A stretch of DNA of 64,000 bases. Source: Oscillospiraceae bacterium. Its GTDB lineage: Bacteria; Bacillota; Clostridia; Oscillospirales; Oscillospiraceae. Below, in pieces: positions 1-64,000 of this stretch. The position numbers and the translations under genes are program-made. The notes beneath the pieces were generated by a model. The model saw only the letters and a list, made by a program, of their open reading frames with translations. It did not search any database and was not told the origin of the DNA. Location: assembly GCA_902798545.1 (NCBI GenBank), contig CADBWQ010000010.1, positions 1 to 64,000 of the forward strand. Direction: 5' to 3'. Every line of letters begins with the position of its first letter. The first letter of the stretch is position 1.

Positions 1-1
1 T

Positions 2-34
2 CGTGGGAGGATCGTTTCATCCGTATGTAACCAC
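2..34 (+). promoter_or_regulatory. Possible ribosomal protein L1 binding site in rplA leader
   Basis: A two-part hairpin lies just upstream of the rplA ribosome-binding site. GTGG at 3-6 pairs with CCAC at 31-34, and GGAT at 9-12 pairs with ATCC at 19-22, with an asymmetric internal loop (GA on one side, eight bases on the other). L1 is known to repress its own mRNA by binding an RNA that mimics its 23S rRNA site, which is also two short helices around an asymmetric loop. The position fits such control. The assignment is inference from shape and place only, and the left window edge may cut the element. Confidence 0.4.
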
Positions 35-53
35 TATTTAGGAGGAAAACAAA

Positions 54-746
54 GTGTTCAGAGGTAAAAACTATAAAGAGAGCGCAAAGCTCATTGATAA
101 ACAGGCTCTGTATGAGCCGAAAGATGCATTCGATCTCGTCATTAAGGCCAGCAAGGCAAAGTTCGACGAAACTGTCGAGCTGCATGTGAAGCTCGGTGTT
201 GACGGCCGTCACGCAGACCAGCAGGTCCGCGGCGCCATCGTTCTGCCGAACGGCACGGGCAAAAGCGTCCGCGTGCTGGTGTTCTGCAAGCCCGAGCGCG
301 TTGACGAAGCCATGGAGGCCGGCGCCGATTATGCCGGCGGCATGGAGCTCGTTGAGAAGATCCAGAAGGAAAACTGGTTTGAGTTCGACACGGTCATCGC
401 CAGCCCTGACATGATGGGCACTGTCGGCCGTCTTGGTAAACTCCTCGGACCGAAGGGCCTGATGCCCTCCCCGAAGGCCGGCACGGTCACCCCGAACATC
501 AAGCAGGCCATCACCGAGGCGAAAGCCGGTAAGGTCGAGTATCGTCTGGACAAGACCAACATCATCCACTGCCCCATCGGCAAGGTCAGCTTCGGTGCGG
601 ACAAGCTGTATGAGAACTATTCCGCTCTCATCGGTGCCATCAATAAGGCCAAGCCAGCCGCTGCAAAGGGCCAGTACATCCGCTCCTGCGTGACGGCCTC
701 CACCATGGGCCCCGGCGTCAAGATCAACGCCCAGAAGCAGGTCTGA
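54..746 (+). CDS. rplA: 50S ribosomal protein L1
   Basis: The 230-residue product is a full-length L1, which forms the mobile L1 stalk of the large subunit and helps release deacylated tRNA from the E site. It also acts as a translational repressor of its own mRNA. The family signature around [18 protein letters not shown] is intact at about residues 128-145. Translation starts at a GTG eight bases after GGAGG (41-45). The usual rplA neighbours rplJ and rplL do not follow; the next gene is rpmE. rplK is presumably just outside the left edge. Confidence 0.98.
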
Positions 747-835
747 TCCGACTGCTTGTCCGACAGCCACATTGCAGCCCTGTAACGATACCGCAGAGGT
801 ATACTCAGGGCAGACTGAAATGAGGAGATAATAAT
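747..835 (+). promoter_or_regulatory. Structured leader of rpmE (putative L31 autoregulatory RNA)
   Basis: Between rplA and rpmE lies a nested hairpin. GCCCTG (777-782) pairs with CAGGGC (806-811), and inside it ATACC (788-792) pairs with GGTAT (798-802). No T-tract follows, so it is not an intrinsic terminator. It ends ten bases before the rpmE Shine-Dalgarno GAGGAG (822-827). Ribosomal-protein leaders upstream of L31 genes have been described in Firmicutes and other phyla, and this may be one. Alternatively it is a processing site within the operon. Confidence 0.4.
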
Positions 836-1036
836 ATGAAAAAAGGCATTCATCCCGATTATCAGCCGACCACGATCCGCTGCGCCTGCGGCAACGTGAT
901 TGAGACCGGTTCCACCAAGAAGAACATCACTGTTGAAATCTGCTCCAAGTGCCACCCCTTCTACACCGGCAAGCAGAAGCTCGTCGATACCAGCGGCCGC
1001 GTGGACAAGTTCAACAAGAAGTACGGCCTCAAGTAA
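836..1036 (+). CDS. rpmE: 50S ribosomal protein L31, zinc-binding form
   Basis: The 66-residue product is a complete L31 of the zinc-containing (C+) type. Cysteines at 16, 18, 36 and 39 form the CxC...CxxC metal site, and HPFYTGKQK (40-48) is the family signature. L31 bridges the central protuberance of the 50S subunit to the 30S head. Start is an ATG preceded by GAGGAG. A strong terminator follows directly. Its position behind rplA instead of beside rho or prfA is unusual for a free-living Firmicute. Confidence 0.97.
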
Positions 1037-1058
1037 TCCGGTATTATTTGGAATCACC

Positions 1059-1094
1059 CCCCTGCTGCTTCATAGCGGCAGGGGATATTTTTAT
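1059..1094 (+). terminator. Intrinsic terminator after rpmE
   Basis: A ten-base-pair stem (CCCCTGCTGC at 1059-1068 with GCGGCAGGGG at 1075-1084, one G-U pair) has a six-base loop and is followed by ATATTTTTA. It separates the ribosomal genes from the molybdoenzyme cluster. Confidence 0.9.
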
Positions 1095-1178
1095 CGTCTT
1101 GTTTTCTGCTGTGATCCGTGGTATCTTAAGAAAAAGGATGAAAGAAGAATCAGCGGAAGGAGGGGGGGGAGCGAGATC

Positions 1179-1874
1179 ATGACAGAACAGAAAAGAGAAG
1201 CAGCAGAGTTGTTGCTCAGCAACCGGCTGTTCCTCTATAGCCTGCTGCATAAGCTGTTCGGTCGGGAGCCTGATGCAGAACTGCTGAATATTCTGGCGGA
1301 AAAGCACACGGGTGAGGCCTTTGGCCTGCTCAGCGGTGAAGATGGGGATGTTCTGGACCGCACGGCCACTTTCCTCGGTGAAATCCGGGAAGACAGGAAG
1401 AATCCCGCTTTTCTTGAGGAGGTAAAGGCTGAATACACCCGCCTCTTCATCGGCCCGGAGTCACTGGTGGCACCGCCATGGGAGTCGGTTTACGGACAGA
1501 AAGACGCCATGCTCTTTCAGGAGAGCACGCTGGAGGTGCGGAATACTTACCGCAGATTCGGCCTGCTCCCCGAAGGTTATCCTCGTGTGGCGGACGACAG
1601 CCTCGCACTGGAGCTGCACTTCATGGCGCTGCTGGCCCGGCACGGTCTCGGAGCTTTCTATGCCGGTGACGCTGAGGCGCTGCGGTCGGATCTGGACGGC
1701 TCCGGGGAATTTCTGGAAAAACATCTGCTGATCTGGGTGCCGAAGTTCCTGGAGTGTATGAAAGGAACCAAATCCCGGGTGCTCTATCCACAGATGTGCC
1801 TGGTGCTCGATGCGTTTCTTCAGAAAGATGCCGAGACGGTGCAGGAACTGCGTGACGCGGTGGAACTGGCATGA
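1179..1874 (+). CDS. TorD/DmsD-family molybdoenzyme chaperone
   Basis: The 231-residue product belongs to the all-helical TorD/DmsD family of redox enzyme maturation proteins. These bind the Tat signal and apo-form of a molybdoenzyme in the cytoplasm until the cofactor is inserted. EYTRLFIGP followed by PPWESVY (about residues 83-104) and DDSLALELHF are typical family signatures. The start is the ATG behind the purine run AAGGAGGGG (1157-1165); longer upstream readings overlap rpmE and its terminator. Its stop overlaps the mobA start (ATGA), so the two are translationally coupled. The likely client is the DmsA-like enzyme downstream. Confidence 0.85.
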   Translation: MTEQKREAAELLLSNRLFLYSLLHKLFGREPDAELLNILAEKHTGEAFGLLSGEDGDVLDRTATFLGEIREDRKNPAFLEEVKAEYTRLFIGPESLVAPPWESVYGQKDAMLFQESTLEVRNTYRRFGLLPEGYPRVADDSLALELHFMALLARHGLGAFYAGDAEALRSDLDGSGEFLEKHLLIWVPKFLECMKGTKSRVLYPQMCLVLDAFLQKDAETVQELRDAVELA

Positions 1875-2506
1875 GGCCGGAAGATATTTCGGCTCTGGTG
1901 CTGGCTGGCGGCTTCAGCCGGCGGATGGGATGCGACAAGGCGGCGCTGCTACTGGGCGGGAAGACCCTGCTGGAGCGCCAGACGGAAAAGCTCAGAAGGC
2001 TCGGCATCCGGGACATTATGCTGTCCGGCTGCAGAGAGGCACCGGAAGACTGTCACGCGGTGGAGGATGTGTTTCCGCACCGGGGGCCGCTCAGCGGGAT
2101 CCACGCCTGCCTTCTGGCGGCGGAGTATCCGGCCTGCCTGGTCCTGAGTGTCGATGTGCCGCTGGTGCCGGAAGACACGCTGCGGAAGCTGGTCGAGAGT
2201 CACCGACGGGAAGTGGAGCCGGGGATTACGGTGCTGCGGCACGGAGAGAAGATCGAACCGCTGCTCGCCGTGTATGATAACGAACTTCGGTGGGCGGCGG
2301 AGCGAATCCTCCGCTCGGAGAAGACCGCAGTCATGCGCCTCCTGGATGCATACACGGTACACACGGTCGACTATACCGGTGATGAATTCCAACTGACCAA
2401 CTGCAACACGCCGGAGGCGTATGCAAAGATCGCGGCGTACTGCGAAGCAAATCGTGAAGAGAATCTGCAGGCAAGAATAAAACAGCACACGGACGGATGT
2501 TTATAA
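1871..2506 (+). CDS. mobA: Molybdenum cofactor guanylyltransferase MobA
   Basis: The 211-residue enzyme transfers GMP from GTP to molybdopterin to make the guanine dinucleotide cofactor needed by DMSO-reductase-family enzymes. The nucleotide-binding loop LAGGFSRRMGCDK sits at residues 11-23, and SVDVPLV carries the metal-binding aspartate. Coupling to the TorD chaperone gene by an ATGA overlap places cofactor synthesis beside enzyme maturation, matching the oxidoreductase that follows. Confidence is high; the alternative MocA (cytidylyl) role is less likely because of the neighbouring DmsA-type enzyme. Confidence 0.9.
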   Translation: MRPEDISALVLAGGFSRRMGCDKAALLLGGKTLLERQTEKLRRLGIRDIMLSGCREAPEDCHAVEDVFPHRGPLSGIHACLLAAEYPACLVLSVDVPLVPEDTLRKLVESHRREVEPGITVLRHGEKIEPLLAVYDNELRWAAERILRSEKTAVMRLLDAYTVHTVDYTGDEFQLTNCNTPEAYAKIAAYCEANREENLQARIKQHTDGCL

Positions 2507-2550
2507 TTGACTAACCGGCGGAGATAACCGCGCCGCCTGCCCGGATTGGG

Positions 2551-2606
2551 AAAGAACAGCGAGCTGAAGCGGCAAAAAACGCCGCCTGCTTTGCTGTTCT
2601 TTTTTG
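2551..2606 (+). terminator. Terminator-like long hairpin between mobA and the reductase gene
   Basis: AAAGAACAGC (2551-2560) pairs with the complementary GCTGTTCTTT ending near 2602, enclosing an inner GCGGC/GCCGC stem, and a run of six T follows. It could end the torD-mobA transcript or act as an attenuator that sets the reductase level. Confidence 0.7.
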
Positions 2607-2649
2607 TATGCAGAGCATAGAAACACAATAGCCATCACAGGAGGAAGAC

Positions 2650-5343
2650 ATGGCGAAACAGTTGGAAGAGGTCCTGAACAAGAAGTTCAGCCGCCGGGAC
2701 TTCCTGCGGGAGAGCGTGGCAGCAACGGCGGCTGTCGCGGGACTCAGCTTCGTCGGAAGAGAGAGTACCCTCGCTTCCGCGGACAGCGTAGCCCCGGCGG
2801 AGGCGGCAGCAGTTGCCGACGCGGCGGAGGGCGGCAAATGGGTCGCGGCTCCATGCTGGCACAACTGCGGCGGCAAGTGTCTGGTCCGTGCCTGTGTGAA
2901 GGACGGCGTGATCATCCGCCAGGGCACAGACAACTTCAACACCGATGACGAAATAAACCGCCAGCATAGAGCCTGTCTGAGAGGCTTCTCTCAGCAGTAT
3001 CAGGCGAGAGGTCTGGATCGCCTGAAATACCCGATGAAGCGCAGGCACTGGAGCCCGGACGACCGCAATCCCGAGCTCAGAGGCCAGGACGAGTGGGAGC
3101 GTATCTCCTGGGATGAGGCGGCAACCTACATCCATGACGAGCTTGAGCGTATCAACAGTACCTACGGCGACAATGCGATCCTCGCCCTGGGCAGTGAGGC
3201 CAACAGTCTGCTGAATAAGCTGAATATCAACTATCTGAATACCTGGTCCACCAGTTCCTGGGGCACCTGGTACGCACCCGGCCCTCTCGGCTGGGGCGAC
3301 GGCTGCAACTACTACGACTGCAACAACGACCGCCTTGATTTTATGAACTGCGACTATGTGGTGGCTTTCGGCTACAATCCCGCATGGTCTGCTCTGGGCA
3401 ATGCCACCAACTACGCAGTCGGATGGAAGAAAGCCGGTGTCAGGTTTATCATCTTCGACCCGATCTACACCGACACCACCGCCATCCTGGATGCGAAGTG
3501 GATTCCGATCCGTCCGGGCACCGACATGGCTGCGATGATAGCGATGTCCTATGTCCTTCTGGAAGAGGACAACAACGGCTCACTGATCGACTGGGACTTT
3601 CTGGATCGCTGCTGCGTGGGCCAGGATAAGGACCACATGCCGGCAGATGTGAAGACGGATGAAAACTATTTTGATTATTTGCGCGGCGAGTATGATGGCG
3701 TGCCAAAGACGCCCGAGTGGGCCGAAAGGATCACCGGCATCCCCGCAGACACGCTGCGCGAAGTGGCTCGTATCCTGGGCAGGAACAACAATGTTGCGGT
3801 CCTCTCCTCCTGGGCCAGCGCCCGCACCTATGACACCGAGCAACTGCCTCAGACAGCCATCTGTATGGCGGCCATGGGCGGCCACATCGGCAAGAGCGGC
3901 AACTGCGTCGGACCTACCGCGTGGAACCACACCAACAACTTTGGACCGCGTCTGGTCAAGGTCGGCTCCACCGGCCCGAACGGTGCCACCGACGGCAGCG
4001 GCAAGGCGACCATGGTCTGTGAAACTCAGGTGTGGAATGCGGTGCTCGGCGAACCATTCAACCCGACCAACATCTTTAACGACCTGAACGATGCCGGCCC
4101 GAACGGCTGGAAGGAAGCGGTCGCCGGTTATGACCTGACGAAACGCGTTGAGTACATCACAGCGCCGGTCAAGATGATCTGGACGACGAACAAGGCAAAG
4201 CTCACCACCTGTGAGGGCGCAAAGAAAGGCGTCGAGGCTTTTCGCTCGGTTGAGTTTGTCGTCGGCCAGGGCCATTTCCTCACAGCCACCAACAAGTATG
4301 CCGACATCGTCCTGCCCATCACAACAAACTGGGAGCGTGAGGGCGCCTATGTCTGGGAAGGCTATATGAACCGCGATATCCTGCTCATCAACCGTAAGGT
4401 GGTTGAACCGTTCTACGAGTCCAGGAGCGACGCCGAAGCCATGATGACCATCGGTGAGAAATTCGGCCTCAGCCCCGATCTGTGGGGCACCGTCAGTGCC
4501 ACCCAGCTGCTCTTCAACTCCGTTGTCACATCTACCGTCATCAAGGAAGACGGAAAGACCTGGGAAAACCTGGTCTCCGTCACCGAGAGCGATATCAAGG
4601 AATGGGGCGTTGAGGGCGAGCCGCAGGAGGGGCGCGTCCCCATAAGCAAATATATGGAGGATGGCCTGTACCGTGTCGATCGCTATGTCGGCGACAACTT
4701 CGGCTACATCGACAAGAAGGAATTCCGCGAGGATCCCGAAGCCAACCCGATCGGCACCAACTCCGGCAAGATTGAGTTTGCCTGCCAGACCTGGGCGGAT
4801 ATTCTGAACAGTCAGGGCTTTTCTGAAGAGGAATACAGCGCAATCCCGAAGTATCGTGCCCCGACACAGGGATACGAGGACACCTTCGTGGATGGCAACC
4901 TGGACGGAGAAAAGACCGCGTTCCCGCTGCAGTGCATCAACCCGCACTATCAGAGACGTGCTCACTCGATCTTCGACAACGTGCCATGGCTGCGTGAAGC
5001 ACTGGCCAACCCCGTTTATCTGTCGAAGAAAGATGCGGAGAACCGCGGCATCGTGGATGGTGACACGGTTAAGATCTCTTCCCGGTACGGTGAAACGCTG
5101 CGTCACGCCTATGTCACCGCCCGCATGATGCCCGGTGTTGTCGGACTGCCGCATGGACCGTGGATCCGCATCGATGAGGAGACCGGTATCGACCACGCCG
5201 GCTCGGAAAACTACATCACCGGCAACGTGGCCCGCGGCCTCGGCTGCAGCGGCTACAACACCCTGAACGTGGAAGTAACAAAATACGATGGCGAGGCAAT
5301 TCCTGAAGACGTCGAAATTCCTCAGACCATTTTATTCGAGTGA
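2650..5343 (+). CDS. Tat-exported DMSO-reductase-family molybdopterin oxidoreductase, catalytic subunit
   Basis: The 897-residue product is a bis-MGD molybdoenzyme related to DmsA/YnfE. A twin-arginine signal FSRRDFLRE lies at residues 13-21 followed by a hydrophobic alanine-rich stretch, so the enzyme is exported folded. Cysteines 69, 73, 77 and 109 form the 4Fe-4S (FS0) site. The molybdopterin oxidoreductase body and the C-terminal dinucleotide-binding domain (DGDTVKISSRYGE near 810) follow. The molybdenum ligand cannot be assigned by eye. The natural substrate is unknown: S- or N-oxides, or one of the many gut substrates of this family such as catechols. Start ATG has AGGAGG upstream. Confidence 0.9.
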   Translation: MAKQLEEVLNKKFSRRDFLRESVAATAAVAGLSFVGRESTLASADSVAPAEAAAVADAAEGGKWVAAPCWHNCGGKCLVRACVKDGVIIRQGTDNFNTDDEINRQHRACLRGFSQQYQARGLDRLKYPMKRRHWSPDDRNPELRGQDEWERISWDEAATYIHDELERINSTYGDNAILALGSEANSLLNKLNINYLNTWSTSSWGTWYAPGPLGWGDGCNYYDCNNDRLDFMNCDYVVAFGYNPAWSALGNATNYAVGWKKAGVRFIIFDPIYTDTTAILDAKWIPIRPGTDMAAMIAMSYVLLEEDNNGSLIDWDFLDRCCVGQDKDHMPADVKTDENYFDYLRGEYDGVPKTPEWAERITGIPADTLREVARILGRNNNVAVLSSWASARTYDTEQLPQTAICMAAMGGHIGKSGNCVGPTAWNHTNNFGPRLVKVGSTGPNGATDGSGKATMVCETQVWNAVLGEPFNPTNIFNDLNDAGPNGWKEAVAGYDLTKRVEYITAPVKMIWTTNKAKLTTCEGAKKGVEAFRSVEFVVGQGHFLTATNKYADIVLPITTNWEREGAYVWEGYMNRDILLINRKVVEPFYESRSDAEAMMTIGEKFGLSPDLWGTVSATQLLFNSVVTSTVIKEDGKTWENLVSVTESDIKEWGVEGEPQEGRVPISKYMEDGLYRVDRYVGDNFGYIDKKEFREDPEANPIGTNSGKIEFACQTWADILNSQGFSEEEYSAIPKYRAPTQGYEDTFVDGNLDGEKTAFPLQCINPHYQRRAHSIFDNVPWLREALANPVYLSKKDAENRGIVDGDTVKISSRYGETLRHAYVTARMMPGVVGLPHGPWIRIDEETGIDHAGSENYITGNVARGLGCSGYNTLNVEVTKYDGEAIPEDVEIPQTILFE

Positions 5344-5359
5344 TTGAGGAGAAAAGGAC

Positions 5360-5947
5360 ATGGCACAGTATGGATTCTATTTTGACCAGACCGTGTGTGC
5401 CGGCTGCCACACATGTCAGATCGCGTGCAAGGACAAGAACCGTCTGGAAGTCGGTACTCTTTATCGGAAGGTGATCACCTGCGAGACCGGTGAGTATCCC
5501 AACCCGGGCATCTATCACCTGCCTATGGCCTGCAATCACTGTGACGACCCTGCCTGCGTCGCCGCATGTCCCACCGGCAGAACCGTGAAGGACGCGGAGA
5601 CGGGCCTGGTCTGTCACGACGACAATATCAAGTGCCTTGGTGAGATCTGCCAGATGTGTGTCAAGGCCTGCCCCTACGGTCATCCGGTCTATGTCCCCGA
5701 GAAGAAAGCCGCCGGCAAATGCAATGGCTGTATTGAGCTGGTGCGCAAGGGCCAGGCGCCCGCCTGTGTGGAGAGCTGCATGATGCGCGCGTTGAAGTTC
5801 GGCCTCATGGACGAGTTGAAGGCAAGCTACGGAGAGAATGTCGTGACGGGGCTGCCCTGCTACCCGGATGGCGGTACCGGTCCCAACTTCCTGATCCACC
5901 CGAGCAAGGCGGCCCTGGAAGAAAACTTCGAAGTCAAGATTGTCTGA
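5360..5947 (+). CDS. DmsB-like 4Fe-4S electron-transfer subunit
   Basis: The 195-residue product carries four ferredoxin-type cysteine clusters, beginning with CAGCHTCQIAC at 13-23 and CDDPACVAACP near 61-71. It would hold four Fe-S clusters passing electrons to the catalytic subunit encoded 16 bases upstream. It lacks a signal sequence, as is usual for subunits that ride out with a Tat-bearing partner. No DmsC-type membrane anchor follows; the next feature is a terminator, so the quinol or other electron donor is not defined by this locus. Confidence 0.9.
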   Translation: MAQYGFYFDQTVCAGCHTCQIACKDKNRLEVGTLYRKVITCETGEYPNPGIYHLPMACNHCDDPACVAACPTGRTVKDAETGLVCHDDNIKCLGEICQMCVKACPYGHPVYVPEKKAAGKCNGCIELVRKGQAPACVESCMMRALKFGLMDELKASYGENVVTGLPCYPDGGTGPNFLIHPSKAALEENFEVKIV

Positions 5948-6006
5948 GACAGGAAAGCTCAGTACGGTATATAACCATGCGCGATTATATGCAGCAGCGG
6001 TAAAAC

Positions 6007-6038
6007 AAAAAAGAACGCAGTGAACTGCGTTCTTTTTT
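6007..6038. terminator. Bidirectional terminator
   Basis: A perfect 15-base inverted repeat (A-tract, GAACGCAGT, then ACTGCGTTC and T-tract) lies between the convergent reductase operon and phosphatase gene, so it can stop transcripts from both strands. Confidence 0.93.
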
Positions 6039-6100
6039 GCTTCGGAAGGCTGAGCTGCCGACTGGTGTCAGATGATTGCCCGGACAGAAGGCATGTGATA

Positions 6101-8329
6101 TCAGCCTTTTCCGTTATCAGAGCCATCGGACAGGCTGTTCTGCTTCCTGACAGCCTTAACGGCATCAGGACCGACATATTTCAGGCACAGCATGGTGATG
6201 TCATCAAACTGTTCGGCGTCCCCAACAAAGGCGTCGATGTCTTCTTTGACATTCCTGAGAATCGTCATAGGGTCGGCATCCGGCTGACGGTTCAGAGCAT
6301 CAAGCATGCGATCCGTCCCGAAGAGTTCTTCCTCGGCATTGGTCGCCTCTGATACGCCGTCAGTAAAGACGAAAACACTGTCACCGGGATGAAGCTCAAA
6401 GCTGTGTTCCCGGAAGGAGATGCCGTCCATCACGGCCACGGCAGGAGAATGACGGTAGACGACCAGCGCGTATTCCCCACCGGCACGGCGCAGGGCGGGA
6501 TGCTCATGTCCGGCGTTGGCTGCAACACCCCTGCCGGTAGAGATCTCCAGGACGGCCAGCCACACAGTGACAAAGAAGCCGGGGTCATTGCCGTCGCATA
6601 ACTGGTTGTTCACAGCGGCCAGAACTTGAGCAGGGCTTTCGCCGCTCTGGAGATGGGACTTGATCAGAACACGCGAGACCATCATGAACAGAGCGGCAGG
6701 GACGCCTTTACCGGATACATCTGCCAGCACCATGGCAATGTGATCGTCGTCAACCAGAAAGAAATCGTAGAAATCGCCGCCAACTTCTTTCGCGGGATCC
6801 ATGGTAGCGTAGATATCAAACTCCGGCCGGTTTGGAAAAGCCGGGAAAAGCCTCGGCAGCTGGCTGGCCTGAATGGCCGTGGCCATATTAAGCTCGGCTC
6901 CGATCCGCTCTTTCTCGGCGGTGACCTGCTTCACCTGATCAATATAATGAAGAGTCCGTGCTGAGAGAGTAGCGAAGGACTCAGCCAGAATTTCAATTTC
7001 GTCTCCGGTGCGGTATTCCGGCTCCATCTTAAACTGCAGGTCCTCTCCACTCAGAGAGCCAACCCGACTGGTCATTCGATCCAGAGGGCGTACGATCTGC
7101 CGGGAAACACGGTTTGCCGCTATGCATCCCAACACAAGAATCAGGAGAAGCATGATGAGGATTGTCTGTTTCGAACGGTTCAGGCGCTGGTTATAGGAAA
7201 CAGCTGCATCTGCCAGCACCTCGTCCACCTGCTGCTCCATCATCACGGTAGGGCGTTCCGTTGCCGCTTTGTCTACCACGGACACCACTGTCCAGCCCAG
7301 CGTTTCAACCGGCGCCCCGCTCAAATATACCAGATCTCCGTCCAGATTCAGCTCGCGGATCCCGGTCATCCCACCAAGAGCATCCCGAATGAATGCCGCG
7401 AGATCCTCCTGTTCCGAGAAGCGAAGGTCTGAAGCACTGTCCGCAGCCCGTGCACTGAGTGTGCCCTGATTCATCGGGGAGAAGAGAACGTGTCCCTTGT
7501 CGTTGATGATGCAGGTATAGTTTACAGCATCCCCGGAACTCTCCACCGCCTGGGCCATCTCATTGAGGAACATATCAGCTGCGACCACAGCCACAAGACG
7601 ACCGTTCTGCCGGACAGGCATGGAACAGGTAATGCCAATCTCGCCCGTGAAGGTGTCCTGCAGCACATCTGTGAAGAACAGAGAATCACTCTGCGCTGCA
7701 CCCAGGTACCACGGACGCTCCCGGATGGGAATGGTGAGATAATTCCCCTGACTGTCCACCCGGGCTCCGGCCTTGTCATCCACGCAGAGCATGTACCCTT
7801 CCGGAACAGCGATATAGACGGAGCTGGTACCCTCATTGCGGTACAGTGAGACCATGAGATCAGAGAGATTGGCCAGAAGGCCGAGCTTCTCGGTCACGGC
7901 GAGGTCCTCGGGCATGCGTCCTGTCTCACCCACCAGCTGCATTGTGACTGTCCCGTCCGTCGCCGGATCCGGGAGAGAGAAAGGCCTCGCGGAATAGATT
8001 TCAGGGGTTTTCAGCAGCTCAGCCGCACTGTCAGAAAGGATCTGTACTGTGGAGGACAGCCCCGCAAAGAGATCATCAACCAGTGCTGCCGCCATCTGGG
8101 TCTGAACAGTGAGACTTTCACCAACGACCGCGCTCATGGTTTCCTCTGAGATCGCTGCGATGGCTTCCTTCTGGCGGAGATTCGTCTCCTCCGTGAGCAA
8201 CTCGAGATTCCTGCCCTGGTAGAGGATCACCGCAGTATAGGCCGCCACCATCAGGACAATCGTGACCAGCACCAGGTTGAAGACCTTCTGCTGGATGCCG
8301 CCGATTACAATGTTTTTGACTTTCTTCAT
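6101..8329 (-). CDS. Membrane sensor PP2C-type (SpoIIE) serine phosphatase with HAMP domain
   Basis: The 742-residue protein has a transmembrane helix at about 15-37, a large extracellular Cache-like sensor region, a second helix at about 388-410, a HAMP linker, and a C-terminal SpoIIE/RsbU phosphatase domain. The phosphatase motifs GGDFYDFF, DVSGKGVPAALFM, FTDGVSEA and DDITM are present, so the metal-binding aspartates look intact. Such proteins dephosphorylate anti-anti-sigma (STAS) partners in response to an external signal; none is encoded nearby. The start was chosen at the ATG with AGGAG six bases upstream; a longer reading would run into an extended -10 element at 8413-8421. Confidence 0.9.
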   Translation of the reverse strand: MKKVKNIVIGGIQQKVFNLVLVTIVLMVAAYTAVILYQGRNLELLTEETNLRQKEAIAAISEETMSAVVGESLTVQTQMAAALVDDLFAGLSSTVQILSDSAAELLKTPEIYSARPFSLPDPATDGTVTMQLVGETGRMPEDLAVTEKLGLLANLSDLMVSLYRNEGTSSVYIAVPEGYMLCVDDKAGARVDSQGNYLTIPIRERPWYLGAAQSDSLFFTDVLQDTFTGEIGITCSMPVRQNGRLVAVVAADMFLNEMAQAVESSGDAVNYTCIINDKGHVLFSPMNQGTLSARAADSASDLRFSEQEDLAAFIRDALGGMTGIRELNLDGDLVYLSGAPVETLGWTVVSVVDKAATERPTVMMEQQVDEVLADAAVSYNQRLNRSKQTILIMLLLILVLGCIAANRVSRQIVRPLDRMTSRVGSLSGEDLQFKMEPEYRTGDEIEILAESFATLSARTLHYIDQVKQVTAEKERIGAELNMATAIQASQLPRLFPAFPNRPEFDIYATMDPAKEVGGDFYDFFLVDDDHIAMVLADVSGKGVPAALFMMVSRVLIKSHLQSGESPAQVLAAVNNQLCDGNDPGFFVTVWLAVLEISTGRGVAANAGHEHPALRRAGGEYALVVYRHSPAVAVMDGISFREHSFELHPGDSVFVFTDGVSEATNAEEELFGTDRMLDALNRQPDADPMTILRNVKEDIDAFVGDAEQFDDITMLCLKYVGPDAVKAVRKQNSLSDGSDNGKG

Positions 8330-8412
8330 TTCTTCTCCTGTTGGAAGGTTATACGACCAGTTGAGTCGTTCTTTGGTCACAGAATATCCAAAGCACATAA
8401 AGCACATTATAA

Positions 8413-8421
8413 ATTATAACA
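8413..8421 (-). promoter_or_regulatory. Extended -10 promoter element of the phosphatase gene
   Basis: On the minus strand TGTTATAAT is an extended -10 box about 84 bases before the chosen start codon. The -35 region is weak, which is common for extended -10 promoters. Confidence 0.5.
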
Positions 8422-8502
8422 GATTCAGGATCGCAATTCCATAGCTGTTTTTGACAGAATATGGCATTGGAAGAAAGAAGGGAATAGTACAGACTTTTTA
8501 CG

Positions 8503-8531
8503 TTGATGATTGGAATCGTTCGTGATAAAAT
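8503..8531 (+). promoter_or_regulatory. Sigma-A type promoter for the UlaG-like gene
   Basis: TTGATG (8503-8508), a 17-base spacer and TAAAAT (8526-8531) give a good vegetative promoter about 45 bases before the downstream start codon. Confidence 0.6.
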
Positions 8532-8576
8532 AATAACATCTCCATGTACGACAAATTGGGAAAGAAGGAAAAGCGA

Positions 8577-9284
8577 ATGAAACTGACCTGGCTGGGTCAA
8601 GCCGGCTTTTATCTGAGCTGTGAAAATGATCTGCGCATCATGATAGACCCGTATCTGTCTGATTCACTCTACCTGAAAAACGGAGAATCGCACCGAAGAA
8701 TGATCCCAATCAATGAGGAGTACCTGAACGCTGCCGTGGATGTCCTGATCCTGACACATGCCCATGGAGACCATACAGATTTCAAAACGCTTGATTGCCT
8801 GCTTGAGAAGAACCCGGAGCTCACAGTGCTGTCTGCGCGCCACGTACAGACGCTGTTACGGGAGCGATATGGACAGGGCGAGGGGTGGATGCTTTTCGAA
8901 CCGGATACGGAGGTAACGATAAAAGAGATCCGCTTCCGCGCAACCTTTGCCCTGCACAGCGATCCATGCCCGATCGGTGTCGTGATCGAAGAGAACGGGA
9001 GGTTTTACTGCCATACCGGGGATACCATGTTCCATAGGAGGCTGATGCAGGATTATCCGAGACATGCAGAACTGTTTATGGTCCCGATCAACGGTAAGGG
9101 AAACAACATGAACGCTGCGGATGCAGCACGACTCACAGATTATCTTGAGCCAAAACGGGTATTTCCGATGCACTGGGATCTGTTCGAACGCTATTCCGGA
9201 GACCCGGAAGAATTTACCGAGAAACTGAGTACCGACAGTACAGAAATTCTGCGTTATCCACAATATCAGGAGATTATTCTGTAA
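8577..9284 (+). CDS. Metallo-beta-lactamase-fold hydrolase, UlaG-like
   Basis: The 235-residue product has the metallo-beta-lactamase metal motif THAHGDH at residues 60-66 and GDTMFH further on, with the overall pattern of UlaG, the L-ascorbate-6-phosphate lactonase family. The reaction here is probably opening of a sugar lactone, inferred from family and from the sugar-acid genes that follow 15 and 24 bases apart. The start is the ATG at 8577 with AAGGA upstream; an ATG eleven codons earlier has no ribosome-binding site. Confidence 0.8.
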   Translation: MKLTWLGQAGFYLSCENDLRIMIDPYLSDSLYLKNGESHRRMIPINEEYLNAAVDVLILTHAHGDHTDFKTLDCLLEKNPELTVLSARHVQTLLRERYGQGEGWMLFEPDTEVTIKEIRFRATFALHSDPCPIGVVIEENGRFYCHTGDTMFHRRLMQDYPRHAELFMVPINGKGNNMNAADAARLTDYLEPKRVFPMHWDLFERYSGDPEEFTEKLSTDSTEILRYPQYQEIIL

Positions 9285-9299
9285 AGGAGCTGAGCGTAT

Positions 9300-10484
9300 A
9301 TGAAGATTACGGATCTGAAAACCTATACAGTATACACATATCGAACCAACTTCGTATTTGTGAAGATTGAGACTGACGAGGGTGTGTCCGGCATCGGTGA
9401 AGGCACACTGGAGTACAAAGAACACGCACTGCTTGGCGCGATCGAAGATATCAGGAGAGTCCTTGTCGGGCAGGATCCCAGACAGGTTGAGCGCATAACC
9501 AGTGAGCTCTACCGCGATTCTTACTGGAGACTTGGACCCGTGCTGCAGAGCGCAATCTCTGCGGTGGATATCGCCATGTGGGATATCAAGGCAAAGATAC
9601 TGAATGTTCCGCTCTATGAACTTCTGGGAGGAAAGGTTCGTGACAGCATCCGGATGTACGCGAATGTCTGGTTCGCCGGAGCCAGGACGGCAGAAGAATT
9701 TGCGGCTGCGGCAGTCCGTGCGAAGCTGCTTGGGGTGACAGCACTGAAATGGGATCCGTTCGGGAAAGCTTACCTGCACATGGACTGGCCGGAGCTGCGA
9801 CGGTCACTGGAGATCGTGGAGGCGGTCCGGGGCGCAGTCGGACCAGATGTCGATCTGCTGATCGAAGCGCATGGACGCTTCGACATCTCAACGGGAATCC
9901 GCATTGCAAACGAAATAAAGCGATTTGAACCGTATTTTCTGGAAGAACCGACTCCGCCGGATTCCTTTGATGCAATAGCCGAAGTCCGTAAAAAATCACC
10001 GGTTCCTATCGCCGGCGGAGAACGCCTCTACGGCACGATGCAGTTGCGCAGTTATCTTGAAAAAGGTTGTGTTGACTATGTGCAACCTGATCTAAGCCAC
10101 TGCGGCGGGGTGAGTGCCGCAAAGAAAATGGCTGCCATTGCCGAAACCTATTATGTGGCGCTGGCGCCCCACAACCCAAGCGGCCCGGTCGCGAACGCGG
10201 CAACGCTCCAGATCGCCGGATCTACGCCCGGGTTCCGTATCCTGGAAATCTGTCTGACCGATGTCAGCTGGAGAAAGGAACTGACAGATGAAAAAGTCAC
10301 CTTCCGCAATGGCAACATCCTGATTCCGGACGGTATTGGCCTGGGTCTGAGCCTGAATGAAGAAGCCTGTGAAAGCTATCCCTATCAACCGATTGATCTG
10401 CGCCATTACAAAGGAACGCTGACCAATGTACGTCCGGCAGGAAAAACAGGATACTATTTTGAAGGTCTGCCCGAGAACGGATGA
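9300..10484 (+). CDS. Enolase-superfamily sugar-acid dehydratase (mandelate racemase/muconate lactonizing family)
   Basis: The 394-residue enzyme has the capping domain and barrel of the mandelate racemase subgroup. Metal-ligand candidates are Glu189 or Asp195 in IEAHGRFD, Glu215 in LEEPTPP and Glu241 in GGERLYG, with the general base His291 in APHNPSGP. This pattern is closest to galactonate/gluconate-type acid sugar dehydratases. It would abstract the proton next to the carboxylate and remove water to give a 2-keto-3-deoxy acid. The exact sugar acid cannot be read from sequence. It sits between a lactonase-like gene and an SDR. Confidence 0.85.
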   Translation: MKITDLKTYTVYTYRTNFVFVKIETDEGVSGIGEGTLEYKEHALLGAIEDIRRVLVGQDPRQVERITSELYRDSYWRLGPVLQSAISAVDIAMWDIKAKILNVPLYELLGGKVRDSIRMYANVWFAGARTAEEFAAAAVRAKLLGVTALKWDPFGKAYLHMDWPELRRSLEIVEAVRGAVGPDVDLLIEAHGRFDISTGIRIANEIKRFEPYFLEEPTPPDSFDAIAEVRKKSPVPIAGGERLYGTMQLRSYLEKGCVDYVQPDLSHCGGVSAAKKMAAIAETYYVALAPHNPSGPVANAATLQIAGSTPGFRILEICLTDVSWRKELTDEKVTFRNGNILIPDGIGLGLSLNEEACESYPYQPIDLRHYKGTLTNVRPAGKTGYYFEGLPENG

Positions 10485-10508
10485 TTCTTATACAGAAGGA
10501 GGAACGAT

Positions 10509-11282
10509 ATGTTTGATCTTACGGGAAGAGCAGCCCTGGTAACAGGCGCGTCTCAGGGACTTGGGGCGGCAATCGCCAGATGCCTTGCGGAAGCCGGCGC
10601 CGATGTTGCCGTGAACTATGTCTCGCAGAAATCAGAGAAAAAGGCGGAGCAGGTGGCAGAATCCATACGGGCAATGGGAAGAAAAGCGATTGTGATTCGG
10701 GCCGATGTCAGTTCAGAAGCAGAGGTCAAAGCCATGGTTGAGACGGTGGACAATTCCTTCGGACGCCTCGATATTCTCTGCAACAATGCCGGAGTCAACA
10801 GCAATCACACCATTGATGACATGACACTGGAGGACTGGCAGCGCGTGCAGAACACCAACATCACCGGAGGCTTCCTCTGCAGCAAGTATGCAATTCCCGT
10901 CATGCGGAGGAATCACTTTGGCCGAATCATCATGACTTCATCCATGACCGCCCAGCAGGGCGCTCTGTTCGGTCAGGTACACTATGCCTCGACCAAGGGG
11001 GCCCAGCAATCCTTTGCAAAGACTCTTGCCAGGACTGTAGCCCTGGATGGGATCACCGTCAACTGTGTGGCCCCGGGTACACATATGACGGAGACGCTTC
11101 GCGACATCCTTGTAAACTCTGACCCGCACAGGCTCGACGCTGCCATTGCCCGTACGCCGATGGGACGGGTCGGAACTTGCGAGGATGTGGGATACGCCGT
11201 GGTGTATCTCGCCTCGGAGGAGGCGGGGTATGTGACCGGAGCCTGCATTGACGTTAATGGCGGCTGCTATATGCGCTCGTGA
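10509..11282 (+). CDS. Short-chain dehydrogenase/reductase
   Basis: A 257-residue classical SDR: the cofactor motif TGASQGLG is at 12-19, NNAG follows, and the catalytic Ser-Tyr-Lys set is in TSSMTAQQ...YASTKG. FabG-like in length. In this cluster it probably oxidises or reduces a hydroxyl of the sugar acid handled by the dehydratase 24 bases upstream. The ribosome-binding site AGGAGG is nine bases before the ATG. It converges with an AraC-type regulator, with no clear terminator between them. Confidence 0.88.
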   Translation: MFDLTGRAALVTGASQGLGAAIARCLAEAGADVAVNYVSQKSEKKAEQVAESIRAMGRKAIVIRADVSSEAEVKAMVETVDNSFGRLDILCNNAGVNSNHTIDDMTLEDWQRVQNTNITGGFLCSKYAIPVMRRNHFGRIIMTSSMTAQQGALFGQVHYASTKGAQQSFAKTLARTVALDGITVNCVAPGTHMTETLRDILVNSDPHRLDAAIARTPMGRVGTCEDVGYAVVYLASEEAGYVTGACIDVNGGCYMRS

Positions 11283-11297
11283 CGGGATTACATATCA

Positions 11298-12074
11298 TTA
11301 CTCTGCGGTAGAGCGGGAACGGTAGGAGCTGGGTGACAGCCCGGTGCTTTTTTTGAAGATTCTGCTGAAGTATGCAGGGTCCTGGTAACCGCTTGCAAAA
11401 CAGACTTCTTCTACACTGATATTTGTACTCTGAAGCAGGTCACAGGCATATCCGATCCGTCGCTGGGTCATGTAATTCAGGGGAGAGATCCCATACACCT
11501 GCTGAAACAGACGGCGAAAATATGCCTCTGACATTCCACAGGCGGCCGCGAGCGAAGCAACAGACGGGAATGCGTTATTCTCAACGTTGAGGGCCTGAAT
11601 GGCGCTGCGGATCTTTTCGGCCGCGATCGGAACACTGTTCTGACAGATTTCGAGCTGGGAGCAAAGGAGCAGGTACAGCATCCCAATGCTTTTTTCCCGG
11701 TAGAACTGTTCTCTGTGAGACCATTCGCTGACCAGCCGAAGCATATCCCTGCGGGTACGCTCATTTTCTGCACAGTGACGGTGGCGCGGCAGTGAAATGT
11801 TGCCGCGTATCTTAAAATTGATCGTGAGGTGCAGGAAGCCCTCTTCCTGACTTCTGGTGAGGTAAAGTGTCCCCTCCGGCATATACAGAAGATCGTCTTT
11901 CTGTGCATGGATGACACTTCCATCGTTCATCTCGTAGACCGCACTGCCGTCCAGCACGTAAACAAGACCGTGGCGGGGACGCGCTTTGACATATTCTTCG
12001 CTGACCCATTGGGGATGTGCATAGAAACGATGTGCAAGTACGATGTTCTCTATGAAGAATCCGTTTTCGTCCAT
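11298..12074 (-). CDS. AraC-family transcriptional regulator
   Basis: The 258-residue protein has an N-terminal cupin-like sensor half (about 1-130) and a C-terminal pair of helix-turn-helix units (about 160-255) ending in YFSRIFKKSTGLSPSSYR, the AraC signature. It faces away from the TRAP/mutarotase operon and reads toward the dehydratase genes, so both sets are likely targets. It probably binds a sugar or sugar acid and activates transcription. Two inverted repeats in the 278-base space before it are candidate operators. Confidence 0.9.
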   Translation of the reverse strand: MDENGFFIENIVLAHRFYAHPQWVSEEYVKARPRHGLVYVLDGSAVYEMNDGSVIHAQKDDLLYMPEGTLYLTRSQEEGFLHLTINFKIRGNISLPRHRHCAENERTRRDMLRLVSEWSHREQFYREKSIGMLYLLLCSQLEICQNSVPIAAEKIRSAIQALNVENNAFPSVASLAAACGMSEAYFRRLFQQVYGISPLNYMTQRRIGYACDLLQSTNISVEEVCFASGYQDPAYFSRIFKKSTGLSPSSYRSRSTAE

Positions 12075-12086
12075 GTGTGAACCTCG

Positions 12087-12115
12087 TTTTAACAGAATGA
12101 TTGTGGAAAATGCAA
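12087..12115 (-). promoter_or_regulatory. Putative promoter of the AraC-type regulator
   Basis: On the minus strand TTGCAT (12110-12115), a 17-base spacer and TTAAAA (12087-12092) precede the start codon by about 12 bases. Confidence 0.45.
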
Positions 12116-12117
12116 GA

Positions 12118-12140
12118 GATACTCTGTGGAACAGGGTATC
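12118..12140. repeat. Inverted repeat next to the AraC promoter
   Basis: GATACTCTGT and ACAGGGTATC are near-perfect ten-base arms (nine of ten match) around GGA. It abuts the -35 of the regulator promoter and may be an autoregulatory operator. On the plus strand TTTTT follows, so it could also stop transcripts entering from the left. Confidence 0.45.
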
Positions 12141-12202
12141 TTTTTCTTCGTTTTATTCCATTATTCCACGAAAATAAGGAAAAGTAAAGATAATTATTTC
12201 AG

Positions 12203-12225
12203 AATTTGGTAAATTCTACCAAATT
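12203..12225. repeat. Perfect inverted repeat, candidate operator of the TRAP operon
   Basis: AATTTGGTA (12203-12211) and TACCAAATT (12217-12225) are exact nine-base arms around AATTC, about 50 bases upstream of the -35 box of the plus-strand promoter. The position suits an activator or repressor site shared by the divergent genes. The binding protein is not known. Confidence 0.5.
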
Positions 12226-12276
12226 TGAAGTTGGTTTTTTGTCGTTTCGATTTGTCCAAGTGTTTTGATTAATACA

Positions 12277-12305
12277 TTGATAAAATCTTTGGCAGTCGCT
12301 ACAAT
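12277..12305 (+). promoter_or_regulatory. Sigma-A type promoter of the mutarotase/TRAP operon
   Basis: TTGATA (12277-12282), a 17-base spacer and TACAAT (12300-12305) form a near-consensus promoter, with the first start codon about 40 bases beyond the expected transcription start. Confidence 0.75.
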
Positions 12306-12352
12306 ATCAGCATAAGATGCAGCGGGTACAGACAGAGAGGTGGACGTGAAGA

Positions 12353-13240
12353 ATGGAAAATGACCGTACTGTCCTGAAAAGTGAAGAACTGGAGGTCATA
12401 CTGCGCCTCCCGGAATGCTATTCGCGCTCACGCTATGATCATTCCGGAATGGTGGAACAGGTGCGCCTGGGAAAAAACAGCTTCCTCTCCGGAGAGAAGA
12501 TCGGCGATGGAGATGGCCTGGGCGGAATCGGACTGGCCTTCTGTCTGGAATGGAATGATACTGCAATCTATGACCGGACCGCCGTTGCAGACTACTTTCC
12601 TCTGCCCGGTGTTGGGCTCCTGCGAAAAGCGGATACCACAGCGTTTCAGTTTACCAGAGATTATGCTGTTGTTCCATTTGAACACATCGTTAAAATCCAG
12701 CCTGACAGCGCAGAAATCCATAGTCTGCCACACCTCTGCCAGGATACTGCTTTTGAGCAGGTGAGACGGTTTCGTGTGGAAGGGAGGACACTTGCGGTAG
12801 AATGTGAACTGAAAAACTGTGGCCCTTCTGTTATTTCCGGGACGGAATTCTGCCATAACTTCTTCTGCTTTAACGGGGAAGAGATTGATTCCTCCTATTG
12901 CCTGCGTTTTCCATATACCATTATCCCGCGTATGCGCCGCGGGCAGATTCTTCTGGAACGGGACGCACTGCGCCTCGGAGACTTTGACGAGACAACAGCT
13001 TCCACTGCGTTCTGGCTCAATGGTTTTGAGGGACTGAGCAGTCACTGGATGAAGCTGGAAAATGCCAAAACACGTACGGGCGTCCTTGTGGAAGATCACT
13101 TCCCGCTGGCCAGGTTTTACAGCTGGGACAATTTGTCGGCGTTATGCCCGGAGACATTCAAGGCCTTTGAACTGAAGCCCGGTGAATCCGCCTCCTGGTG
13201 CAGAGCCTATACATTCTATTCGTTGGATTCTCAATCCTGA
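12353..13240 (+). CDS. Galactose-mutarotase-like (aldose epimerase fold) protein
   Basis: The 295-residue soluble protein looks like the beta-sandwich fold of aldose 1-epimerases: strand-rich, with FCHNFFCFNG in the middle and a C-terminal ELKPGESASWCRAYTFY strand. The usual catalytic His/Glu pair of GalM cannot be placed with confidence, so its reaction is uncertain. As first gene of a TRAP-transporter operon it may interconvert anomers of the imported sugar acid. Start ATG is at 12353 with GAGAGGTGG upstream. Confidence 0.6.
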   Translation: MENDRTVLKSEELEVILRLPECYSRSRYDHSGMVEQVRLGKNSFLSGEKIGDGDGLGGIGLAFCLEWNDTAIYDRTAVADYFPLPGVGLLRKADTTAFQFTRDYAVVPFEHIVKIQPDSAEIHSLPHLCQDTAFEQVRRFRVEGRTLAVECELKNCGPSVISGTEFCHNFFCFNGEEIDSSYCLRFPYTIIPRMRRGQILLERDALRLGDFDETTASTAFWLNGFEGLSSHWMKLENAKTRTGVLVEDHFPLARFYSWDNLSALCPETFKAFELKPGESASWCRAYTFYSLDSQS

Positions 13241-13281
13241 ATGATCCTGAATTTGAAATCAATTAAGGAGGGGAGAACAAT

Positions 13282-13779
13282 ATGAAAACCGTTGGAAAAG
13301 CCTTTGATAAGCTCGAGGCTGCCCTCAAGGTTATCTGCGGTGTACTTCTGATTGGTTTTGTGACCCTGACACTGATCCAGGTTGTCATGCGGTATATTTT
13401 TAAGATGCCGCTTTCCTGGAGTGAACAGCTTGCCAGATATATGTTCATCTGGATGCTGATGCTCTACATGCCGGTTATTATGCGTCACGGAAACAACCTG
13501 GGCTTTGATTTGATTATCAACAGGCTTTCCAAGAAGGCACAGAATGTATTCTGGATTCTCTGTGAGACGATGATCGCTGCCTTTGCAGCGCTGTATTGCA
13601 TCTACAGCGTCCAGCTCTGCATCAAATTCGCACGAAAGACTCTGGTCGGACTCGGAATCAAGGCAAACTGGGTCTACTCAGCACAGATCGTGGGAGCGTT
13701 TCTGCTCTGCCTTTTCTCTCTGGAACTGGTGATCAACCGTATTCTGAAAACCGTGCGAAAGGAGGATGAGACCACATGA
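13282..13779 (+). CDS. dctQ: TRAP transporter small permease (DctQ)
   Basis: The 165-residue membrane protein has four predicted helices and the DctQ pattern (FKMPLSWSEQLARYMFIWMLM near 49-69 spans the second). It joins the large permease to form the membrane part of a sodium-driven TRAP importer. AAGGAGGGG precedes the start, and its stop overlaps the dctM start (ATGA). Confidence 0.9.
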   Translation: MKTVGKAFDKLEAALKVICGVLLIGFVTLTLIQVVMRYIFKMPLSWSEQLARYMFIWMLMLYMPVIMRHGNNLGFDLIINRLSKKAQNVFWILCETMIAAFAALYCIYSVQLCIKFARKTLVGLGIKANWVYSAQIVGAFLLCLFSLELVINRILKTVRKEDETT

Positions 13780-15059
13780 TGCTGATTCTTCTCTTCTCAA
13801 TCTTCCTGGTCCTGCTATTCATGGGCATGCCGGTAGCCTATGCGATGAGCATTTCTGCCTGTATTACACTGTTCTTTGATCCAAGCCTTCCGGGAATAAT
13901 CATTCCCCAGAAGATGTTCACAGCGATGGACTCCTTTTCGCTGATGGCCATTCCCTTCTTTATGCTTGCCGGCTCCCTGATGGAACAGTGCGGTATTACC
14001 AGAAAACTGGTGGGATTTGCGAGAAGCCTTGTAGGCCATTTTACCGGAGGGCTTGGTCACGCCACTATTGTGACGGGCGTCCTGATGGCGGGTGTCTCTG
14101 GATCTGCCAACGCCGATACGGCCGCCATCGCCAGCATCCTTGTGCCTGCCCTGAGAGATGAGGGCTATGACGACGGCTATGCATGTGCAATGGTCTCGGG
14201 CTGCGGCGCCCTTGGTCCGGTCATTCCGCCTAGTATCATGATGGTCATTTATTCCGGTGTCACATCAATTGCGATCGGGGCACTTTTTATGGCGGGATTT
14301 CTGCCCGGCATTCTGATCGGTCTTGGCTATATGTTTGTGAACTATCTCTATGCCAAGCGGACCGGAATACCCAGAGACAAGTTCGTAGGCTGGAAACAGC
14401 TGGGCAAGGATACCCTCCATGCAATCCCGGCGCTGGTGATGCCATTTATTATCATCGGCGGTATCCTGTCGGGCGTTGTGACAGCCACGGAATCCGGCGT
14501 ACTGGCCTGTACTTACAGTGTGATCTACGGACTGGTGGGACGCACGCTGAACTGGAAGAAGTTCAAGCTCTGTGTGGATGGTGCCGTCAGTGCGACCACC
14601 AACTCCATGATTATCATTGCTTTTGCCGGCCTGTTCGGCGCATTGGTCACTAACTACAACATGTCCAAGGTTATTCTGACGGTGATGACAGCGTTCACAA
14701 GCAGCCCCAACGTCGTACTGATCTTTGTGAGTGTTGTGCTGTTTATTGCCGGTATGTTCATAGACTCCAATGCGGCAATGCTTATGCTGGTACCGATCTT
14801 TGCACCCCTGATCGGACAGTATCATTTCAACCCCCTGCATTTCGCGATGGTGTGCATTCTGACCCTGGATATGGGCGGAATGTCACCGCCGGTCGGATTG
14901 CTGATGTATCTTGCGGCGAATATCACGGATACTCCTTTAGGGAAAGTGGTCAAGAATATCTGGCAGTTCATAGCAGTCAACTATGCGGTTACCATCCTGA
15001 CCATCTTCATCCCCGCTATTGTCATGCTCCTTCCACAACTGACAGGCCTGATCTCATAA
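13776..15059 (+). CDS. dctM: TRAP transporter large permease (DctM)
   Basis: The 427-residue protein is full length for DctM, with about a dozen hydrophobic helices and the signatures GVSGSANADTAAIASI and PPSIMMVIYSG (near 108-155). It is the transport-cycle subunit that moves substrate with sodium. It overlaps dctQ by four bases and is followed by the binding protein gene, a standard three-gene TRAP set. Confidence 0.94.
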   Translation: MMLILLFSIFLVLLFMGMPVAYAMSISACITLFFDPSLPGIIIPQKMFTAMDSFSLMAIPFFMLAGSLMEQCGITRKLVGFARSLVGHFTGGLGHATIVTGVLMAGVSGSANADTAAIASILVPALRDEGYDDGYACAMVSGCGALGPVIPPSIMMVIYSGVTSIAIGALFMAGFLPGILIGLGYMFVNYLYAKRTGIPRDKFVGWKQLGKDTLHAIPALVMPFIIIGGILSGVVTATESGVLACTYSVIYGLVGRTLNWKKFKLCVDGAVSATTNSMIIIAFAGLFGALVTNYNMSKVILTVMTAFTSSPNVVLIFVSVVLFIAGMFIDSNAAMLMLVPIFAPLIGQYHFNPLHFAMVCILTLDMGGMSPPVGLLMYLAANITDTPLGKVVKNIWQFIAVNYAVTILTIFIPAIVMLLPQLTGLIS

Positions 15060-15135
15060 GGACAGACAAAGCGGAATTCGTTTGTGAACCACGGGGAGAC
15101 CCGGATTCAAAAAATTAATAAATGGAGGAAACAAC

Positions 15136-16146
15136 ATGAAAAAACTCATCGCACTGCTTCTCGCCCTCGTGATGTGCTTTGCCCTTGCGGCCACGGCTTC
15201 TGCAGAAAGCCCCGCAGAACCGGAGTACACAGAGATTACCATGAAGCTCTCCCACCACAACGCTGTTGACCAGCCGATCGGTGTCGCACTGGACGCATGG
15301 GCGAAGATGGTCAACGAAAAGACCGGCGGAAAAGTCACCATCGACGTATATCCGGCGGCATCCCTGTACAGCTCCGGCGATGCGCAGGATTCCATCATCA
15401 TGGGTACTCTGGATATGTGCCTGGGCGACACCTCGCTGCTGAGCTCTGATGAACCGGAATACGCTCTGTTTTCCCTGCCTTTCATGTTTGACAGCTATGA
15501 TACCGCTGCTGAGATCGTGTTCGGCGAGATCGGGCAGGAAATCGACAAACGGATGGAAGAGAATCTTGGGGTCAAACCTCTCGGCTGGACATGGAACAAC
15601 TTCCGCAACATGTGCACCAAGGATCCCATCACCAGTATTGCTGACTGCAAAGGATACAAGCTTCGTTCCCCCGGCGCTGACATTTACATGGATACCTTCA
15701 CCACGCTCGGCATGAGCCCGAACCCCATCTCCTGGTCTGAAGCCTATACAGCCATGCAGTCCGGCGTTGTCGACGGTGTTGAATCCGGCCTGGAGGCTTT
15801 CTACACGCAGGGTTTCTATGAACTGGGCAACAACATCTGCCTCAGCCGTCACATGATCTCGATCATCGGACCCTGCATCAATGTAGACAAGTGGAACAGC
15901 CTCAATGAGGCTACCCAGCAGCTTCTTCTCGATACCTGGGCTGAAGTCCAGGCGGACCTGAACGAGACCGTCATCGCCAATGAGACGGGCTACCAGACCA
16001 AGCTGGAAGAGGCGGGCTGCAATATCACAGAGTTTGACGATCATCAGGCGCTGATTGATCTTTTCACTCCCTACTGGAGCAAGAATGCCGAGGCAAACGG
16101 CTACGCGGATCTTCTGGAGCAGACACTCGCAATTATCTCCAAGTAA
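15136..16146 (+). CDS. dctP: TRAP transporter substrate-binding protein (DctP)
   Basis: The 336-residue protein has a cleavable signal ending near ATASA (about residue 23) and the DctP fold, including RSPGADIYMDTFTTLGMSPNPISW-type ligand loop around 175-200 with the conserved arginine that binds substrate carboxylates. It has no proper lipobox cysteine, so anchoring is unclear. Neighbouring acid-sugar enzymes suggest a sugar acid as ligand. AGGAGG is seven bases upstream of the ATG. Confidence 0.92.
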   Translation: MKKLIALLLALVMCFALAATASAESPAEPEYTEITMKLSHHNAVDQPIGVALDAWAKMVNEKTGGKVTIDVYPAASLYSSGDAQDSIIMGTLDMCLGDTSLLSSDEPEYALFSLPFMFDSYDTAAEIVFGEIGQEIDKRMEENLGVKPLGWTWNNFRNMCTKDPITSIADCKGYKLRSPGADIYMDTFTTLGMSPNPISWSEAYTAMQSGVVDGVESGLEAFYTQGFYELGNNICLSRHMISIIGPCINVDKWNSLNEATQQLLLDTWAEVQADLNETVIANETGYQTKLEEAGCNITEFDDHQALIDLFTPYWSKNAEANGYADLLEQTLAIISK

Positions 16147-16163
16147 ACTTTAGCATCTATGTG

Positions 16164-16194
16164 GTTTCGGGCGGCATTGACCGCCCGAAACTTT
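16164..16194 (+). terminator. Intercistronic hairpin after dctP
   Basis: An eleven-base-pair perfect stem (GTTTCGGGCGG with CCGCCCGAAAC) with a six-base loop is followed by only TTTC. It is likely a leaky terminator or a 3' stabiliser that lets dctP be made in excess over the genes downstream. Confidence 0.65.
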
Positions 16195-16213
16195 CAAAAA
16201 GGGGGGATCCGGT

Positions 16214-16780
16214 ATGGAAGACCGATATCGGGCGACTATAAAGCACAGCGAAGATACCGTCAGAACGATGGCCAGGGCACAATATGAGACATTCCGGCCG
16301 ATGGCGTATTACTGGCTCCTCCTGATTTCGCTGATTCTCCTTGCCGTGGCGGTGTTTGTACCGGGACTTGGGCAATCGGTGAAGATACTCTGTATCCTGC
16401 TGGGCAGTTTTACGCTGGTGGGACTGAATGCTCCGGCCCGGCAGCTTGCGGATCAGGTGATCCGCTCATTAAATGGCAGGTTTCCAGTGATTTCCTACAC
16501 TTTTGAAGACGACTCCATACACCTGGAAGGAACAGACAACGCGGATAAGCTGCCTTATTCTGAGATCTACCTTCTCCTTGAACAGAAGGATTACCTTTTC
16601 CTCTTCTTGAAGGACAGGTCCTGCTATATGCTGGACCGCAGCAGTATGACACCGGATGATACAGGATTGATGGCTCTGATCGAAGAAAAAACCGGACTGG
16701 TGTGGACAAAAAACCGCTCCATTCTCCATACATCTATTAAAACACTGAAGGAGCAGCATGACCGTCAATCCGTACGTTGA
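16214..16780 (+). CDS. YcxB-like membrane protein
   Basis: The 188-residue product has two adjacent hydrophobic helices (about 30-50 and 55-75) followed by a soluble beta-rich domain of the YcxB type (YTFEDDSIHLEG... near 95). The family is uncharacterised. It starts with GGGGGGATC upstream and lies between the TRAP genes and the DUF5107 gene, probably in the same transcript but behind a hairpin. Function unknown. Confidence 0.6.
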   Translation: MEDRYRATIKHSEDTVRTMARAQYETFRPMAYYWLLLISLILLAVAVFVPGLGQSVKILCILLGSFTLVGLNAPARQLADQVIRSLNGRFPVISYTFEDDSIHLEGTDNADKLPYSEIYLLLEQKDYLFLFLKDRSCYMLDRSSMTPDDTGLMALIEEKTGLVWTKNRSILHTSIKTLKEQHDRQSVR

Positions 16781-16845
16781 GCAGAAAACAATGTTTCGGG
16801 ATACCGTGTTATCGATAGATTCAGCAGAACGCAAGGAGGCCAGCT

Positions 16846-19800
16846 ATGAAAGTACAGGTTGAGAGAAAACCGACCGTGATTCCCAGTTATATTCCGGGAA
16901 AACCTAACGATCTTCCGTTCTTCCTGGAAAAAAAGCCGTATCAGGGGGCTACGGGGCGGATCTATCCGGTGCCTTTTATTGACAGCATCAGCAATACCCG
17001 CCAGGAGAAGACCTATGATCTGATCAAACTGGAGAACGATTATATCGAGGTTGAGCTTCTGCCGGAGCTCGGTGGAAAGATTCACGGGGCAACACAGAAA
17101 TCCAATCATTATGAGTTTATCTACAAGAATATTGTGATTAAGCCGGCTATGATCGGCATTGCCGGACCGTGGGTCTCGGGCGGTGTCGAATTCAACTGGC
17201 CGCAGCATCACCGGCCGACGACATTCATGCCGTTGGAAGCGACAATCCGGGAACAGGAGGATGGCGCTGTTACGGTCTGGATGGGGGAGGCGGAGCCTTT
17301 CAACCGAATGAGAGGGTGTGTCGGAATCACAGTTTATCCGAACCGCTCTGTTGTTGAAGCCAAGGTAATCATCTACAACCGCTCGGACCGACCGCTGCCA
17401 TTTATGTGGTGGAATAATCTGGCTGTCAGAGTACACCCGCAATACAAGGCAGGCTTCCCGCCTGATGTAGAATGGGGAAATGACCATGACAGACGGGCAG
17501 TCATCAGCTTCCCGGTCATGAAAGGCATTTATCACTCCGCACGGCCGTTCGACTATGGCGAGGGAATTGATGCCACATGGTACTCCAACATTAAGCTTCC
17601 GACTTCTGTGATGGTCATGAGGGGACAATCCGATATGGATTTTCTCAGTGGCTATGACCATGCTGCAGATGCCGGGACCGTAGCTTTCGCGGATCATCAT
17701 ATATCGACCGGAAAGAAGATGTGGACATGGGGCGACGGCCCCTTTGGCCATGCCTGGTGCGCCAACCTGACAGATAATGAGGATCGCTATATCGAGCTGA
17801 TGACCGGTGTATATACTGACAACCAACCGGACTTCACTTATATCATGCCGGGTGAGACAAAAGAATTCTCGCAGCTCTGGTATCCGGTCAAAGGCATCGG
17901 AGACGTGTCGAATGCGTCAGCGGAGGCAGCGGTGTCGATGCATGAAACCGAAGGAGAGCTGCATATTGGAACAATTACCACTTCTCTTCGTAAAGGAGCC
18001 AGAGTTTCTCTGAGCCTGAAGGGCGAGGTGTTCTTCAATGAAACTGCGAACCTCGACCCGGATACGCCCTCCGTTTGGAAAGTGCCGATGCCGGCAGGTG
18101 CGGACATCCATGATGTCCGTATGGAGGTGCGCTCATCTGACGGTGAAATCCTGGTTGCATATACACCGCCAAGGCACGGTAACAAGAAAGCTCCGAACGC
18201 CCGAAGCATCCCGCCACGTCCGAAGGATGTGAAATCGGTGGAGGAACTCTACCTTCACGGCGCCCATCTGGAACAGTACAAGCATCATACTTATGATCCG
18301 GCAGACTACTATCTTGAAGCGTTGAGACGGGATCCGAAGGATTACCGCTGCAATCTGGCGATGGGCAAACAGTGCATGGAGAAAGGTGATTTTTCAAAAG
18401 CAGAGAGTTATCTGCAGAAAGCGATCGACCGGATTCGCATGCGCAACGACAATCCTGCTGACACGGAAGCGCTCTACATGATGGGCAGGCTGAAGCGGCT
18501 GACCGGCAAACCGGAGGAAGCACTGGATCTTTTTTACGCAGCGGCATGGCAGTATCCATGGCGCAGCCAAAGCTATTACGAAATTGCCTGCCTGGAATGT
18601 GCCGGAGGAAAGCGTCAGGCTGCGATTGAGCATCTCCGTGCGGCGCTGGAGACCAATACCAAGTTTTTTGCTGCGCGCACGCTGCTGGCTTATCTTCAGA
18701 AGGACATTGCTGCCCTGAGACAGGTTTTGGAGGAAGCGCCGCAGGACAGCTATGCACGTTTCTGCCTTTTCCTCCTGAAGGGAAGACCGGTGGAAGAATT
18801 CCTTCTTGGCAGAAGTGAGGACATGCTGGATATCGCGCTGGATTTCAAGCGGGCCGGACTCAAGGATGAAGCGATAGCCGCGCTCTCGGCATGTACGGCA
18901 AAGAATCAGCTGATCCTCTATCATCTCGCCGCGCTTCGTGGAGAAACGGCAGAAGAGGGCAGCATGTATCTCTGCTTTCCCAACCGGCTGGATGATATTG
19001 CAGTTCTAAGTGTAGACGAATGGCGAGCGCAGTATTTGCTGGGATGTCTCTACTATGATCGCATGAACTATACTGCCGCTGCGGCCTGCTGGGAACGCTC
19101 CGGAGAATTGAACCCGGATTATGCTTTTACATGGCGCAATCTGGCGACCGCATACTTCGATCATTTGGGAAAACCGGAGCAGAGCCGGCCTGCATTGGAA
19201 AAAGCACATCGGCTTGCACCGGAGAATGCCAGAATCGTCTATGAGCTGCTTCAACTGTATAAAAACACCAATGTCAGCGTCAAAGAGCGGCTGGCATTTC
19301 TGGACGAGAATCAGAAACTGGTTCGTCAAAGGGATGACTGTTATCTTGAGTGGATCATTCTGCTGACCCAGGATGGACAGTTTGAGCGGGCGCGGGAACT
19401 GCTCCTCTCCAAACGCTTCAATATCTATGAAGGCGGCGAGGGCAAGCTGACACGACACCATGGATGGCAATATACTCTGATGGGACGGAAAGAACAGCTC
19501 GCCGGTAACCCGGAAAAAGCGCTTCAATGGTACAAAGAGGCGCTGGTCTATCCAAAGGACTACGGCGAAGGAAGACATTACAGCGCGCAGGAGAGCAACA
19601 TCTACTATTATACCGGACTGCTGTATGAAAGCCTCGGAGACAGTGAGAATGCGACAAGGGCTTTTGAGACAGCAGCCAATCAGCCTCCCCAGGTTACCGA
19701 GCTGCGCTACTTCACCGGCCTGGCACTAGAAAAGCTTGGAAGACCGGAAGAAGCCGGAGAAGTATTTCAGGAGATGGTCCGGACCGGCGACAAACAGATC

Positions 19801-20025
19801 GAGAATGCCGATCTCCCGGGATACTTTGGCGTCGGTATGTCGGCACCGCTTCCCTATGAGCAGAATATCGTCCGACAGAATACCATCAACGCGTGTCTGC
19901 TGAAAGCGCTGGGAAATAAGGGGCTCGGAGATGAGACGGAATATCGGGAAGCGCTTCAGAAGCTGGAAGAACTGGATCCCACGAACTTCAAACTGAGTTT
20001 CCTGAAAATGCTTGGTGTTTTCTGA
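16846..20025 (+). CDS. DUF5107 domain protein with tetratricopeptide repeats
   Basis: The 1059-residue protein has an N-terminal DUF5107 domain (about 1-400; beta-sandwich with WVSGGVEFNWPQHHRPTT and FMWWNNLAVRVHP, reminiscent of carbohydrate-active mutarotase-like folds) and a C-terminal half of TPR helices (about 450-1040; repeats such as AMGKQCMEKGDFSKAESYL). No signal peptide is visible, so it is probably cytoplasmic. Clustered with a TRAP transporter and sugar-acid genes, it may act on a glycoside or sugar acid. No catalytic residue can be assigned. AAGGAGG precedes the ATG. Confidence 0.75.
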   Translation: MKVQVERKPTVIPSYIPGKPNDLPFFLEKKPYQGATGRIYPVPFIDSISNTRQEKTYDLIKLENDYIEVELLPELGGKIHGATQKSNHYEFIYKNIVIKPAMIGIAGPWVSGGVEFNWPQHHRPTTFMPLEATIREQEDGAVTVWMGEAEPFNRMRGCVGITVYPNRSVVEAKVIIYNRSDRPLPFMWWNNLAVRVHPQYKAGFPPDVEWGNDHDRRAVISFPVMKGIYHSARPFDYGEGIDATWYSNIKLPTSVMVMRGQSDMDFLSGYDHAADAGTVAFADHHISTGKKMWTWGDGPFGHAWCANLTDNEDRYIELMTGVYTDNQPDFTYIMPGETKEFSQLWYPVKGIGDVSNASAEAAVSMHETEGELHIGTITTSLRKGARVSLSLKGEVFFNETANLDPDTPSVWKVPMPAGADIHDVRMEVRSSDGEILVAYTPPRHGNKKAPNARSIPPRPKDVKSVEELYLHGAHLEQYKHHTYDPADYYLEALRRDPKDYRCNLAMGKQCMEKGDFSKAESYLQKAIDRIRMRNDNPADTEALYMMGRLKRLTGKPEEALDLFYAAAWQYPWRSQSYYEIACLECAGGKRQAAIEHLRAALETNTKFFAARTLLAYLQKDIAALRQVLEEAPQDSYARFCLFLLKGRPVEEFLLGRSEDMLDIALDFKRAGLKDEAIAALSACTAKNQLILYHLAALRGETAEEGSMYLCFPNRLDDIAVLSVDEWRAQYLLGCLYYDRMNYTAAAACWERSGELNPDYAFTWRNLATAYFDHLGKPEQSRPALEKAHRLAPENARIVYELLQLYKNTNVSVKERLAFLDENQKLVRQRDDCYLEWIILLTQDGQFERARELLLSKRFNIYEGGEGKLTRHHGWQYTLMGRKEQLAGNPEKALQWYKEALVYPKDYGEGRHYSAQESNIYYYTGLLYESLGDSENATRAFETAANQPPQVTELRYFTGLALEKLGRPEEAGEVFQEMVRTGDKQIENADLPGYFGVGMSAPLPYEQNIVRQNTINACLLKALGNKGLGDETEYREALQKLEELDPTNFKLSFLKMLGVF

Positions 20026-20047
20026 ACATAACTTAACAGGACAGAAC

Positions 20048-20084
20048 AAAAACCAGAGGGGATTAAAGTCTCCCTCTGGTTTTT
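20048..20084 (+). terminator. Terminator at the end of the TRAP/DUF5107 operon
   Basis: AAAAACCAGAGGG pairs perfectly with CCCTCTGGTTTTT. The symmetric A and T tracts would let it act in both directions. Confidence 0.93.
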
Positions 20085-20231
20085 CGGTTCAATTACAGGT
20101 CGGCCGGCAAAGTGCGAATGAAGGAATGCGCCATGTCGCAATTGCCCATGTGCACACAGTGAATATTGGCCGCTTCCATAGCAATCCGCTGCTTAGCAGC
20201 GATGGTGTATGGGGATAATTGTGCGCCCCTT

Positions 20232-20987
20232 TCACAGCTTGTTATACGCTTCATCTGATACCTTCTCCAGCCACTCGTTGGAGGTATTCTCTCCGCTGAT
20301 CTCAATGGCCAGATGAGAAAACCAGCTGTCCGCTGCCGCACCGTGCCAGTGCTTGACATTGGCAGGAATATTGACGACAGTGCCGGGCGTCATCTCCACA
20401 GCAGTCTTGCCCCACTCCTGATACCAGCCATGACCGCCCACGCAGATCAGCATCTGACCGCCGCCGGCAGTGGCATGATGAATGTGCCAGTTGTTGCGGC
20501 AGCCCGGCTCAAAGGTGACGTTGAAGATGGGGATCTGTGAAGTGGAGACGGGGGCAAGATAACTTTGACCCACAAAGAACTGACCATACGGGTTTTTCTC
20601 TCCAATGGGGAAGAAGATCGTGTTCTGGTAAGCGTCCCTCTCGCTATACGCCGGTTCGTCTTCGCTCCAGATCTCCTTGGCCTGACGGAATACCGCCCAG
20701 CCCTTGGGCCAGCCCACATACATGGTGGCATGAGTGATGATGGCGGCAATCTCCGCTTTGGTAACACCGTTGTTCTTTGCATTCTGCAGATGGTATCCCA
20801 GAGAAGAATCGGTGATACCAGATGCCATAAGAGACACTACGGTAATGATGCATTTCGTCTTGACATCGATCGCATCCTCATTCCAGACTTCACCAAACAG
20901 TACGTCGTCGTTGAGATGAGCGAACATTGGCGCAAATTCTCCGAGCTGATTGCGCCCGGCGGTCTGTGTAATTTTCTTCATCATCAT
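20232..20987 (-). CDS. Carboxymuconolactone decarboxylase-like / cupin fusion protein
   Basis: The 251-residue product joins an AhpD/CMD-like helical domain (about 20-105) to a C-terminal cupin (about 130-235). The cupin motif NWHIHHATAGGGQML with later KHWHG supplies the metal-binding histidines. The CMD part lacks the CxxC pair of the peroxidase members and keeps a single cysteine near 45, so peroxidase chemistry is doubtful. AAGGAGG is six bases upstream of the ATG. It follows the monooxygenase-like gene by 11 bases, so the two are an operon. Substrate unknown. Confidence 0.82.
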   Translation of the reverse strand: MMMKKITQTAGRNQLGEFAPMFAHLNDDVLFGEVWNEDAIDVKTKCIITVVSLMASGITDSSLGYHLQNAKNNGVTKAEIAAIITHATMYVGWPKGWAVFRQAKEIWSEDEPAYSERDAYQNTIFFPIGEKNPYGQFFVGQSYLAPVSTSQIPIFNVTFEPGCRNNWHIHHATAGGGQMLICVGGHGWYQEWGKTAVEMTPGTVVNIPANVKHWHGAAADSWFSHLAIEISGENTSNEWLEKVSDEAYNKL

Positions 20988-20998
20988 GCTTTCCTCCT

Positions 20999-21328
20999 TC
21001 AGAGTTTGATAAATTCCAAATCTTTTTCCGGCAGACCACTGTCGTCAGAGATAAAACGATCGACAGTCATATGCAGGTCATATTTCTCACGCAGTGCGGC
21101 AATCTGCCCCATCATGGCCGATGCGTGGTGTCGGTCAATGGCCGCCTGATCCCGCCACTGGTCGATCAGAAGGACGGTTTCGGGATCGTCCATCGGAAAG
21201 AAATACTCATAACGCAGATTGCCATCCTCCGCACGGATTGATGTCACAATACCACTGCGGACCATTTCTTCGGCAAAAGCCCGGGCACAGCCGTTCTTAC
21301 CGGTATAGTAAAGATTAAGAGTGATCAA
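20999..21328 (-). CDS. Antibiotic-biosynthesis-monooxygenase-domain protein (YgiN-like)
   Basis: The 109-residue protein matches the dimeric alpha+beta ABM fold, with YEYFFPMDDPETVLLIDQW and the family HHAS motif near residue 66. Members are quinol or heme monooxygenases or have no known activity. Start ATG has AGGAGG nearby. It is first gene of a two-gene operon with the CMD-cupin gene, suggesting a joint role in quinone or aromatic handling. Confidence 0.75.
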   Translation of the reverse strand: MITLNLYYTGKNGCARAFAEEMVRSGIVTSIRAEDGNLRYEYFFPMDDPETVLLIDQWRDQAAIDRHHASAMMGQIAALREKYDLHMTVDRFISDDSGLPEKDLEFIKL

Positions 21329-21509
21329 TGTAAACCTCCTGATTGTATCTTAATCATTCAGTCTTCCCGTGTTCCCTGACCACAGACGGAGCGATGTATT
21401 CAGGGAAACAACAAGGTAACATAATATAACAGCAATCTGGCATTGTGTCAATTTAAAATGCGAAAAGCGCCCGTAGAACAAATGCGTATATGGGGCTGCA
21501 CCAGATGCT

Positions 21510-22244
21510 TCAGCGCTTTCTGTTTTGAAGAATCGCATAGATGACACAGACAATGCCGCCGACGCTGCCTGCAGCGAACAGAAAGCTGCCCAGCGTTGCT
21601 TTTCCTCGTGTATCTATCATATTCAACAGATTGAAGAACAGGGCAAAATCAACACCGAGAATGATCAGCAGCCGGTTGCTGTCACCAATCAGTTTCTTCA
21701 CGGGTCTGGCTCTGAGCAGAAACGGAAGGGAAACCAGACTCAGACCAAAGAGCACCGCACTGGCAGCGATTCCAAACCAGTCCCCATGGGAATAGGTACA
21801 GACAATGCCGAGCAGGAGGATCAGGCTTGCACAGAATGCACAGAAAGTCCAGAACAGTTTGTCCTCCCGTACCAAGAGCGGGACAACGACCAGAGAAGCG
21901 AAAACACAAAGCCCTGCCATGACCACGGAAATCCAGCTCAGCGAGGGACGGACAAAAAGGCCTGCAGCAAGGCAGATCAGAATTGGAATCGTCAAGGAAC
22001 CGGATACCGCAGAGCCGACAATCGCCGAACGCCGCCTGAACTGACGGGCACCGTAAGCGAGGACGGATTCCCTCTCCGTCTGCAGTTCGTTCTCGATTCT
22101 GGTATCCAGCAGCATGCTGACCATATTCCGACAGTCCTGGCATTCCTGCAGGTGTTCTTCCACCATGTCGCGGCTTTTTTCACTGCAGGCCCTGTCGGCG
22201 TACAGCGGAAGCAGATCTCGAATCACATCACATTCGTATTTCAT
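21510..22244 (-). CDS. Membrane anti-sigma factor with zinc-finger (ZAS) domain
   Basis: The 244-residue protein begins with an anti-sigma zinc finger: His31, Cys35 and Cys38 form HxxxCxxC, with extra cysteines at 5 and 20. About six hydrophobic helices follow (residues 75-240). It would hold the ECF sigma factor, encoded immediately upstream with a four-base overlap, inactive at the membrane until a signal releases it. Confidence 0.85.
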   Translation of the reverse strand: MKYECDVIRDLLPLYADRACSEKSRDMVEEHLQECQDCRNMVSMLLDTRIENELQTERESVLAYGARQFRRRSAIVGSAVSGSLTIPILICLAAGLFVRPSLSWISVVMAGLCVFASLVVVPLLVREDKLFWTFCAFCASLILLLGIVCTYSHGDWFGIAASAVLFGLSLVSLPFLLRARPVKKLIGDSNRLLIILGVDFALFFNLLNMIDTRGKATLGSFLFAAGSVGGIVCVIYAILQNRKR

Positions 22245-22729
22245 TTGTTCTCCATCCTTTCCTGTAATTTGAGCCTGGCACGGTGATATGTGACACGGGC
22301 CCAGTTTTCCGTCTTCGCGAAAATTGTTCCTATCTCCCGGAAGCTGAGTTCGCCGAATACACGCAGCTCGAAGACTTCTCGATATGGTTCTTCCAGTGCA
22401 TGCAGCGCCATATGGATTCGAAATGAGCTGTCCCGATCGGACAGTTCCTGCTCCATCCCCGTGCCGGTTTCGGGCATCTCCGCGGGAAAGGGAGTATGCC
22501 TGCTGCGGCGCTTCTGTTCATCCAGAAAAAAGTTCTTCGCAATCGCACAGAGCCAGGTCACTTCGTCTGAATCTCCGCGGAAGCTGTTCCGATGGGAAAT
22601 GGCGCGGAACATGGTCTCCTGTGTAATCTCTTCTGCTTCCATCCGATCTCCGGTCAGCGTCATCGCATAGGAAAAAACACGCATGTAATAGGACTCATAC
22701 AGTTTTTCACTGCTGCTGTTTTGTGCCAC
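22241..22729 (-). CDS. ECF-type RNA polymerase sigma factor
   Basis: The 162-residue protein has sigma region 2 (EAEEITQETMFRAI) and region 4 (LSFREIGTIFAKTENWARVTYHRAR) and no regions 1 or 3, the ECF layout. The start is a GTG with the strong site AAGGAGGTG six bases upstream. A longer TTG reading at 22759 would begin inside the -10 element of the gene's own promoter. Its stop overlaps the anti-sigma start (ATGA). Target genes are unknown apart from probable autoregulation. Confidence 0.9.
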   Translation of the reverse strand: MAQNSSSEKLYESYYMRVFSYAMTLTGDRMEAEEITQETMFRAISHRNSFRGDSDEVTWLCAIAKNFFLDEQKRRSRHTPFPAEMPETGTGMEQELSDRDSSFRIHMALHALEEPYREVFELRVFGELSFREIGTIFAKTENWARVTYHRARLKLQERMENK

Positions 22730-22758
22730 AGTCTCACCTCCTTTTCTCAAATCCGACA

Positions 22759-22788
22759 ATTAGACTGCTGAAGAAGGATTTCGTTACA
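22759..22788 (-). promoter_or_regulatory. ECF-type autoregulated promoter of the sigma/anti-sigma operon
   Basis: On the minus strand TGTAACG (22782-22788) and GTCTAAT (22759-22765) are 16 bases apart. The AAC-containing -35 and GTC-containing -10 are the hallmark of ECF promoters, so the pair probably activates its own expression. Confidence 0.65.
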
Positions 22789-22901
22789 AACTTTTTCGAT
22801 TTTTTGATTCTGCCTGCCAGGAGAGATTATAACGTGGAGCGGAGCATTTTACAATAATGGTGATGAAGTTACCGCATTTTACACCGGCGGGAATACGTCG
22901 G

Positions 22902-22930
22902 TTGAATAGATAACGCATATCTGCTATACT
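22902..22930 (+). promoter_or_regulatory. Sigma-A type promoter of the nitroreductase gene
   Basis: TTGAAT (22902-22907), 17 bases, then TATACT (22925-22930). The nitroreductase start codon is about 85 bases beyond the expected transcription start. Confidence 0.6.
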
Positions 22931-23022
22931 GCGAAATATGAAACGGATTCCAACGGGATAGAGAAGCAATACAGCTCTGCAGGACGAAAAAACTGGTAAT
23001 CACATATGGGAGCGTGGCATCA

Positions 23023-23541
23023 ATGAAACTGACAGAAATCATCCTGAACAGGCGCAGCATCAGAAAATATAAGAATGACGAGATCCCGGAAGATAAACTG
23101 AGAAAGATCCTCCAGGCTGGACTTATGGCTCCGTCCAGTCAGAACAGAAAGCCGTGTGAATTCTATGTGATTCGCAACAGGGGGATATTGAAATCGCTTT
23201 CAGAGGCAAAGGCGATGGGAGCAGCGATGCTGTCTGAATGCAACATGGCAATTGCCGTGCTCGGAGACGGTGAGAAAGCAGATACATGGATCGAGGATTG
23301 TTCGATTGCACTTTCGTTTATGATGCTGGAGGCAGAGGAACAGGGCGTGGGCAGCTGCTGGTGCCAGATGCATTTGCGCTCATCCGCGGACGGAAAAGAC
23401 GCCGAAGAAAATGTGCGTGGAATCCTTCACATCTCTGCAAAGTATCGAATTGTGGGAGTTCTTGCACTGGGAATACCGGAACAGAAACCCAGCCCCCATT
23501 CTCCGGATGAGGCCGACTGGAACAAGGTTCATTATTTTTAA
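23023..23541 (+). CDS. Nitroreductase-family flavoprotein
   Basis: The 172-residue product has the family N-terminus (NRRSIRKYKNDEIPEDKL at about 8-25) with the FMN phosphate-binding RRSIRKY and the APSSQNRKP loop. It is short for the family. It likely reduces nitro compounds, quinones or flavins with NAD(P)H. The ATG at 23023 was chosen because GGGAG lies ten bases upstream; a GTG three codons earlier abuts that site. Confidence 0.88.
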   Translation: MKLTEIILNRRSIRKYKNDEIPEDKLRKILQAGLMAPSSQNRKPCEFYVIRNRGILKSLSEAKAMGAAMLSECNMAIAVLGDGEKADTWIEDCSIALSFMMLEAEEQGVGSCWCQMHLRSSADGKDAEENVRGILHISAKYRIVGVLALGIPEQKPSPHSPDEADWNKVHYF

Positions 23542-23572
23542 CGAACAGAACGGCCATAATGATCAAATCTGC

Positions 23573-23601
23573 TTGTTATGTTCAGACCCGTATGATATAG
23601 T
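23573..23601 (+). promoter_or_regulatory. Sigma-A type promoter of the DMT transporter gene
   Basis: TTGTTA (23573-23578), 17 bases, then TATAGT (23596-23601). Transcription would start near 23608, which argues against translation from 23610 and for the internal ATG at 23673. Confidence 0.55.
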
Positions 23602-23672
23602 ATAGCCGGATGGGAAACCGGGAGCTTCAACTGATATATGCGATCTATGAGGAATACGGGGAAGTCATAAAG

Positions 23673-24551
23673 ATGAACACGCACAGCAAAACAAATGACA
23701 GGACAGAGCGGATCGGGATATTCTACGGCATCTATGTCCTGGCAATGCTGATTTTCGGTACCAACGGCTATCTGGTGGCGCATATATCAATCCAGAGCAG
23801 CCAGATCGTGCTCCTGCGCACCTTGATTGGTGGAACCCTGCTGACAGTGCTGGTTTTTCTGCGCGGCGGTTTTGACCGGGAGGCGATACGCGCCGAATGG
23901 AAAACACTGATCCTGGGCGGAATGGCACTTGGATTGAACTGGGTAGCCCTGTTCGAAGCATACCGCCTTCTGAATGTCAGTCTTGCCACGCTGATCTATT
24001 ACGCAGGACCGATGCTGGTGCTGTTGTTTTCTCCGCTGCTGCTGCATGAGAAACTCACGGCATGGAAGTTGGGCGCGGTGATTGTTGTGGCTGGCGGACT
24101 CGTGTGCATCAGCGGGAGCATTGCGCTGAGCGGGATGAATTCAGTCGGTCTCCTGACAGCGGCGGCCTCAGCGCTGTTTTATGCATCACTGATCGTCTTC
24201 AACAAGCGTATTGTCCGCACGCCCGGACTGCAGACGGCGGGAATTGAGCTGGATGTCGCTTTCGTGGTGGTCCTGATCTATCTGCTGCTCACAGCCGGCC
24301 TTCCTCATCCTGTGGCTGCGGACCTCCCGTATATCGCGGTGATCGGACTGGTGAATACAGGCCTTGCATATCTGCTTTACTTCTCCGGACTCCAGAAGCT
24401 CCCGGGGCAGTCGGTTGCGTTGATCAGTTATATCGATCCGGTGTCGGCGCTGCTGTTCTCAGCGGTTCTTCTGCATGAGGTCCTGACGCCGGTACAGCTT
24501 GTCGGCGCAGTTCTGATCATCGGCGGCGCAATGCTGGGAGAACTCAGGTAG
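23673..24551 (+). CDS. DMT-superfamily (EamA) transporter
   Basis: The 292-residue membrane protein has ten hydrophobic helices in two EamA repeats, the second starting near GMNSVGLLTAAASALFYASL. Such proteins export amino acids or other metabolites; the substrate is unknown. The start at 23673 has a weak ribosome-binding site (GGGGAAG). The in-frame codon at 23610 lies almost on the transcription start and has none. Confidence 0.85.
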   Translation: MNTHSKTNDRTERIGIFYGIYVLAMLIFGTNGYLVAHISIQSSQIVLLRTLIGGTLLTVLVFLRGGFDREAIRAEWKTLILGGMALGLNWVALFEAYRLLNVSLATLIYYAGPMLVLLFSPLLLHEKLTAWKLGAVIVVAGGLVCISGSIALSGMNSVGLLTAAASALFYASLIVFNKRIVRTPGLQTAGIELDVAFVVVLIYLLLTAGLPHPVAADLPYIAVIGLVNTGLAYLLYFSGLQKLPGQSVALISYIDPVSALLFSAVLLHEVLTPVQLVGAVLIIGGAMLGELR

Positions 24552-24633
24552 AAACAGGAAGACCGGGTCTCCGTTGTGCCCGGGTACAGGATCAGAAATA
24601 CTGATATCATATCTTAAAAAATACTTAAGACCA

Positions 24634-24689
24634 TCAGGCCGAGGAACGCAACATCTTGTATGTGGATTCGTCGGCCTGACTGTTTTTTT
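24634..24689 (+). terminator. Terminator after the DMT transporter gene
   Basis: TCAGGCCGA (24634-24642) pairs perfectly with TCGGCCTGA (24671-24679) across a 28-base loop and is followed by TTTTTTT. Confidence 0.8.
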
Positions 24690-24774
24690 CAATATCTTGG
24701 AGCCTCACAAAAGATAGTTTTTGTTTTGTTTCCAATTTTAGCTAATTTCCTTTATTTCTGTAGCTTATTTTTTG

Positions 24775-24803
24775 TTGCAAATACACAAAAAACGGATTAT
24801 GAT
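24775..24803 (+). promoter_or_regulatory. Strong sigma-A promoter of a small-protein transcript
   Basis: TTGCAA (24775-24780), 17 bases, then TATGAT (24798-24803) in an AT-rich setting. The transcript would run about 330 bases to the terminator at 25084-25140 and holds only one 37-codon reading frame. Confidence 0.65.
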
Positions 24804-24937
24804 CAGGGCCCAGCCGATAATAAGATGTGAAAGAAGCCATAAACCCACTTTATGACTGCAGAGTGAAGGCTGGATAAAGAAATAAGTCCAAAAAAGGAAG
24901 ATTCCAAGATTGATCGGAGAAGAGGAGGCTGAATCCT

Positions 24938-25051
24938 GTGGAAGAGATCATGACGAGAATCTTGCAGAACCAGCGCCTGACCTATGAACTGATGGCGGAA
25001 CTGTTCGGAGAAGGGCCTATTGAACTGCTTACGAGGGACGAAGATAACTGA
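24938..25051 (+). CDS. Small protein of 37 residues
   Basis: A GTG-started frame reads VEEIMTRILQNQRL and ends in LLTRDEDN. AGGAGG (24923-24928) is nine bases upstream, and the gene has its own promoter and terminator. The sequence is amphipathic and acidic at the end, without a membrane helix. It is not recognised. The same transcript could be a regulatory RNA with a short coding part. Confidence 0.5.
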   Translation: MEEIMTRILQNQRLTYELMAELFGEGPIELLTRDEDN

Positions 25052-25083
25052 AAACAGATGAACAGACGAATTGAATACGAAGT

Positions 25084-25140
25084 GGCATCAAAGAAGAGCT
25101 GCTTTTCAGAGTGGCAGATTCTTTGATGCCGCCTTTTTTT
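25084..25140 (+). terminator. Terminator of the small-protein transcript
   Basis: GGCATCAAAGAA (25084-25095) and TTCTTTGATGCC (25119-25130) form a perfect twelve-base-pair stem, followed by GCC and seven T. Confidence 0.93.
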
Positions 25141-25153
25141 ATAACGGTTTCCC

Positions 25154-25182
25154 TTGTGACAGAAAAAAGAGTCTGATATAAT
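25154..25182 (+). promoter_or_regulatory. Sigma-A type promoter of the SDR gene
   Basis: TTGTGA (25154-25159), 17 bases, then the consensus TATAAT (25177-25182), about 50 bases before the start codon. Confidence 0.7.
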
Positions 25183-25238
25183 AACCTGCAGGAAAGAAGC
25201 GGAAATCAGAGAACATGGGTAAACTGAGAGGAGAGCGC

Positions 25239-26000
25239 ATGAGAATTGCAGTAATAACCGGAGCCTCCGCCGGAATCGGAAGAGAGTTTGTCCTTGCCAT
25301 CGACCGGCAGGAACAGCTGGATGAGATCTGGGTCATCGCGCGCCGCACTGATCGGCTGGAAGCGCTGAAGGAGATGTGTCGTACACCGATTCGGCCGATC
25401 CCGCTGGATCTGTCAGATCTTCAGTCCATGGAGAGATACCAGGCTGTGCTGGAGCGCGAAAAGCCGGAGATCGGCATTTTGGTTAATGCCGCGGGATTTG
25501 GTGTGTTCGGTCCCTTTGCAGAGAAAGATCTGGAGAAGCAGCTTTCCAGTGTAACAGTGAATTCACTGGCATTGACAGGAATGTGCCATATAAGCATTCC
25601 GTATATGAAACACGGTGACAGTATCATTAACATGGGTTCAAATTCTGCCTGGCAACCGGTCCCGTATCAGACCGTGTACGGAGCCAGCAAGAGCTATGTT
25701 CTGAACTTCTCCCGTGCGCTGTGGCGCGAACTGAAGCCCAAGGGAATCCGCGTGATGTGCGTGTGCCCGGGGTGGATAAGAACCGAGTTTCAGCAGGTCG
25801 CCCACCATGATGAATATGTGAAATATGTGGACATCTGGTATGAACCGCAGGAGGTGGCAGAGCAGGCCATGAAGGACCTCAGAAAGGGAAAGATCGTCTC
25901 GATCCTCGGTCATCCGGTGCGCAGACAGGTCCGACTGGTAAAATTCCTCCCTGTGAAGTTTGTGATGGATACCTGGTGCAGGCAGCAGGGGATCAAGTAA
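25239..26000 (+). CDS. Short-chain dehydrogenase/reductase, YqjQ/DltE-like
   Basis: The 253-residue SDR has TGASAGIG at 7-14, NAAGFGVFG near 86, and the catalytic Ser plus YGASKSYVLNFS. GWIRTEF follows in the substrate region. It resembles oxidoreductases of unknown substrate in Firmicutes. The ATG at 25239 has AGGAG upstream. It stands alone between a terminator and a non-coding gap of about 245 bases. Confidence 0.82.
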   Translation: MRIAVITGASAGIGREFVLAIDRQEQLDEIWVIARRTDRLEALKEMCRTPIRPIPLDLSDLQSMERYQAVLEREKPEIGILVNAAGFGVFGPFAEKDLEKQLSSVTVNSLALTGMCHISIPYMKHGDSIINMGSNSAWQPVPYQTVYGASKSYVLNFSRALWRELKPKGIRVMCVCPGWIRTEFQQVAHHDEYVKYVDIWYEPQEVAEQAMKDLRKGKIVSILGHPVRRQVRLVKFLPVKFVMDTWCRQQGIK

Positions 26001-26246
26001 ACATAAACACGTCGATCGCAGCATTCAGGAGAATATCCAATTCGGTGCGGAACATGACCGGATCTCCATGCCAGACGCTATGGCCAACCTCAGGGTGTGC
26101 GGGCTGGAGGGGATCCGGGTAAGCCCTGACGGCATGGGGAAAACCAGGACCCTTATCAGAAGAACCGTATTTCTCGCACGGATGCGCAATCGGACGACGC
26201 TGAGAAACCGGATGTGCAAATAAGCAATTAAGGGAGGGAATATACG

Positions 26247-26813
26247 ATGCTTGATTTAGACCAAATAAAAGAACAGAGCCGGACTGCCGCAGCCGAGGTT
26301 TGTGAAGCTTCCGGAATTAAACCGGGACAGATTTTTGTGGTTGGCTGTTCTTCGAGCGAAGTTCTTGGTAACCGGATAGGAACAACAACCAATGTTGATG
26401 TGGCAGGAGCAATCTATGACGGTATCTCTTCCGTCCTGGAGGAACGACGCATATACCTGGCAGGACAGTGCTGTGAGCATCTGAATCGTGCCCTCGTAAT
26501 TGAAGAGGCCGCGCTGGAGAAGTACGGATTCGAGCAGGTGAATGCGATTCCACAACCCAATCATGCAGGCGGAGCCTTTGCAACCGTCTGCTACAGGAGA
26601 ATGAAGGCTCCGGTAGTGACGGAAAGCATTCATATGCAGGCTGTCGCAGGAATTGATATCGGCGGGACACTGATCGGGATGCATATCCATCCGACTGTCG
26701 TGCCGCTCAGAATATCGCTGAGAAAGATCGGCGAAGCGGCAATTGTATGTGCCCGACGCCGAGCACGATATATCGGAGGCGCGAGGGCTGTTTACGATGA
26801 GAAACTGATGTAA
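26247..26813 (+). CDS. TIGR01440 / UPF0340 family protein (YwlG-like)
   Basis: The 188-residue protein is full length for the YwlG family found next to glyA in Bacillus. Conserved blocks VVGCSSSEVLGNRIG (31-45), AGQCCEHLNRALVIEE and PQPNHAGGAFA are present. The fold is nucleoside-hydrolase-like by family assignment, but its activity is unknown. AGGGAGGG precedes the ATG. Here it is next to a small secreted protein and not glyA. Confidence 0.85.
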   Translation: MLDLDQIKEQSRTAAAEVCEASGIKPGQIFVVGCSSSEVLGNRIGTTTNVDVAGAIYDGISSVLEERRIYLAGQCCEHLNRALVIEEAALEKYGFEQVNAIPQPNHAGGAFATVCYRRMKAPVVTESIHMQAVAGIDIGGTLIGMHIHPTVVPLRISLRKIGEAAIVCARRRARYIGGARAVYDEKLM

Positions 26814-26852
26814 TCATCATCCTTTTAAACCATTAACAGGAGGGACACTCAA

Positions 26853-27209
26853 ATGAAAAAACTAGCTGTTTGTATTCTGTTGCTCATCATCCTTTCGAGC
26901 TCTGCCCCGGCATTTGCAGAAGAGTGGGATATGTCAATATCAACTGAGGTTACAGAAGAGATTCAGAATAGTTTCGATGAAGCGATGGAAAATCTCGTGG
27001 GTGTGAATTATACACCTGTCGCCGTCCTTGGTGCACAGGATAATACCTATTGCATCCTATGCAAAGCTACAGTGCTTTACCCTGAGGCGAAGCCGTACAA
27101 TGTGCTTGTTTATCTGAAGGGAACCGAAATTCAGAACGTCTATGAGCTGTGGATAGAAAAGCACGCTGAAAAAGAGCCTGCCACAGACGGAACGACAAAT
27201 TGTGCATGA
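26853..27209 (+). CDS. Small secreted protein of unknown function
   Basis: The 118-residue product starts with a classic signal peptide (MKKLAVCILLLIILSSS) cleaved near AFA at residue 22, then about 95 mostly beta-type residues with two cysteines (CILCKA). AGGAGG precedes the ATG 40 bases after the YwlG-like gene, so co-transcription is likely. I do not recognise the family. Confidence 0.6.
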   Translation: MKKLAVCILLLIILSSSAPAFAEEWDMSISTEVTEEIQNSFDEAMENLVGVNYTPVAVLGAQDNTYCILCKATVLYPEAKPYNVLVYLKGTEIQNVYELWIEKHAEKEPATDGTTNCA

Positions 27210-27461
27210 CTGCATGTTAACAGGCACGCATGGCAGGAAGAGAAAATGATCCACAGCCCCAAACCGATCTACACCAATTCAAACTGCAGAAGGATGGGGC
27301 AGGAGAAGGGAGAATCCGGTTTCCGCGTAACCGGTTTTCCCAATGGTGACATATCATTCGGCCGGAGGCGGACGGCAGTGTTATTTACAATTAAGACCTA
27401 TATTTTCAAGCTGCGCGGGGGTAGAATACAAATAACTTAGAATGCATTGGAGGGATTGTCT

Positions 27462-27617
27462 GTGAAGAAAAGCGTTCTTTTTCTGATCGTCTGTCTTCTG
27501 TTCGGCTGCTGCGTATACACACACCGTCGTGTCATTCATGCCTGGCTGAACGGAGAGCCGATGCCCAAAGCACCAAAATGGCATTGCTGGGTAAAGCCGG
27601 AAAACAGAAAAAGCTGA
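27462..27617 (+). CDS. Small membrane-anchored protein of 51 residues
   Basis: A GTG-started frame with GGAGG eight bases upstream encodes a short protein with an N-terminal hydrophobic helix (VLFLIVCLLFGCCVY) and a basic, tryptophan-containing tail (WHCWVKPENRKS). FGCC resembles a lipobox, so it may be a small lipoprotein or single-pass protein. A terminator begins three bases after its stop. Function unknown. Confidence 0.6.
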   Translation: MKKSVLFLIVCLLFGCCVYTHRRVIHAWLNGEPMPKAPKWHCWVKPENRKS

Positions 27618-27619
27618 GT

Positions 27620-27645
27620 AAAAGCCGCCCTGCGGGGCGGCTTTT
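27620..27645 (+). terminator. Terminator after the 51-residue gene
   Basis: AAAAGCCGCCC, a TGCG loop and GGGCGGCTTTT form a perfect eleven-base-pair hairpin ending in TTTT. Confidence 0.9.
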
Positions 27646-27745
27646 ACTGTTGTCTGGACTTTCCTGGTTATACGGTATCCCGTTGCCCGACGGTTGACGA
27701 CAGAAAACCGCAAGGCATATCCGGTTAACGGCTTCAAACGTCAAA

Positions 27746-27776
27746 ATGCATAAAATAAGCCACTTTTTTTATGCAT
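27746..27776. repeat. Perfect inverted repeat upstream of the molybdopterin-binding gene
   Basis: ATGCATAAAA (27746-27755) and TTTTATGCAT (27767-27776) are exact ten-base arms around eleven bases, some 110 bases before the start codon. No T-tract follows on the plus strand. It may be an operator for a molybdate-responsive or other regulator. Confidence 0.45.
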
Positions 27777-27886
27777 ACTGCCGATTTTTCTGTCAAGACC
27801 TGTTTTTTGCTATTTTTTAATTTATAATAAGAACGAATCTTTTTAATTTACAATTCGCTTTTGAAAACAAGACGGGAGGAATACCC

Positions 27887-28912
27887 ATGAAACTGATGAA
27901 GACCGAGGATGCAGTAGGCCAGGTCCTGTGTCATGATATTACGCAGATTATACGCGGTGTTACGAAAGACGCTGTGTTCCGCAAAGGACATGTGATTCAG
28001 CCGGAGGATGTGCCGGTGCTGCTGAGCGTTGGAAAGGACACAGTCTATATTTGGGAAAATGATGAGACCATGCTGCATGAAAATGATGCAGCCTATATTC
28101 TGCGGGATATCTGCATGAATGAGAATATGACAGCCACAGAGCCGAAAGAGGGCAAGATCGAGTTAATAGCCGAAGAGGATGGCCTGTTCCTTGTGGATCT
28201 GGAGCGGCTGCGCGCAGTGAACGCACTGGGCGATATGATGATTGCAACAAGGGCTTCCGGTTTCATGGTTAAGAAGGGCGATAAGCTCTGTGGCACACGT
28301 GTGATCCCACTGGTGATCAAGAAGGAGCGAATGGAAGCGGCAAAGCAGGCCGCGGGCGACAGACCCATTATGACGCTGGTCCCTGTAAAGCCGAAGAAGT
28401 ACGGCCTGGTCACCACAGGAAATGAAGTTTTCTACGGTCGGATTGAAGACACCTTCACTCCGGTTATCAAGACAAAGATGGCGGAGTTCGGTTGTGAGAT
28501 GCAGGAGCATGTGGTGCTCAATGACGACCATGAGAAGATCACAGCCGCGATTCGGGAGATGCTGGGGAAAGGCTGCGAAATGGTGATCTGCACCGGCGGA
28601 ATGAGCGTTGACCCGGATGACAAGACGCCGCTTGCCATCAAGAACACGGGAGCGAACATCGTCTCCTACGGCGCACCGGTTCTGCCGGGAGCCATGTTCG
28701 TGCTGGCCTATACAGACGACGGACGGCCGGTCTGCGGTCTGCCCGGCTGCGTCATGTATGCGAAACGGACGATCTTCGACCTGGTCCTGCCGTATCTGGT
28801 GACGGATACCCCGGTGACGAAAGAACATCTGGCCGGACTGGGCCACGGCGGCCTCTGTCTCAACTGCAAGGTCTGTCATTTCCCGAACTGCGGGTTTGGA
28901 AAAGGCGTCTGA
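27887..28912 (+). CDS. Molybdopterin-binding protein (MoeA/MogA-domain, molybdenum hydroxylase system type)
   Basis: The 341-residue protein has a MogA/MoeA-type molybdopterin-binding domain: VTTGNEVFYGR (near 180), CTGGMSVDPDDKTP (near 239) and GLPGCVMYAKRT. It is shorter than MoeA. Unusually it ends in a cysteine cluster, CLNCKVCHFPNC, that could bind metal. It precedes modABC and the XdhC/MocA genes, so a role in molybdate sensing or insertion for a molybdenum hydroxylase is likely. GGAGG is seven bases upstream of the ATG. Confidence 0.82.
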   Translation: MKLMKTEDAVGQVLCHDITQIIRGVTKDAVFRKGHVIQPEDVPVLLSVGKDTVYIWENDETMLHENDAAYILRDICMNENMTATEPKEGKIELIAEEDGLFLVDLERLRAVNALGDMMIATRASGFMVKKGDKLCGTRVIPLVIKKERMEAAKQAAGDRPIMTLVPVKPKKYGLVTTGNEVFYGRIEDTFTPVIKTKMAEFGCEMQEHVVLNDDHEKITAAIREMLGKGCEMVICTGGMSVDPDDKTPLAIKNTGANIVSYGAPVLPGAMFVLAYTDDGRPVCGLPGCVMYAKRTIFDLVLPYLVTDTPVTKEHLAGLGHGGLCLNCKVCHFPNCGFGKGV

Positions 28913-28947
28913 AGAAAGACATCAGAACAAAAATCACATCCCGGTCA

Positions 28948-28964
28948 CACGCCAAAATGGCGTG
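28948..28964. repeat. Inverted repeat upstream of modA
   Basis: CACGCCA and TGGCGTG are exact seven-base arms around AAA, about 85 bases before the modA start. It is a candidate operator or a short transcript hairpin after the preceding gene. Confidence 0.4.
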
Positions 28965-29049
28965 CTGGACAAGCGCATCGTATATGAACGGTGAAATACC
29001 CGTTTGTATAAATTAAAATCCCTGAAATATGGGAAGAAGGAGAAACCAC

Positions 29050-29934
29050 ATGAAAAAAGCACTTTCCCTGCTGCTTGCGCTGACGATGGTGTTCGCGCTG
29101 GCCGTACCGAGTGCCTTCGCCGCCGATGCGGAGAAGACAGAACTGATTGTCTTTGCCGCTGCCTCGATGACGGAGACACTGACCCAGATCAAGGACCTCT
29201 ATGAGGCTGAAAACCCCGGTGTGACCCTGGTCTACAACTTTGACTCTTCCGGTACTCTGAAGACTCAGATCCAGGAAGGCGCGGACTGCGATGTGTTCAT
29301 CTCCGCAGCTCCGAAGCAGATGAATCAGTTGGACATCACGGCTGATCCCGAAGTGAACACGGATAAACTGGACTTTGTTCTGGAAGGCAGCCGCCTCAAC
29401 CTCCTGGAGAACAAGGTCGTCCTGGCTGTTCCCGAAGGCAACCCCAAGGGAATTGAAAGCTTTGATCAACTGGCTGAGCTGTTGGCTGCCGGAGATGTGT
29501 TCCTGGCCATGGGCAACAGCGATGTTCCGGTCGGACAGTACACCCAGAAGATCCTTGCCTACTATGGCCTGGATGAAGAGGCACTGGCCAAGGCCGGCAG
29601 TGTTACCTACGGCACCAATGTGAAGGAAGTCACCACCCAGGTTTCCGAGGCGAGTGTCGACTGCGGTGTTGTCTATGCCACCGACGCTTTCTCCGCAGGC
29701 CTTGACAACGTAGACGCGGCAACTGCCGAGATGTGCGGACAGGTGATCTATCCGGCAGCTGTCCTGAACATCAGCAAGAATCCGGAAGCCGCCCAGGCAT
29801 TCCTGGACTACCTGACCGGACCGGAGGCCACCGAGGTCTTTGAGTCTGTCGGATTCTCCGCCATGACGGTGGAGGCTGAAGCTGAACCGACTCCGGCGCC
29901 TGAAGCTTCTCCGGAAGCAACCCCCGCGGCCTGA
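29050..29934 (+). CDS. modA: Molybdate ABC transporter substrate-binding protein
   Basis: The 294-residue protein has a signal peptide cleaved near AFA (about residue 24) and the ModA ligand motifs FAAASMTETL and FDSSGTLKTQIQEGADCDVF (about 43-80), with the serines that hold the oxyanion. It ends in a Pro/Glu/Ala-rich tail of about 20 residues and has no lipobox cysteine, unusual for a Gram-positive binding protein. AAGGAG precedes the ATG at 29050; an upstream in-frame ATG overlaps that site. It feeds ModB and ModC. Confidence 0.93.
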   Translation: MKKALSLLLALTMVFALAVPSAFAADAEKTELIVFAAASMTETLTQIKDLYEAENPGVTLVYNFDSSGTLKTQIQEGADCDVFISAAPKQMNQLDITADPEVNTDKLDFVLEGSRLNLLENKVVLAVPEGNPKGIESFDQLAELLAAGDVFLAMGNSDVPVGQYTQKILAYYGLDEEALAKAGSVTYGTNVKEVTTQVSEASVDCGVVYATDAFSAGLDNVDAATAEMCGQVIYPAAVLNISKNPEAAQAFLDYLTGPEATEVFESVGFSAMTVEAEAEPTPAPEASPEATPAA

Positions 29935-29996
29935 TCATACCGGATTGATTCAGACAGCGGGCAGAATTTACCTGCCCGCTGTCTTGGAGTATTGCT

Positions 29997-30671
29997 ATGA
30001 CGTTTGACTGGTACCCCCTCTGGAATTCCCTGCGCATTGCGGCGATCAGTTGTGTGCTGGTGTTTTTTCTCGGTATATTCTTTGCCTATTATGCCGCCAG
30101 ACTGCCGCGGGCTGTCAAAGGCGTGCTGGATGTGTTCCTCACGCTGCCGATGGTGCTGCCGCCAACGGTTTGCGGCTATTTCCTGCTGCTCATCTTCGGC
30201 GTAAAGCGCCCGCTCGGCATCTTCCTTCTGCAGTTTGGCATCAAGTTCGTCATGACCTGGTACGGCGGCGTACTGGCGGCCTCAGTGGTGGCCTTCCCGC
30301 TGATGTATCGGACGGCGAGAGGCGCTTTTGAGAGCTTTGACCGGACCCTGGCCTATTCCGGACAGACCCTTGGACTCAGCAATACCTATATCTTCTGGCG
30401 AATCCGCATGCCCGCCTGCCGGCAGGGCATCCTCGCCGGAACCGTGCTGGCCTTTGCCCGGGCTCTGGGCGAGTACGGCGCCACCAGCATGCTGATCGGT
30501 TATACCCCGGGACGCACCGCGACCATCTCCACGACGGTCTATCAGCTTTGGCGGACCAACGACGAGAAAGGCGCCATGTTCTGGGTGCTCATTAACCTTG
30601 CCATCAGCACGGTGGTGCTGCTCACGGTAAACATGCTGGAGGCAAGGCAGAAGAAGGCGGTGAAGGCATGA
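29997..30671 (+). CDS. modB: Molybdate ABC transporter permease
   Basis: The 224-residue membrane protein has five to six hydrophobic helices and the permease EAA-type loop GQTLGLSNTYIFWRIRMP (about 121-138), with LAFARALGEYGATSML beyond it as in ModB. It starts 62 bases after modA, and its stop overlaps modC (ATGA). Confidence 0.93.
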   Translation: MTFDWYPLWNSLRIAAISCVLVFFLGIFFAYYAARLPRAVKGVLDVFLTLPMVLPPTVCGYFLLLIFGVKRPLGIFLLQFGIKFVMTWYGGVLAASVVAFPLMYRTARGAFESFDRTLAYSGQTLGLSNTYIFWRIRMPACRQGILAGTVLAFARALGEYGATSMLIGYTPGRTATISTTVYQLWRTNDEKGAMFWVLINLAISTVVLLTVNMLEARQKKAVKA

Positions 30672-31711
30672 GTCTGATCGTCGATATCCACAGAGCGCTG
30701 GGCGCGTTCACTTTGGACGTATCCTTCAAGGCGGAAAACGGCGTCACCTGTCTGCTGGGTGCTTCCGGCTGCGGCAAGAGCTTCACGCTCAAGTGCATCG
30801 CCGGGATCGAAAAGCCGGACAGTGGCCATATCGAGCTGGACGGCGTGGTACTCTATGACTCCGAAAAGCACATCAACCTCCCGCCTCAGAAGCGGCAGGT
30901 CGGCTATCTTTTCCAGAACTATGCCCTGTTCCCGAATATGACAGTGCGGCAGAACATCCTTTGCGGCCTGCATCGGGAGAAAAACCGAGCGGAGAAGGAA
31001 CGGAAGCTCGGAGAAATGATGAAGCTGATGCAGCTGGAAGGACTGGAAAACCATCGGCCGGCGCAGCTCTCCGGCGGACAGCAGCAGCGCGTAGCCCTCG
31101 CCAGGATCATGGTCAATGAACCACGGATGCTGATGCTGGACGAGCCGTTTTCGGCCCTGGACGCCCATCTGCGCGACTCGCTGAAAATCGAACTGCGTGA
31201 TATGCTGCATCGCTTCGGGCACGAGGTGCTTATGGTGACGCACAGCAGGGAAGAGGCTTACAACATGAGCAGCCGGATCGCTGTCATGGATCGGGGAAAG
31301 CTTCTTACCATCAAGGATACCAAAGATCTTTTCGCAGATCCGGGAAGTGTCCCTGCGGCAGTTCTTACCGGTTGTAAGAACATCGCCACGGCCAGAAAGA
31401 GCGGAGACCACGAGGTGGAGGTGCCTGACTGGGGAATCCGGTTCCAGACCTCACAAAAAGTCCGGGAGGGACTCACCGCAATCGGAATCCGCGCGCACTA
31501 TTTCAACACCCAGACCCAGCAGAACCGCTTTCCGGTTGTGTATGTAGAAGAAATGGAGGAACCCTTCGAGGTCATTCTGCAGTTCCGCTATGCGGGACAG
31601 AGGCCGGACTGCCCGCCGGTCTGGTGGAGACTCAGCAAGGAAAAACGCCCCCGGGAGTTCCCGGAAATGCTGGGGATCGCCCCGGCAAACATCTTATTGC
31701 TTTATGAATAA
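30668..31711 (+). CDS. modC: Molybdate ABC transporter ATP-binding protein
   Basis: The 347-residue ATPase has Walker A LGASGCGKSFT (about 31-41), signature LSGGQQQR, Walker B MLMLDEPF and the switch histidine in VTHSREEA. A C-terminal extension of about 110 residues corresponds to the regulatory TOBE region, though its oxyanion-binding motif looks degenerate. Coupled to modB by a four-base overlap. Confidence 0.93.
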   Translation: MSLIVDIHRALGAFTLDVSFKAENGVTCLLGASGCGKSFTLKCIAGIEKPDSGHIELDGVVLYDSEKHINLPPQKRQVGYLFQNYALFPNMTVRQNILCGLHREKNRAEKERKLGEMMKLMQLEGLENHRPAQLSGGQQQRVALARIMVNEPRMLMLDEPFSALDAHLRDSLKIELRDMLHRFGHEVLMVTHSREEAYNMSSRIAVMDRGKLLTIKDTKDLFADPGSVPAAVLTGCKNIATARKSGDHEVEVPDWGIRFQTSQKVREGLTAIGIRAHYFNTQTQQNRFPVVYVEEMEEPFEVILQFRYAGQRPDCPPVWWRLSKEKRPREFPEMLGIAPANILLLYE

Positions 31712-31726
31712 AAGGAGAGTATACAT

Positions 31727-31939
31727 ATGAAACTCAGCGCAAGAAATCAGTTCAAGGGCACCATCGTTGACATTCAGGAAGGCGCAGTCAACGGCATCGT
31801 GAAGATCGACATCGGCGGCGGCAATGTCATGAGCGCCACCATTTCCATGAACGCAATCAGGGAGCTCGGCCTTAAGGTTGGCGGCGAAGCCTATGCCGTC
31901 GTAAAGGCGACCTCTGTTATGGTCGGCGTCGACGAGTAA
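31727..31939 (+). CDS. Molbindin-like TOBE domain protein (Mop)
   Basis: The 70-residue protein is a single TOBE/Mop domain: SARNQFKGTI (4-13), GIVKIDIGGG and VGGEAYAVVKATSVMVGVD. Free Mop proteins form oligomers that store or buffer molybdate in the cytoplasm. It lies 15 bases after modC, with AGGAG before the ATG, and ends the molybdate operon. Confidence 0.93.
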   Translation: MKLSARNQFKGTIVDIQEGAVNGIVKIDIGGGNVMSATISMNAIRELGLKVGGEAYAVVKATSVMVGVDE

Positions 31940-31966
31940 TCCGCAGAAAAAACCGCACATGCAGGT

Positions 31967-32006
31967 ATCACCCCGGTACGGATCTCAGAATCTGCACCGG
32001 GGTGAT
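31967..32006. terminator. Hairpin between the convergent mop and xdhC genes
   Basis: ATCACCCCGGT and ACCGGGGTGAT form a perfect eleven-base-pair stem. On the minus strand a T-run follows after some 20 bases, so it more likely ends the xdhC transcript; it may act on both strands. Confidence 0.55.
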
Positions 32007-32039
32007 GGCGTGTGAAATAGGATTTCTGATGACAGACGG

Positions 32040-33074
32040 TCAGGCTTCGCTGCCATCCTCAATGAGGACACGCATCGTGCCGCCGCAGACCATGCCGTCG
32101 GACTCCGCGACCTCGCCCGTAAGGTCGATGTCGAAGAGACGGTAACGGCCGGTACCGATGATGCGGACCGCATCCTGGATGACGGCAGCCTCGCTGCAGC
32201 CGCCGCCGATGGAACCGGTGACCTTGCCGAGCGGGCTTACCGACATCTTTGCGCCGGTCCCGCGGGGCGTGGATCCCCTGGTCTCAATGACAGTGACGAT
32301 GGCTTTCGGATCGTGGTTCTCCGCCAGATATTCCAGCGTGGAGAGCTCAAGGTCCGAGTCGGCACAGCTGCGGCCGGGGGCGCCATGCTCGGGTTTGCGC
32401 TTGTAGGCGATGACCTCGGAGAGTATGGAAATTGCAATCTCCGCAGGAGTGATGGCGCCGATGTCCAGACCGATGGGGGTGCAGATTTGGGAAAGACGGT
32501 CGGAATCGTACCCCTCTTCCGCTAACATCTCGAGAAGCCCTTTTGTACGGCGACGGGAGCCAATCATGCCGAGATATGCGGGCATCTGGCCGGGAAGCAG
32601 TGCACGCAGGCAGTCGGCGTCATGCCGGTGGCCGCGGGTTATGACGATCACAAAGTCGAAGGGCGTGATGCCAAGCTTCCGTATGCCGTTGTCAAAGCTG
32701 TCACAGATCACTTCCTTTGCATCCGGGAAACGTCTCCTGTTGGCAAAGTCCGGGCGGTCGTCAATCACATGAACCGCGAAGCCGCATTTGGTTCCAAACT
32801 CACAGACCGGCAGAGCAATGTGTCCCCCGCCGAGGACGATCAGACGTTCCTGGGGCATCACAGGTTCGCGTACCGTGAGACAGTCTCCATCATATTCTGC
32901 CGTTACGCGGGCAAAGCTCCGTCCCTTCGGGTCGATAACCGGGGTAACACCGGCGTTCAGCTCACGGCGGAGGCCTGTTGCGAGATCGCCCGACTCACCG
33001 TGAATCACGGTCTCGACGGTGACGGGCTCAATACGGGCAAGATGCTCCAAGAGTTCAGCATAAAGATTTGACAT
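32040..33074 (-). CDS. XdhC/CoxI-family molybdenum hydroxylase maturation protein, permuted domain order
   Basis: The 344-residue protein has an N-terminal Rossmann-type XdhC domain (LIVLGGGHIALPVCEFG near 78; ITRGHRHDADCL; YLGMIGSRRR) and a C-terminal XdhC/CoxI segment (IETRGSTPRGTGAKM near 260; GSIGGGCSE). In typical XdhC the CoxI segment comes first. XdhC binds and sulfurates the molybdenum cofactor for hydroxylases such as xanthine dehydrogenase. The start was taken at the second ATG (33074), nine bases from AGGAG; the first overlaps that site. Confidence 0.88.
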   Translation of the reverse strand: MSNLYAELLEHLARIEPVTVETVIHGESGDLATGLRRELNAGVTPVIDPKGRSFARVTAEYDGDCLTVREPVMPQERLIVLGGGHIALPVCEFGTKCGFAVHVIDDRPDFANRRRFPDAKEVICDSFDNGIRKLGITPFDFVIVITRGHRHDADCLRALLPGQMPAYLGMIGSRRRTKGLLEMLAEEGYDSDRLSQICTPIGLDIGAITPAEIAISILSEVIAYKRKPEHGAPGRSCADSDLELSTLEYLAENHDPKAIVTVIETRGSTPRGTGAKMSVSPLGKVTGSIGGGCSEAAVIQDAVRIIGTGRYRLFDIDLTGEVAESDGMVCGGTMRVLIEDGSEA

Positions 33075-33079
33075 CAAAA

Positions 33080-34099
33080 TCATCTCCTGACAATTTGTTT
33101 TTCAAGAGCCAAGGCAGCTTCATAACGGTGTGCATGGGCGGTTTTTGCTTCCTCGGTTTCGCACTTCAACGCACTGGCGGAGAAGCGCTCCTCCAGCGTG
33201 ACACGCTGTGTACCCAGGATATGTTTGTCCGCGAGATACAGAACAGAGGCCTCGTCAATGGCAATTCTTTCACAGTCGTGATGCTGCACAATAACATCCG
33301 CGACATCGGGGTATCCCAGAGCACGAATCCATACGGCTCCCGTCACGGCATGGTTCGGTTCGGCACGGGCAACATCATGCAGCAGCGATGCGGCCAGCAG
33401 CAGGTTCCGATCCAGTGCAGACTGATCGGTCGGAAGCCCATCAGCCAGACGAAGGGCTTCTTCGGCAACCGCCCGGCAGTGGGCTATCACAGGCTCCTGC
33501 GCTCCTGCAGCCTGCAGCACGGACATGCAGACTTCTTCCGTGAGTTTCGGATGAGGAATCTTCCCAATCTCCAGAGGGTTCAGCTGCTGTCCGTCCCATG
33601 CCACCCGCGAGATTGATGTGTGCAGCAGTTTCGGACGGCTGCCGGTGATGCTGTCAATGGCAGATTTGTGGCTGACGACAACGATATCGCCTTCCGTCTC
33701 CTCCAGACAGTGCAGGATGGCGGCATGCATCCGCAAGCTTACGGATTCCATTGTTTCGGCCCCTTCAGGCCAGAGGTGTGGATTGTTTTCCCGGGCTGCA
33801 TAGAGCGTGGGAAAACGGGTTTTGATCTCTGTGAAGGAGAGTCCATCCCAGACGCCCATGTCCTGCTCCTCCAGTCCTTCCCGGATCATGGGCGACGGAC
33901 AGAGAGGGCGGGCTGTGTCGATGGCACGGATGAGATGGCTGCAGAAGACCGGCTTGTCGAGAAGTTCCGGAACAAAGGGGAGCAGGGCAGCCTGCATGCG
34001 CCCGACGGTCCCAAGCGGAAGATCCGTGCGTCCGACGCACCAGCGCTCGCCAACGGGAATATCCGGCATGGCATGCCGGACCAGGTAAACCTGACGCAT
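33080..34099 (-). CDS. Histidine phosphatase / HD-domain fusion protein
   Basis: The 339-residue protein starts with a phosphoglycerate-mutase-like histidine phosphatase domain (YLVRHAMPD at 5-13, about 1-185; second histidine in VVSHKSAID) and continues with an HD metal-dependent hydrolase domain (ASLLHDVARAEPNH near 237; HHDCERIAIDEAS). It lies between mocA and xdhC with a one-base overlap upstream and a five-base gap downstream, so it serves the same cofactor pathway. The substrate may be a phosphorylated pterin or nucleotide; this is inference. Confidence 0.8.
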   Translation of the reverse strand: MRQVYLVRHAMPDIPVGERWCVGRTDLPLGTVGRMQAALLPFVPELLDKPVFCSHLIRAIDTARPLCPSPMIREGLEEQDMGVWDGLSFTEIKTRFPTLYAARENNPHLWPEGAETMESVSLRMHAAILHCLEETEGDIVVVSHKSAIDSITGSRPKLLHTSISRVAWDGQQLNPLEIGKIPHPKLTEEVCMSVLQAAGAQEPVIAHCRAVAEEALRLADGLPTDQSALDRNLLLAASLLHDVARAEPNHAVTGAVWIRALGYPDVADVIVQHHDCERIAIDEASVLYLADKHILGTQRVTLEERFSASALKCETEEAKTAHAHRYEAALALEKQIVRR

Positions 34100-35022
34100 C
34101 AGAAAAGGCCTCCAAAATATTCACCAAAGTGTTCAGCAGCAAAGTCACGTACCGCAGTGGAATATGCGTCGTATTGCTTCAGAAGTGCGAGTCCGTCCTT
34201 CGTGAGCGTGCTGCCGCCGCCCCTGGCACCGCCCTGGCTGCGCTGAACCAGGGGGTGATTCAGCTGACTTTCCAAGGCATGAATCACATTCCAGCCGCTG
34301 GAATAGGACATCTGCATCCGCTGACACGCCGTACGCACGGAGGCCGTCTCATCCACAAGCCGAAGCAGCATCGCCGTCCGCTGATCAAAGAAGGGAAGCT
34401 CCCGCACCAGAGAAACACTGACAAGGGGGCGAATTAACTGCTCATTATGGTACCTGAGCAGCGCTTTATAATCCTCCGGCGTATCGGCATCGTGCAGTAC
34501 GCCCCGATCTTCCACAGGAATCTCCAGCATCGGAGCTCCACAGCGCCCCAGGGCGCCTCGAAGTCCGTCGCTGCCACTGTCTTCCACAATCCTGTCAATC
34601 AGAGAGGCAGAGATCAGAATGGGATGACCGCGTTTTCCATCACAGACGGGGCAGGCGAGCGGCACGCTGCTCTCCAGCAAGGTCTGCACGGTTGCCGACG
34701 TAAAAAGGGGAATGTCCACCGGGGTGAAGAGAAGACGGTCACACTTGTCTTTCAGATAGCTCAGTCCGATACAGGCGGATTCAAACATCTGCGTATGCTC
34801 GTAATTCTCGTTGCGAAGGAAGACGATCCCGAGACCGGTGAGATGCCGTTCCAACTGTACGGCGTTATACCCGGTGACCATTACGATCTTGTCGACGCCG
34901 GCCTGCTGCAGGGAGGCAACCACGCGCTGGGCAATGGAAATAGAGCCGATATTCAGCATGGGCTTGAAATTGCCCATACGGGAACTCATTCCGGCGGCTA
35001 CAATCAGTGCCGCTGTCTTCAT
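34099..35022 (-). CDS. MocA-like nucleotidyltransferase fused to a ModE-type winged-helix domain
   Basis: Of 307 residues, about 1-195 are a MobA/MocA-type nucleotidyltransferase (IVAAGMSSRMGNFKPML at 6-22; FTPVDIPLF near 101). MocA attaches CMP to molybdopterin to form the cytosine dinucleotide cofactor of hydroxylases. Residues about 215-307 are a LysR/ModE-like winged helix (SVRTACQRMQMSYSSGWNVI and GGARGGGSTLT), as in the DNA-binding half of ModE. The protein may couple cofactor synthesis to transcription. AAGGAAGGAG precedes the ATG at 35022. Confidence 0.85.
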   Translation of the reverse strand: MKTAALIVAAGMSSRMGNFKPMLNIGSISIAQRVVASLQQAGVDKIVMVTGYNAVQLERHLTGLGIVFLRNENYEHTQMFESACIGLSYLKDKCDRLLFTPVDIPLFTSATVQTLLESSVPLACPVCDGKRGHPILISASLIDRIVEDSGSDGLRGALGRCGAPMLEIPVEDRGVLHDADTPEDYKALLRYHNEQLIRPLVSVSLVRELPFFDQRTAMLLRLVDETASVRTACQRMQMSYSSGWNVIHALESQLNHPLVQRSQGGARGGGSTLTKDGLALLKQYDAYSTAVRDFAAEHFGEYFGGLF

Positions 35023-35146
35023 ATGATCAACTCCTTCCTTGATTCGCGCTGCATTGTGTGTCATGTGTTGTATAATCTATTACTATCATAAACGATTTTT
35101 ATTTATTTGTAAATCGCTTCTGTGAAAAAGATCCGGCACTCCCATC

Positions 35147-35176
35147 TTTACAAAGCAGGATGGCCTGGGGTATAAT
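35147..35176 (+). promoter_or_regulatory. Sigma-A type promoter of the ThrE-like operon
   Basis: TTTACA (35147-35152), 18 bases, then the consensus TATAAT (35171-35176). The predicted transcript start near 35183 excludes an upstream start codon at 35160 and supports 35211. Confidence 0.65.
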
Positions 35177-35210
35177 CCCACTGCTATTACGATTCGGGGA
35201 GAGATCGGAG

Positions 35211-35984
35211 ATGGTTTCTACAGTTGAAAAACAGACAGAGCTGGCCCGCTGCCTGCTGGATATGGGAGCACTGCTGCTCGATTGCGGGGCGGAGATCAGC
35301 CGGGTGGAAGATACCATGTGCCGTATGGGGAAAGCCTATGGAGCCCGGCATATGGAAGCGTTTGTTATCACGTCCATCATTATCCTGACCATGGATTTCG
35401 GAAATGAGGACGCCATCACGGAGACACGACGGATATATTCCAGCGCGGGAAACGATTTCTACCGCCTGGAAAAGCTCAACGAGCTGAGCCGCTCCTGCTG
35501 TGCTTCTCCACTCCCTTTGACAGAGCTGCGGGAAAAGCTGGAGCATGTGGCAGCAGGGAAGAAACCGGAAAAGGTCATTCTCTGGGGAAGCATCCTTGCG
35601 GCGGGAGGTTTCGCAGTCTTTTTCGGAGGAACAATCTGGGACAGCCTCGCTGCGGCAGCATTTTCGCTTCTGATCTGTTTCCTGCAGAAGCAGTTCGGAA
35701 ATACACAGATCGGTACGGCGGGTTCCAATCTGTTTATTTCATTCCTGTCGGGACTCGGCGTCGGAGCGCTGTGTGAGCTGCTGCCGATGCTCCATATGGA
35801 TAAGATCCTGATTGGTGATATCATGCTGCTGATTCCCGGAATCGCCATGACCAACTCCATCCGAAACATCCTGGGCGGCAATACCATTTCAGGCGCCGTG
35901 CGGCTGCTGGAGAGCCTGATCTGGGCTGCAGCGCTGGCGGGCGGTTTCATGACGGCCATGCTGATCATAGAACTCGCGGTGTAA
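35211..35984 (+). CDS. Threonine/serine exporter family protein, ThrE N-terminal half
   Basis: The 257-residue protein matches the DUF1212/ThrE N-terminal domain: a soluble segment (RCLLDMGALLLDCGAEISRV at about 12-31) followed by about five helices. With the short membrane protein encoded 13 bases downstream it makes a split ThrE-type exporter, which expels threonine, serine or related small molecules. GGGGAG lies upstream of the ATG. Confidence 0.87.
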   Translation: MVSTVEKQTELARCLLDMGALLLDCGAEISRVEDTMCRMGKAYGARHMEAFVITSIIILTMDFGNEDAITETRRIYSSAGNDFYRLEKLNELSRSCCASPLPLTELREKLEHVAAGKKPEKVILWGSILAAGGFAVFFGGTIWDSLAAAAFSLLICFLQKQFGNTQIGTAGSNLFISFLSGLGVGALCELLPMLHMDKILIGDIMLLIPGIAMTNSIRNILGGNTISGAVRLLESLIWAAALAGGFMTAMLIIELAV

Positions 35985-35997
35985 GGGAGGGGTGGAC

Positions 35998-36429
35998 ATG
36001 AAACAAATCATGATTCAGCTGGTGACGGCGTTCATCGGCTCCCTCGGCTTTGGCCTCCTTTTCGGCCTCCGTACAAGGCACCTGCTTTGGGCCGCACTGG
36101 GTGGCATGATTGCCTGGGGAATCTACCTCTGGGTCTATGCGCGGATCCCGGAGCTCTTCCTGGCCAATCTCTGCGCGTCTATCTTTGCGGTGACTTATGC
36201 GGAACTGATGGCACATCTGCGAAAGTGCCCTGCAACGCTGTTTGTAGTGACCGGAGTCGTGCCGATGGTGCCGGGGAGCTCCCTCTATTATGCCATGGAC
36301 TGTGCTGTAAACGGAGATCTTGAGGGAGCTGCCATCTATGGACACAAGACACTGGCGGTGGCGCTTGCGATTGCTGCAGGAATCAGCTTCGTAACCGTAT
36401 GCCGTGAGCTGCGGGCCAGGAGAGGATAA
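35998..36429 (+). CDS. Threonine/serine exporter family protein, ThrE C-terminal half
   Basis: The 143-residue protein has four to five hydrophobic helices and the second-domain signature VPMVPGSSLYYAMDCAVNGD (about 93-112). It pairs with the preceding gene product. The ATG at 35998 was chosen because GGGAGGGG lies seven bases upstream; a GTG two codons earlier is too close to it. Confidence 0.87.
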   Translation: MKQIMIQLVTAFIGSLGFGLLFGLRTRHLLWAALGGMIAWGIYLWVYARIPELFLANLCASIFAVTYAELMAHLRKCPATLFVVTGVVPMVPGSSLYYAMDCAVNGDLEGAAIYGHKTLAVALAIAAGISFVTVCRELRARRG

Positions 36430-36448
36430 CAGAATCCGGACAGGATGA

Positions 36449-37312
36449 GTGAAAGAATACAACATGAGAATATCGGAGAGTTGCGCAAAGTGCCTGTACG
36501 ACCGACAGCGCAAGCGAATACCGGATAAGGACTATCTGGCGGAAGTGCGCAAACTGATTGAAAACCGGAGCGAAAATGACACATCGCCGCTGATGGTTTA
36601 CCGGTTCGACCAGGTATTCAGACAGCGCTTCGGCACAGCGGACAGCTACGCAGAAGTCAAGCGCCGCTACAACGATCTTGTACTGAGCATGGAGGAAAAG
36701 CTCCGGGGGAGGATCGAGGCGGCAAAGGATCCGGTTGCAACTGCCCTTGCGTTTGCGAGAATTGGAAATTACATTGATTTTGGCGCGATGGACTCCGTCA
36801 ACGAAGAGACCTTCATGCAGTTGTTTGACGGCGCTGAGATCCGGGAAAATGAAGCGACGGTGTATCGTCGTTTTCTGGATGCATGTGCGAATGGGAGGCG
36901 CTTCCTCCTTGCGGCGGACAACTGCGGTGAGATCGTGCTGGATCGCCTGCTGCTGGAGCAGCTGAAGCGGCGCTTCCCCCAGCTGACATTTCAGGTGCTG
37001 GTGCGGGGTGGAGAAGTCCTGAACGATGTGACTGTCCCGGATGCCCTCTATGCAGGGATCGACCGGGTGGCGGAGGTCCTCTCCAACGGAGAGGCGATTG
37101 CCGGAACCGTATATGAAATGATGCCGGAAGAATCCCGCCGGGCGCTGGATCATGCAGACATTATTCTTGCCAAGGGACAGGGGAACTATGAATCCCTCTC
37201 TGGGCAGGGACGACATGTTTTCTATGCTTTCTTATGCAAATGCGAGCTGTTTACATCACGTTTCAATGTGCTGCCGCTGACGGGGATGCTGGTGGAAGAG
37301 CTGGGAGCATGA
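36449..37312 (+). CDS. DUF89 (ARMT1-like) damage-control phosphatase family protein
   Basis: The 287-residue protein has the N-terminal CAKCLYDRQ motif (about 12-20) and the DUF89 core: AADNCGEIVLDRLL, VRGGEVLNDVT, AKGQGNYESLSG. Aspartate and asparagine residues in these blocks bind metal in the family, which hydrolyses damaged sugar phosphates or phosphometabolites. The gene lies 19 bases after the ThrE pair. Whether translation starts at the GTG (36449) or the ATG five codons later is unclear. Confidence 0.82.
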   Translation: MKEYNMRISESCAKCLYDRQRKRIPDKDYLAEVRKLIENRSENDTSPLMVYRFDQVFRQRFGTADSYAEVKRRYNDLVLSMEEKLRGRIEAAKDPVATALAFARIGNYIDFGAMDSVNEETFMQLFDGAEIRENEATVYRRFLDACANGRRFLLAADNCGEIVLDRLLLEQLKRRFPQLTFQVLVRGGEVLNDVTVPDALYAGIDRVAEVLSNGEAIAGTVYEMMPEESRRALDHADIILAKGQGNYESLSGQGRHVFYAFLCKCELFTSRFNVLPLTGMLVEELGA

Positions 37313-37412
37313 TAAGGGTTCTGCCCATGATGAGTCTGGTGGCGATGATTTACTCGTACCTCTTGTATCATCATAATGATAAGCTTTAATGCTTCGATTC
37401 GTTCTTATATTG

Positions 37413-37456
37413 AATGATTATGCGCCGGAGGTTTGTTCCTCCGGCGCATAATCATT
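37413..37456. terminator. Long perfect hairpin after the DUF89 gene
   Basis: Two exact 19-base arms (37413-37431 and 37438-37456) enclose TTTGTT. The stem is GC-rich in the centre and AT at the base. Without a clear T-run it is most likely a strong terminator, possibly bidirectional. Confidence 0.7.
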
Positions 37457-37486
37457 GTAATTATTGATAATTGATATTTTCTGCCT

Positions 37487-37775
37487 TAAAAGCATCACCG
37501 TAATTATCGATAGCCGTTATAAGGAGACTGAGCACAAGCACGATGTCGTCATCAAGCAGATCGACCAGATCATGATCCGTCACAGGAAAATCGAGCGGTT
37601 CATTGAGAGTATGAAGGACCGGCCGGAGCTCATCACCGAGTTCGTCGAGGCCCCAGGACATCTCTTTTCGATCCGCTTTGGATGGATGAGTACGTTTACA
37701 GCGGAGATCCAACCTTACAAATGGGTCACAGAGGCACAAAAAAAGATCTTGAATTCATTGAGAAGATATGGTATA
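37487..37775 (+). pseudogene. Remnant of a large serine recombinase C-terminus, frameshifted
   Basis: One frame reads IERFIESMKDRPELITEF (about 37590-37645), the end of the coiled-coil part of clostridial serine recombinases, which usually continues as FDExLW...VTVYS. Here the continuation FDPLWMDEYVYSGDPTLQ appears in another frame from about 37666, so a frameshift or small deletion lies between. No intact start or catalytic domain remains. It runs up to the tRNA gene and marks past mobile-element activity at this spot. Confidence 0.6.
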
Positions 37776-37788
37776 GTATACGGGCTTT

Positions 37789-37865
37789 GGAGGGTTAGCT
37801 CAGCTGGTTAGAGCGTCCGCCTCACACGCGGAAGGTCGACGGTTCGAGTCCGCCACTCTCCACCA
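37789..37865 (+). tRNA. tRNA-Val (anticodon CAC)
   Basis: The 77-base gene folds as a standard cloverleaf: acceptor GGAGGGT with ACTCTCC (one G-U pair), D arm with AGCTCAGCTGG, anticodon loop CTCACAC between TCCGC and GCGGA, and T arm GGTTCGAGTCC. The terminal CCA is encoded. CAC reads the valine codon GUG. It stands between the recombinase remnant and the prophage, a typical integration target. Confidence 0.96.
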
Positions 37866-37896
37866 TCACATTGAGATCATTGTTTCCACGCAGCAG

Positions 37897-37938
37897 AAGA
37901 GGAGCGCACCATAAGACGGGTGTGCTCCTCTTCTTTTC
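37897..37938 (+). terminator. Terminator after tRNA-Val
   Basis: AAGAGGAGCGCACC pairs with GGTGTGCTCCTCTT (one G-U pair) and is followed by CTTTTCC. Confidence 0.85.
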
Positions 37939-38054
37939 CATTCTTCCCACGAGCACCACCCTATGCACGCATCCCGTACAAATAGTACAATATACAAGAA
38001 AATAGTGCGGGAAAAGGAATAAAAGTCCAAATTCAAGCGGGAAAATACTGTTTA

Positions 38055-38063
38055 TGGTATAAT
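38055..38063 (+). promoter_or_regulatory. Extended -10 promoter of the first HTH gene
   Basis: TGGTATAAT is a full extended -10 element 30 bases before the start codon; no good -35 is visible. Confidence 0.55.
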
Positions 38064-38092
38064 TCCGAGCGCAAAAGGAGCGTGCCAACAAT

Positions 38093-38320
38093 ATGATACG
38101 AATTCTATTGTCTACTCGCCTTGGTGAGAGGCGATGGACGCAGGCAAAGCTTTCCCGGGTAACGGGAATCAGACGCGCAACGATCAATGAGATGTATAAT
38201 GAGCTCAGTGACCGTGTGAATCTTGAAGATCTGGATAAAATCTGTGAGGCCCTCGACTGCGATCTCCACGATCTGCTTGTGAGGATCCCCAAAGAAGATC
38301 CAGAGAAGAAGAAAGTCTGA
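38093..38320 (+). CDS. Cro/C1-type helix-turn-helix regulator
   Basis: The 75-residue protein is a single XRE-type DNA-binding domain: TQAKLSRVTGIRRATINEMYN (about 16-36) is the helix-turn-helix, and the C-terminus is basic. It is of the small phage/plasmid regulator class (HTH_26). The start ATG has AAGGAG 13 bases upstream, a loose spacing. It sits alone between the tRNA terminator and its own terminator. It may be the prophage's or a host gene at the border. Confidence 0.75.
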   Translation: MIRILLSTRLGERRWTQAKLSRVTGIRRATINEMYNELSDRVNLEDLDKICEALDCDLHDLLVRIPKEDPEKKKV

Positions 38321-38329
38321 CCAAAGCAA

Positions 38330-38369
38330 AAGAGCGCAGGCAACCTTTATAGGCTGTCTGCGCTTTTTT
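38330..38369 (+). terminator. Terminator after the HTH gene
   Basis: AGCGCAG (38333-38339) and CTGCGCT (38358-38364) form the stem, followed by TTTTT. Confidence 0.85.
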
Positions 38370-38380
38370 GCTTTTCTGGG

Positions 38381-38596
38381 CTATTTGAGCTCAAACGTCT
38401 CACCGTCAGGCATCTGGAATAGAATCTTCCCACCGGCCATCTCTGCAACCTTAATCAGATCTTCGGCTGTCCATCTGGATTCCCGGACCTTCTTGTTCGC
38501 CGCCTGTGGAGAACTGACTTTCAGAATGTCTACAAGATCGGCCTGCTTCTTTCCGCAAGCTCGAAGAGCATGCATCACTGCATCAGAAACTGTCAT
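38381..38596 (-). CDS. Small phage repressor-like HTH protein
   Basis: The 71-residue product reads KKQADLVDILKVSSPQAANK (about 16-35), a helix-turn-helix followed by a short C-terminal beta segment. It is divergent from the early genes across a region with two back-to-back consensus promoters, the position of a lysogeny repressor or Cro-like switch protein. It is too short for an autocleavable CI. GGAGGTG precedes the ATG at 38596. Confidence 0.65.
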   Translation of the reverse strand: MTVSDAVMHALRACGKKQADLVDILKVSSPQAANKKVRESRWTAEDLIKVAEMAGGKILFQMPDGETFELK

Positions 38597-38615
38597 GTCA
38601 ACACCTCCATTGACA

Positions 38616-38644
38616 ATAATAAACCGATACGGATTAAAAGTCAA
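38616..38644 (-). promoter_or_regulatory. Promoter of the divergent repressor-like gene
   Basis: On the minus strand TTGACT (38639-38644), 17 bases, then TATTAT (38616-38621). Its spacer ends in GGTTTAT, the same string that ends the spacer of the opposing promoter. Confidence 0.75.
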
Positions 38645-38687
38645 CCAGAAATTTTTAAAAATAATCCGAAAATATCAATAAAATATA

Positions 38688-38716
38688 TTGACAAATAGTC
38701 CAAAAAGGTTTATAAT
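38688..38716 (+). promoter_or_regulatory. Consensus early promoter of the prophage
   Basis: TTGACA (38688-38693), exactly 17 bases, then TATAAT (38711-38716): a perfect match to the vegetative consensus, starting the rightward early operon. It probably must be repressed in the lysogen; CGGATTA/TAATCCG half-sites lie between it and the leftward promoter. Confidence 0.85.
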
Positions 38717-38742
38717 CATATACAGAAAGGAGGTCAAGAGCG

Positions 38743-38895
38743 GTGAACGAAACCACCAAGAAGGAAGTTGATCAGATGACCAACAAGCAGTTCAAAGCCT
38801 ACCTGGTGATGCTCAAGATGATCGCCGAGAGAACCGAAAGCAACACCGAAATCGTAAAGGCAATCGAAGAAATCATTCAAGCGATAGACGATTAA
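38743..38895 (+). CDS. Small phage early protein, 50 residues
   Basis: A GTG-started frame with AAGGAGG upstream (38727-38733) encodes a charged, all-helical peptide (MNETTKKEVDQMTNKQFK start). It is the first gene after the consensus early promoter. No motif is recognised. Confidence 0.65.
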   Translation: MNETTKKEVDQMTNKQFKAYLVMLKMIAERTESNTEIVKAIEEIIQAIDD

Positions 38896-38929
38896 AAAAG
38901 AATCCCCAGCAAACCTCTCACAGTAAACT

Positions 38930-38970
38930 GGGGTCCGGGAGGGAAACACCGCCCCCTCCCGGGGAACCCC
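38930..38970 (+). promoter_or_regulatory. GC-rich leader hairpin in the early operon
   Basis: GGGGTCCGGGAGGG (38930-38943) pairs with the segment 38954-38970 with one two-base bulge. CCCC at 38967-38970 could instead pair with GGGG at 38981-38984, giving two exclusive folds just before the next ribosome-binding site. There is no T-run. It may stabilise the transcript or control translation. Confidence 0.5.
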
Positions 38971-39010
38971 ATAATAACATGGGGCGGTGGAAAAATCAAG
39001 GAGGCTCACA

Positions 39011-39208
39011 ATGAAAAAAGGACTCGATGCTATATCCGACAGAACCGAGAAGCTCTGGTATGAAGTCGTAAAAAAATACGGCCCCCACACATACACCCTT
39101 GCGGTGAATGGACTTGACGAGGTTGTTCTCTCCAAGCGGTATATGGAAGATATCGCCAAGGGCAACCGGGAAGTACAGAGAGTTCTGAGAGAGCTGCTTA
39201 ATGCATAA
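39011..39208 (+). CDS. Phage protein of unknown function, 65 residues
   Basis: The ATG at 39011 has AAGGAGG seven bases upstream and yields a compact mixed alpha/beta product (LWYEVVKKYGPHTYTLAV...). Not recognised. It lies in the early run of short genes, all on the plus strand with tiny gaps. Confidence 0.65.
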   Translation: MKKGLDAISDRTEKLWYEVVKKYGPHTYTLAVNGLDEVVLSKRYMEDIAKGNREVQRVLRELLNA

Positions 39209-39221
39209 GGAGGAAATGATA

Positions 39222-39647
39222 ATGGCACACAACTGGAGCGATTTTAACAGATTCGAGAGCAAATACATGCCCGACTACGGCGACGGAGACACGATGGCAT
39301 CCCAGGCGGAAACCGCACTGAACAAGCTGGTTTACAAGTGGTTCAACGACGGCGATGTGTACGAAAACCGGTACGGCATGACCGGATGGGCAAATAATAT
39401 CTCCGGGTCTGCGAACTGGCTGGCAAATCACTTTCCGGGAGCGAAGCAGATCCTCGACAGGATCTATGACATCGGGAGCGACGAAGGCAAGTATGAGGAC
39501 ATCCTGTACGACCTCTGCTGTCTGATCCATGACACGCCGAACCTGCTGGACGGCCTGAACAGCATCCCGAGGATCGGAGATGCATACAGCGAAGACGGAC
39601 CGTACAAGTTCGAATACTGTGACGAAGAAGAGGAGGAGGATTACTGA
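39222..39647 (+). CDS. Phage protein of unknown function, 141 residues
   Basis: Acidic product starting MAHNWSDFNRFESKYMPDYG and ending in an EEEEED tract. The second ATG was chosen because AAGGAGG is eight bases upstream; an in-frame ATG two codons earlier is too close to it. The stop overlaps the next start (ATGA). No domain recognised. Confidence 0.65.
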   Translation: MAHNWSDFNRFESKYMPDYGDGDTMASQAETALNKLVYKWFNDGDVYENRYGMTGWANNISGSANWLANHFPGAKQILDRIYDIGSDEGKYEDILYDLCCLIHDTPNLLDGLNSIPRIGDAYSEDGPYKFEYCDEEEEEDY

Positions 39648-40054
39648 TGAGATACACACACTTCGTCCTCACCCAGAACGGGGAGCAGATCGGAACGGCC
39701 GCTGTCATGGAGCAGGCCATCAATGCTGCGAAAGGGTACGCTGAAAAGAACGGTGCGCCAGTCTCCGTGATCGGGCACCGGGACGACGGCAAAGAGAAAG
39801 AAGTCATCTATCACCCGGATGGCCGGATTGAGAAGATCTGGCAGCTTGCGCAGAGCTCCCCGTTCTATCCCCAAGAGGGAGCAACCTACCGAAACGCAGG
39901 CGGTGGGATCTTCCACTGCACAGACGCCAACGGAACCGATGCCTGGATGACCAACATCAAGAGCGGATGGAACTTCAAGGCTCATGGTTGCCGGACTTAC
40001 TTTGATGGATCCATCGAGTGGGACTACTCCACTGACGGACACTTCACTAACTGA
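39647..40054 (+). CDS. Phage protein of unknown function, 135 residues
   Basis: Starts in the stop codon of the previous gene. Aromatic- and glycine-rich (GATYRNAGGGIFHCTDANG...), probably a small beta-rich soluble protein. It is part of the early operon. Not recognised. Confidence 0.65.
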   Translation: MRYTHFVLTQNGEQIGTAAVMEQAINAAKGYAEKNGAPVSVIGHRDDGKEKEVIYHPDGRIEKIWQLAQSSPFYPQEGATYRNAGGGIFHCTDANGTDAWMTNIKSGWNFKAHGCRTYFDGSIEWDYSTDGHFTN

Positions 40055-40070
40055 CAAGGAGGAACAGACC

Positions 40071-40463
40071 ATGCTTCACAACTATGTACCGGCAGAACGC
40101 AAGACCGAGGTCAGCTACGACCTAAGCTTCCTTTACGGCGAGGATCACGGGGGATTCTGTTTTCCCTGTGATGCCACCGGCAAGGTCCTTCCGTTCCGGT
40201 ATGAGGAAGCCGAACGGAACTACGAATACTGCATGGCCCATCCGGAAGAGTTTGAGACCTTCGCCGAGGTCATGCGGTTTGTGAACCGCTACACCGAACC
40301 GGCACACGGAACCTGCAGCTGCGGCGAAGAGGTTGAGCTTTACGATCAGTACTGTGGCGCCTGCCAGTGCCCCAAATGCGGCCAGTGGTACAACCTGTTC
40401 GGGCAGAGCCTGGTCCCGCCTGAGTGCTGGGAACACGATCCGGCAGAGGAAGAATACTGGTGA
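40071..40463 (+). CDS. Phage zinc-ribbon protein, 130 residues
   Basis: The C-terminal half carries CSCGEE and CGACQCPKCGQW (about 84-107), pairs of cysteines that can bind one or two zinc ions. AAGGAGG is eight bases before the ATG at 40071. Likely a nucleic-acid or protein-binding accessory factor. Exact role unknown. Confidence 0.65.
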   Translation: MLHNYVPAERKTEVSYDLSFLYGEDHGGFCFPCDATGKVLPFRYEEAERNYEYCMAHPEEFETFAEVMRFVNRYTEPAHGTCSCGEEVELYDQYCGACQCPKCGQWYNLFGQSLVPPECWEHDPAEEEYW

Positions 40464-40476
40464 GGAGGTGGAAACC

Positions 40477-40743
40477 TTGGAAGAGATCATGAAGCTGATG
40501 GATATCGCCGAGGAGAGGATTCGACATTATCTCCCCGAGGGTTACGAGATGGACGATGTAAGCTGGAGCGACACGGGATTCAGAATCCCGATCTTCTGTG
40601 TCCGGACTCTCGAGCACAGCATGAAGGGCCCAGTGGACAGTTTCCGATTCTTCCTGGACCAGGACGATACTGATGCAGAGAACATAGAGCGGTTCAACAG
40701 CGAGCTCAATAAGTTTTGCAATGGATGGGAGGGCGTAGCATGA
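40477..40743 (+). CDS. Phage protein of unknown function, 88 residues, TTG start
   Basis: The TTG at 40477 is seven bases from GAGGAGGTG and fits better than the ATG four codons later. The product is acidic (GYEMDDVSWSDTGFRIP...). Its stop overlaps the next start (ATGA). Confidence 0.6.
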   Translation: MEEIMKLMDIAEERIRHYLPEGYEMDDVSWSDTGFRIPIFCVRTLEHSMKGPVDSFRFFLDQDDTDAENIERFNSELNKFCNGWEGVA

Positions 40744-40868
40744 AGCTCGACAGAATGTTGGTCATGATGATACGGGAAGCAATTGCGAGGCTGCTTCCCA
40801 CCGGATGGGCAGATGAGATGGCAATCGGCATGGCGGCAGCGTTCGCCGATCAGGCAAGGGGGTTCTGA
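40740..40868 (+). CDS. Phage small protein, 42 residues
   Basis: A short frame coupled by ATGA to the gene before and ending one base before the next start. It is an amphipathic helix (MLVMMIREAIARLLPTGWAD), perhaps membrane-associating. Support comes from tight packing and lack of gaps. Confidence 0.5.
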   Translation: MKLDRMLVMMIREAIARLLPTGWADEMAIGMAAAFADQARGF

Positions 40869-40869
40869 G

Positions 40870-41541
40870 ATGGAGATGACGAAGGCGGAGCGGACCAGGG
40901 CGCTGCGGTATAAAAGACCGGCTCTGGCCACGATGGGATGGGAAGCCATCATGCATGAGCTGGAAGAGATCCAGGAGGCATGCGACGATGTGGCCTACTT
41001 CATAGGGGATGAAGACGAACTGCTGGATGCATTCGACGGGGATGCCGATGAGGCATGGGAGTTCCGGATGGGGTTCTCCAAACTGTCGGCCAAGTGCAAT
41101 CAGCTCGGCGAGGCCATGTACGAATGGAACGATCGGGACGACTTCGACGACTGTACGGTGGCCCTGGTCGGGAACCGCTACGATCTGGTGGGCTACGACG
41201 GATATGAGGAAGATTACTACAGCCTGTGCCGGTATGAGGAAGAGCTGGCCGTCTCGGAGGCGGGAAAGAGGCTGATGAGGCAGACCAAGGCCGAGATGAT
41301 CGCCAGCATCGGGCAGGCACTCGGAACCATGATGGCCTTCCTCGATCTCCGGCAGAGCTACGACTACCTGAAGGCCACGATGGACATCCTCCGGGACGAG
41401 AACCACAGCATCCTCCAGACGGTGAAGCAGATCGAGGACGCCTATGACAAAGCCCAGGAGCATCCGGAGAGCTGGAGCCATGACAGCAGATACTTCGACC
41501 AGCTGACGGAAACGCTGCCACCCAGAATGTGGGTAGAATGA
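40870..41541 (+). CDS. Phage protein of unknown function, 223 residues
   Basis: A highly acidic, mostly helical protein beginning MEMTKAERTRALRYKRPALA. AGGGGG lies upstream of the ATG. A C-terminal stretch of heptad-like helices (about 130-200) suggests a coiled coil. Not recognised. Confidence 0.65.
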   Translation: MEMTKAERTRALRYKRPALATMGWEAIMHELEEIQEACDDVAYFIGDEDELLDAFDGDADEAWEFRMGFSKLSAKCNQLGEAMYEWNDRDDFDDCTVALVGNRYDLVGYDGYEEDYYSLCRYEEELAVSEAGKRLMRQTKAEMIASIGQALGTMMAFLDLRQSYDYLKATMDILRDENHSILQTVKQIEDAYDKAQEHPESWSHDSRYFDQLTETLPPRMWVE

Positions 41542-41557
41542 GAAAGGAGACAGCAAA

Positions 41558-41779
41558 ATGACAGTTTACGATTTCCTGTACGTGTTCAACGATGATTATG
41601 AGGTCGTCCGGATCTACGACACCCGGACAGAGGAAGAGGTCTTTGCCGGAACGATCCGGGACGCCATGTACTGCGACTATGAGGGCTATGAAGTTGACGG
41701 CGTGGATCTGGACCGGGACGGGATGATCATCACGATCGAGACCGATGAGGAGGATACCGACGAGGAGGATGAAGAATGA
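41558..41779 (+). CDS. Very acidic small phage protein, 73 residues
   Basis: AAAGGAG precedes the ATG. The product has a small beta-rich body and ends in a run of Glu/Asp/Thr (TDEEDTDEEDEE). Such DNA-mimic-like charge is seen in some phage inhibitors, but nothing here proves that. Its stop overlaps the next start. Confidence 0.65.
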   Translation: MTVYDFLYVFNDDYEVVRIYDTRTEEEVFAGTIRDAMYCDYEGYEVDGVDLDRDGMIITIETDEEDTDEEDEE

Positions 41780-42135
41780 GCAGAGATTGGACGAAGGAAG
41801 AGATTCAGGCCGCTTCTGATGCCATGCAGGCAATGGGGCACATGAGCTATGAGACCTTCTGCAAAGAGCTCGATGCAACACGCAAAATCCAGCGGTTTGC
41901 CCCTCTGCAGCGGAAATACCACTGGCCGTGCCCACGCTGCGGACGATGGGTGATGAACAGCGATCCGGCACGGAACGCACTCAGCCGGAGGGCACAGATC
42001 TACATCTGCGACAGTTGCGGGACATCTGAGGCAATTGAGGATTTCACCGGCAAGGTCACACCATTGGCCTCCTGGGACATAGCCAAGAAAGCAGATTGGC
42101 CGTTCGGGAACGATCCGGAGGACGCCAATGGATGA
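41776..42135 (+). CDS. Phage zinc-ribbon protein, 119 residues
   Basis: CPRCGRW (about 52-58) and CDSCGTSEA (about 78-86) form one zinc ribbon. The rest is basic and helical. It is coupled by ATGA overlap to the acidic gene before it. Function unknown; a DNA- or RNA-binding role is plausible. Confidence 0.65.
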   Translation: MSRDWTKEEIQAASDAMQAMGHMSYETFCKELDATRKIQRFAPLQRKYHWPCPRCGRWVMNSDPARNALSRRAQIYICDSCGTSEAIEDFTGKVTPLASWDIAKKADWPFGNDPEDANG

Positions 42136-42370
42136 CAGCCTTCGGGAGCAGCATCCTCTCGGCAGGTTCGAGATCATTTGCGAAACGTATCTCTCTGGCA
42201 CAGAGAAAACGAGAGATATCATCATGGAGAACATTCCCACAGAAGACAGAGATGCGTTTCTGGCTGGTGTCGGTCTGTATCACTTGTTAACAGATGAAGC
42301 CTTCTTCAGATCGGTCTGTGAAGCTTTGGCAGAACAGTTCTGGAATGATGCGCACAGTTCATCTCCGTAA
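42128..42370 (+). CDS. Phage protein of unknown function, 80 residues
   Basis: Overlaps the previous gene by eight bases. It is a helical acidic product (FLAGVGLYHLLTDEAFFRSV...). It is the last gene before the 224-base leader of the PAPS-reductase/ParB cassette. Confidence 0.6.
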   Translation: MDDSLREQHPLGRFEIICETYLSGTEKTRDIIMENIPTEDRDAFLAGVGLYHLLTDEAFFRSVCEALAEQFWNDAHSSSP

Positions 42371-42472
42371 TAACAGGTCCTCCAGCGTTGCGCAAAGTGT
42401 TACAACGTGTTGAAACGTTCGCTTGAATTAGAAGACTCTGTGTGATAGAACTACAATCGGAATTCGTATCAA

Positions 42473-42507
42473 GGCACTGCAGCTCACCACTGCGGTGCCA
42501 TTTTCAT
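42473..42507 (+). terminator. Terminator-like hairpin in the cassette leader
   Basis: GGCACTGCAG (42473-42482) pairs with CTGCGGTGCC (42490-42499, one G-U pair) and is followed by ATTTTCAT. It may end the early transcript or be part of a conditional attenuator. Confidence 0.6.
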
Positions 42508-42511
42508 TTCC

Positions 42512-42594
42512 GGAAGGAGGGACAGACCAGAACACACGGCAGCTCCTTTGAGTATCGCCGCCACCTGGCGGACACATCAAAGGAGGGTGTCACG
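42512..42594 (+). promoter_or_regulatory. Shine-Dalgarno-sequestering leader RNA with a competing pairing
   Basis: CTCCTTTGA (42543-42551) pairs perfectly with TCAAAGGAG (42577-42585), which contains the ribosome-binding site of the next gene. Inside lies a second stem, CCGCC/GGCGG (42558-42562 with 42567-42571). The same CTCCTT can instead pair with AAGGAG at 42514-42519, freeing the site. Two exclusive folds around a start codon are the layout of a translational riboswitch or other switch. No known riboswitch class is recognised. Confidence 0.55.
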
Positions 42595-43590
42595 ATGACA
42601 CTGAAAGAAAAGTTCAAGAGCAATCCCCAGCTGTACTATGCACTGAGTATCGCCGCCACCTGGGCGGGGATCGGCTCCCTGATGAATGGCGTGACCATGA
42701 CGCAGACCTACGGCGTGATCCCGTCTCTGATCTGGGTGCTTGGAAACACGGTCGCATGCATTCTATTCGGCGCTGTGGCTCTCAAAATTCCAAAGGTCAG
42801 AGAGGTATTCGGATCCAGAATCATGAAATGGATCTGTGGCGTCATGTGCGTCTTCCAGGCATGGCTTTCCATGAACGGCATGCAGACCGTATTCACGGAC
42901 ACATCCCTCGGCGCGGATTTCGGCATGTATGTGGCCTATGCTCTGGCCGTGATCTTCCTGCTGATCCTTCTGAAGTTCGGCATGATCCGGAACGTCCTGA
43001 CAGACGGCTTCGGCTGGATCATCGTCTACCTGATGGCAGTCGGCGTCACAATCGCCGCGGCTATCCACTCGGCCGGGCATTTCAACAACATTCCTCTGGT
43101 CCAGGACGCCGAAAGTATGAAAATCGGCCTCTGGAAAGCCTTCCTTTTGCTTCCAGGGCCTTTCACCTATCCCTACTTCTTTGAGATCCTGAATTACAAC
43201 GAGAAGAACGAGGACGGGACACAGCGGGTCAATGTGAGACGTGCCTTCACGATGGGCGGCGTCTTTTTCGGCATTTACATGGCCATCGTCTTCCCGCTGG
43301 CCTGGACGCAGTTCTCTCCGGCACTGAATATCGTCAAGGCGATCCTGATCACGATCATCGGGACGTCAACTCTGTCTTCCTCCATGTACAGCATCTACAT
43401 TGCCTTCGGGAAGAAGGTCGGCCTTGTGATCAATGCCGCTCTGATCGCCGGATGGAGCATCCTGATACCGCTTGGCGTCATGGGCATGTGGACGCTGATG
43501 GCATCGGTCAGAATCTACTTCGTCGGTGCCGGGATCCTGTTTGCGCTCTGCTGGAACGCTTATGAAAAGCGGAAGGCGGTGGCAGCATGA
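42595..43590 (+). CDS. Phage-encoded ten-helix membrane protein, transporter-like
   Basis: The 331-residue product has about ten hydrophobic helices. TM1 has a glycine-broken stretch TWAGIGSLMNG (about 21-31), and a later helix carries GPFTYPYFFEILN (about 185-197); such breaks in helices 1 and 6 are typical of LeuT-fold transporters. That is inference, as no family is certain. AAAGGAGGG is nine bases before the ATG and is held in a hairpin. Its stop overlaps the first PAPS-reductase-like gene (ATGA). A transporter in an early phage operon is unusual. Confidence 0.7.
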   Translation: MTLKEKFKSNPQLYYALSIAATWAGIGSLMNGVTMTQTYGVIPSLIWVLGNTVACILFGAVALKIPKVREVFGSRIMKWICGVMCVFQAWLSMNGMQTVFTDTSLGADFGMYVAYALAVIFLLILLKFGMIRNVLTDGFGWIIVYLMAVGVTIAAAIHSAGHFNNIPLVQDAESMKIGLWKAFLLLPGPFTYPYFFEILNYNEKNEDGTQRVNVRRAFTMGGVFFGIYMAIVFPLAWTQFSPALNIVKAILITIIGTSTLSSSMYSIYIAFGKKVGLVINAALIAGWSILIPLGVMGMWTLMASVRIYFVGAGILFALCWNAYEKRKAVAA

Positions 43591-44372
43591 AACAGGTTCT
43601 CGGAAGAAAACAGACCAGTAAAAATGAGGACTGGATTTATGCATGGGAGCATATCGAGGAGCTGATCTCGTTGGCAGAGGTCAAATCCTACGCAGATGCA
43701 TCCTTGAAAGAGATTTGGCGCACCGTGGCCGGAAAGAACGCCGCCTATGCCTACAGCGGAGGGAAAGACAGTATCGTTCTTGCCGATCTATGTGAAAAGG
43801 CCGGGATAAGCACCGGTTATTTTGCCTACTGTGATTTGGATTATCCGGCATTCGTTGCCTGGGTACAGGAGCACAAGCCATCAGGTGTCCAGATGATGCA
43901 TACCGGATATGGTCTGGACTGGCTGTATCATCATCAGCGACTGATCTTCGCCGAGGGACAACTCGGACAGCGCTGGCATCAGATCAGCCAGCGAGGCCCG
44001 TTCACGAAGATGTTCTTCGACAACCATCTCGATATGCTGATTGTCGGGCACAGGACTATAGATGGCAATTTCTGTGGGCCAGACGGTTTTATCCGGAAGC
44101 AGACCGGAGAAGTCAGGTACTCTCCCCTCAGGAACTGGCCGCACGAGGCACTGCTTGGCTATATTCATTACAACAGTCTCTCGCTACCACCGATCTATCA
44201 GTGGAAAGACGGATTTGTCCAGGGAACACATGCATGGCCAGAACGTGAATTCTGCAGTGACGATATCATGAAGGGATATCGCGAGGTCTATGAGATCGAT
44301 CCTTCTATTGTCCTGAAGGCAGCGGAAAAGTTGCCGAGCGCCAGACACTTCCTTGAGGAGGTGGGCGTATGA
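43587..44372 (+). CDS. PAPS-reductase-family ATP pyrophosphatase, first copy
   Basis: The 261-residue protein has the P-loop-like motif SGGKDS at 57-62, marking the N-type ATP pyrophosphatase family that includes PAPS reductase and DndC. A later RYSPLRNWPHEALLGYI (about 173-189) is the usual C-terminal lid. These enzymes adenylate a substrate, often for sulfur transfer. It is coupled to the ParB-like gene by ATGA. It lacks a clear redox cysteine motif of true PAPS reductases. Confidence 0.85.
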   Translation: MKQVLGRKQTSKNEDWIYAWEHIEELISLAEVKSYADASLKEIWRTVAGKNAAYAYSGGKDSIVLADLCEKAGISTGYFAYCDLDYPAFVAWVQEHKPSGVQMMHTGYGLDWLYHHQRLIFAEGQLGQRWHQISQRGPFTKMFFDNHLDMLIVGHRTIDGNFCGPDGFIRKQTGEVRYSPLRNWPHEALLGYIHYNSLSLPPIYQWKDGFVQGTHAWPEREFCSDDIMKGYREVYEIDPSIVLKAAEKLPSARHFLEEVGV

Positions 44373-45055
44373 ATATCACGATGGTTCCCATTGTCGACCT
44401 GAAGCCCAATCCAAAGAATGTCAGGCTACACTCGGCCAAGCAGTTAGAGGAATACCAGAGATCCGTTCAAAAGTTCGGACAGACCAAGGCAATCGTGATC
44501 GATGAGACGAACACAATCCTGATCGGCAACGGGCTGTATGAGGCCATGAAGGCACTGGGCTATACCGAAGCGGCCTGCTTCATCAAGTCCGGCATGTCGG
44601 AGCACGACAAGCTGAAGATGATGATGGCCGATAACAAGATCTATTCCCTGGGCGTGGACAATTTGGAGGCCATCGAGGATATCATATCCGAGCTCGGCAC
44701 CATGAAGGACTTCGACATTCCCGGCTATGACGCTGATCTGCTGGAAACGCTCACCTTTGAGCCGATAGAGGCGGATGACTTCATGACAGGATATGGGATT
44801 CTCGATGACGACCAGAAGGCTGGAATGGAGCGCGCAGCGGACCGATATCAGCAGGAAGAAGCGGATTTTGTAGCTTCTGCTGAAAATTTGTCCCCAATTA
44901 GCCCAACTGGGACGCTGGAAACGCCGGGAAGCGGTTTTCCAGGTCAGGGCAATATTGGAGCAGGTTTTCCAGAAAATGCTCAGGAAACGGCTGGAAATGC
45001 GTTGCAACGGCGACTGATCGTCTGCCCAAAGTGTGGTGAAAAGATATGGCTGTAA
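44369..45055 (+). CDS. ParB/Srx-like domain protein with C-terminal zinc ribbon, first copy
   Basis: The 228-residue protein has an N-terminal ParB-like fold (VPIVDLKPNPKNVRLHS at 6-22; IGNGLYEAMKALG near 52-64, where typical ParB has GxRR) and a C-terminal CPKCGEKIW zinc-binding end, with only one CxxC visible. A low-complexity linker lies between. ParB-like domains in phages act as CTP- or ATP-using switches or nucleases. It overlaps the next gene by ten bases. Confidence 0.8.
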   Translation: MNITMVPIVDLKPNPKNVRLHSAKQLEEYQRSVQKFGQTKAIVIDETNTILIGNGLYEAMKALGYTEAACFIKSGMSEHDKLKMMMADNKIYSLGVDNLEAIEDIISELGTMKDFDIPGYDADLLETLTFEPIEADDFMTGYGILDDDQKAGMERAADRYQQEEADFVASAENLSPISPTGTLETPGSGFPGQGNIGAGFPENAQETAGNALQRRLIVCPKCGEKIWL

Positions 45056-46209
45056 AGCGAATCGAGGGGACGATCGATGTCGTCACCGCGGCGCAGCAGC
45101 GCATTCTGAACACCTTTTCAAATGGTGTCCCTGTATATCTCTCCTTTTCAGCTGGAAAAGACAGCCTGTGTCTGGCGTATCTGGTCTATTCTCTCATTCA
45201 GGCCGGAAAGATAAGTGCCAAGCAACTGATCGTGCTCTTCATTGACGAAGAGGCCATCTACGACAGTATGTATCAGATGGCAGCACGTTGGAGGAAACGC
45301 TTTCTCTCCATCGGAGCTGAGTTCCGGTGGTACTGCCTTCCGGTACGTCAGTCCAGCATTTTACACTATCTGCAGAGCACGGAGTCATGGATCACCTGGG
45401 AGCCAGGAAAAGAGGACTGCTGGGTCAGGAAACCGCCTCCATTTGCGATTACCAGAAGCCCATATCTCAACTATCCGGGAGAGATGAACTATCAGGAATT
45501 CTGCAAGACGATCACGAAAGACGGTATCCAGATCGTTGGTCTACGCGGCTCTGAATCTCTGCAGCGAGCAAAGCTTCTTGCAAACATCTCGCTCGGGAAA
45601 GGAGCAATAACCGGCACCAACTGCCAGTATCCGATCTATGACTGGCGGGACAGCGATGTGTGGCTCTTCATCAAGGATCACAACCTGGACTTCCCGGACG
45701 CATACATCCATCTTTATGAAGTCGGAGTGTCGAAACGGCAGCTCCGGCTTTGTAATTTCTTCGGATCCGAGGGAATAGCCGGCTTGCGGTACATTGCCGA
45801 AACTGATCCTGCACTCTGGCAGCAGGTTGAGAAGCGAGAGCCGAACGCCTATCTGACACTTCTCTACTGGGATTCGGAGATGTTCAAGCGGAGCACCAGA
45901 AAGCGCAGAGAGCTGGAAGGAGACGAACCGCTCAAGGACTACAAAGCCGAGTGTAAGAAGATGCTCTTCACCGAATCTGACAAGTACTTCGGGATTCAGA
46001 GCATGAAAAAGGTCCACACCGCCTATCGGGCATTCTATATTCGGAACAGCGCAGTTATGACCAACGACAACTTCAGAGCCATGCACGATGCGATCATTGC
46101 CGGAGATCCGAAGCTCCGGTCGCTCAGAGCGCTGTACACGACGGTCTACAAACAGTATGCGGACTTCAGCCGTGAAACCTCGCCACAGAAAGGTGGTGAG
46201 AAAACATGA
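45046..46209 (+). CDS. PAPS-reductase-family protein, IbrA-like, second copy
   Basis: The 387-residue protein has SAGKDS at 35-40 and the longer C-terminal part of IbrA-type sulfurtransferase-like proteins, with GLRGSESLQRAK (about 164-175) and YPIYDWRDSDVWLFI. IbrA/IbrB were named as prophage-borne regulators in E. coli; their chemistry is not settled. The start overlaps the previous gene, and its stop overlaps the second ParB-like gene, keeping the pair in fixed ratio. Confidence 0.85.
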   Translation: MAVKRIEGTIDVVTAAQQRILNTFSNGVPVYLSFSAGKDSLCLAYLVYSLIQAGKISAKQLIVLFIDEEAIYDSMYQMAARWRKRFLSIGAEFRWYCLPVRQSSILHYLQSTESWITWEPGKEDCWVRKPPPFAITRSPYLNYPGEMNYQEFCKTITKDGIQIVGLRGSESLQRAKLLANISLGKGAITGTNCQYPIYDWRDSDVWLFIKDHNLDFPDAYIHLYEVGVSKRQLRLCNFFGSEGIAGLRYIAETDPALWQQVEKREPNAYLTLLYWDSEMFKRSTRKRRELEGDEPLKDYKAECKKMLFTESDKYFGIQSMKKVHTAYRAFYIRNSAVMTNDNFRAMHDAIIAGDPKLRSLRALYTTVYKQYADFSRETSPQKGGEKT

Positions 46210-46730
46210 CTGAGGTAAACGTATTTGGCCCACTCTCTTCCCTTCAGTGGGTGGATCGGGAAAAACTGCATGCCAACGACTACAACCCGAACAAGGTCAG
46301 CGAGGAAAATCTCCAGCTCCTGGTTCAGTCCATCCTCACCAACGGGTGGACGCTGCCGATCGTGGTCCGGCCGGATTACACCATCATCGATGGTTTCCAC
46401 CGCTGGACGGTATCAGGGCGTGAGCCGCTTCTCTCGAAGCTCGGCGGGAAAGTCCCTGTCGTGATCGTGAACCACGACAACGAAGCGGATGACATCTTCG
46501 GCACCATCACACACAACCGTGCTCGTGGCACTCACCTGCTCGAGCCCATGAAGGCGATTGTCAAGCGCCTGATTGATGAAGGCAAGAGTGTTCCGGAGAT
46601 CTCAAAGCAGCTTGGCATGAAGCCGGAGGAGATCTTCCGTCTCTCTGACTTCTCCCGTGATGAGTTTCTGGCCATGATGACCGATGGCGTAAATGGTTAC
46701 TCCAAGGCCGCGATCTATAAAAACGTGTGA
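46206..46730 (+). CDS. ParB-like domain protein, IbrB-like, second copy
   Basis: The 174-residue protein has a complete small ParB-like domain: HANDYNPNKVSEENL (about 22-36), IIDGFHRWTVSG (about 60-71), NRARGTHLLEPM. A short helix-turn-helix-like tail (SVPEISKQLGMKPEEIFRLS) follows. It is translationally coupled to the IbrA-like gene. Its motif retains the HR pair that the first copy lacks. Confidence 0.85.
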   Translation: MTEVNVFGPLSSLQWVDREKLHANDYNPNKVSEENLQLLVQSILTNGWTLPIVVRPDYTIIDGFHRWTVSGREPLLSKLGGKVPVVIVNHDNEADDIFGTITHNRARGTHLLEPMKAIVKRLIDEGKSVPEISKQLGMKPEEIFRLSDFSRDEFLAMMTDGVNGYSKAAIYKNV

Positions 46731-46740
46731 GGTAAGAATC

Positions 46741-46920
46741 ATGACAGGCATAGAAAAGATTCCGGTCTACATTCGCATAGAGAACGGGAAGACAGTCTGT
46801 GTCTGTCATGCTGCTAAAAAGGGATGCCCGAATAAAGACAATTGCGCTCGGAATCTCGTGACTCGTGATCTGTATCGAGGTTGGCAGCAGACGATGAAGC
46901 GGAACCGCTACGGTCAGTGA
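46741..46920 (+). CDS. Small cysteine-rich phage protein, 59 residues
   Basis: GAGGTAAG lies before the ATG at 46741. The product has VCVCHAAKKGCPNKDNCARN (about 19-38), four to five cysteines that could bind zinc or an Fe-S cluster. It directly follows the PAPS-reductase/ParB cassette and may belong to it. Confidence 0.6.
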   Translation: MTGIEKIPVYIRIENGKTVCVCHAAKKGCPNKDNCARNLVTRDLYRGWQQTMKRNRYGQ

Positions 46921-46921
46921 C

Positions 46922-47281
46922 ATGAGGAGCGGTTATCATCCAGCCATCGAAAGAGAAGCTCAGAAAGAGACTCTCAAAAAACAGGGCTTCTACCATAAAA
47001 CAGCATGGCGCAGAATACGGCAGCAGGCGCTCCATCGTGATCACTATCTCTGTCAGGAGTGCCTGCTCCACCAAAAAATAACACCTGCCACAGAAGTACA
47101 CCACATCGTTCCGCTTGAGGATGACCCATCGCTCGGCCTCGAGCTGTCCAACCTCCGGTCGCTGTGCTGGTCATGTCACGAAGACACGAAGCATAAGCAA
47201 CAACATAATAAACACATGGTACCCGGCGTGCGAGTCTTGAAAATCGCAGACGGAGCTGAGCTCGATTCGACGGATCAGTGA
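46922..47281 (+). CDS. HNH endonuclease next to terminase
   Basis: The 119-residue protein has the zinc pairs CQEC (44-47) and CWSC (82-85) and the HNH core HHIVPLED (60-67), Asn77 and His86. In HK97-like phages an HNH protein encoded beside the terminase helps it cleave cos ends. The ribosome-binding site is weak, so it may depend on coupling to the gene ending two bases before. Confidence 0.88.
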   Translation: MRSGYHPAIEREAQKETLKKQGFYHKTAWRRIRQQALHRDHYLCQECLLHQKITPATEVHHIVPLEDDPSLGLELSNLRSLCWSCHEDTKHKQQHNKHMVPGVRVLKIADGAELDSTDQ

Positions 47282-47466
47282 CGCTCCCTGCCGGCGTCTC
47301 GATCTCCGCGACCGACCACGCCCCTACCCTCGGAGTTAAACGCGATCCCCATCGTAACCGCGAGGCCTCGCCAGTTCGTACCGCGACCACATTTTCGAAA
47401 CGTTTTTTTCAAGGGCCAAAAAGCCCAGAGTCACAGCAAAAATGCTCACAGAAAGGAGAAAATGCC
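47282..47466 (+). other. Non-coding segment before the small terminase gene, candidate cos site
   Basis: This 185-base gap is GC-rich at first and carries several copies of CGCGA, four in about 85 bases, two of them as CCGCGACC. Such short repeats beside terS are typical terminase-binding (cos) regions. The downstream part holds only a short hairpin and the terS ribosome-binding site. No gene is seen. Confidence 0.4.
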
Positions 47467-48108
47467 GTGGAAATTGAAGAAAATGCCCAAATCGAAGAAA
47501 AGATGCCTACTGTAGAGCAGACTGCCGAAGTGGCAAGTGTCTTGCCTGAGTGGCGAATATTCACGGAAAGACTTCGTTCTGCGAGAGAAAAGGCAGGATT
47601 GACGATTCAGGCTCTCGCAGAAATGCTTTCGGTAGACATGAGCACTGTGTCCCGATGGGAGTCTGGCACACGTGAACCTGGATTGAAAACTGTTGTTGAC
47701 ATAGCGGAAAAGCTTGATGTCCCATCTGACTACCTCCTCGGGCTATCTGACTCAGACGGTTCCTCCCAGAATCTCAGCATAAACGACAGGGCGAAAGCAA
47801 TCCTGGAGCGTGTCCGGGATAAGAGTGACGAACAGGCACTCTTCTTTGAGACAACCTTCACCCGATACATTGAGCAGATTTCCCTCCTGAAAAAGCTGAA
47901 AAAGGCTATTGACGATAACGGAGTGCTCGTGACGAAGGTGAATGTCAAAGGTGACGAGAACAAGGTCTCTAATCCAGCGATTAAGGATTACGTCTCTGTG
48001 AGCGCACAGGCCAATGACACCGGGAAACTGCTGATTCGCTTCGTGCAGGATCCTTTGGAAGGTGATTCCGAAAAGGACGAGCTTGAACTGTTCCTGTCCG
48101 GGAGGTGA
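47467..48108 (+). CDS. Terminase small subunit with N-terminal repressor-type HTH
   Basis: Of 213 residues, about 30-85 are a Cro/C1 helix-turn-helix (TIQALAEMLSVDMSTVSRWE), and the C-terminal 90 are a P27-type small terminase segment (ISLLKKLKKAIDDNG, then VKGDENKVSNPAIKDY). TerS normally has its own winged-helix DNA reader; an XRE unit of cellular repressor type in front is unusual. It recognises viral DNA for packaging. The GTG at 47467 has AAGGAG eight bases upstream. The long upstream reading crosses the non-coding gap. Confidence 0.8.
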   Translation: MEIEENAQIEEKMPTVEQTAEVASVLPEWRIFTERLRSAREKAGLTIQALAEMLSVDMSTVSRWESGTREPGLKTVVDIAEKLDVPSDYLLGLSDSDGSSQNLSINDRAKAILERVRDKSDEQALFFETTFTRYIEQISLLKKLKKAIDDNGVLVTKVNVKGDENKVSNPAIKDYVSVSAQANDTGKLLIRFVQDPLEGDSEKDELELFLSGR

Positions 48109-48116
48109 GTCTCACC

Positions 48117-49820
48117 GTGATACCGAGTACCGTGAGGTCATCGCTGGCGTTCCGGTATGCGGTGGACGTGACATCGGGAAAGATCGTCTCCGGAAAGAAG
48201 CGCATACAGGCCTGCCAGCGGTTCATTGATGAACTGGAACAGTCCTATTCGGATCCAAACTACCCTTGGGCATACGATCTGAGCCGTGCAAATCAGCCGA
48301 TTGAGTTCATAGAGCGGTTCCTGATCCCGACCAAAGGCGCATACTCGAAGACAGAACTCCTCCCATGGCAGCATTTTGTGGAATCGAATATGTACGGATG
48401 GATCTCCCGGAAGACAGGGTATCGCCGTTTCCGTGAATCGCTAATCATCGTAGGTCAGGGCAATGGCAAGTCTACCATGATTGCCGGTAACGCGGCCTAC
48501 GGCCTGATCGCCGACAAGGAGCGCGGTGCTGAAATCTATGCTCTGTCGAACGCCAGGGAGCAGGCAAGAATCGTTTTTGGTGAGTGCGCAGCGCAGATTT
48601 CGGGATCTCCGGCACTCCTAAAGCACGTTCAGGTGACTCAGGGTGGTGTCTACTTCCACAATTCCAAATTTGAGCCGCTCGCATCCGACAGCAGAAACCT
48701 CGACGGCCGTAATGTCCACATGGCTGTCTTCGATGAGATCCACGAATTCCGAGATTACAAACTGATCAACGTCATCAAGGGCAAGACCAAGAAGCGCAAG
48801 CAGCCCATGATCATCTATATCACCACCCTGGGCACCGTCATAGACGGCCCACTGATGGATTTTTACGTCCTCGGCAGTCAGATTTTGGCCGGGGACGCTG
48901 CTATTTCCAAACGTGCGGCAGACCGCATGTTTGTCTACATTGACGAGATCGACGAAGATGACGATCCGGATAATCCGGAATGCTGGATAAAGGCAAACCC
49001 GTCTTTGGGCAAGCTCCTCGATATCGAAGACCTGAAAGATGAATGGGAGCGAGTGAAGACCATTCCGGCAGAGCGGTCGAACTTCATCAATAAGCAGCTG
49101 AACGTGTTTACCGCGGTCGATGAGCTGTCGTTTCTTGATGTGAAGACCATACGGAAAAATAATCGGACGTTCCCGGAGAAAGACCTGATCGGGCGGCTTT
49201 GCTATGGCGGGTTCGACCTTTCATCCACTGAAGACTTTACCGCAGCGTGTCTGGAATTCCCGCTCGGTGATAATGGCTTCTTCCTTCTGGAACACTCGTG
49301 GACCACGGAGAAGAAGAGAAAGGCCGATGCAGAGAAGCTGGACTGGGAATTTCTCATTGAAAATGGCTGGCTGACCGTCTGTAATGGCGAATATGTAGAC
49401 TACAACCTCGTCGTGAAATGGTTTTTGGAGCAGCGCGAGAAGTACCGGATCGAGACAATCGGCTATGACCCAGCAAAGGCATTCATGATGATCCAGACTA
49501 TGCAGCAGATGGGATTCATCCTGAACGATGTTCGGCAAGGCGAGATCACACTCACCGGACCGCTGGACGATTTGAAGGAACGTTTTCTCGACGGGAAGAT
49601 CATTCATAATAACAATCCTATGTTCAATTGGTATTTGGGCAACGTCAAACTCACAAAAAGGTCTGTAAACGGCACATATTTGCCTACGAGACAGTCAATT
49701 TACAGAAAAATAGACGGTTTTGCGGCCTTTTTGGACGCTCATACAGAGTATCTCAGGAAGCATCCGCTTCATATTCCACCGGATAAGAAGCTCACAACCG
49801 TCATCAAATTGGAGAGGTGA
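48117..49820 (+). CDS. terL: Terminase large subunit
   Basis: The 567-residue packaging motor has an ATPase domain with Walker A GQGNGKST (about 113-120) and Walker B MAVFDEIHEF, and a C-terminal RNase-H-like nuclease (FDLSSTEDFTA; YDPAKAFMMI). It pumps DNA into the prohead and cuts it. The GTG at 48117 is seven bases from GGAGGTGAG; a GTG at 48105 overlaps that site. Terminase_1 family. Confidence 0.93.
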   Translation: MIPSTVRSSLAFRYAVDVTSGKIVSGKKRIQACQRFIDELEQSYSDPNYPWAYDLSRANQPIEFIERFLIPTKGAYSKTELLPWQHFVESNMYGWISRKTGYRRFRESLIIVGQGNGKSTMIAGNAAYGLIADKERGAEIYALSNAREQARIVFGECAAQISGSPALLKHVQVTQGGVYFHNSKFEPLASDSRNLDGRNVHMAVFDEIHEFRDYKLINVIKGKTKKRKQPMIIYITTLGTVIDGPLMDFYVLGSQILAGDAAISKRAADRMFVYIDEIDEDDDPDNPECWIKANPSLGKLLDIEDLKDEWERVKTIPAERSNFINKQLNVFTAVDELSFLDVKTIRKNNRTFPEKDLIGRLCYGGFDLSSTEDFTAACLEFPLGDNGFFLLEHSWTTEKKRKADAEKLDWEFLIENGWLTVCNGEYVDYNLVVKWFLEQREKYRIETIGYDPAKAFMMIQTMQQMGFILNDVRQGEITLTGPLDDLKERFLDGKIIHNNNPMFNWYLGNVKLTKRSVNGTYLPTRQSIYRKIDGFAAFLDAHTEYLRKHPLHIPPDKKLTTVIKLER

Positions 49821-49823
49821 AGC

Positions 49824-51215
49824 ATGAGCATTTTCACTTTTTTCCGGGATCGCCGGAGACAACGGATCATCACAAAATATCTGAACAGCCGAGATGTTCA
49901 AATCATCGGCAGGCCGTCCAGCACATGGATACCGCACTGGCTCCGTGGTGACTACACGCTCCGGAACAGCGAGCTGATCTTTGCCGCCGTTTCTCGGATC
50001 TCCAATGCCATTTCCGCTATGCCTGTGCAGCTGTATAAAGGCTCAAAACCGGTCTATAACGACCTGAATGACCTTATTTCGGCTAATCCGAACTTCCAGA
50101 TGACATCTGCACAGTTTTTTAAGACGATGGAGGCATGCCGCAGTACAGCCGGTGACTGCTATGCACTGAAGGTGTTTGCACCCGGCGACACTCTCCCACA
50201 TTTGGAAATACTGGATCCAACAAAAGTTCGCCCTCTGATCGACAGATCATCCGGGGAGCTTTGGTGGAGGGTACAGCCGGATGAAGGACAGGAATTTCAG
50301 ATTCATGATTACTACATGATTCACGTTCCGTTCCTCTCAACGAACGGAATAGGTGGCATTTCCCCTGTTTCTGTGCTGTTTGATACGCTGAAATACTCGG
50401 ATAACATCCAGGAATTCAACTCAAAGCAGCTCGAACAGGGCGTCAATTCCGCTATTGTTCTCGAAGCTCCGGCAAACCTCGGGCAAGATCAGAAGGCGGC
50501 TGTCGTCGAGGACTTCATGGCGACATACCGTGAGACCTCCGGCAACATTCTCCTTTTAGAATCCGGTGTGACAGCCAAGACGCTGAACCTATCTCCTGTC
50601 GATTCCAAATTATTTGAGGTTGAAAAGATCACCAGAAGCAAGGTCGCAATGGTCTATAACCTGCCTCCGCACCTTCTTGGCGACTACTCAGACACATCTT
50701 TCAGCTCCCAGGAGCAGCAGATGCTTGAATTTCTAATGCTGACGATGCTCCCGATCGTCACAGCATATGAGCACGAGCTGAACAGGAAGCTTCTCACCAG
50801 AGCTCAGCGAAAGAATGGTTTTCACTTCAAGTTCGACATGGACTCCATTCTGAGAGCGGACGCTGCCACGCAGGCCGAGGTTCATTACAAGGCCGTGCGC
50901 TCCGGCTGGATGACACCGGACGAGATCAGGTATGTCCGGAATATGCCTGCACTGCCTGATGGAATTGGCAAGCACGCACTGGTGTCTCAGGATCTGGCCA
51001 CGCTGGATTACACGGTGAAAGACAAGCCTAAAGTGCTCATGGCTGCACTCAATCAGAAGGAGGAAAAGCCAGATGGAGGAGATGGAAGCTCTGATTCTGG
51101 AGGCAAAGAGTCTGGGAATCCCAAACCCGACGCTCTACCGGCTGCTTCCGGAAAGCAAGCGTATCGAAGCCCTGAAAAAGGACATCGAGAAAGCGAAACA
51201 GTCCACACCCGCTGA
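49824..51215 (+). CDS. HK97-type portal protein
   Basis: The 463-residue protein is the dodecameric DNA-entry ring of the head. Family marks are AVSRISNAISAMPVQLY (about 55-71), the central MIHVPFLSTNGIGGISPV and YNLPPHLLGDYSDTSFSS. The last 50 residues are low-complexity (GGDGSSDSGGKESGNPKPD), the product of a region that also codes in another frame. It starts four bases after terL with GAGGTG upstream. Confidence 0.92.
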   Translation: MSIFTFFRDRRRQRIITKYLNSRDVQIIGRPSSTWIPHWLRGDYTLRNSELIFAAVSRISNAISAMPVQLYKGSKPVYNDLNDLISANPNFQMTSAQFFKTMEACRSTAGDCYALKVFAPGDTLPHLEILDPTKVRPLIDRSSGELWWRVQPDEGQEFQIHDYYMIHVPFLSTNGIGGISPVSVLFDTLKYSDNIQEFNSKQLEQGVNSAIVLEAPANLGQDQKAAVVEDFMATYRETSGNILLLESGVTAKTLNLSPVDSKLFEVEKITRSKVAMVYNLPPHLLGDYSDTSFSSQEQQMLEFLMLTMLPIVTAYEHELNRKLLTRAQRKNGFHFKFDMDSILRADAATQAEVHYKAVRSGWMTPDEIRYVRNMPALPDGIGKHALVSQDLATLDYTVKDKPKVLMAALNQKEEKPDGGDGSSDSGGKESGNPKPDALPAASGKQAYRSPEKGHRESETVHTR

Positions 51216-51222
51216 CGAATAG
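51073..51222 (+). CDS. Small phage protein overprinted on the portal gene end
   Basis: In the +1 frame relative to the portal gene, an ATG with AAGGAGG (51057-51063) nine bases upstream opens a 49-codon frame that ends seven bases after the portal stop. It reads MEEMEALILEAKSLGIPNP and ends KKDIEKAKQSTPADE, a natural-looking charged helix. The portal frame here reads low-complexity sequence, so this one looks like the selected one. Confidence 0.55.
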   Translation: MEEMEALILEAKSLGIPNPTLYRLLPESKRIEALKKDIEKAKQSTPADE

Positions 51223-51279
51223 TCGACGGTTTTTTATAGTCCCTGTGTGGAAACCATTCTGCGAGAAAGGAGGAAATCT

Positions 51280-52098
51280 ATGGAACCGATAGAAAAACTG
51301 AAAGCTTTCAACATCCACAAAGCCGATCCGGTAAAGGATATTGGACTCATCAATCAGTATGCATTGAAGGAACTGAAACCTGAAGATGTAATGTGCTTTT
51401 CTCTTGTCCTCTGCGACAACGAGGTAGACAGAGACATGGAACAGTTCTCCGTGAAGTCTCTTGAAGCTCTTTCCAAGATGTTCGTTGGAAAGACGGGAAT
51501 CAAGAACCACTCATGGGACACCAGAAGCCAGGTCGCGAGACTCTACCGCGTGGAGCTACAGAAGACCGCGGAGAAGACCAGCACCGGCGAACAGCTGGTA
51601 CAGCTTCTCGGCAGCGCCTACATGCTGCGGACTGAGGAGAACAAGGCCCTTATCACCGATATCGAGGGCGGGATCGTTAAGGAAGTTTCAGTAGGATTCA
51701 GCATCCGAAAGCTGGCCTGCTCCATCTGCGGCGAACAGATGAAGCGCTCATGGTGGGAACCCACGAAATGCAAGAACGAGCATATCAAGGGCAAGGACTA
51801 TGAGGGCAAAACCTGCGTCGGCATGATGGAAGATCCAGCGGACGCTTATGAATTCTCTTTTGTCGCAGTCCCGTCCCAGCGCGGTGCCGGCACGGTAAAG
51901 GGATTCGAGCCTGACACGAGCCTCTTCAAGATGATCATGGCCGTCAGCCCTGAAGAACTCGCCCAGAACGAAGAAGCCCTCGATGCCGTCATCAAGCATC
52001 TGCTCGTAGCAAAGCAGAGCCAGGAAGAGCGCGAGAAGCGGAAACGCATCCTCGCGGAAAACGAGAAGATCCTAAAACTTTATGAAAAGGAGAATTAA
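51280..52098 (+). CDS. Caudovirus prohead protease, HK97 family
   Basis: The 272-residue serine protease matures the capsid by removing the scaffold part of the major capsid protein. Candidate catalytic histidine is in KNHSWD (about 80) and serine in VSVGFSI (about 135). A CxxC...C insertion (CSICGEQ...WEPTKCKNEH) is an extra metal-binding loop. A C-terminal helical tail follows. GGAGG precedes the ATG at 51280. Confidence 0.9.
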   Translation: MEPIEKLKAFNIHKADPVKDIGLINQYALKELKPEDVMCFSLVLCDNEVDRDMEQFSVKSLEALSKMFVGKTGIKNHSWDTRSQVARLYRVELQKTAEKTSTGEQLVQLLGSAYMLRTEENKALITDIEGGIVKEVSVGFSIRKLACSICGEQMKRSWWEPTKCKNEHIKGKDYEGKTCVGMMEDPADAYEFSFVAVPSQRGAGTVKGFEPDTSLFKMIMAVSPEELAQNEEALDAVIKHLLVAKQSQEEREKRKRILAENEKILKLYEKEN

Positions 52099-52100
52099 TC

Positions 52101-53273
52101 ATGACCCTCTTTGAAATGAAAGAAAAACTGTTCGCGCTTGAAACTGAGCGCAAGGGCCTTGCCGACTGGATCGCCGAAAAGGCTGCAGATCCCACCACCA
52201 AGATGGAGGAGATCGAAGAGAAGCAGAACAAGGTCGATGAACTGACCAAGCGCATCAACCTGCTGCAGAAGTCCCACGATGAGGAAGAAGAGCGGCAGCG
52301 CACCGCTCTGGCCATGCAGAAGGGCAGCGGCAACGGCATGTCCGAGAAGGACGTCCGCATCAAGGCAAAAGCTGCGTTCTATCGCGCAGCTCTCACCGGA
52401 GGCGACGTCAAGAAAGCATATGAAGGTCTGGGGGGCATTCCTGCTGAAACTGCTGACCTCGGCCGCGGCGAGAACCTGCTCCCGAAGAACGTGAGCAACG
52501 AGCTCCTGACCGAGCCTGTGGAGGAGAACTCCCTGCGTGAGATCGAGCCCGTCAGCAATATCAGCGGTCTGGAAGAGCCGAAGCTGATGTTCAGCATCGA
52601 CGATGAGGACCTCGCTGACGTCACCGACCAGGAAACCGCCAGAGAGATCGAGATGGAGGGTGACACCGTGGCGTATGGTCGTTTCAAGACCAAGATCGTT
52701 GCCACTGTCAAGGATACCGTCCTGCACGGCACTGACACCGACCTTGTCGGCGCTGTCGATGCAGCCCTTCGCTCCGGCCTTGCCATCAAGGAGAAAATGC
52801 GTGCATTTGCCCCTGCATCCGGCTCCGGTGCCTATGATGCAGCTCACAAGCACATGTCCTTCTATCAGGCCGACGAGGGCGTGACGGCGATCAAGACCGT
52901 CACCGGAACCGATCTGATCGCAGCCATCATCAATGCGTGGGCCGATCTTCCGGAGGCCTTTGCTGCGAATGCCAGATGCGTCATGCGTAAGCAGGACTAC
53001 TACGCTGCCATCCGCGTTCTGGCAAACCAGAATTCCACCCTCTGGGGCAAGAAGCCCGAGGATGTTATCGGCATTCCTGTCACCTTCAACGACCGCGCGG
53101 TGACGCCGGTTATCGGAGACTTCCGCTACTCCAAGCAGAACTACGATATCGGAACCGTCTACGAGACCGATAAGGACGCCAAGAAGGGCGAGTACTACTT
53201 CGTCCTGACCGCCTGGGGCGATCACCAGATCCGTCTGAAGAGCGCATTCCGCCTGGCGAAAGTGGGGGAATGA
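52101..53273 (+). CDS. Major capsid protein, HK97 fold
   Basis: The 390-residue protein has an N-terminal coiled-coil scaffold region (about 1-90) cleaved by the neighbouring protease, and the HK97 core with VSNELLTEPVEENSLREIEPV and the P-domain. It starts two bases after the protease gene. Its last codons, GTG GGG GAA TGA, overlap the ATG of an Ig-like domain frame in the -1 phase. Confidence 0.93.
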   Translation: MTLFEMKEKLFALETERKGLADWIAEKAADPTTKMEEIEEKQNKVDELTKRINLLQKSHDEEEERQRTALAMQKGSGNGMSEKDVRIKAKAAFYRAALTGGDVKKAYEGLGGIPAETADLGRGENLLPKNVSNELLTEPVEENSLREIEPVSNISGLEEPKLMFSIDDEDLADVTDQETAREIEMEGDTVAYGRFKTKIVATVKDTVLHGTDTDLVGAVDAALRSGLAIKEKMRAFAPASGSGAYDAAHKHMSFYQADEGVTAIKTVTGTDLIAAIINAWADLPEAFAANARCVMRKQDYYAAIRVLANQNSTLWGKKPEDVIGIPVTFNDRAVTPVIGDFRYSKQNYDIGTVYETDKDAKKGEYYFVLTAWGDHQIRLKSAFRLAKVGE

Positions 53274-53548
53274 TCGCGGGCCTGTCGTCTCTGACGATCG
53301 GAGCATTGAGCCTCACCCCGGCGTTTGATTCCGGGGTGACGGCCTATGCAGTGTCCACGTCAAATGCCACCAATAAGGTCACGGCGGTTGCCGAGGATCC
53401 CGACGCCACCATTCAGATTCTGAACGGTGAAACGGAGATCGAAAACGGCAGTTCCGCAACCTGGGCGGCTGGTGTGAACACGCTCACGGTCAAAGTGACG
53501 AAGGGGTCCGCTACCAAGACCTATACTGTTATCGTCACCAAGTCCTGA
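53270..53548 (+). CDS. Ig-like (cadherin-like beta-sandwich) head decoration domain
   Basis: The 92-residue product is one beta-sandwich domain: SLTIGALSLTPAFDSGVTAY at the start and TKTYTVIVTKS at the end. A close relative of it is fused to the tail tube protein 2 kb downstream. The frame overlaps the capsid stop (ATGA) in the -1 phase with a run of five G before it. It may be made by reinitiation or as a low-level frameshift extension of the capsid protein. Confidence 0.85.
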   Translation: MIAGLSSLTIGALSLTPAFDSGVTAYAVSTSNATNKVTAVAEDPDATIQILNGETEIENGSSATWAAGVNTLTVKVTKGSATKTYTVIVTKS

Positions 53549-53562
53549 TTGGAGGTGGCGGG

Positions 53563-53928
53563 ATGGTAACTGTATGGGACCTGAGAAATTACCTCAACTG
53601 CTCTCCGGACACCACTACCGCCAGTCTCCAGATGTGGCTTGACGCTGCAAAGTCCGAAGCCCGGTCTGCCGGGATTCCCGACTTCAAGCACAATGCACAG
53701 TATGATCTTTTCATTTGCTCTCTCGTCGGATGGTACTATGATAACCGGGGACTCCAAGTCTCCGGTTCATACCAGGCCACGCAGCGGGAGACCATGCAGA
53801 AGATGAAAGACGCATTCGTGCTGCAGCTGCGACATGCCACGGAAGATCCGGAAGAAGAATCCTCAGAAGGCTCTTCTTCCGATCCGTCCGGAGAAGATGA
53901 TTCTCAGGAGGGCGGTGACGGTGCGTGA
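53563..53928 (+). CDS. Head-tail connector protein (gp6-like)
   Basis: The 121-residue helical protein fits the first connector ring that joins portal to the head completion protein (TVWDLRNYLNCSPD start, DNRGLQVSGSY core). It ends in an acidic Ser/Glu-rich tail. GGAGG precedes the ATG; the stop overlaps the next gene. Confidence 0.8.
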   Translation: MVTVWDLRNYLNCSPDTTTASLQMWLDAAKSEARSAGIPDFKHNAQYDLFICSLVGWYYDNRGLQVSGSYQATQRETMQKMKDAFVLQLRHATEDPEEESSEGSSSDPSGEDDSQEGGDGA

Positions 53929-54284
53929 GCAAAGCTGCAACACCAGGGGAACTCAGGACCAAGGTTTACTTCAAGAAAAATGAGAGATCCCGCGATTCAG
54001 AGGGATTCTTTCATGACACAGAGGTAAATGTGTTTGGGGAGAACGTCCCCTGCATGTGCAAATGGGTCAATGCCCATGGCTATGAAGTGTTCCAGACCAT
54101 GCAGCTTGAGATCAGAGAACCGGCGACAATTACGACACGGTTCTCCAGAAAGCTTCTTGATCCGACACTTCTGGTATACAAGGGTACTGACCCGAAGCCG
54201 TATGAGATCATCAGCATTGACAACGTGGAAGAACGCTGCAACTGGCTGGAAATCAAGGTTCAAAGGAAATCCGGCGCAAGATAA
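53925..54284 (+). CDS. Head closure protein (head-tail adaptor)
   Basis: The 119-residue beta-rich protein matches the phage head-tail joining family (PGELRTKVYFKK at start; FSRKLLDPTLLVYKG). It stops DNA leaving the filled head and docks the tail. Overlaps the connector gene by four bases. Confidence 0.78.
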   Translation: MSKAATPGELRTKVYFKKNERSRDSEGFFHDTEVNVFGENVPCMCKWVNAHGYEVFQTMQLEIREPATITTRFSRKLLDPTLLVYKGTDPKPYEIISIDNVEERCNWLEIKVQRKSGAR

Positions 54285-54295
54285 GGAGACTGTAT

Positions 54296-54649
54296 ATGGC
54301 ACAAACTGTAGACACGCTCATTGTCTCCGCACTGGAAAGCATCGCCCCGGTCTGGAATTCTGTCAAAGAGCAGAACAACGACAACACCGAGGAAACGGGA
54401 ACCTATTTCGTTTTCAACTATTCTTCGTTCGGAGCGGACTATGCGGATGATGATCCGAATGCTGAGCGGTACCTGGTGCAGGTACATCTTTATGCACCAC
54501 TGGCAAGCAGCACTTCCGGCATCATCAAGCAGGCCAAGAAAGCCTTGCATGATGCCGGTTGTTTATGGCCTGAGACGCAAAACGCCAGTGATAACGCCGG
54601 AAGACATATCGTCCTTGAGACGGAATATGTGTCAGGAGTTGATCTGTAA
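54296..54649 (+). CDS. Probable tail terminator protein
   Basis: The 117-residue product occupies the slot between head closure and gp10 and has the alpha/beta pattern of tail completion proteins (RYLVQVHLYAPL). Its stop shares a base with the next start (TAATG). The role is inferred mainly from position. Confidence 0.65.
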   Translation: MAQTVDTLIVSALESIAPVWNSVKEQNNDNTEETGTYFVFNYSSFGADYADDDPNAERYLVQVHLYAPLASSTSGIIKQAKKALHDAGCLWPETQNASDNAGRHIVLETEYVSGVDL

Positions 54650-55086
54650 TGGCCACTTTCCAATGCAATGACATTGACGGGTTCTGCCTGGATATGGAGG
54701 AATTCGCAAGACTCCCGGATGATACCGTAAGGGAAATGCTTGCTGCAGGCGCAGAAGTCGTCCGAGATGCACATGTGCAGGCTATTTCAAAGATGGGGCA
54801 ACATACCGGGCATTTGATCGGAAGCCCACGCGTCAAAATGGTCAACGGGACCAGGGGCAGATACGCGCTGATCTACCCCGACGGAACGCATCACACCTAT
54901 CATGCCAGAAAGGGCGGTACTGGAACGGCACGAAACGCCGAAGTCGGATTTGTCCAGGAGTTCGGCGGTCATGGTAACACCAAGCATCTGCAGTGGATGC
55001 GTGATGCGAATGAAAAAAGCGCAGATGCCACGACCGAGGCTGAGGCCAGAGTCTATGACAAGTGGCTGAAATCTATCAATCTATGA
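54649..55086 (+). CDS. HK97 gp10-family tail component
   Basis: The 145-residue protein shows the gp10 pattern: AAGAEVVRDAHVQAISKMG (about 31-49) and VQEFGGHGNTKH. Members take part in joining the tail tube to the head. Position in the module supports it. Confidence 0.85.
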   Translation: MATFQCNDIDGFCLDMEEFARLPDDTVREMLAAGAEVVRDAHVQAISKMGQHTGHLIGSPRVKMVNGTRGRYALIYPDGTHHTYHARKGGTGTARNAEVGFVQEFGGHGNTKHLQWMRDANEKSADATTEAEARVYDKWLKSINL

Positions 55087-55103
55087 AGGGAGACTAATCA
55101 ACT

Positions 55104-55925
55104 ATGGCTGAATTCGGTCTTAGATACCCCTGCTTCAAGAAGAACGGCTCGAACAAAGGCCTGGTGCTCGGCAAAGCCGTCGTTGCCAACCTCACCGTGA
55201 CTCTCGCCTCCGGAGAGCTCTATGCGGATGACGGGCTTGCAGAGCAGCTGTCCGAGTTTGCGTCCGGCTCCGTCGCGATGGAGACCGACAACATGGCCGA
55301 CACGACTGCGGGCGCCCTCTACGGCTGCAAGGTCACGAACGGCCTTGTTGTCTACAACAAGAACGACACTGCACCAGAAGGCGTACTCGGGTACATGAAA
55401 GTGCTCATGGTGCGCGGAGCCAAGAAATACAGGGTATATATCTACCCGAGAGCAAAGGCCGCGCTCGGAAACGACAACGGCCAGACCCGTGGAAGCTCTA
55501 TCACTTTCCAGACAGCCCAGACCACGTTTACCGTCTTTGCGGATGACAAGGGTGACTGGAGGCGCACCAAGGAGTTTGACGATGAAGCGGTTGCAAAGGC
55601 ATACCTCTTCGAGCAGTGCGGCATCGACGCCGAGAGCAGCGACGTGGCCAATGCCAAGCTTTCCGCCCTGACGGTCGGAACACTTCCGCTGACTCCGGCT
55701 TTCAATGCCGATGTCACTGAGTACACTGCAGCAACGAGTGCCTCGTCTGACACTGTAACCGCTATTGCGGCTGACAGCGAAGCAAACGTGGCAATCACTG
55801 TGGACAGCACTCCGGTTACTAACGGCGGCGCTGCTGCATGGAACGCCGGTGAAAACACCCTGTCGATTGCCGTCACAAACGGCACCGAGACGCGGACCTA
55901 CACCGTCAAGGTCACGAAGTCCTGA
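55104..55925 (+). CDS. Major tail tube protein with C-terminal Ig-like domain
   Basis: The 273-residue protein has a tube domain (about 1-185) and a C-terminal beta-sandwich of about 85 residues (LSALTVGTLPLTPAFNADVT to RTYTVKVTKS). The tail domain displays outward and may bind host surface sugars. The same domain occurs next to the capsid gene. GGGAG precedes the ATG. Confidence 0.85.
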   Translation: MAEFGLRYPCFKKNGSNKGLVLGKAVVANLTVTLASGELYADDGLAEQLSEFASGSVAMETDNMADTTAGALYGCKVTNGLVVYNKNDTAPEGVLGYMKVLMVRGAKKYRVYIYPRAKAALGNDNGQTRGSSITFQTAQTTFTVFADDKGDWRRTKEFDDEAVAKAYLFEQCGIDAESSDVANAKLSALTVGTLPLTPAFNADVTEYTAATSASSDTVTAIAADSEANVAITVDSTPVTNGGAAAWNAGENTLSIAVTNGTETRTYTVKVTKS

Positions 55926-55969
55926 TTTCGGTCTCGTGAAGACGACTGCAGCCCCATATTGACTCACAA

Positions 55970-56010
55970 GGCGTGGGGCATGTAAACACATGTTCCACGC
56001 CATTTCTTTG
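55970..56010 (+). terminator. Terminator between tail tube and tail chaperone genes
   Basis: Fourteen-base arms (55970-55983 and 55988-56001, two G-U pairs) around AAAC form a strong hairpin followed by ATTTCTTT. It would lower expression of the chaperones and tape measure relative to the tube protein. Confidence 0.8.
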
Positions 56011-56059
56011 CATATGGGCAATTGCAACGGCACCAGAACACAAATAAAGGAGTTACCCG

Positions 56060-56458
56060 ATGGATAAGATGTACTACACCCCAATCAAGGGGAAGCTGAG
56101 ACCGCTGAACTTCAGCATTGATGTCATGTTTGACGCTGCTGAGAAGTACGGCTCCATGTCAGACGCTTTCGATATCATTGAGAAAGAAAGCAAGGAAAGC
56201 CTAAACGCCATCCGCTGGTTTCTGCTGCGGATGGCGAACGATGCGGAGCTGGTCCGCAGACAGGAGGGATATGATCAGGAAGAGATTCTTACGGATGAGG
56301 ATATCCAGATCAGATCCCCCGGTATGTATGCCATATACAAGAACGCTGTTCTTGAGGCAGTCAGAATCGGATATACACGAGAAGTCGAAGATCCAAAGCA
56401 GGAAGTAGACCTCGTTTTGCAGGAGCTTAACGCAAAAAAAGAAAAGGCCGGGGAATGA
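56060..56458 (+). CDS. Tail assembly chaperone (gpG-like)
   Basis: The 132-residue protein lies right before the tape measure gene, the universal place of the gpG chaperone. Its last codons contain the slippery run A AAA AAA (56434-56440), at which ribosomes can shift -1 into the next frame to make the longer gpGT form. It binds the tape measure during tail assembly. Confidence 0.88.
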   Translation: MDKMYYTPIKGKLRPLNFSIDVMFDAAEKYGSMSDAFDIIEKESKESLNAIRWFLLRMANDAELVRRQEGYDQEEILTDEDIQIRSPGMYAIYKNAVLEAVRIGYTREVEDPKQEVDLVLQELNAKKEKAGE

Positions 56459-56601
56459 GAGCGCAGTACAACTATGTTGCACTGACCAAGCTGCACCTGA
56501 ACCGGAATGAGTTTTACCGGATGCACCCCGGCCTGTTTCATGACATGGTGCAGTTGTATATGAACAGCTTGCCTCATCACGGCAATGAGGACGTAGATTG
56601 A
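56455..56601 (+). CDS. Frameshift extension of the tail chaperone (gpT-like)
   Basis: A 48-codon frame in the -1 phase overlaps the chaperone stop (ATGA) and reads YVALTKLHLNRNEFYRMHPG, the usual T-domain of such phages. It is most likely translated only as a fusion after -1 slippage; no good ribosome-binding site of its own is visible beyond GGGG. Confidence 0.8.
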   Translation: MRAQYNYVALTKLHLNRNEFYRMHPGLFHDMVQLYMNSLPHHGNEDVD

Positions 56602-56633
56602 GAAATTCAGTGCCGTAGTGGGAGGGAAAAGCA

Positions 56634-59600
56634 TTGGCAACCCGTAACATATCGACAAAGCTTGCGATCAGCGGTGAGTCCGAATACCGTGCAGCACTGA
56701 AGAATATCAATTCGGAACTGAAATCTCTGCAATCTTCACTGAAGCTCACCCAGTCACAGTACCAGACCAACGCCAACACCATGCAGGCGCTTTCTGCCAA
56801 GAGTGAAGCGCTGCGGAAGGTCTATGAGGCGCAGAAGAAAAAGGTCGATGAGCTGAAAAGCGCCCTGGAAAACGCCCGAAAGGCAGAACAGGAATACGCA
56901 AAGCAGAAGGAAGACCTCTCCAAGAAAATCGAGGCCAACAACAAAGCCCTTGATGCGCTCAAGAAAACCACCGGCGACACCACCAAGGAAGAAGAAAAGC
57001 TGAACGCCGAAAATGCCAAGCTCCAGAAAGAGATGGACGGCGTAGAGGCAAAACTCGCTGCCGCACAGCGAGGTACCAATGACTGGCAGGTTCAGCTGAA
57101 CAATGCACAGATCAAGCTGAATGACCTGGATGCAGAGATCCAGAAGAATGACAAATACATGGATGAGGCATCAAAGTCCGCGGACGGATGTGCTCATTCC
57201 ATTGACGAATTTGGGAACGAAGTTCATGAGGCATCAGATGAGGTCAAGACGATGGCCTCCATCATGGCGTCCAGAGAAATCATAGACTTCGGGAACAATC
57301 TCAAGCAGGCCCTCGGGGACTGCATCAAATCCTTCGCTGACTTTGAGGAAGGAATGGCCGGCGTCAAGAGAACTACCGGCATTGTCGGCCCCGATCTGGA
57401 TGAACTGGGCGAATACTTCAAACAGCTGTCCACCGAGATCCCGCTGACAACCAAAGAGCTGACCGAAATCGCAACCACTGCCGGGCAGCTCGGTGTCAAG
57501 GGAAAGGACAATGTGCAGCAGTTCACCGAGGTAATGGCAAAGCTGGCCACAACCACAGATCTGACCGCCGATACCGCTGCCACTATGCTTGCACAGTTCG
57601 CAAACATCACACACGTAACAGATTATGAGCGGCTCGGCTCTGTCGTTGCATCCCTTGGTGACGCCACGGCCACGACCGCGACAAAGGTCGTTGAGATGTC
57701 CCAGGGAATCGCTGCTGCAGGTACACAGGCCGGCATGCGCGAGCGGGACATTCTTGCGATCTCCGCTGCTGTCGGTTCCCTTGGCATCGAAAGCGCGGCA
57801 GGCGGCACGGCAATGTCCACACTGATCTCAACGATCTACAAAGCCACCCAGAAGGGCGGCGACGATCTGAGAGACTTTGCTGCAGTTGCCGGTATGAGTG
57901 CTGGGCAGTTCAAGAAGTACTGGCAGGAAGATGCCGTTGGTGCTCTGAATGCGTTCATCACAGGATTGAACGATACCGAGCGCAACGGGAAGAGCGCTGT
58001 GGTCATTCTGGACGAGCTTGGGATCACCAATGTCCGGCAGACCAGGGCCATCCTCGGTCTGGCTGAGGCAGGAGATCTTCTGACCGGCACGATCCAGCAG
58101 GCGAACGAAGCCTGGGAAGAGAATATCGCCCTTGACGAGAAAGCATCCATCATGTTCGACACGATGAATGCCCACATGACCACCCTCGAGAACGCCACCG
58201 ACAATCTGAAGGTTGAGATCGGTGCAGCTCTCGCTCCAACTGTCAACGCGCTGCTTGACCAGGGACAAGATGTGATCGAGGGAATCACAAAGTTCGTCCA
58301 GCAGCATCCTCAGCTCACATCAGCTCTGGTAACCGTTGCCGGAGGAATCGTCGGCGTAACAACCGCAATCGCCGGTGTGAAGCTCGCCTATAAGACGCTG
58401 GACTTTCTCGGAATGACAGGAGGCCTCAAAGCCCTTCAGGCCGCTGCAGCAGAAGCTGGCGGCGGTCTTGCCGGGTTCGGTGCCGCTCTCGGAGCGCTTG
58501 CCACCACAGCCGGAATTGTCGGCACTGCCCTTCTGTCAGTCTACGAGATCATCGACAGGGCCAAACAGGTTGAGACAGTCGGATTGCTCGGCGAAGGCCA
58601 TACGCTGGAAGAGTACAAGGAGAACGTTGACAAGTACAAGGCCAGCATCGTCCAGCTTCAAGAGGAGTACAACAACCTCGCTGAGAATGGCGGCGACCTC
58701 ACCATGGCGCAGGATGCGCTCACGATGGCGGAGATCGCGCTGGAAAACGCCACCGTCGAGTACATGGACGAGCTGCATAAGCTTGGCCAGACAGAAGAAG
58801 AAGTTGCTCAAGGCAGTGAAGAACTGTCCACAGCCTTTGCAAATCAGGGCTATACGATGGACGATGCGAAAATTGATCTTCAGGATCTCGCCGAGGCCTA
58901 CAACGAGGCCTACAACAGCGCACGCGGATCACTCGAGGGCCAGATCAGCCTTTTCGATTGGTACACGAAAGAGATCTCCGAAGATACCGACACTGCAAAG
59001 GAAATGCTCGACCGCTGGCAGCAGCAGGTCTGGAACCTGGACGAGTACACCCGCAATCTGGAAAAGGCTGCGAAATACGGTCTTGACGATGGTCTTGTCA
59101 GATCTCTCGCTGACGGTTCCACGGAGTCTGCCGGTTACCTGTTCACGATCATTCAGGAGATCGAAAACTGCGAGAAGGGCGTTGGCACGCTCGGCACTTC
59201 CGCAGATGAAGCCGTTGCGCAGTTCAATGCCTCTTTCAAGCAGACCGAAGAGGCAAAGGACAATCTTGCCGAAACCATGGCTGCGATCAACACCGGCCTT
59301 GAAGATGCTCTGGAAGAAATGCAGGACCAGCTCGACGAGGGCGTTTCCTTCGAGGAATTCTACGATGCTGTAGACGAGGCCTTTGAAGAAGTTGGTATCA
59401 AGTTCCACGATATCGGCATCAACATGGGCGAAGGCATGATCGGCGGCATGCAGGAGAAAAGCCTTGACGTTTCCACTGCTGCGACAGGCGTTGCCGATGA
59501 TGCTACAAATGCGACAAAGATGGCGCTTGGCATTCAGAGCCCGTCCACGGTGTTTCATGAGATCGGCGTGAATATCGACCTCGGCCTGATCGAAGGTATC

Positions 59601-60314
59601 AACCAGGAGAGGCCAAATGTTGAAACCGCAGTCCGCGAGATGGGTGACTCCGTGGTGCAGATCATGACTGTATCGGCCACCACTGCGACATACCAGTGGC
59701 TCGCACAGTTTCAGATTATGGTTGTCCAAAACGCAAATCTGATGAATCAGTGCCGGAACGTTATCATCAATACCATGAGCGGCATACCTCTTTCAATGAC
59801 GTCTATCGGCGAAAACATTGTCAACGGCATGATTCAAGGCATCCAGCGCCGCGAAGGTGAACTCTATGCGAAGATTCGAAGCGTCGTCCGCGCCGCTATT
59901 GCGGCCGCAAAGGCTGCGGCCAGCGTGAACTCCCCGTCCAAGAAGACCCAGGAAATCTTCGAGTATGTCGGCGAAGGCATGATCGTCGGTATTCAAGGGA
60001 AGAAAAAGCAGGTCGTGGATGCAACAGAGGACGTTGTGAGAAGCGCTGTGACATTCGACAGCAATACGATCAAGAGCCTTTCAAAGGAATTCAACTCTTC
60101 CCTCCCGGATCTCTCCGGTATCTTTTCCGATTCAGATGGTAAGAAGAAAAATAGCTCTGATAGATCAAGCAGTAAGGCTCAGAACACGACGTTCAACAAC
60201 ACGTTCTCGTTCACTATCACCACTCAAAAGGGGCAGAGCAATAAAGAGCTGGCTCAATACGTTATGGATTACATTCAGACAGAACTGGATAAGGAAAGGA
60301 GGGTGTTTCATTGA
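56634..60314 (+). CDS. Tail tape measure protein
   Basis: The 1226-residue protein sets tail length. It has an N-terminal coiled coil (about 30-190), the conserved tape measure core (GVKRTTGIVGPDLDELGEYF near 240), hydrophobic helices near 570-640 (VAGGIVGVTTAIAG, ALGALATTAGIVGTALLSVYEI) and two short repeats of the type GMIGGMQEKSLDVSTAATGV and GMIVGIQGKKK near the end. It starts with TTG, GGGAGGG upstream. Two repeats of MALGIQSPSTVFHEIG-like motif point to tail-tip interaction. Confidence 0.93.
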   Translation: MATRNISTKLAISGESEYRAALKNINSELKSLQSSLKLTQSQYQTNANTMQALSAKSEALRKVYEAQKKKVDELKSALENARKAEQEYAKQKEDLSKKIEANNKALDALKKTTGDTTKEEEKLNAENAKLQKEMDGVEAKLAAAQRGTNDWQVQLNNAQIKLNDLDAEIQKNDKYMDEASKSADGCAHSIDEFGNEVHEASDEVKTMASIMASREIIDFGNNLKQALGDCIKSFADFEEGMAGVKRTTGIVGPDLDELGEYFKQLSTEIPLTTKELTEIATTAGQLGVKGKDNVQQFTEVMAKLATTTDLTADTAATMLAQFANITHVTDYERLGSVVASLGDATATTATKVVEMSQGIAAAGTQAGMRERDILAISAAVGSLGIESAAGGTAMSTLISTIYKATQKGGDDLRDFAAVAGMSAGQFKKYWQEDAVGALNAFITGLNDTERNGKSAVVILDELGITNVRQTRAILGLAEAGDLLTGTIQQANEAWEENIALDEKASIMFDTMNAHMTTLENATDNLKVEIGAALAPTVNALLDQGQDVIEGITKFVQQHPQLTSALVTVAGGIVGVTTAIAGVKLAYKTLDFLGMTGGLKALQAAAAEAGGGLAGFGAALGALATTAGIVGTALLSVYEIIDRAKQVETVGLLGEGHTLEEYKENVDKYKASIVQLQEEYNNLAENGGDLTMAQDALTMAEIALENATVEYMDELHKLGQTEEEVAQGSEELSTAFANQGYTMDDAKIDLQDLAEAYNEAYNSARGSLEGQISLFDWYTKEISEDTDTAKEMLDRWQQQVWNLDEYTRNLEKAAKYGLDDGLVRSLADGSTESAGYLFTIIQEIENCEKGVGTLGTSADEAVAQFNASFKQTEEAKDNLAETMAAINTGLEDALEEMQDQLDEGVSFEEFYDAVDEAFEEVGIKFHDIGINMGEGMIGGMQEKSLDVSTAATGVADDATNATKMALGIQSPSTVFHEIGVNIDLGLIEGINQERPNVETAVREMGDSVVQIMTVSATTATYQWLAQFQIMVVQNANLMNQCRNVIINTMSGIPLSMTSIGENIVNGMIQGIQRREGELYAKIRSVVRAAIAAAKAAASVNSPSKKTQEIFEYVGEGMIVGIQGKKKQVVDATEDVVRSAVTFDSNTIKSLSKEFNSSLPDLSGIFSDSDGKKKNSSDRSSSKAQNTTFNNTFSFTITTQKGQSNKELAQYVMDYIQTELDKERRVFH

Positions 60315-61006
60315 TCACTTGGCATGGAGTACCTTCGACCGAAGCGCCTGTTGTGGTTGAACACCCTCCCGGTCGTGTCGTGCCGAAGCGGAGAATGGAG
60401 ATTATCGATGTACCTGGCAGAAATGGGCCGGTCATCATCTCCGAAGACGCTTTTGAGAGTGTCCCTCAGGTATATGAGGTGCATATACCGCCAGGCGTTC
60501 CGGATCTCGCTCTCGCTATCAGAGGTGTGATTGACTGGCTGTGCTATCCTGGCTATAACCGGCTGGAAGACAGCTACGAGCCGGAAGTCTACCGCATTGC
60601 TTTCTTTGAAGGCGACACAGAGATTGAGAACATCCTGAACAAGGCAGGAAAAGCAGAAATCGAATTCACATGCAAACCTGAGCGTTGGTTAAAGATCGGT
60701 GAGGTTCCGGTCGTGATGACAGCAACAACGACACTGACGAACCCGACAGCCAGAACAGCAAAGCCGCTGATCACGGTAAAGGGCAGTGGTGCTGGAGTGC
60801 TGAAAGTTGGGGCATACACCTTAAATCTGACCGACTGCAATGGTATCGTACTCGATTGTGACTATGAAGACGCATATCGGAACGGTGTGAATATGAACAA
60901 CACGGTCACTGGTGACTTTCCAAAGCTCCCAGCCGGCAGCACAAACATCACCTGGAGTGGCGGAATCACCGGCCTCACTGTAGTTCCTAGGTGGTGGACA
61001 CTATGA
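60311..61006 (+). CDS. Distal tail protein (Dit family)
   Basis: The 231-residue protein has the Dit N-terminal beta-sandwich (about 1-130, RRMEIIDVPGRNGPVI near 27) and a C-terminal galectin-like part (PLITVKGSGAGVLKVG). Dit forms the ring at the tail tip onto which the Tal protein docks. It starts with TTG, nine bases from AAAGGAGGG, overlapping the tape measure stop. Confidence 0.85.
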   Translation: MITWHGVPSTEAPVVVEHPPGRVVPKRRMEIIDVPGRNGPVIISEDAFESVPQVYEVHIPPGVPDLALAIRGVIDWLCYPGYNRLEDSYEPEVYRIAFFEGDTEIENILNKAGKAEIEFTCKPERWLKIGEVPVVMTATTTLTNPTARTAKPLITVKGSGAGVLKVGAYTLNLTDCNGIVLDCDYEDAYRNGVNMNNTVTGDFPKLPAGSTNITWSGGITGLTVVPRWWTL

Positions 61007-63603
61007 AGCCTATTCTGTTTGCAGCGAACGAGACCGCTTTTACCAGTAATGGTATTGGTCGTCTATCTGACGCAATCAGCTGCCTCGTCGAAGAAAAACG
61101 AAACGGCACTTATGAGCTGGAAATGGAATATCCTGTTGACGGAATTCACTATAAGGATATCTGCGAGGAAAGAATCATCCTCGCCAAGCATGATGACACT
61201 ACGGATAAGCAGCCATTCCGAATCTACAAGATTACCAAGCCGATGGACGGAGTGATCACGGTTCTGGCCGCGCATATTTCCTACCAGCTCAGCAAGGTTG
61301 TTGTAAATCCATGCGAGGCTCAGAATTGTCCTGCAGCTTTCCAAGTAATGATAGACAACTCAGTCGGAGACAATCCCTTTACGATATGGACCGACATTAC
61401 AGGCGGCGCCACATTCAAGGTGGAGGAACCTACAGAATTCCGAAAACTCCTCGGAGGCGTCAAGGGATCCATTCTTGACCAGTTCGGCCCAGGTGAATAT
61501 GAATGGGATAAGTGGACTGTAAAATATCATTCCCAGAGAGGTGCCGACACCGATGTAGTGATTCGGTACGGGAAAAACCTTACTGATATTACGCAGCAGA
61601 GCGATAGCAGCAAGATCTGGACGGGAATTGTGCCATTTTGGAGAGGGACGGAAAACAGGCAGGAAATCCTTGTTATGCTCCCAGAGTATGTTATCTACGG
61701 AGATACTGCAGATGACTATCCATATAAAAAAGTCATCCCTCTTGACCTTTCCGAAAAGTTCGATGACCCACCATCTCAGGCAGATCTTCGTGCAGCAGCA
61801 AATGAGTATCTTAGCAGCAATTTGCCGCAGAGCATTCCCAAAGAGATCGATATATCATTTGTCGCTCTCTGGCAAACAGATGAGTATCAGAATGTAGCTC
61901 CTCTACAGCGCCTATCGCTGTGCGACACGATCACGGTGCTCCATGAGAAGCTTGGAATCAGTGCTGCTGCAAAGATCATTTCAGTCACCTACAATGTTCT
62001 TACCGAGCGTTATGACAAAATGACAGTCGGCGAGGCTCGGGCTTCCATGTTTGAGGATATCTCTAAGGATATCAATGACAGTCAGCCCGCAAATCTGGTT
62101 CGAAAGACGGATATGCAAAAGGCCATTGAGCATGCAACAGATATGATCAATGGAAGTCTCGGCGGTCATGTTGTGTTAACTACCAACGCAAACGGCGAAC
62201 CCGAAGAAATCCTAATCATGGATACCGATGATATTGCCACCGCGGTGAATGTCCTCCGGATTAACCAGAACGGCATCGGTTTCAGCAGCCACGGGTATCA
62301 GGGACCGTTTGAGACAGCGTGGACTCTGGACGGCCATTTTGTCGCCGACTTCATCACGGCAGGATATCTGTCAGCCACACGGATCAAAGGTGGATTTCTC
62401 AGCCTCGGTGGTGCAGATAACGGAAACGGGGTTATGCATGTCTATGACGCTTCTGGGAATTTAATCGGTGTACTTGATAACCTCAAGTTCCAATATAATG
62501 GAACTAAGCATATGGTTCAGAATTCGTATAGTGACCTTATCTGGACTGGAAACTGGGGTGTTGGAACCGGCACTGACAGGGACGCTCCATACTACCTTGA
62601 GACGCCAGAAACGGATTCTTTTTCTGAGCCGTACAATCCGACCAGAAGGCCAAACAAAAACTGGTATAAACGCAGAATTGAATTGGACTCTGGAGGTCTT
62701 AAGCTTTTCAGAGTTCAGACACACAGCAGCGATGACGGAGAGCTCGGAAGCCCTATTGTCAAACGCCTTGGCGGCATCCAAGCTGGCGGGTGTGCGGCGC
62801 ACTTCTATACCGATAGTGGGTACCGTCTGCAATTCACGGCAAACGCAGCCGGCGTTGTAATGACATTGGGAGAAACAGTCCCAATGAACACGCGAAGTTG
62901 GCTGATAAACACTTCTGGTAATAACTGCATTTTTACAAAGGCCGGAGAGATAACTCTATACAACACCCCTGTTGTGTTCACTAATGGTGTTGCCGGAACT
63001 GAATGCATAGAGATTTGGGGTGCTCAGCTCGGTCTCAACATAGGTATGAATCAAAATGCTTCCGCCGTTCAATTCAAAGAGAATGCCGGTCGAACCGCTA
63101 TGCTCGTAATAAACGAAATCTCAGCAGATAGCATATGGGCTGATTCTCAGCTGTATTGTTATGGTCAAAAGAACCGAGTTATTCGATCTGTTGATTTTGG
63201 CAACCGGCTCATGTATAGCTACGAAACCCCGTCTCCGATGTTTGGCGATATCGGAGATGGCATTATTGGAGATGATGGATATGCTTATATTTCGGTTGAC
63301 CCGATCTTCGCAGCTACTGTCGACCTGCAATCCGAGTATTATGTTTTCCTTCAAAAATACGGGAATGGCGATTGCTGGGTGAACGAGACTACTCCGGGCT
63401 ATTTTGTTGTTTGTGGAACTCCTGGGCTAAAGTTTGCATGGGAGATCAAAGCGAAGCAATTTGACCACGCAAATGCTCGGCTTGATCAAAAGTACAGAAA
63501 TGAGAACAATGACGATCCATTTCTCGATCGTTATATCGACTATGATTTGGCCGCTGCCGAATACATCAAACAACTTGAAGAAGAAAGGATGCGTACAGAA
63601 TGA
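61003..63603 (+). CDS. Tail-associated protein (Tal, prophage endopeptidase-tail family)
   Basis: The 866-residue protein starts with the conserved Tal/gp27-like N-terminal domain (about 1-360; SCLVEEKRNGTYELEMEYP). The middle (about 370-500) is a helical-to-beta fibre linker. The C-terminal part is beta-rich and receptor-binding-like, ending in a helix (DLAAAEYIKQLEEERMRTE). No obvious peptidase motif is seen. The ATG overlaps the Dit stop; a GTG four codons earlier lies inside it. Confidence 0.85.
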   Translation: MKPILFAANETAFTSNGIGRLSDAISCLVEEKRNGTYELEMEYPVDGIHYKDICEERIILAKHDDTTDKQPFRIYKITKPMDGVITVLAAHISYQLSKVVVNPCEAQNCPAAFQVMIDNSVGDNPFTIWTDITGGATFKVEEPTEFRKLLGGVKGSILDQFGPGEYEWDKWTVKYHSQRGADTDVVIRYGKNLTDITQQSDSSKIWTGIVPFWRGTENRQEILVMLPEYVIYGDTADDYPYKKVIPLDLSEKFDDPPSQADLRAAANEYLSSNLPQSIPKEIDISFVALWQTDEYQNVAPLQRLSLCDTITVLHEKLGISAAAKIISVTYNVLTERYDKMTVGEARASMFEDISKDINDSQPANLVRKTDMQKAIEHATDMINGSLGGHVVLTTNANGEPEEILIMDTDDIATAVNVLRINQNGIGFSSHGYQGPFETAWTLDGHFVADFITAGYLSATRIKGGFLSLGGADNGNGVMHVYDASGNLIGVLDNLKFQYNGTKHMVQNSYSDLIWTGNWGVGTGTDRDAPYYLETPETDSFSEPYNPTRRPNKNWYKRRIELDSGGLKLFRVQTHSSDDGELGSPIVKRLGGIQAGGCAAHFYTDSGYRLQFTANAAGVVMTLGETVPMNTRSWLINTSGNNCIFTKAGEITLYNTPVVFTNGVAGTECIEIWGAQLGLNIGMNQNASAVQFKENAGRTAMLVINEISADSIWADSQLYCYGQKNRVIRSVDFGNRLMYSYETPSPMFGDIGDGIIGDDGYAYISVDPIFAATVDLQSEYYVFLQKYGNGDCWVNETTPGYFVVCGTPGLKFAWEIKAKQFDHANARLDQKYRNENNDDPFLDRYIDYDLAAAEYIKQLEEERMRTE

Positions 63604-63806
63604 ATATCGCAACAAGTGTAACCGTGTTTCAGGATGCCGTTGGCATGAGGCTGTCTGTCACCTACTCTGAGGTTGACGATCAGACCGGCAAGATCATTGC
63701 AGACAACAAGCGTGTAAACCGAGTCGTGACAGATGCCTCGGCCAAAGCAATCTGCACACAGCTTCTTGAGTATGCACAAAGCTTTGTGGATACTCAGGCG
63801 GAGTAA
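63600..63806 (+). CDS. Small phage protein, 68 residues
   Basis: Starts at the Tal stop (ATGA) and reads a small alpha/beta protein (VGMRLSVTYSEVDDQTGKII). The same TYSEVDDQTGKI-like pattern (TYDVLDPETGEAI) recurs in the next gene, so the two are related. Function unknown; tail-tip accessory suspected. Confidence 0.65.
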   Translation: MNIATSVTVFQDAVGMRLSVTYSEVDDQTGKIIADNKRVNRVVTDASAKAICTQLLEYAQSFVDTQAE

Positions 63807-63812
63807 TCAGGC

Positions 63813-64000
63813 ATGATCAGATGCAACGAGTTTTCGGTGCATTCGAATCACGGTCAGACGGTGATCTCATACACCTACGATGTGCTGGATCCAGAAACTG
63901 GAGAAGCCATTTCCCTGGGTAAGGCACAGACTATGATTCCAATGGACGAGGACGTGACCAACAGCATCGAAACGATACGCCGGTTCCTAATTGAGAACGG
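63813..64000 (+). CDS. Phage protein, cut by the window edge
   Basis: An ATG opens a frame that runs off the end at base 64,000 after 62 codons (MIRCNEFSVHSNHGQTVI...). Its SYTYDVLDPETGEAISLGK resembles the previous gene, suggesting a tandem duplicate. Incomplete. Confidence 0.6.
   Translation, partial: MIRCNEFSVHSNHGQTVISYTYDVLDPETGEAISLGKAQTMIPMDEDVTNSIETIRRFLIEN

Follow-up and report, generated by a model that had tools for sequence, protein, structure and literature searches.

The window analyzed here, a 64,000-nucleotide stretch of DNA from an Oscillospiraceae bacterium, includes a prophage of this gut bacterium in which a five-gene cassette (42595-46730) lies a short way before the genes HNH-TerS-TerL. 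The features of the region are as follows.

42505..42594, + strand: leader with a possible ribosome-site pairing and an inner GC hairpin (folding compared with shuffles; shared layout)
42549..42568, + strand: echo within the leader hairpin, identical over 20 nt to a stretch of the transporter gene
42595..43590, + strand: short membrane protein of 331 aa, distantly related to SSF symporters (nothing over the Pfam cut-off; hhalign to long symporters)
42644..42663, + strand: counterpart of the leader echo inside the gene, lying within the A-L-S-I-A-A-T-W codons
43587..44372, + strand: PAPS-A, PP-loop (SGGKDS) enzyme, optional member (PAPS_reduct, E 1.1e-7)
44369..45055, + strand: ParBa, ParB/Srx-type protein with a GNG motif and a CPxC C-terminal end (PHROG 620, 6.6e-39; alignment)
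45046..46209, + strand: PAPSb, IbrA-like PP-loop (SAGKDS) protein with a C-terminal extension, lacking an invariant Cys (PHROG 2302, 2.2e-79; alignment)
46206..46730, + strand: ParBb, IbrB-like ParB carrying the motifs DGFHR and NRARGxH and a weakly matched HTH region (PHROG 2159, 1e-69; alignment)
46741..46920, + strand: 59-aa cysteine-rich protein (open reading frame; adjoins ParBb in relatives)
46922..47281, + strand: HNH endonuclease of the packaging module, a neighbor (Pfam HNH, 5.6e-12)
47278..48108, + strand: HTH protein with weak similarity to the terminase small subunit, a neighbor (Pfam and PHROG searches)
48105..49820, + strand: terminase large subunit, a neighbor (PHROG 9, 2.3e-155)

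The open reading frame coordinates confirmed that the five genes overlap in a row, by 4, 4, 10 and 4 bases, and that a cysteine-rich gene follows them. The start of the transporter was taken as the in-frame ATG at 42595, inside the listed frame 42442-43590. As originally predicted, the SGGKDS and SAGKDS motifs are present in the second and fourth proteins, and Pfam PAPS_reduct matched both over its cut-off (E 1.1e-7 for PAPS-A and 1.9e-8 for PAPSb), a result that indicates domain family membership only. The presence of two ParB-like genes also held, the fifth by Pfam ParB_N (4.9e-7) and the third by its PHROG ParB family; the ParB_N match of ParBa is weak (0.004) and below the Pfam cut-off. 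ParBb matched Pfam HTH_23 below cut-off (E 0.076), and no match to a ParA ATPase was found among the ten proteins scanned.

The original prediction also held that a pair formed by a PAPS reductase and a ParB occurs twice, that the two copies diverged, and that ParBa lost its HR motif while gaining a zinc end. The comparisons argue otherwise. The best PHROG families of the two ParB proteins differ (620 and 2159), so that ParBa belongs to another ParB family instead of having lost the motif. Its CPxC end is indeed there, but not as a gain by a diverged ParBb-like copy, since 15 of 17 aligned ParBa proteins share it. PAPS-A and PAPSb are distant relatives, with a best BLAST E of 0.42 and a profile match of probability 98 (E 1.1e-14, 21% identity). 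On the family, BLAST and profile comparisons we reject a duplicated-pair origin as unsupported.

Relatives were collected in a genome scan seeded with ParBb alone, of which the best 80 of 160 were kept. The order ParBa-PAPSb-ParBb was found in 70 of these 80 genome loci, and in three more with an extra hit; viral loci in the gene-order count were not deduplicated. The recurrence of this order in many contigs indicates that the arrangement is not due to chance. Five of the 80 genome loci were dropped as identical copies by a 300-base key (L114, L138, L149, L162 and L163); L138, which was among these five, shows a transporter hit but lacks ParBa. Another 17 loci were kept although short of context, with a transporter in eight and none in nine. 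The remaining 58 distinct, complete loci, with enough upstream sequence, all had a transporter upstream, and PAPS-A was present in 39 and absent from 19. Judged by gene order, the conserved unit is therefore the trio ParBa-PAPSb-ParBb, with PAPS-A as an optional insert, and the supposed double pair amounts to a single trio and one optional gene. The cysteine-rich gene was found behind ParBb in 33 adjacent pairs, a count from which overlapping loci were not removed. PAPSb matched 215 phage records and ParBb 224, with identical leading hosts, and in five of the nine phage records read TerL lies within about 5 kb of PAPSb and ParBb. In CHPC877 and PhiR5_2 the stretch read contains the PAPSb-ParBb pair but no terminase, and in L028, L090 and L194 the pair lacks a transporter. 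Among the carriers of the cassette is a laboratory lysogen, Anaerotruncus colihominis DSM 17241 (L128). Among six TerL relatives with more than 5 kb of upstream sequence the trio was missing in two, which suggests that the cassette is accessory. The genes stay linked in relatives, and this linkage supports the earlier proposal that the phage carries an enzyme system together with a transporter belonging to it.

The upstream transporters of the 58 loci comprised 29 SSF/DUR3-like symporters, 28 of the short relative seen in the window and one ABC permease with its binding protein, and the next cassette frame opens no more than 60 bases from the end of the symporter in 56 of 57 symporter loci. 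That transporters of three kinds replace one another in the same slot suggests that a substrate is imported. All five long-form transporters tested matched Pfam SSF over cut-off, and their nearest solved relative is DUR3 (E 1.8e-24). The form in the window, at 331 aa, is the shorter of the two and can be aligned to the long one by profile alone (hhalign probability 78, E 1.9e-5, 203 columns); it gave no Pfam match over cut-off, SSF included, and a PDB search with it found no useful match. A search of 197 genomes of the order with the long symporter returned three matches at E<=1e-20, all beside the trio, so that cellular neighbors, tried as a source of clues to the substrate, offered none. The imported substrate may be urea-, amine- or choline-like, as suggested by the SSF/DUR3 match, which does not fix the substrate.

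The catalytic cysteine of CysH lies in a C-terminal ECGLH-type motif. This motif was absent from all 28 aligned PAPSb rows and all 17 PAPS-A rows, some of which are partial, and neither alignment has an invariant Cys, the best Cys column being occupied in 21 of 28 and 14 of 17 rows, respectively. The PAPSb profile lies nearest to the sulfate adenylyltransferase CysD (9e-9) and FAD synthase (5.4e-8), followed by CysH (1.5e-5), and the nearest solved relatives of PAPSb are adenylyl-transferring enzymes. The PAPS-A profile meets CysH first (1.9e-6). Searches with PAPSb and PAPS-A also produced weak matches to TilS and TtuA, tRNA-modifying members of the PP-loop superfamily, and PAPSb matched DndC weakly (E 0.017 and 1.7e-4). 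The host assembly, which is 91.8% complete, had no other match to PF01507; all 14 control genomes were positive.

Several known systems resemble parts of the cassette. The proposed kinship to IbrA/IbrB, found in E. coli islands and many phages, is supported: in both cases a PP-loop gene adjoins a ParB gene, and PAPSb and ParBb, which overlap by 4 bases, are homologous to genes annotated as IbrA/IbrB in phages FP_Taranis and PhiR5_2. The copy in the E. coli phage PhiR5_2 is 27% identical to PAPSb and 36% to ParBb. The cassette differs by the addition of ParBa, the transporter, often PAPS-A, a structured leader and its place before the terminase. The Faecalibacterium phage FP_Taranis has transporter-ParB-IbrA-IbrB in the identical order, also before TerS-TerL, with a transporter 46% identical to the one described here, but it lacks PAPS-A, and its record is annotated gene by gene with no system named. 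The CmoA/CmoX/CmoY DNA hypermodification system, in the part of its description available, likewise features phage neighborhoods in which ParBc genes occur along with an AMP-forming ligase; PAPSb, however, meets CysD and FAD synthase instead of asparagine synthetase. Neither CmoA nor CmoX was detected in the ten proteins scanned, except that the HTH/TerS-like protein gave a CmoA hit at chance level (E 0.084), and the remaining prophage was scanned in part. Phosphorothioation by DndB/DndC, according to the excerpts consulted, also pairs a ParB-superfamily protein with a PP-loop protein, but the cassette lacks the conserved Cys, and DndA, DndD and DndE had no match among its proteins scanned (eight by PADLOC, ten by NCBIfam). 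Searches in a library of openly licensed papers listed none describing a transporter-ParB-PP-loop cassette or its leader.

Within the leader, the ribosome-binding site lies in TCAAAGGAG (42577-42585), a segment to which CTCCTTTGA (42543-42551) can pair. The minimum free energy of the leader was -32.9, compared with -23.8 +/- 3.0 for shuffles (z -3.0; 0/200), and the layout CTCCTTT...AAAGGAGG was present in all 12 aligned leader rows, which were picked for this look and include the window. The second exact copy of the echo, within the gene, has a chance expectation of 0. Copies of the gene's own early codons were found in the leaders of 21 of 36 short-transporter loci and at one of 431 other gene starts, at a threshold (score 14) chosen after the data were seen. 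This test covered the window and 69 of 116 deduplicated transporter-hit loci (35 short and 34 long); the other 47 were set aside because the script could not assign a start codon preceded by a ribosome site, a motif anchor was missing or the upstream sequence was too short. A second type of leader in relatives, model R1, has a hairpin that covaries in an alignment chosen by eye for loci of shared layout, on which the structure was also predicted; two count-based measures did not stand out in the control, pairs with two-sided changes being as high in 154 of 500 shuffles and further pair types in 49 of 500. Run on 65 of the 80 genome loci kept from the scan of 160 relatives, R1 found 29 at E<=0.0059. 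Outside the training set there were 18 hits, two of them near-copies of training leaders (L149, 99%; L124, 92%) and 16 that are 59-78% identical to the nearest one. R1 did not match the leader in the window, which is of a shorter type; the covariation was counted in the other type. With a leader common to late operons in general as a candidate, R1 was also run on cassette-free TerL relatives. It gave no hit at E<=1 in those searched, of which only L103 and L105 have more than 5 kb upstream, and many cassette loci covered by the same search (e.g., L084, L085, L090 and L106) likewise had none. A known riboswitch was rejected, as Rfam gave no match over the gathering score in the window at 38000-50000 and two tRNAs only across nine loci.

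We tentatively propose, with confidence somewhat short of even, that this late-operon cassette uses an imported group to modify nucleic acid chemically, the likeliest target being the DNA of the phage itself around packaging. The transporter would import a small polar solute; PAPSb, together with PAPS-A where present, would adenylate the solute or a base at its PP-loop, at the expense of ATP and with no cysteine-based sulfur relay; the ParB/Srx proteins would bind DNA and nucleotide and steer the reaction; and the adjoining terminase would package the modified product. The cassette would be expressed late, and the leader, by hiding the ribosome site, may gate translation of the first gene of the operon. 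Import, activation and attachment are favored over sulfur chemistry by the replacement of the transporter, the lack of an invariant Cys or CysH motif, the adenylyl-transferring relatives and the host having no other PF01507 match. Among the cassette genes we saw no enzyme that would add a chemical handle. We know of no trio-bearing phage with modified DNA, and searches of openly licensed papers listed none.

The same enzymes could instead act on free nucleotides, tRNA or a signaling molecule, in counter-defense or host takeover, which we regard as unlikely though credible. ParB/Srx proteins act as NTPases and nucleotidases in the parts available of some reports (PMC10853773, PMC5512222). The weak TilS and TtuA matches and the PAPSb-ParBb pairs found outside packaging operons are in line with such targets, while the two ParB-type proteins and the position next to the terminase in five of the nine phage records read favor DNA. 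It is rather improbable that the proteins are gene regulators switching on phage or host genes, as implied by the annotation of the homologues as IbrA/IbrB, 'co-activator of prophage gene expression'; activation of eib has reportedly been described for this pair. Regulation leaves the PP-loop enzyme and the three kinds of upstream transporter unexplained, and changed expression could equally come from DNA modification.

The sulfur modification of DNA originally suggested, of a phosphorothioate-like kind, is disfavored and in our opinion very unlikely. PAPSb does match the PP-loop proteins DndC and BrxP weakly, and excerpts of the literature describe the ParB-superfamily protein DndB in Dnd systems and the use of a PAPS-reductase-family protein by Type-4 BREX. 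DndC, however, is described there with a cysteine dyad and an Fe-S center, whereas PAPSb and PAPS-A lack an invariant Cys, and DndA, DndD and DndE were unmatched. We also give very little credence, less than to any other explanation, to a true PAPS reductase (cysH) serving sulfate assimilation as an auxiliary metabolic gene. The Pfam and PHROG family names and the first profile match of PAPS-A suggest this function, and rumen virome and Clostridium prophage papers, in the portions available, class such genes as sulfur or host metabolism. Against it stand the ECGLH-type motif in none of the 45 aligned rows (some partial), the lack of other PF01507 matches in the host and the ParB genes linked in the loci examined.

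Viral genes named cysH get counted as sulfur auxiliary metabolic genes, and in the available part of a rumen virome study iscS and cysH are given as the auxiliary metabolic genes present on most contigs. If gut viral cysH copies mostly belong to ParB-linked cassettes, this ecological reading needs revision. No IbrA/IbrB biochemistry was found in the openly licensed literature searched; a transporter tied to PP-loop/ParB enzymes would offer IbrA/IbrB a testable substrate route. It is possible, albeit doubtful, that the cassette represents an undescribed and widespread import-activate-attach phage system, in which a dedicated solute transporter feeds a PP-loop/ParB complex that lacks catalytic cysteines and decorates viral DNA with an imported group. 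A leader RNA of a new class, in part a mimic of the operon's first gene, would time or sense this system. A leader of which one type has a covarying structure, and which carries a tracked copy of its own gene, would represent a novel kind of regulatory RNA in phages.

The five overlapping genes of the original prediction were all present in the window's gene calls: a membrane protein (the short transporter), the PP-loop proteins PAPS-A and PAPSb, and the ParB-type proteins ParBa and ParBb. They are followed on the same strand by a cysteine-rich 59-aa gene, HNH, an HTH/TerS-like gene, TerL and portal. The host genome (3.03 Mb, 50 contigs, 91.8% complete) contributes the window as C10:1-64000. 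The cassette lies in a prophage, since phage genes continue on C10 beyond the window (tail, reverse transcriptase, endolysin, Sak4-like and integrase genes). The features of this region are the following.

37789-37865, a tRNA-Val gene flanking the phage genes on the left, a possible left attachment site of the prophage
42505-42594, leader before the transporter start
42595-46730 (+), the five overlapping genes
47278-48108, a single chain combining a Cro/C1-type HTH and weak similarity to the terminase small subunit
C10 70984-72144 (L189:7984-9144), reverse transcriptase (PHROG 1423) behind a 2163-aa ORF; the region may be a diversity-generating retroelement
L189:15588-16991 (-), a further ParB-type protein (PHROG 6218) of the same prophage
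L190:10781-12355, integrase (PHROG 95), probably a serine recombinase because DNA invertase families were also matched, and maybe near the prophage right end

Relative loci were collected with PAPSb (30), PAPS-A (10), the membrane protein (41) and TerL (28) as queries, and the genome loci retrieved with ParBb were the best 80 of 160 relatives. PAPSb was found in all 80 of the latter. The exact order ParBa-PAPSb-ParBb (the trio) occurred in 70, another three had the trio plus a second ParBa or PAPSb match, and the seven with no ParBa were mostly cut by contig ends. One that was not cut, L138, has PAPSb-ParBb directly after a short transporter match (4805-6525), either a genuine loss or an assembly error. 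Hosts recorded among these best 80 include Oscillospiraceae, Lachnospiraceae, Selenomonadaceae, Treponema and MAGs called Bacteroidales. PAPSb and ParBb occurred together in 76 viral loci, copies not deduplicated: 68 plain trios, five with PAPSb-ParBb only, two trios with an extra match and one in the order PAPSb-ParBb-ParBa (L090). This recurrence in genome and viral loci strengthened the proposed linkage of the cassette genes. PAPS-A is a variable member (39/58 complete genome loci); in L065:7108-8673 about 0.8 kb of additional sequence separates PAPS-A from ParBa.

Nine annotated phage records were read. In five of them (Taranis, Laroye, Bernardo, PJN03 and FCL-2), TerL is no more than about 5 kb away from PAPSb and ParBb. 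Three ParB genes precede the terminase in Hendrix, with no PAPSb in the stretch read; Bacillus 031MP004 has PAPSb and ParBb at the record end, with no terminase in the stretch read; and CHPC877 and PhiR5_2 have both genes and no terminase within the stretch read. Among the six TerL relatives with more than 5 kb upstream, four carried the trio and two (L103, L105) did not, so the cassette is accessory. Upstream of transporters (e.g., L017:2934-3380; L074 gp34), a weakly DUF1492-like protein is encoded ahead of the leader in 26/61 loci, and in FP_Taranis a gene annotated as a RinA-like activator takes that place; such genes suggest the start of a late operon.

Loci lacking the 331-aa membrane protein have in the same place a protein of about 450-470 aa, identified as an SSF symporter in 5/5 tested (Pfam E 2e-14 to 4.6e-24), with DUR3 as its nearest solved relative and the choline transporter SLC5A7 next. 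Profile alignment related the short and long transporters (prob 78, E 1.9e-5, 203 columns). Removal of identical copies left 75 genome loci, 58 of them complete (2.7 kb or more of sequence before PAPSb). All 58 had a transporter upstream: the long symporter in 29, the short one in 28, and in L174 an ABC-type pair (BPD permease and NMT1/SsuA-type binding protein, 2558-4257) directly before ParBa, the stop codon of the binding-protein gene abutting the ParBa start. The next cassette frame opens at most 60 bases from the symporter end in 56 of 57 symporter loci, the exception being L143. A transporter was seen in eight of the 17 loci with less context and not in the other nine, in 16 of 17 PAPSb-seeded viral loci (not in L028), and not in L090 of the TerL set. 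The long symporter occurred in three of 197 genomes of the order at E<=1e-20, always beside the trio; in L114:2678-4222 it is in pieces, a genuine break or an assembly error. The claim that the cassette has its own transporter gained support. We infer that recurrent swapping of the transporter type at this position is what would be expected of an imported substrate.

The sequence CTCCTTTGA...TCAAAGGAG stands directly before the window transporter start, and its predicted fold (z -3.0; 0/200 shuffles as strong) hides the ribosome site. This layout was kept in all 12 aligned, hand-picked rows of the window type. Twenty bases of the leader (42549-42568) are exactly repeated 95 bases on, inside the gene (42644-42663), and the leaders of relatives likewise copy their own, differing gene letters. 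This echo reached a score of 14 with 0/200 shuffles as high in 21 of 36 short-transporter loci, window included, and in 10 of these 21 the own gene beat every other gene. Exact or near-exact echoes were seen in L005, L011, L016, L053, L055, L061, L066, L145 and others. Controls gave 1/431 at other gene starts and none against the reverse complement or gene positions 200, 400 and 600. The echo was not found in 15/36 short and 30/34 long loci (present in 4/34 long loci with a 200-base gene window; 2/34 with 130 bases), nor was it found in L191-L193; L090, PAPSb-first and of uncertain true start, had a weak one (2/300 shuffles as high). GGAGG, CTCC and CGCC occurred in that order, in either leader type, in 25/36 short and 12/34 long loci, shuffles predicting 0.17 and 0.07, respectively. 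We infer that the leader acts as a switch of translation, the 3′ arm of the hairpin being able to pair with either the leader copy or the gene copy; the rival explanation is that the repeat is a DNA operator present twice.

A second leader type has a hairpin with CTCCTT in the loop. Twenty-two leaders of this type, from loci with either transporter kind, were selected by eye; in these, 7/8 pairs of the hairpin show changes on both sides and 93.2% of cells are paired. The covariation score was 0.776 versus 0.280 shuffled (0/500 as high) and did not exceed 0.208 on sliding; two cruder counts were not above shuffles (154/500 and 49/500 as high). The search with R1, the model built from this alignment, covered 65 of the 80 genome loci together with the window and seven phage stretches (905 kb). 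It matched 29 places at E<=0.0059, all within genome loci; of these, 18 fell outside the training set, each at a transporter start, and 16 of the 18 were no near-copies of training leaders. Of three weaker matches (E 0.019-0.099), one was away from a transporter start (L138:12172). No Rfam family was matched, and R1 gave no match to the leader in the window itself. In 200 genomes of the family R1 had three matches. Two precede transporters, one short and one long; the third, in L192/L194, immediately precedes an IbrA-like PAPSb without a transporter. The second-type leader therefore belongs to the operon and not to the transporter.

The original prediction also proposed sulfur chemistry and a duplicated PAPS-ParB pair, and both are now disfavoured. 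PAPSb keeps its PP-loop and has 14 invariant residues across 28 aligned proteins, including homologues from E. coli, Mycobacterium, Arthrobacter, Bacillus, Flavobacterium and Streptococcus phages; none of the 14 is a cysteine (top Cys column 21/28), and the CysH motif was in no aligned row of PAPSb or PAPS-A. The PAPSb profile matched CysD and FAD synthase ahead of CysH. That of PAPS-A matched CysH first (1.9e-6), and adenylation is less supported for this protein for that reason. ParBb keeps the DG-HR and NRA-G-H elements, its profile matching chromosomal ParB and Noc; in ParBa, most rows carry a GNG motif and 15/17 a CPxC end. The database label of the cassette genes as sulfur metabolism is probably wrong.

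PMC12783734 reports glycine joined to a base by a phage AMP-forming ligase, in a system accompanied by ParBc genes; it serves here as an analogy, and no membership of the cassette is claimed. The cassette is real and well conserved. The reading that we favour, at slightly less than an even chance, is that a group brought in by the cassette transporter would be attached to nucleic acid after an activation step that uses ATP, in a process coupled to packaging.
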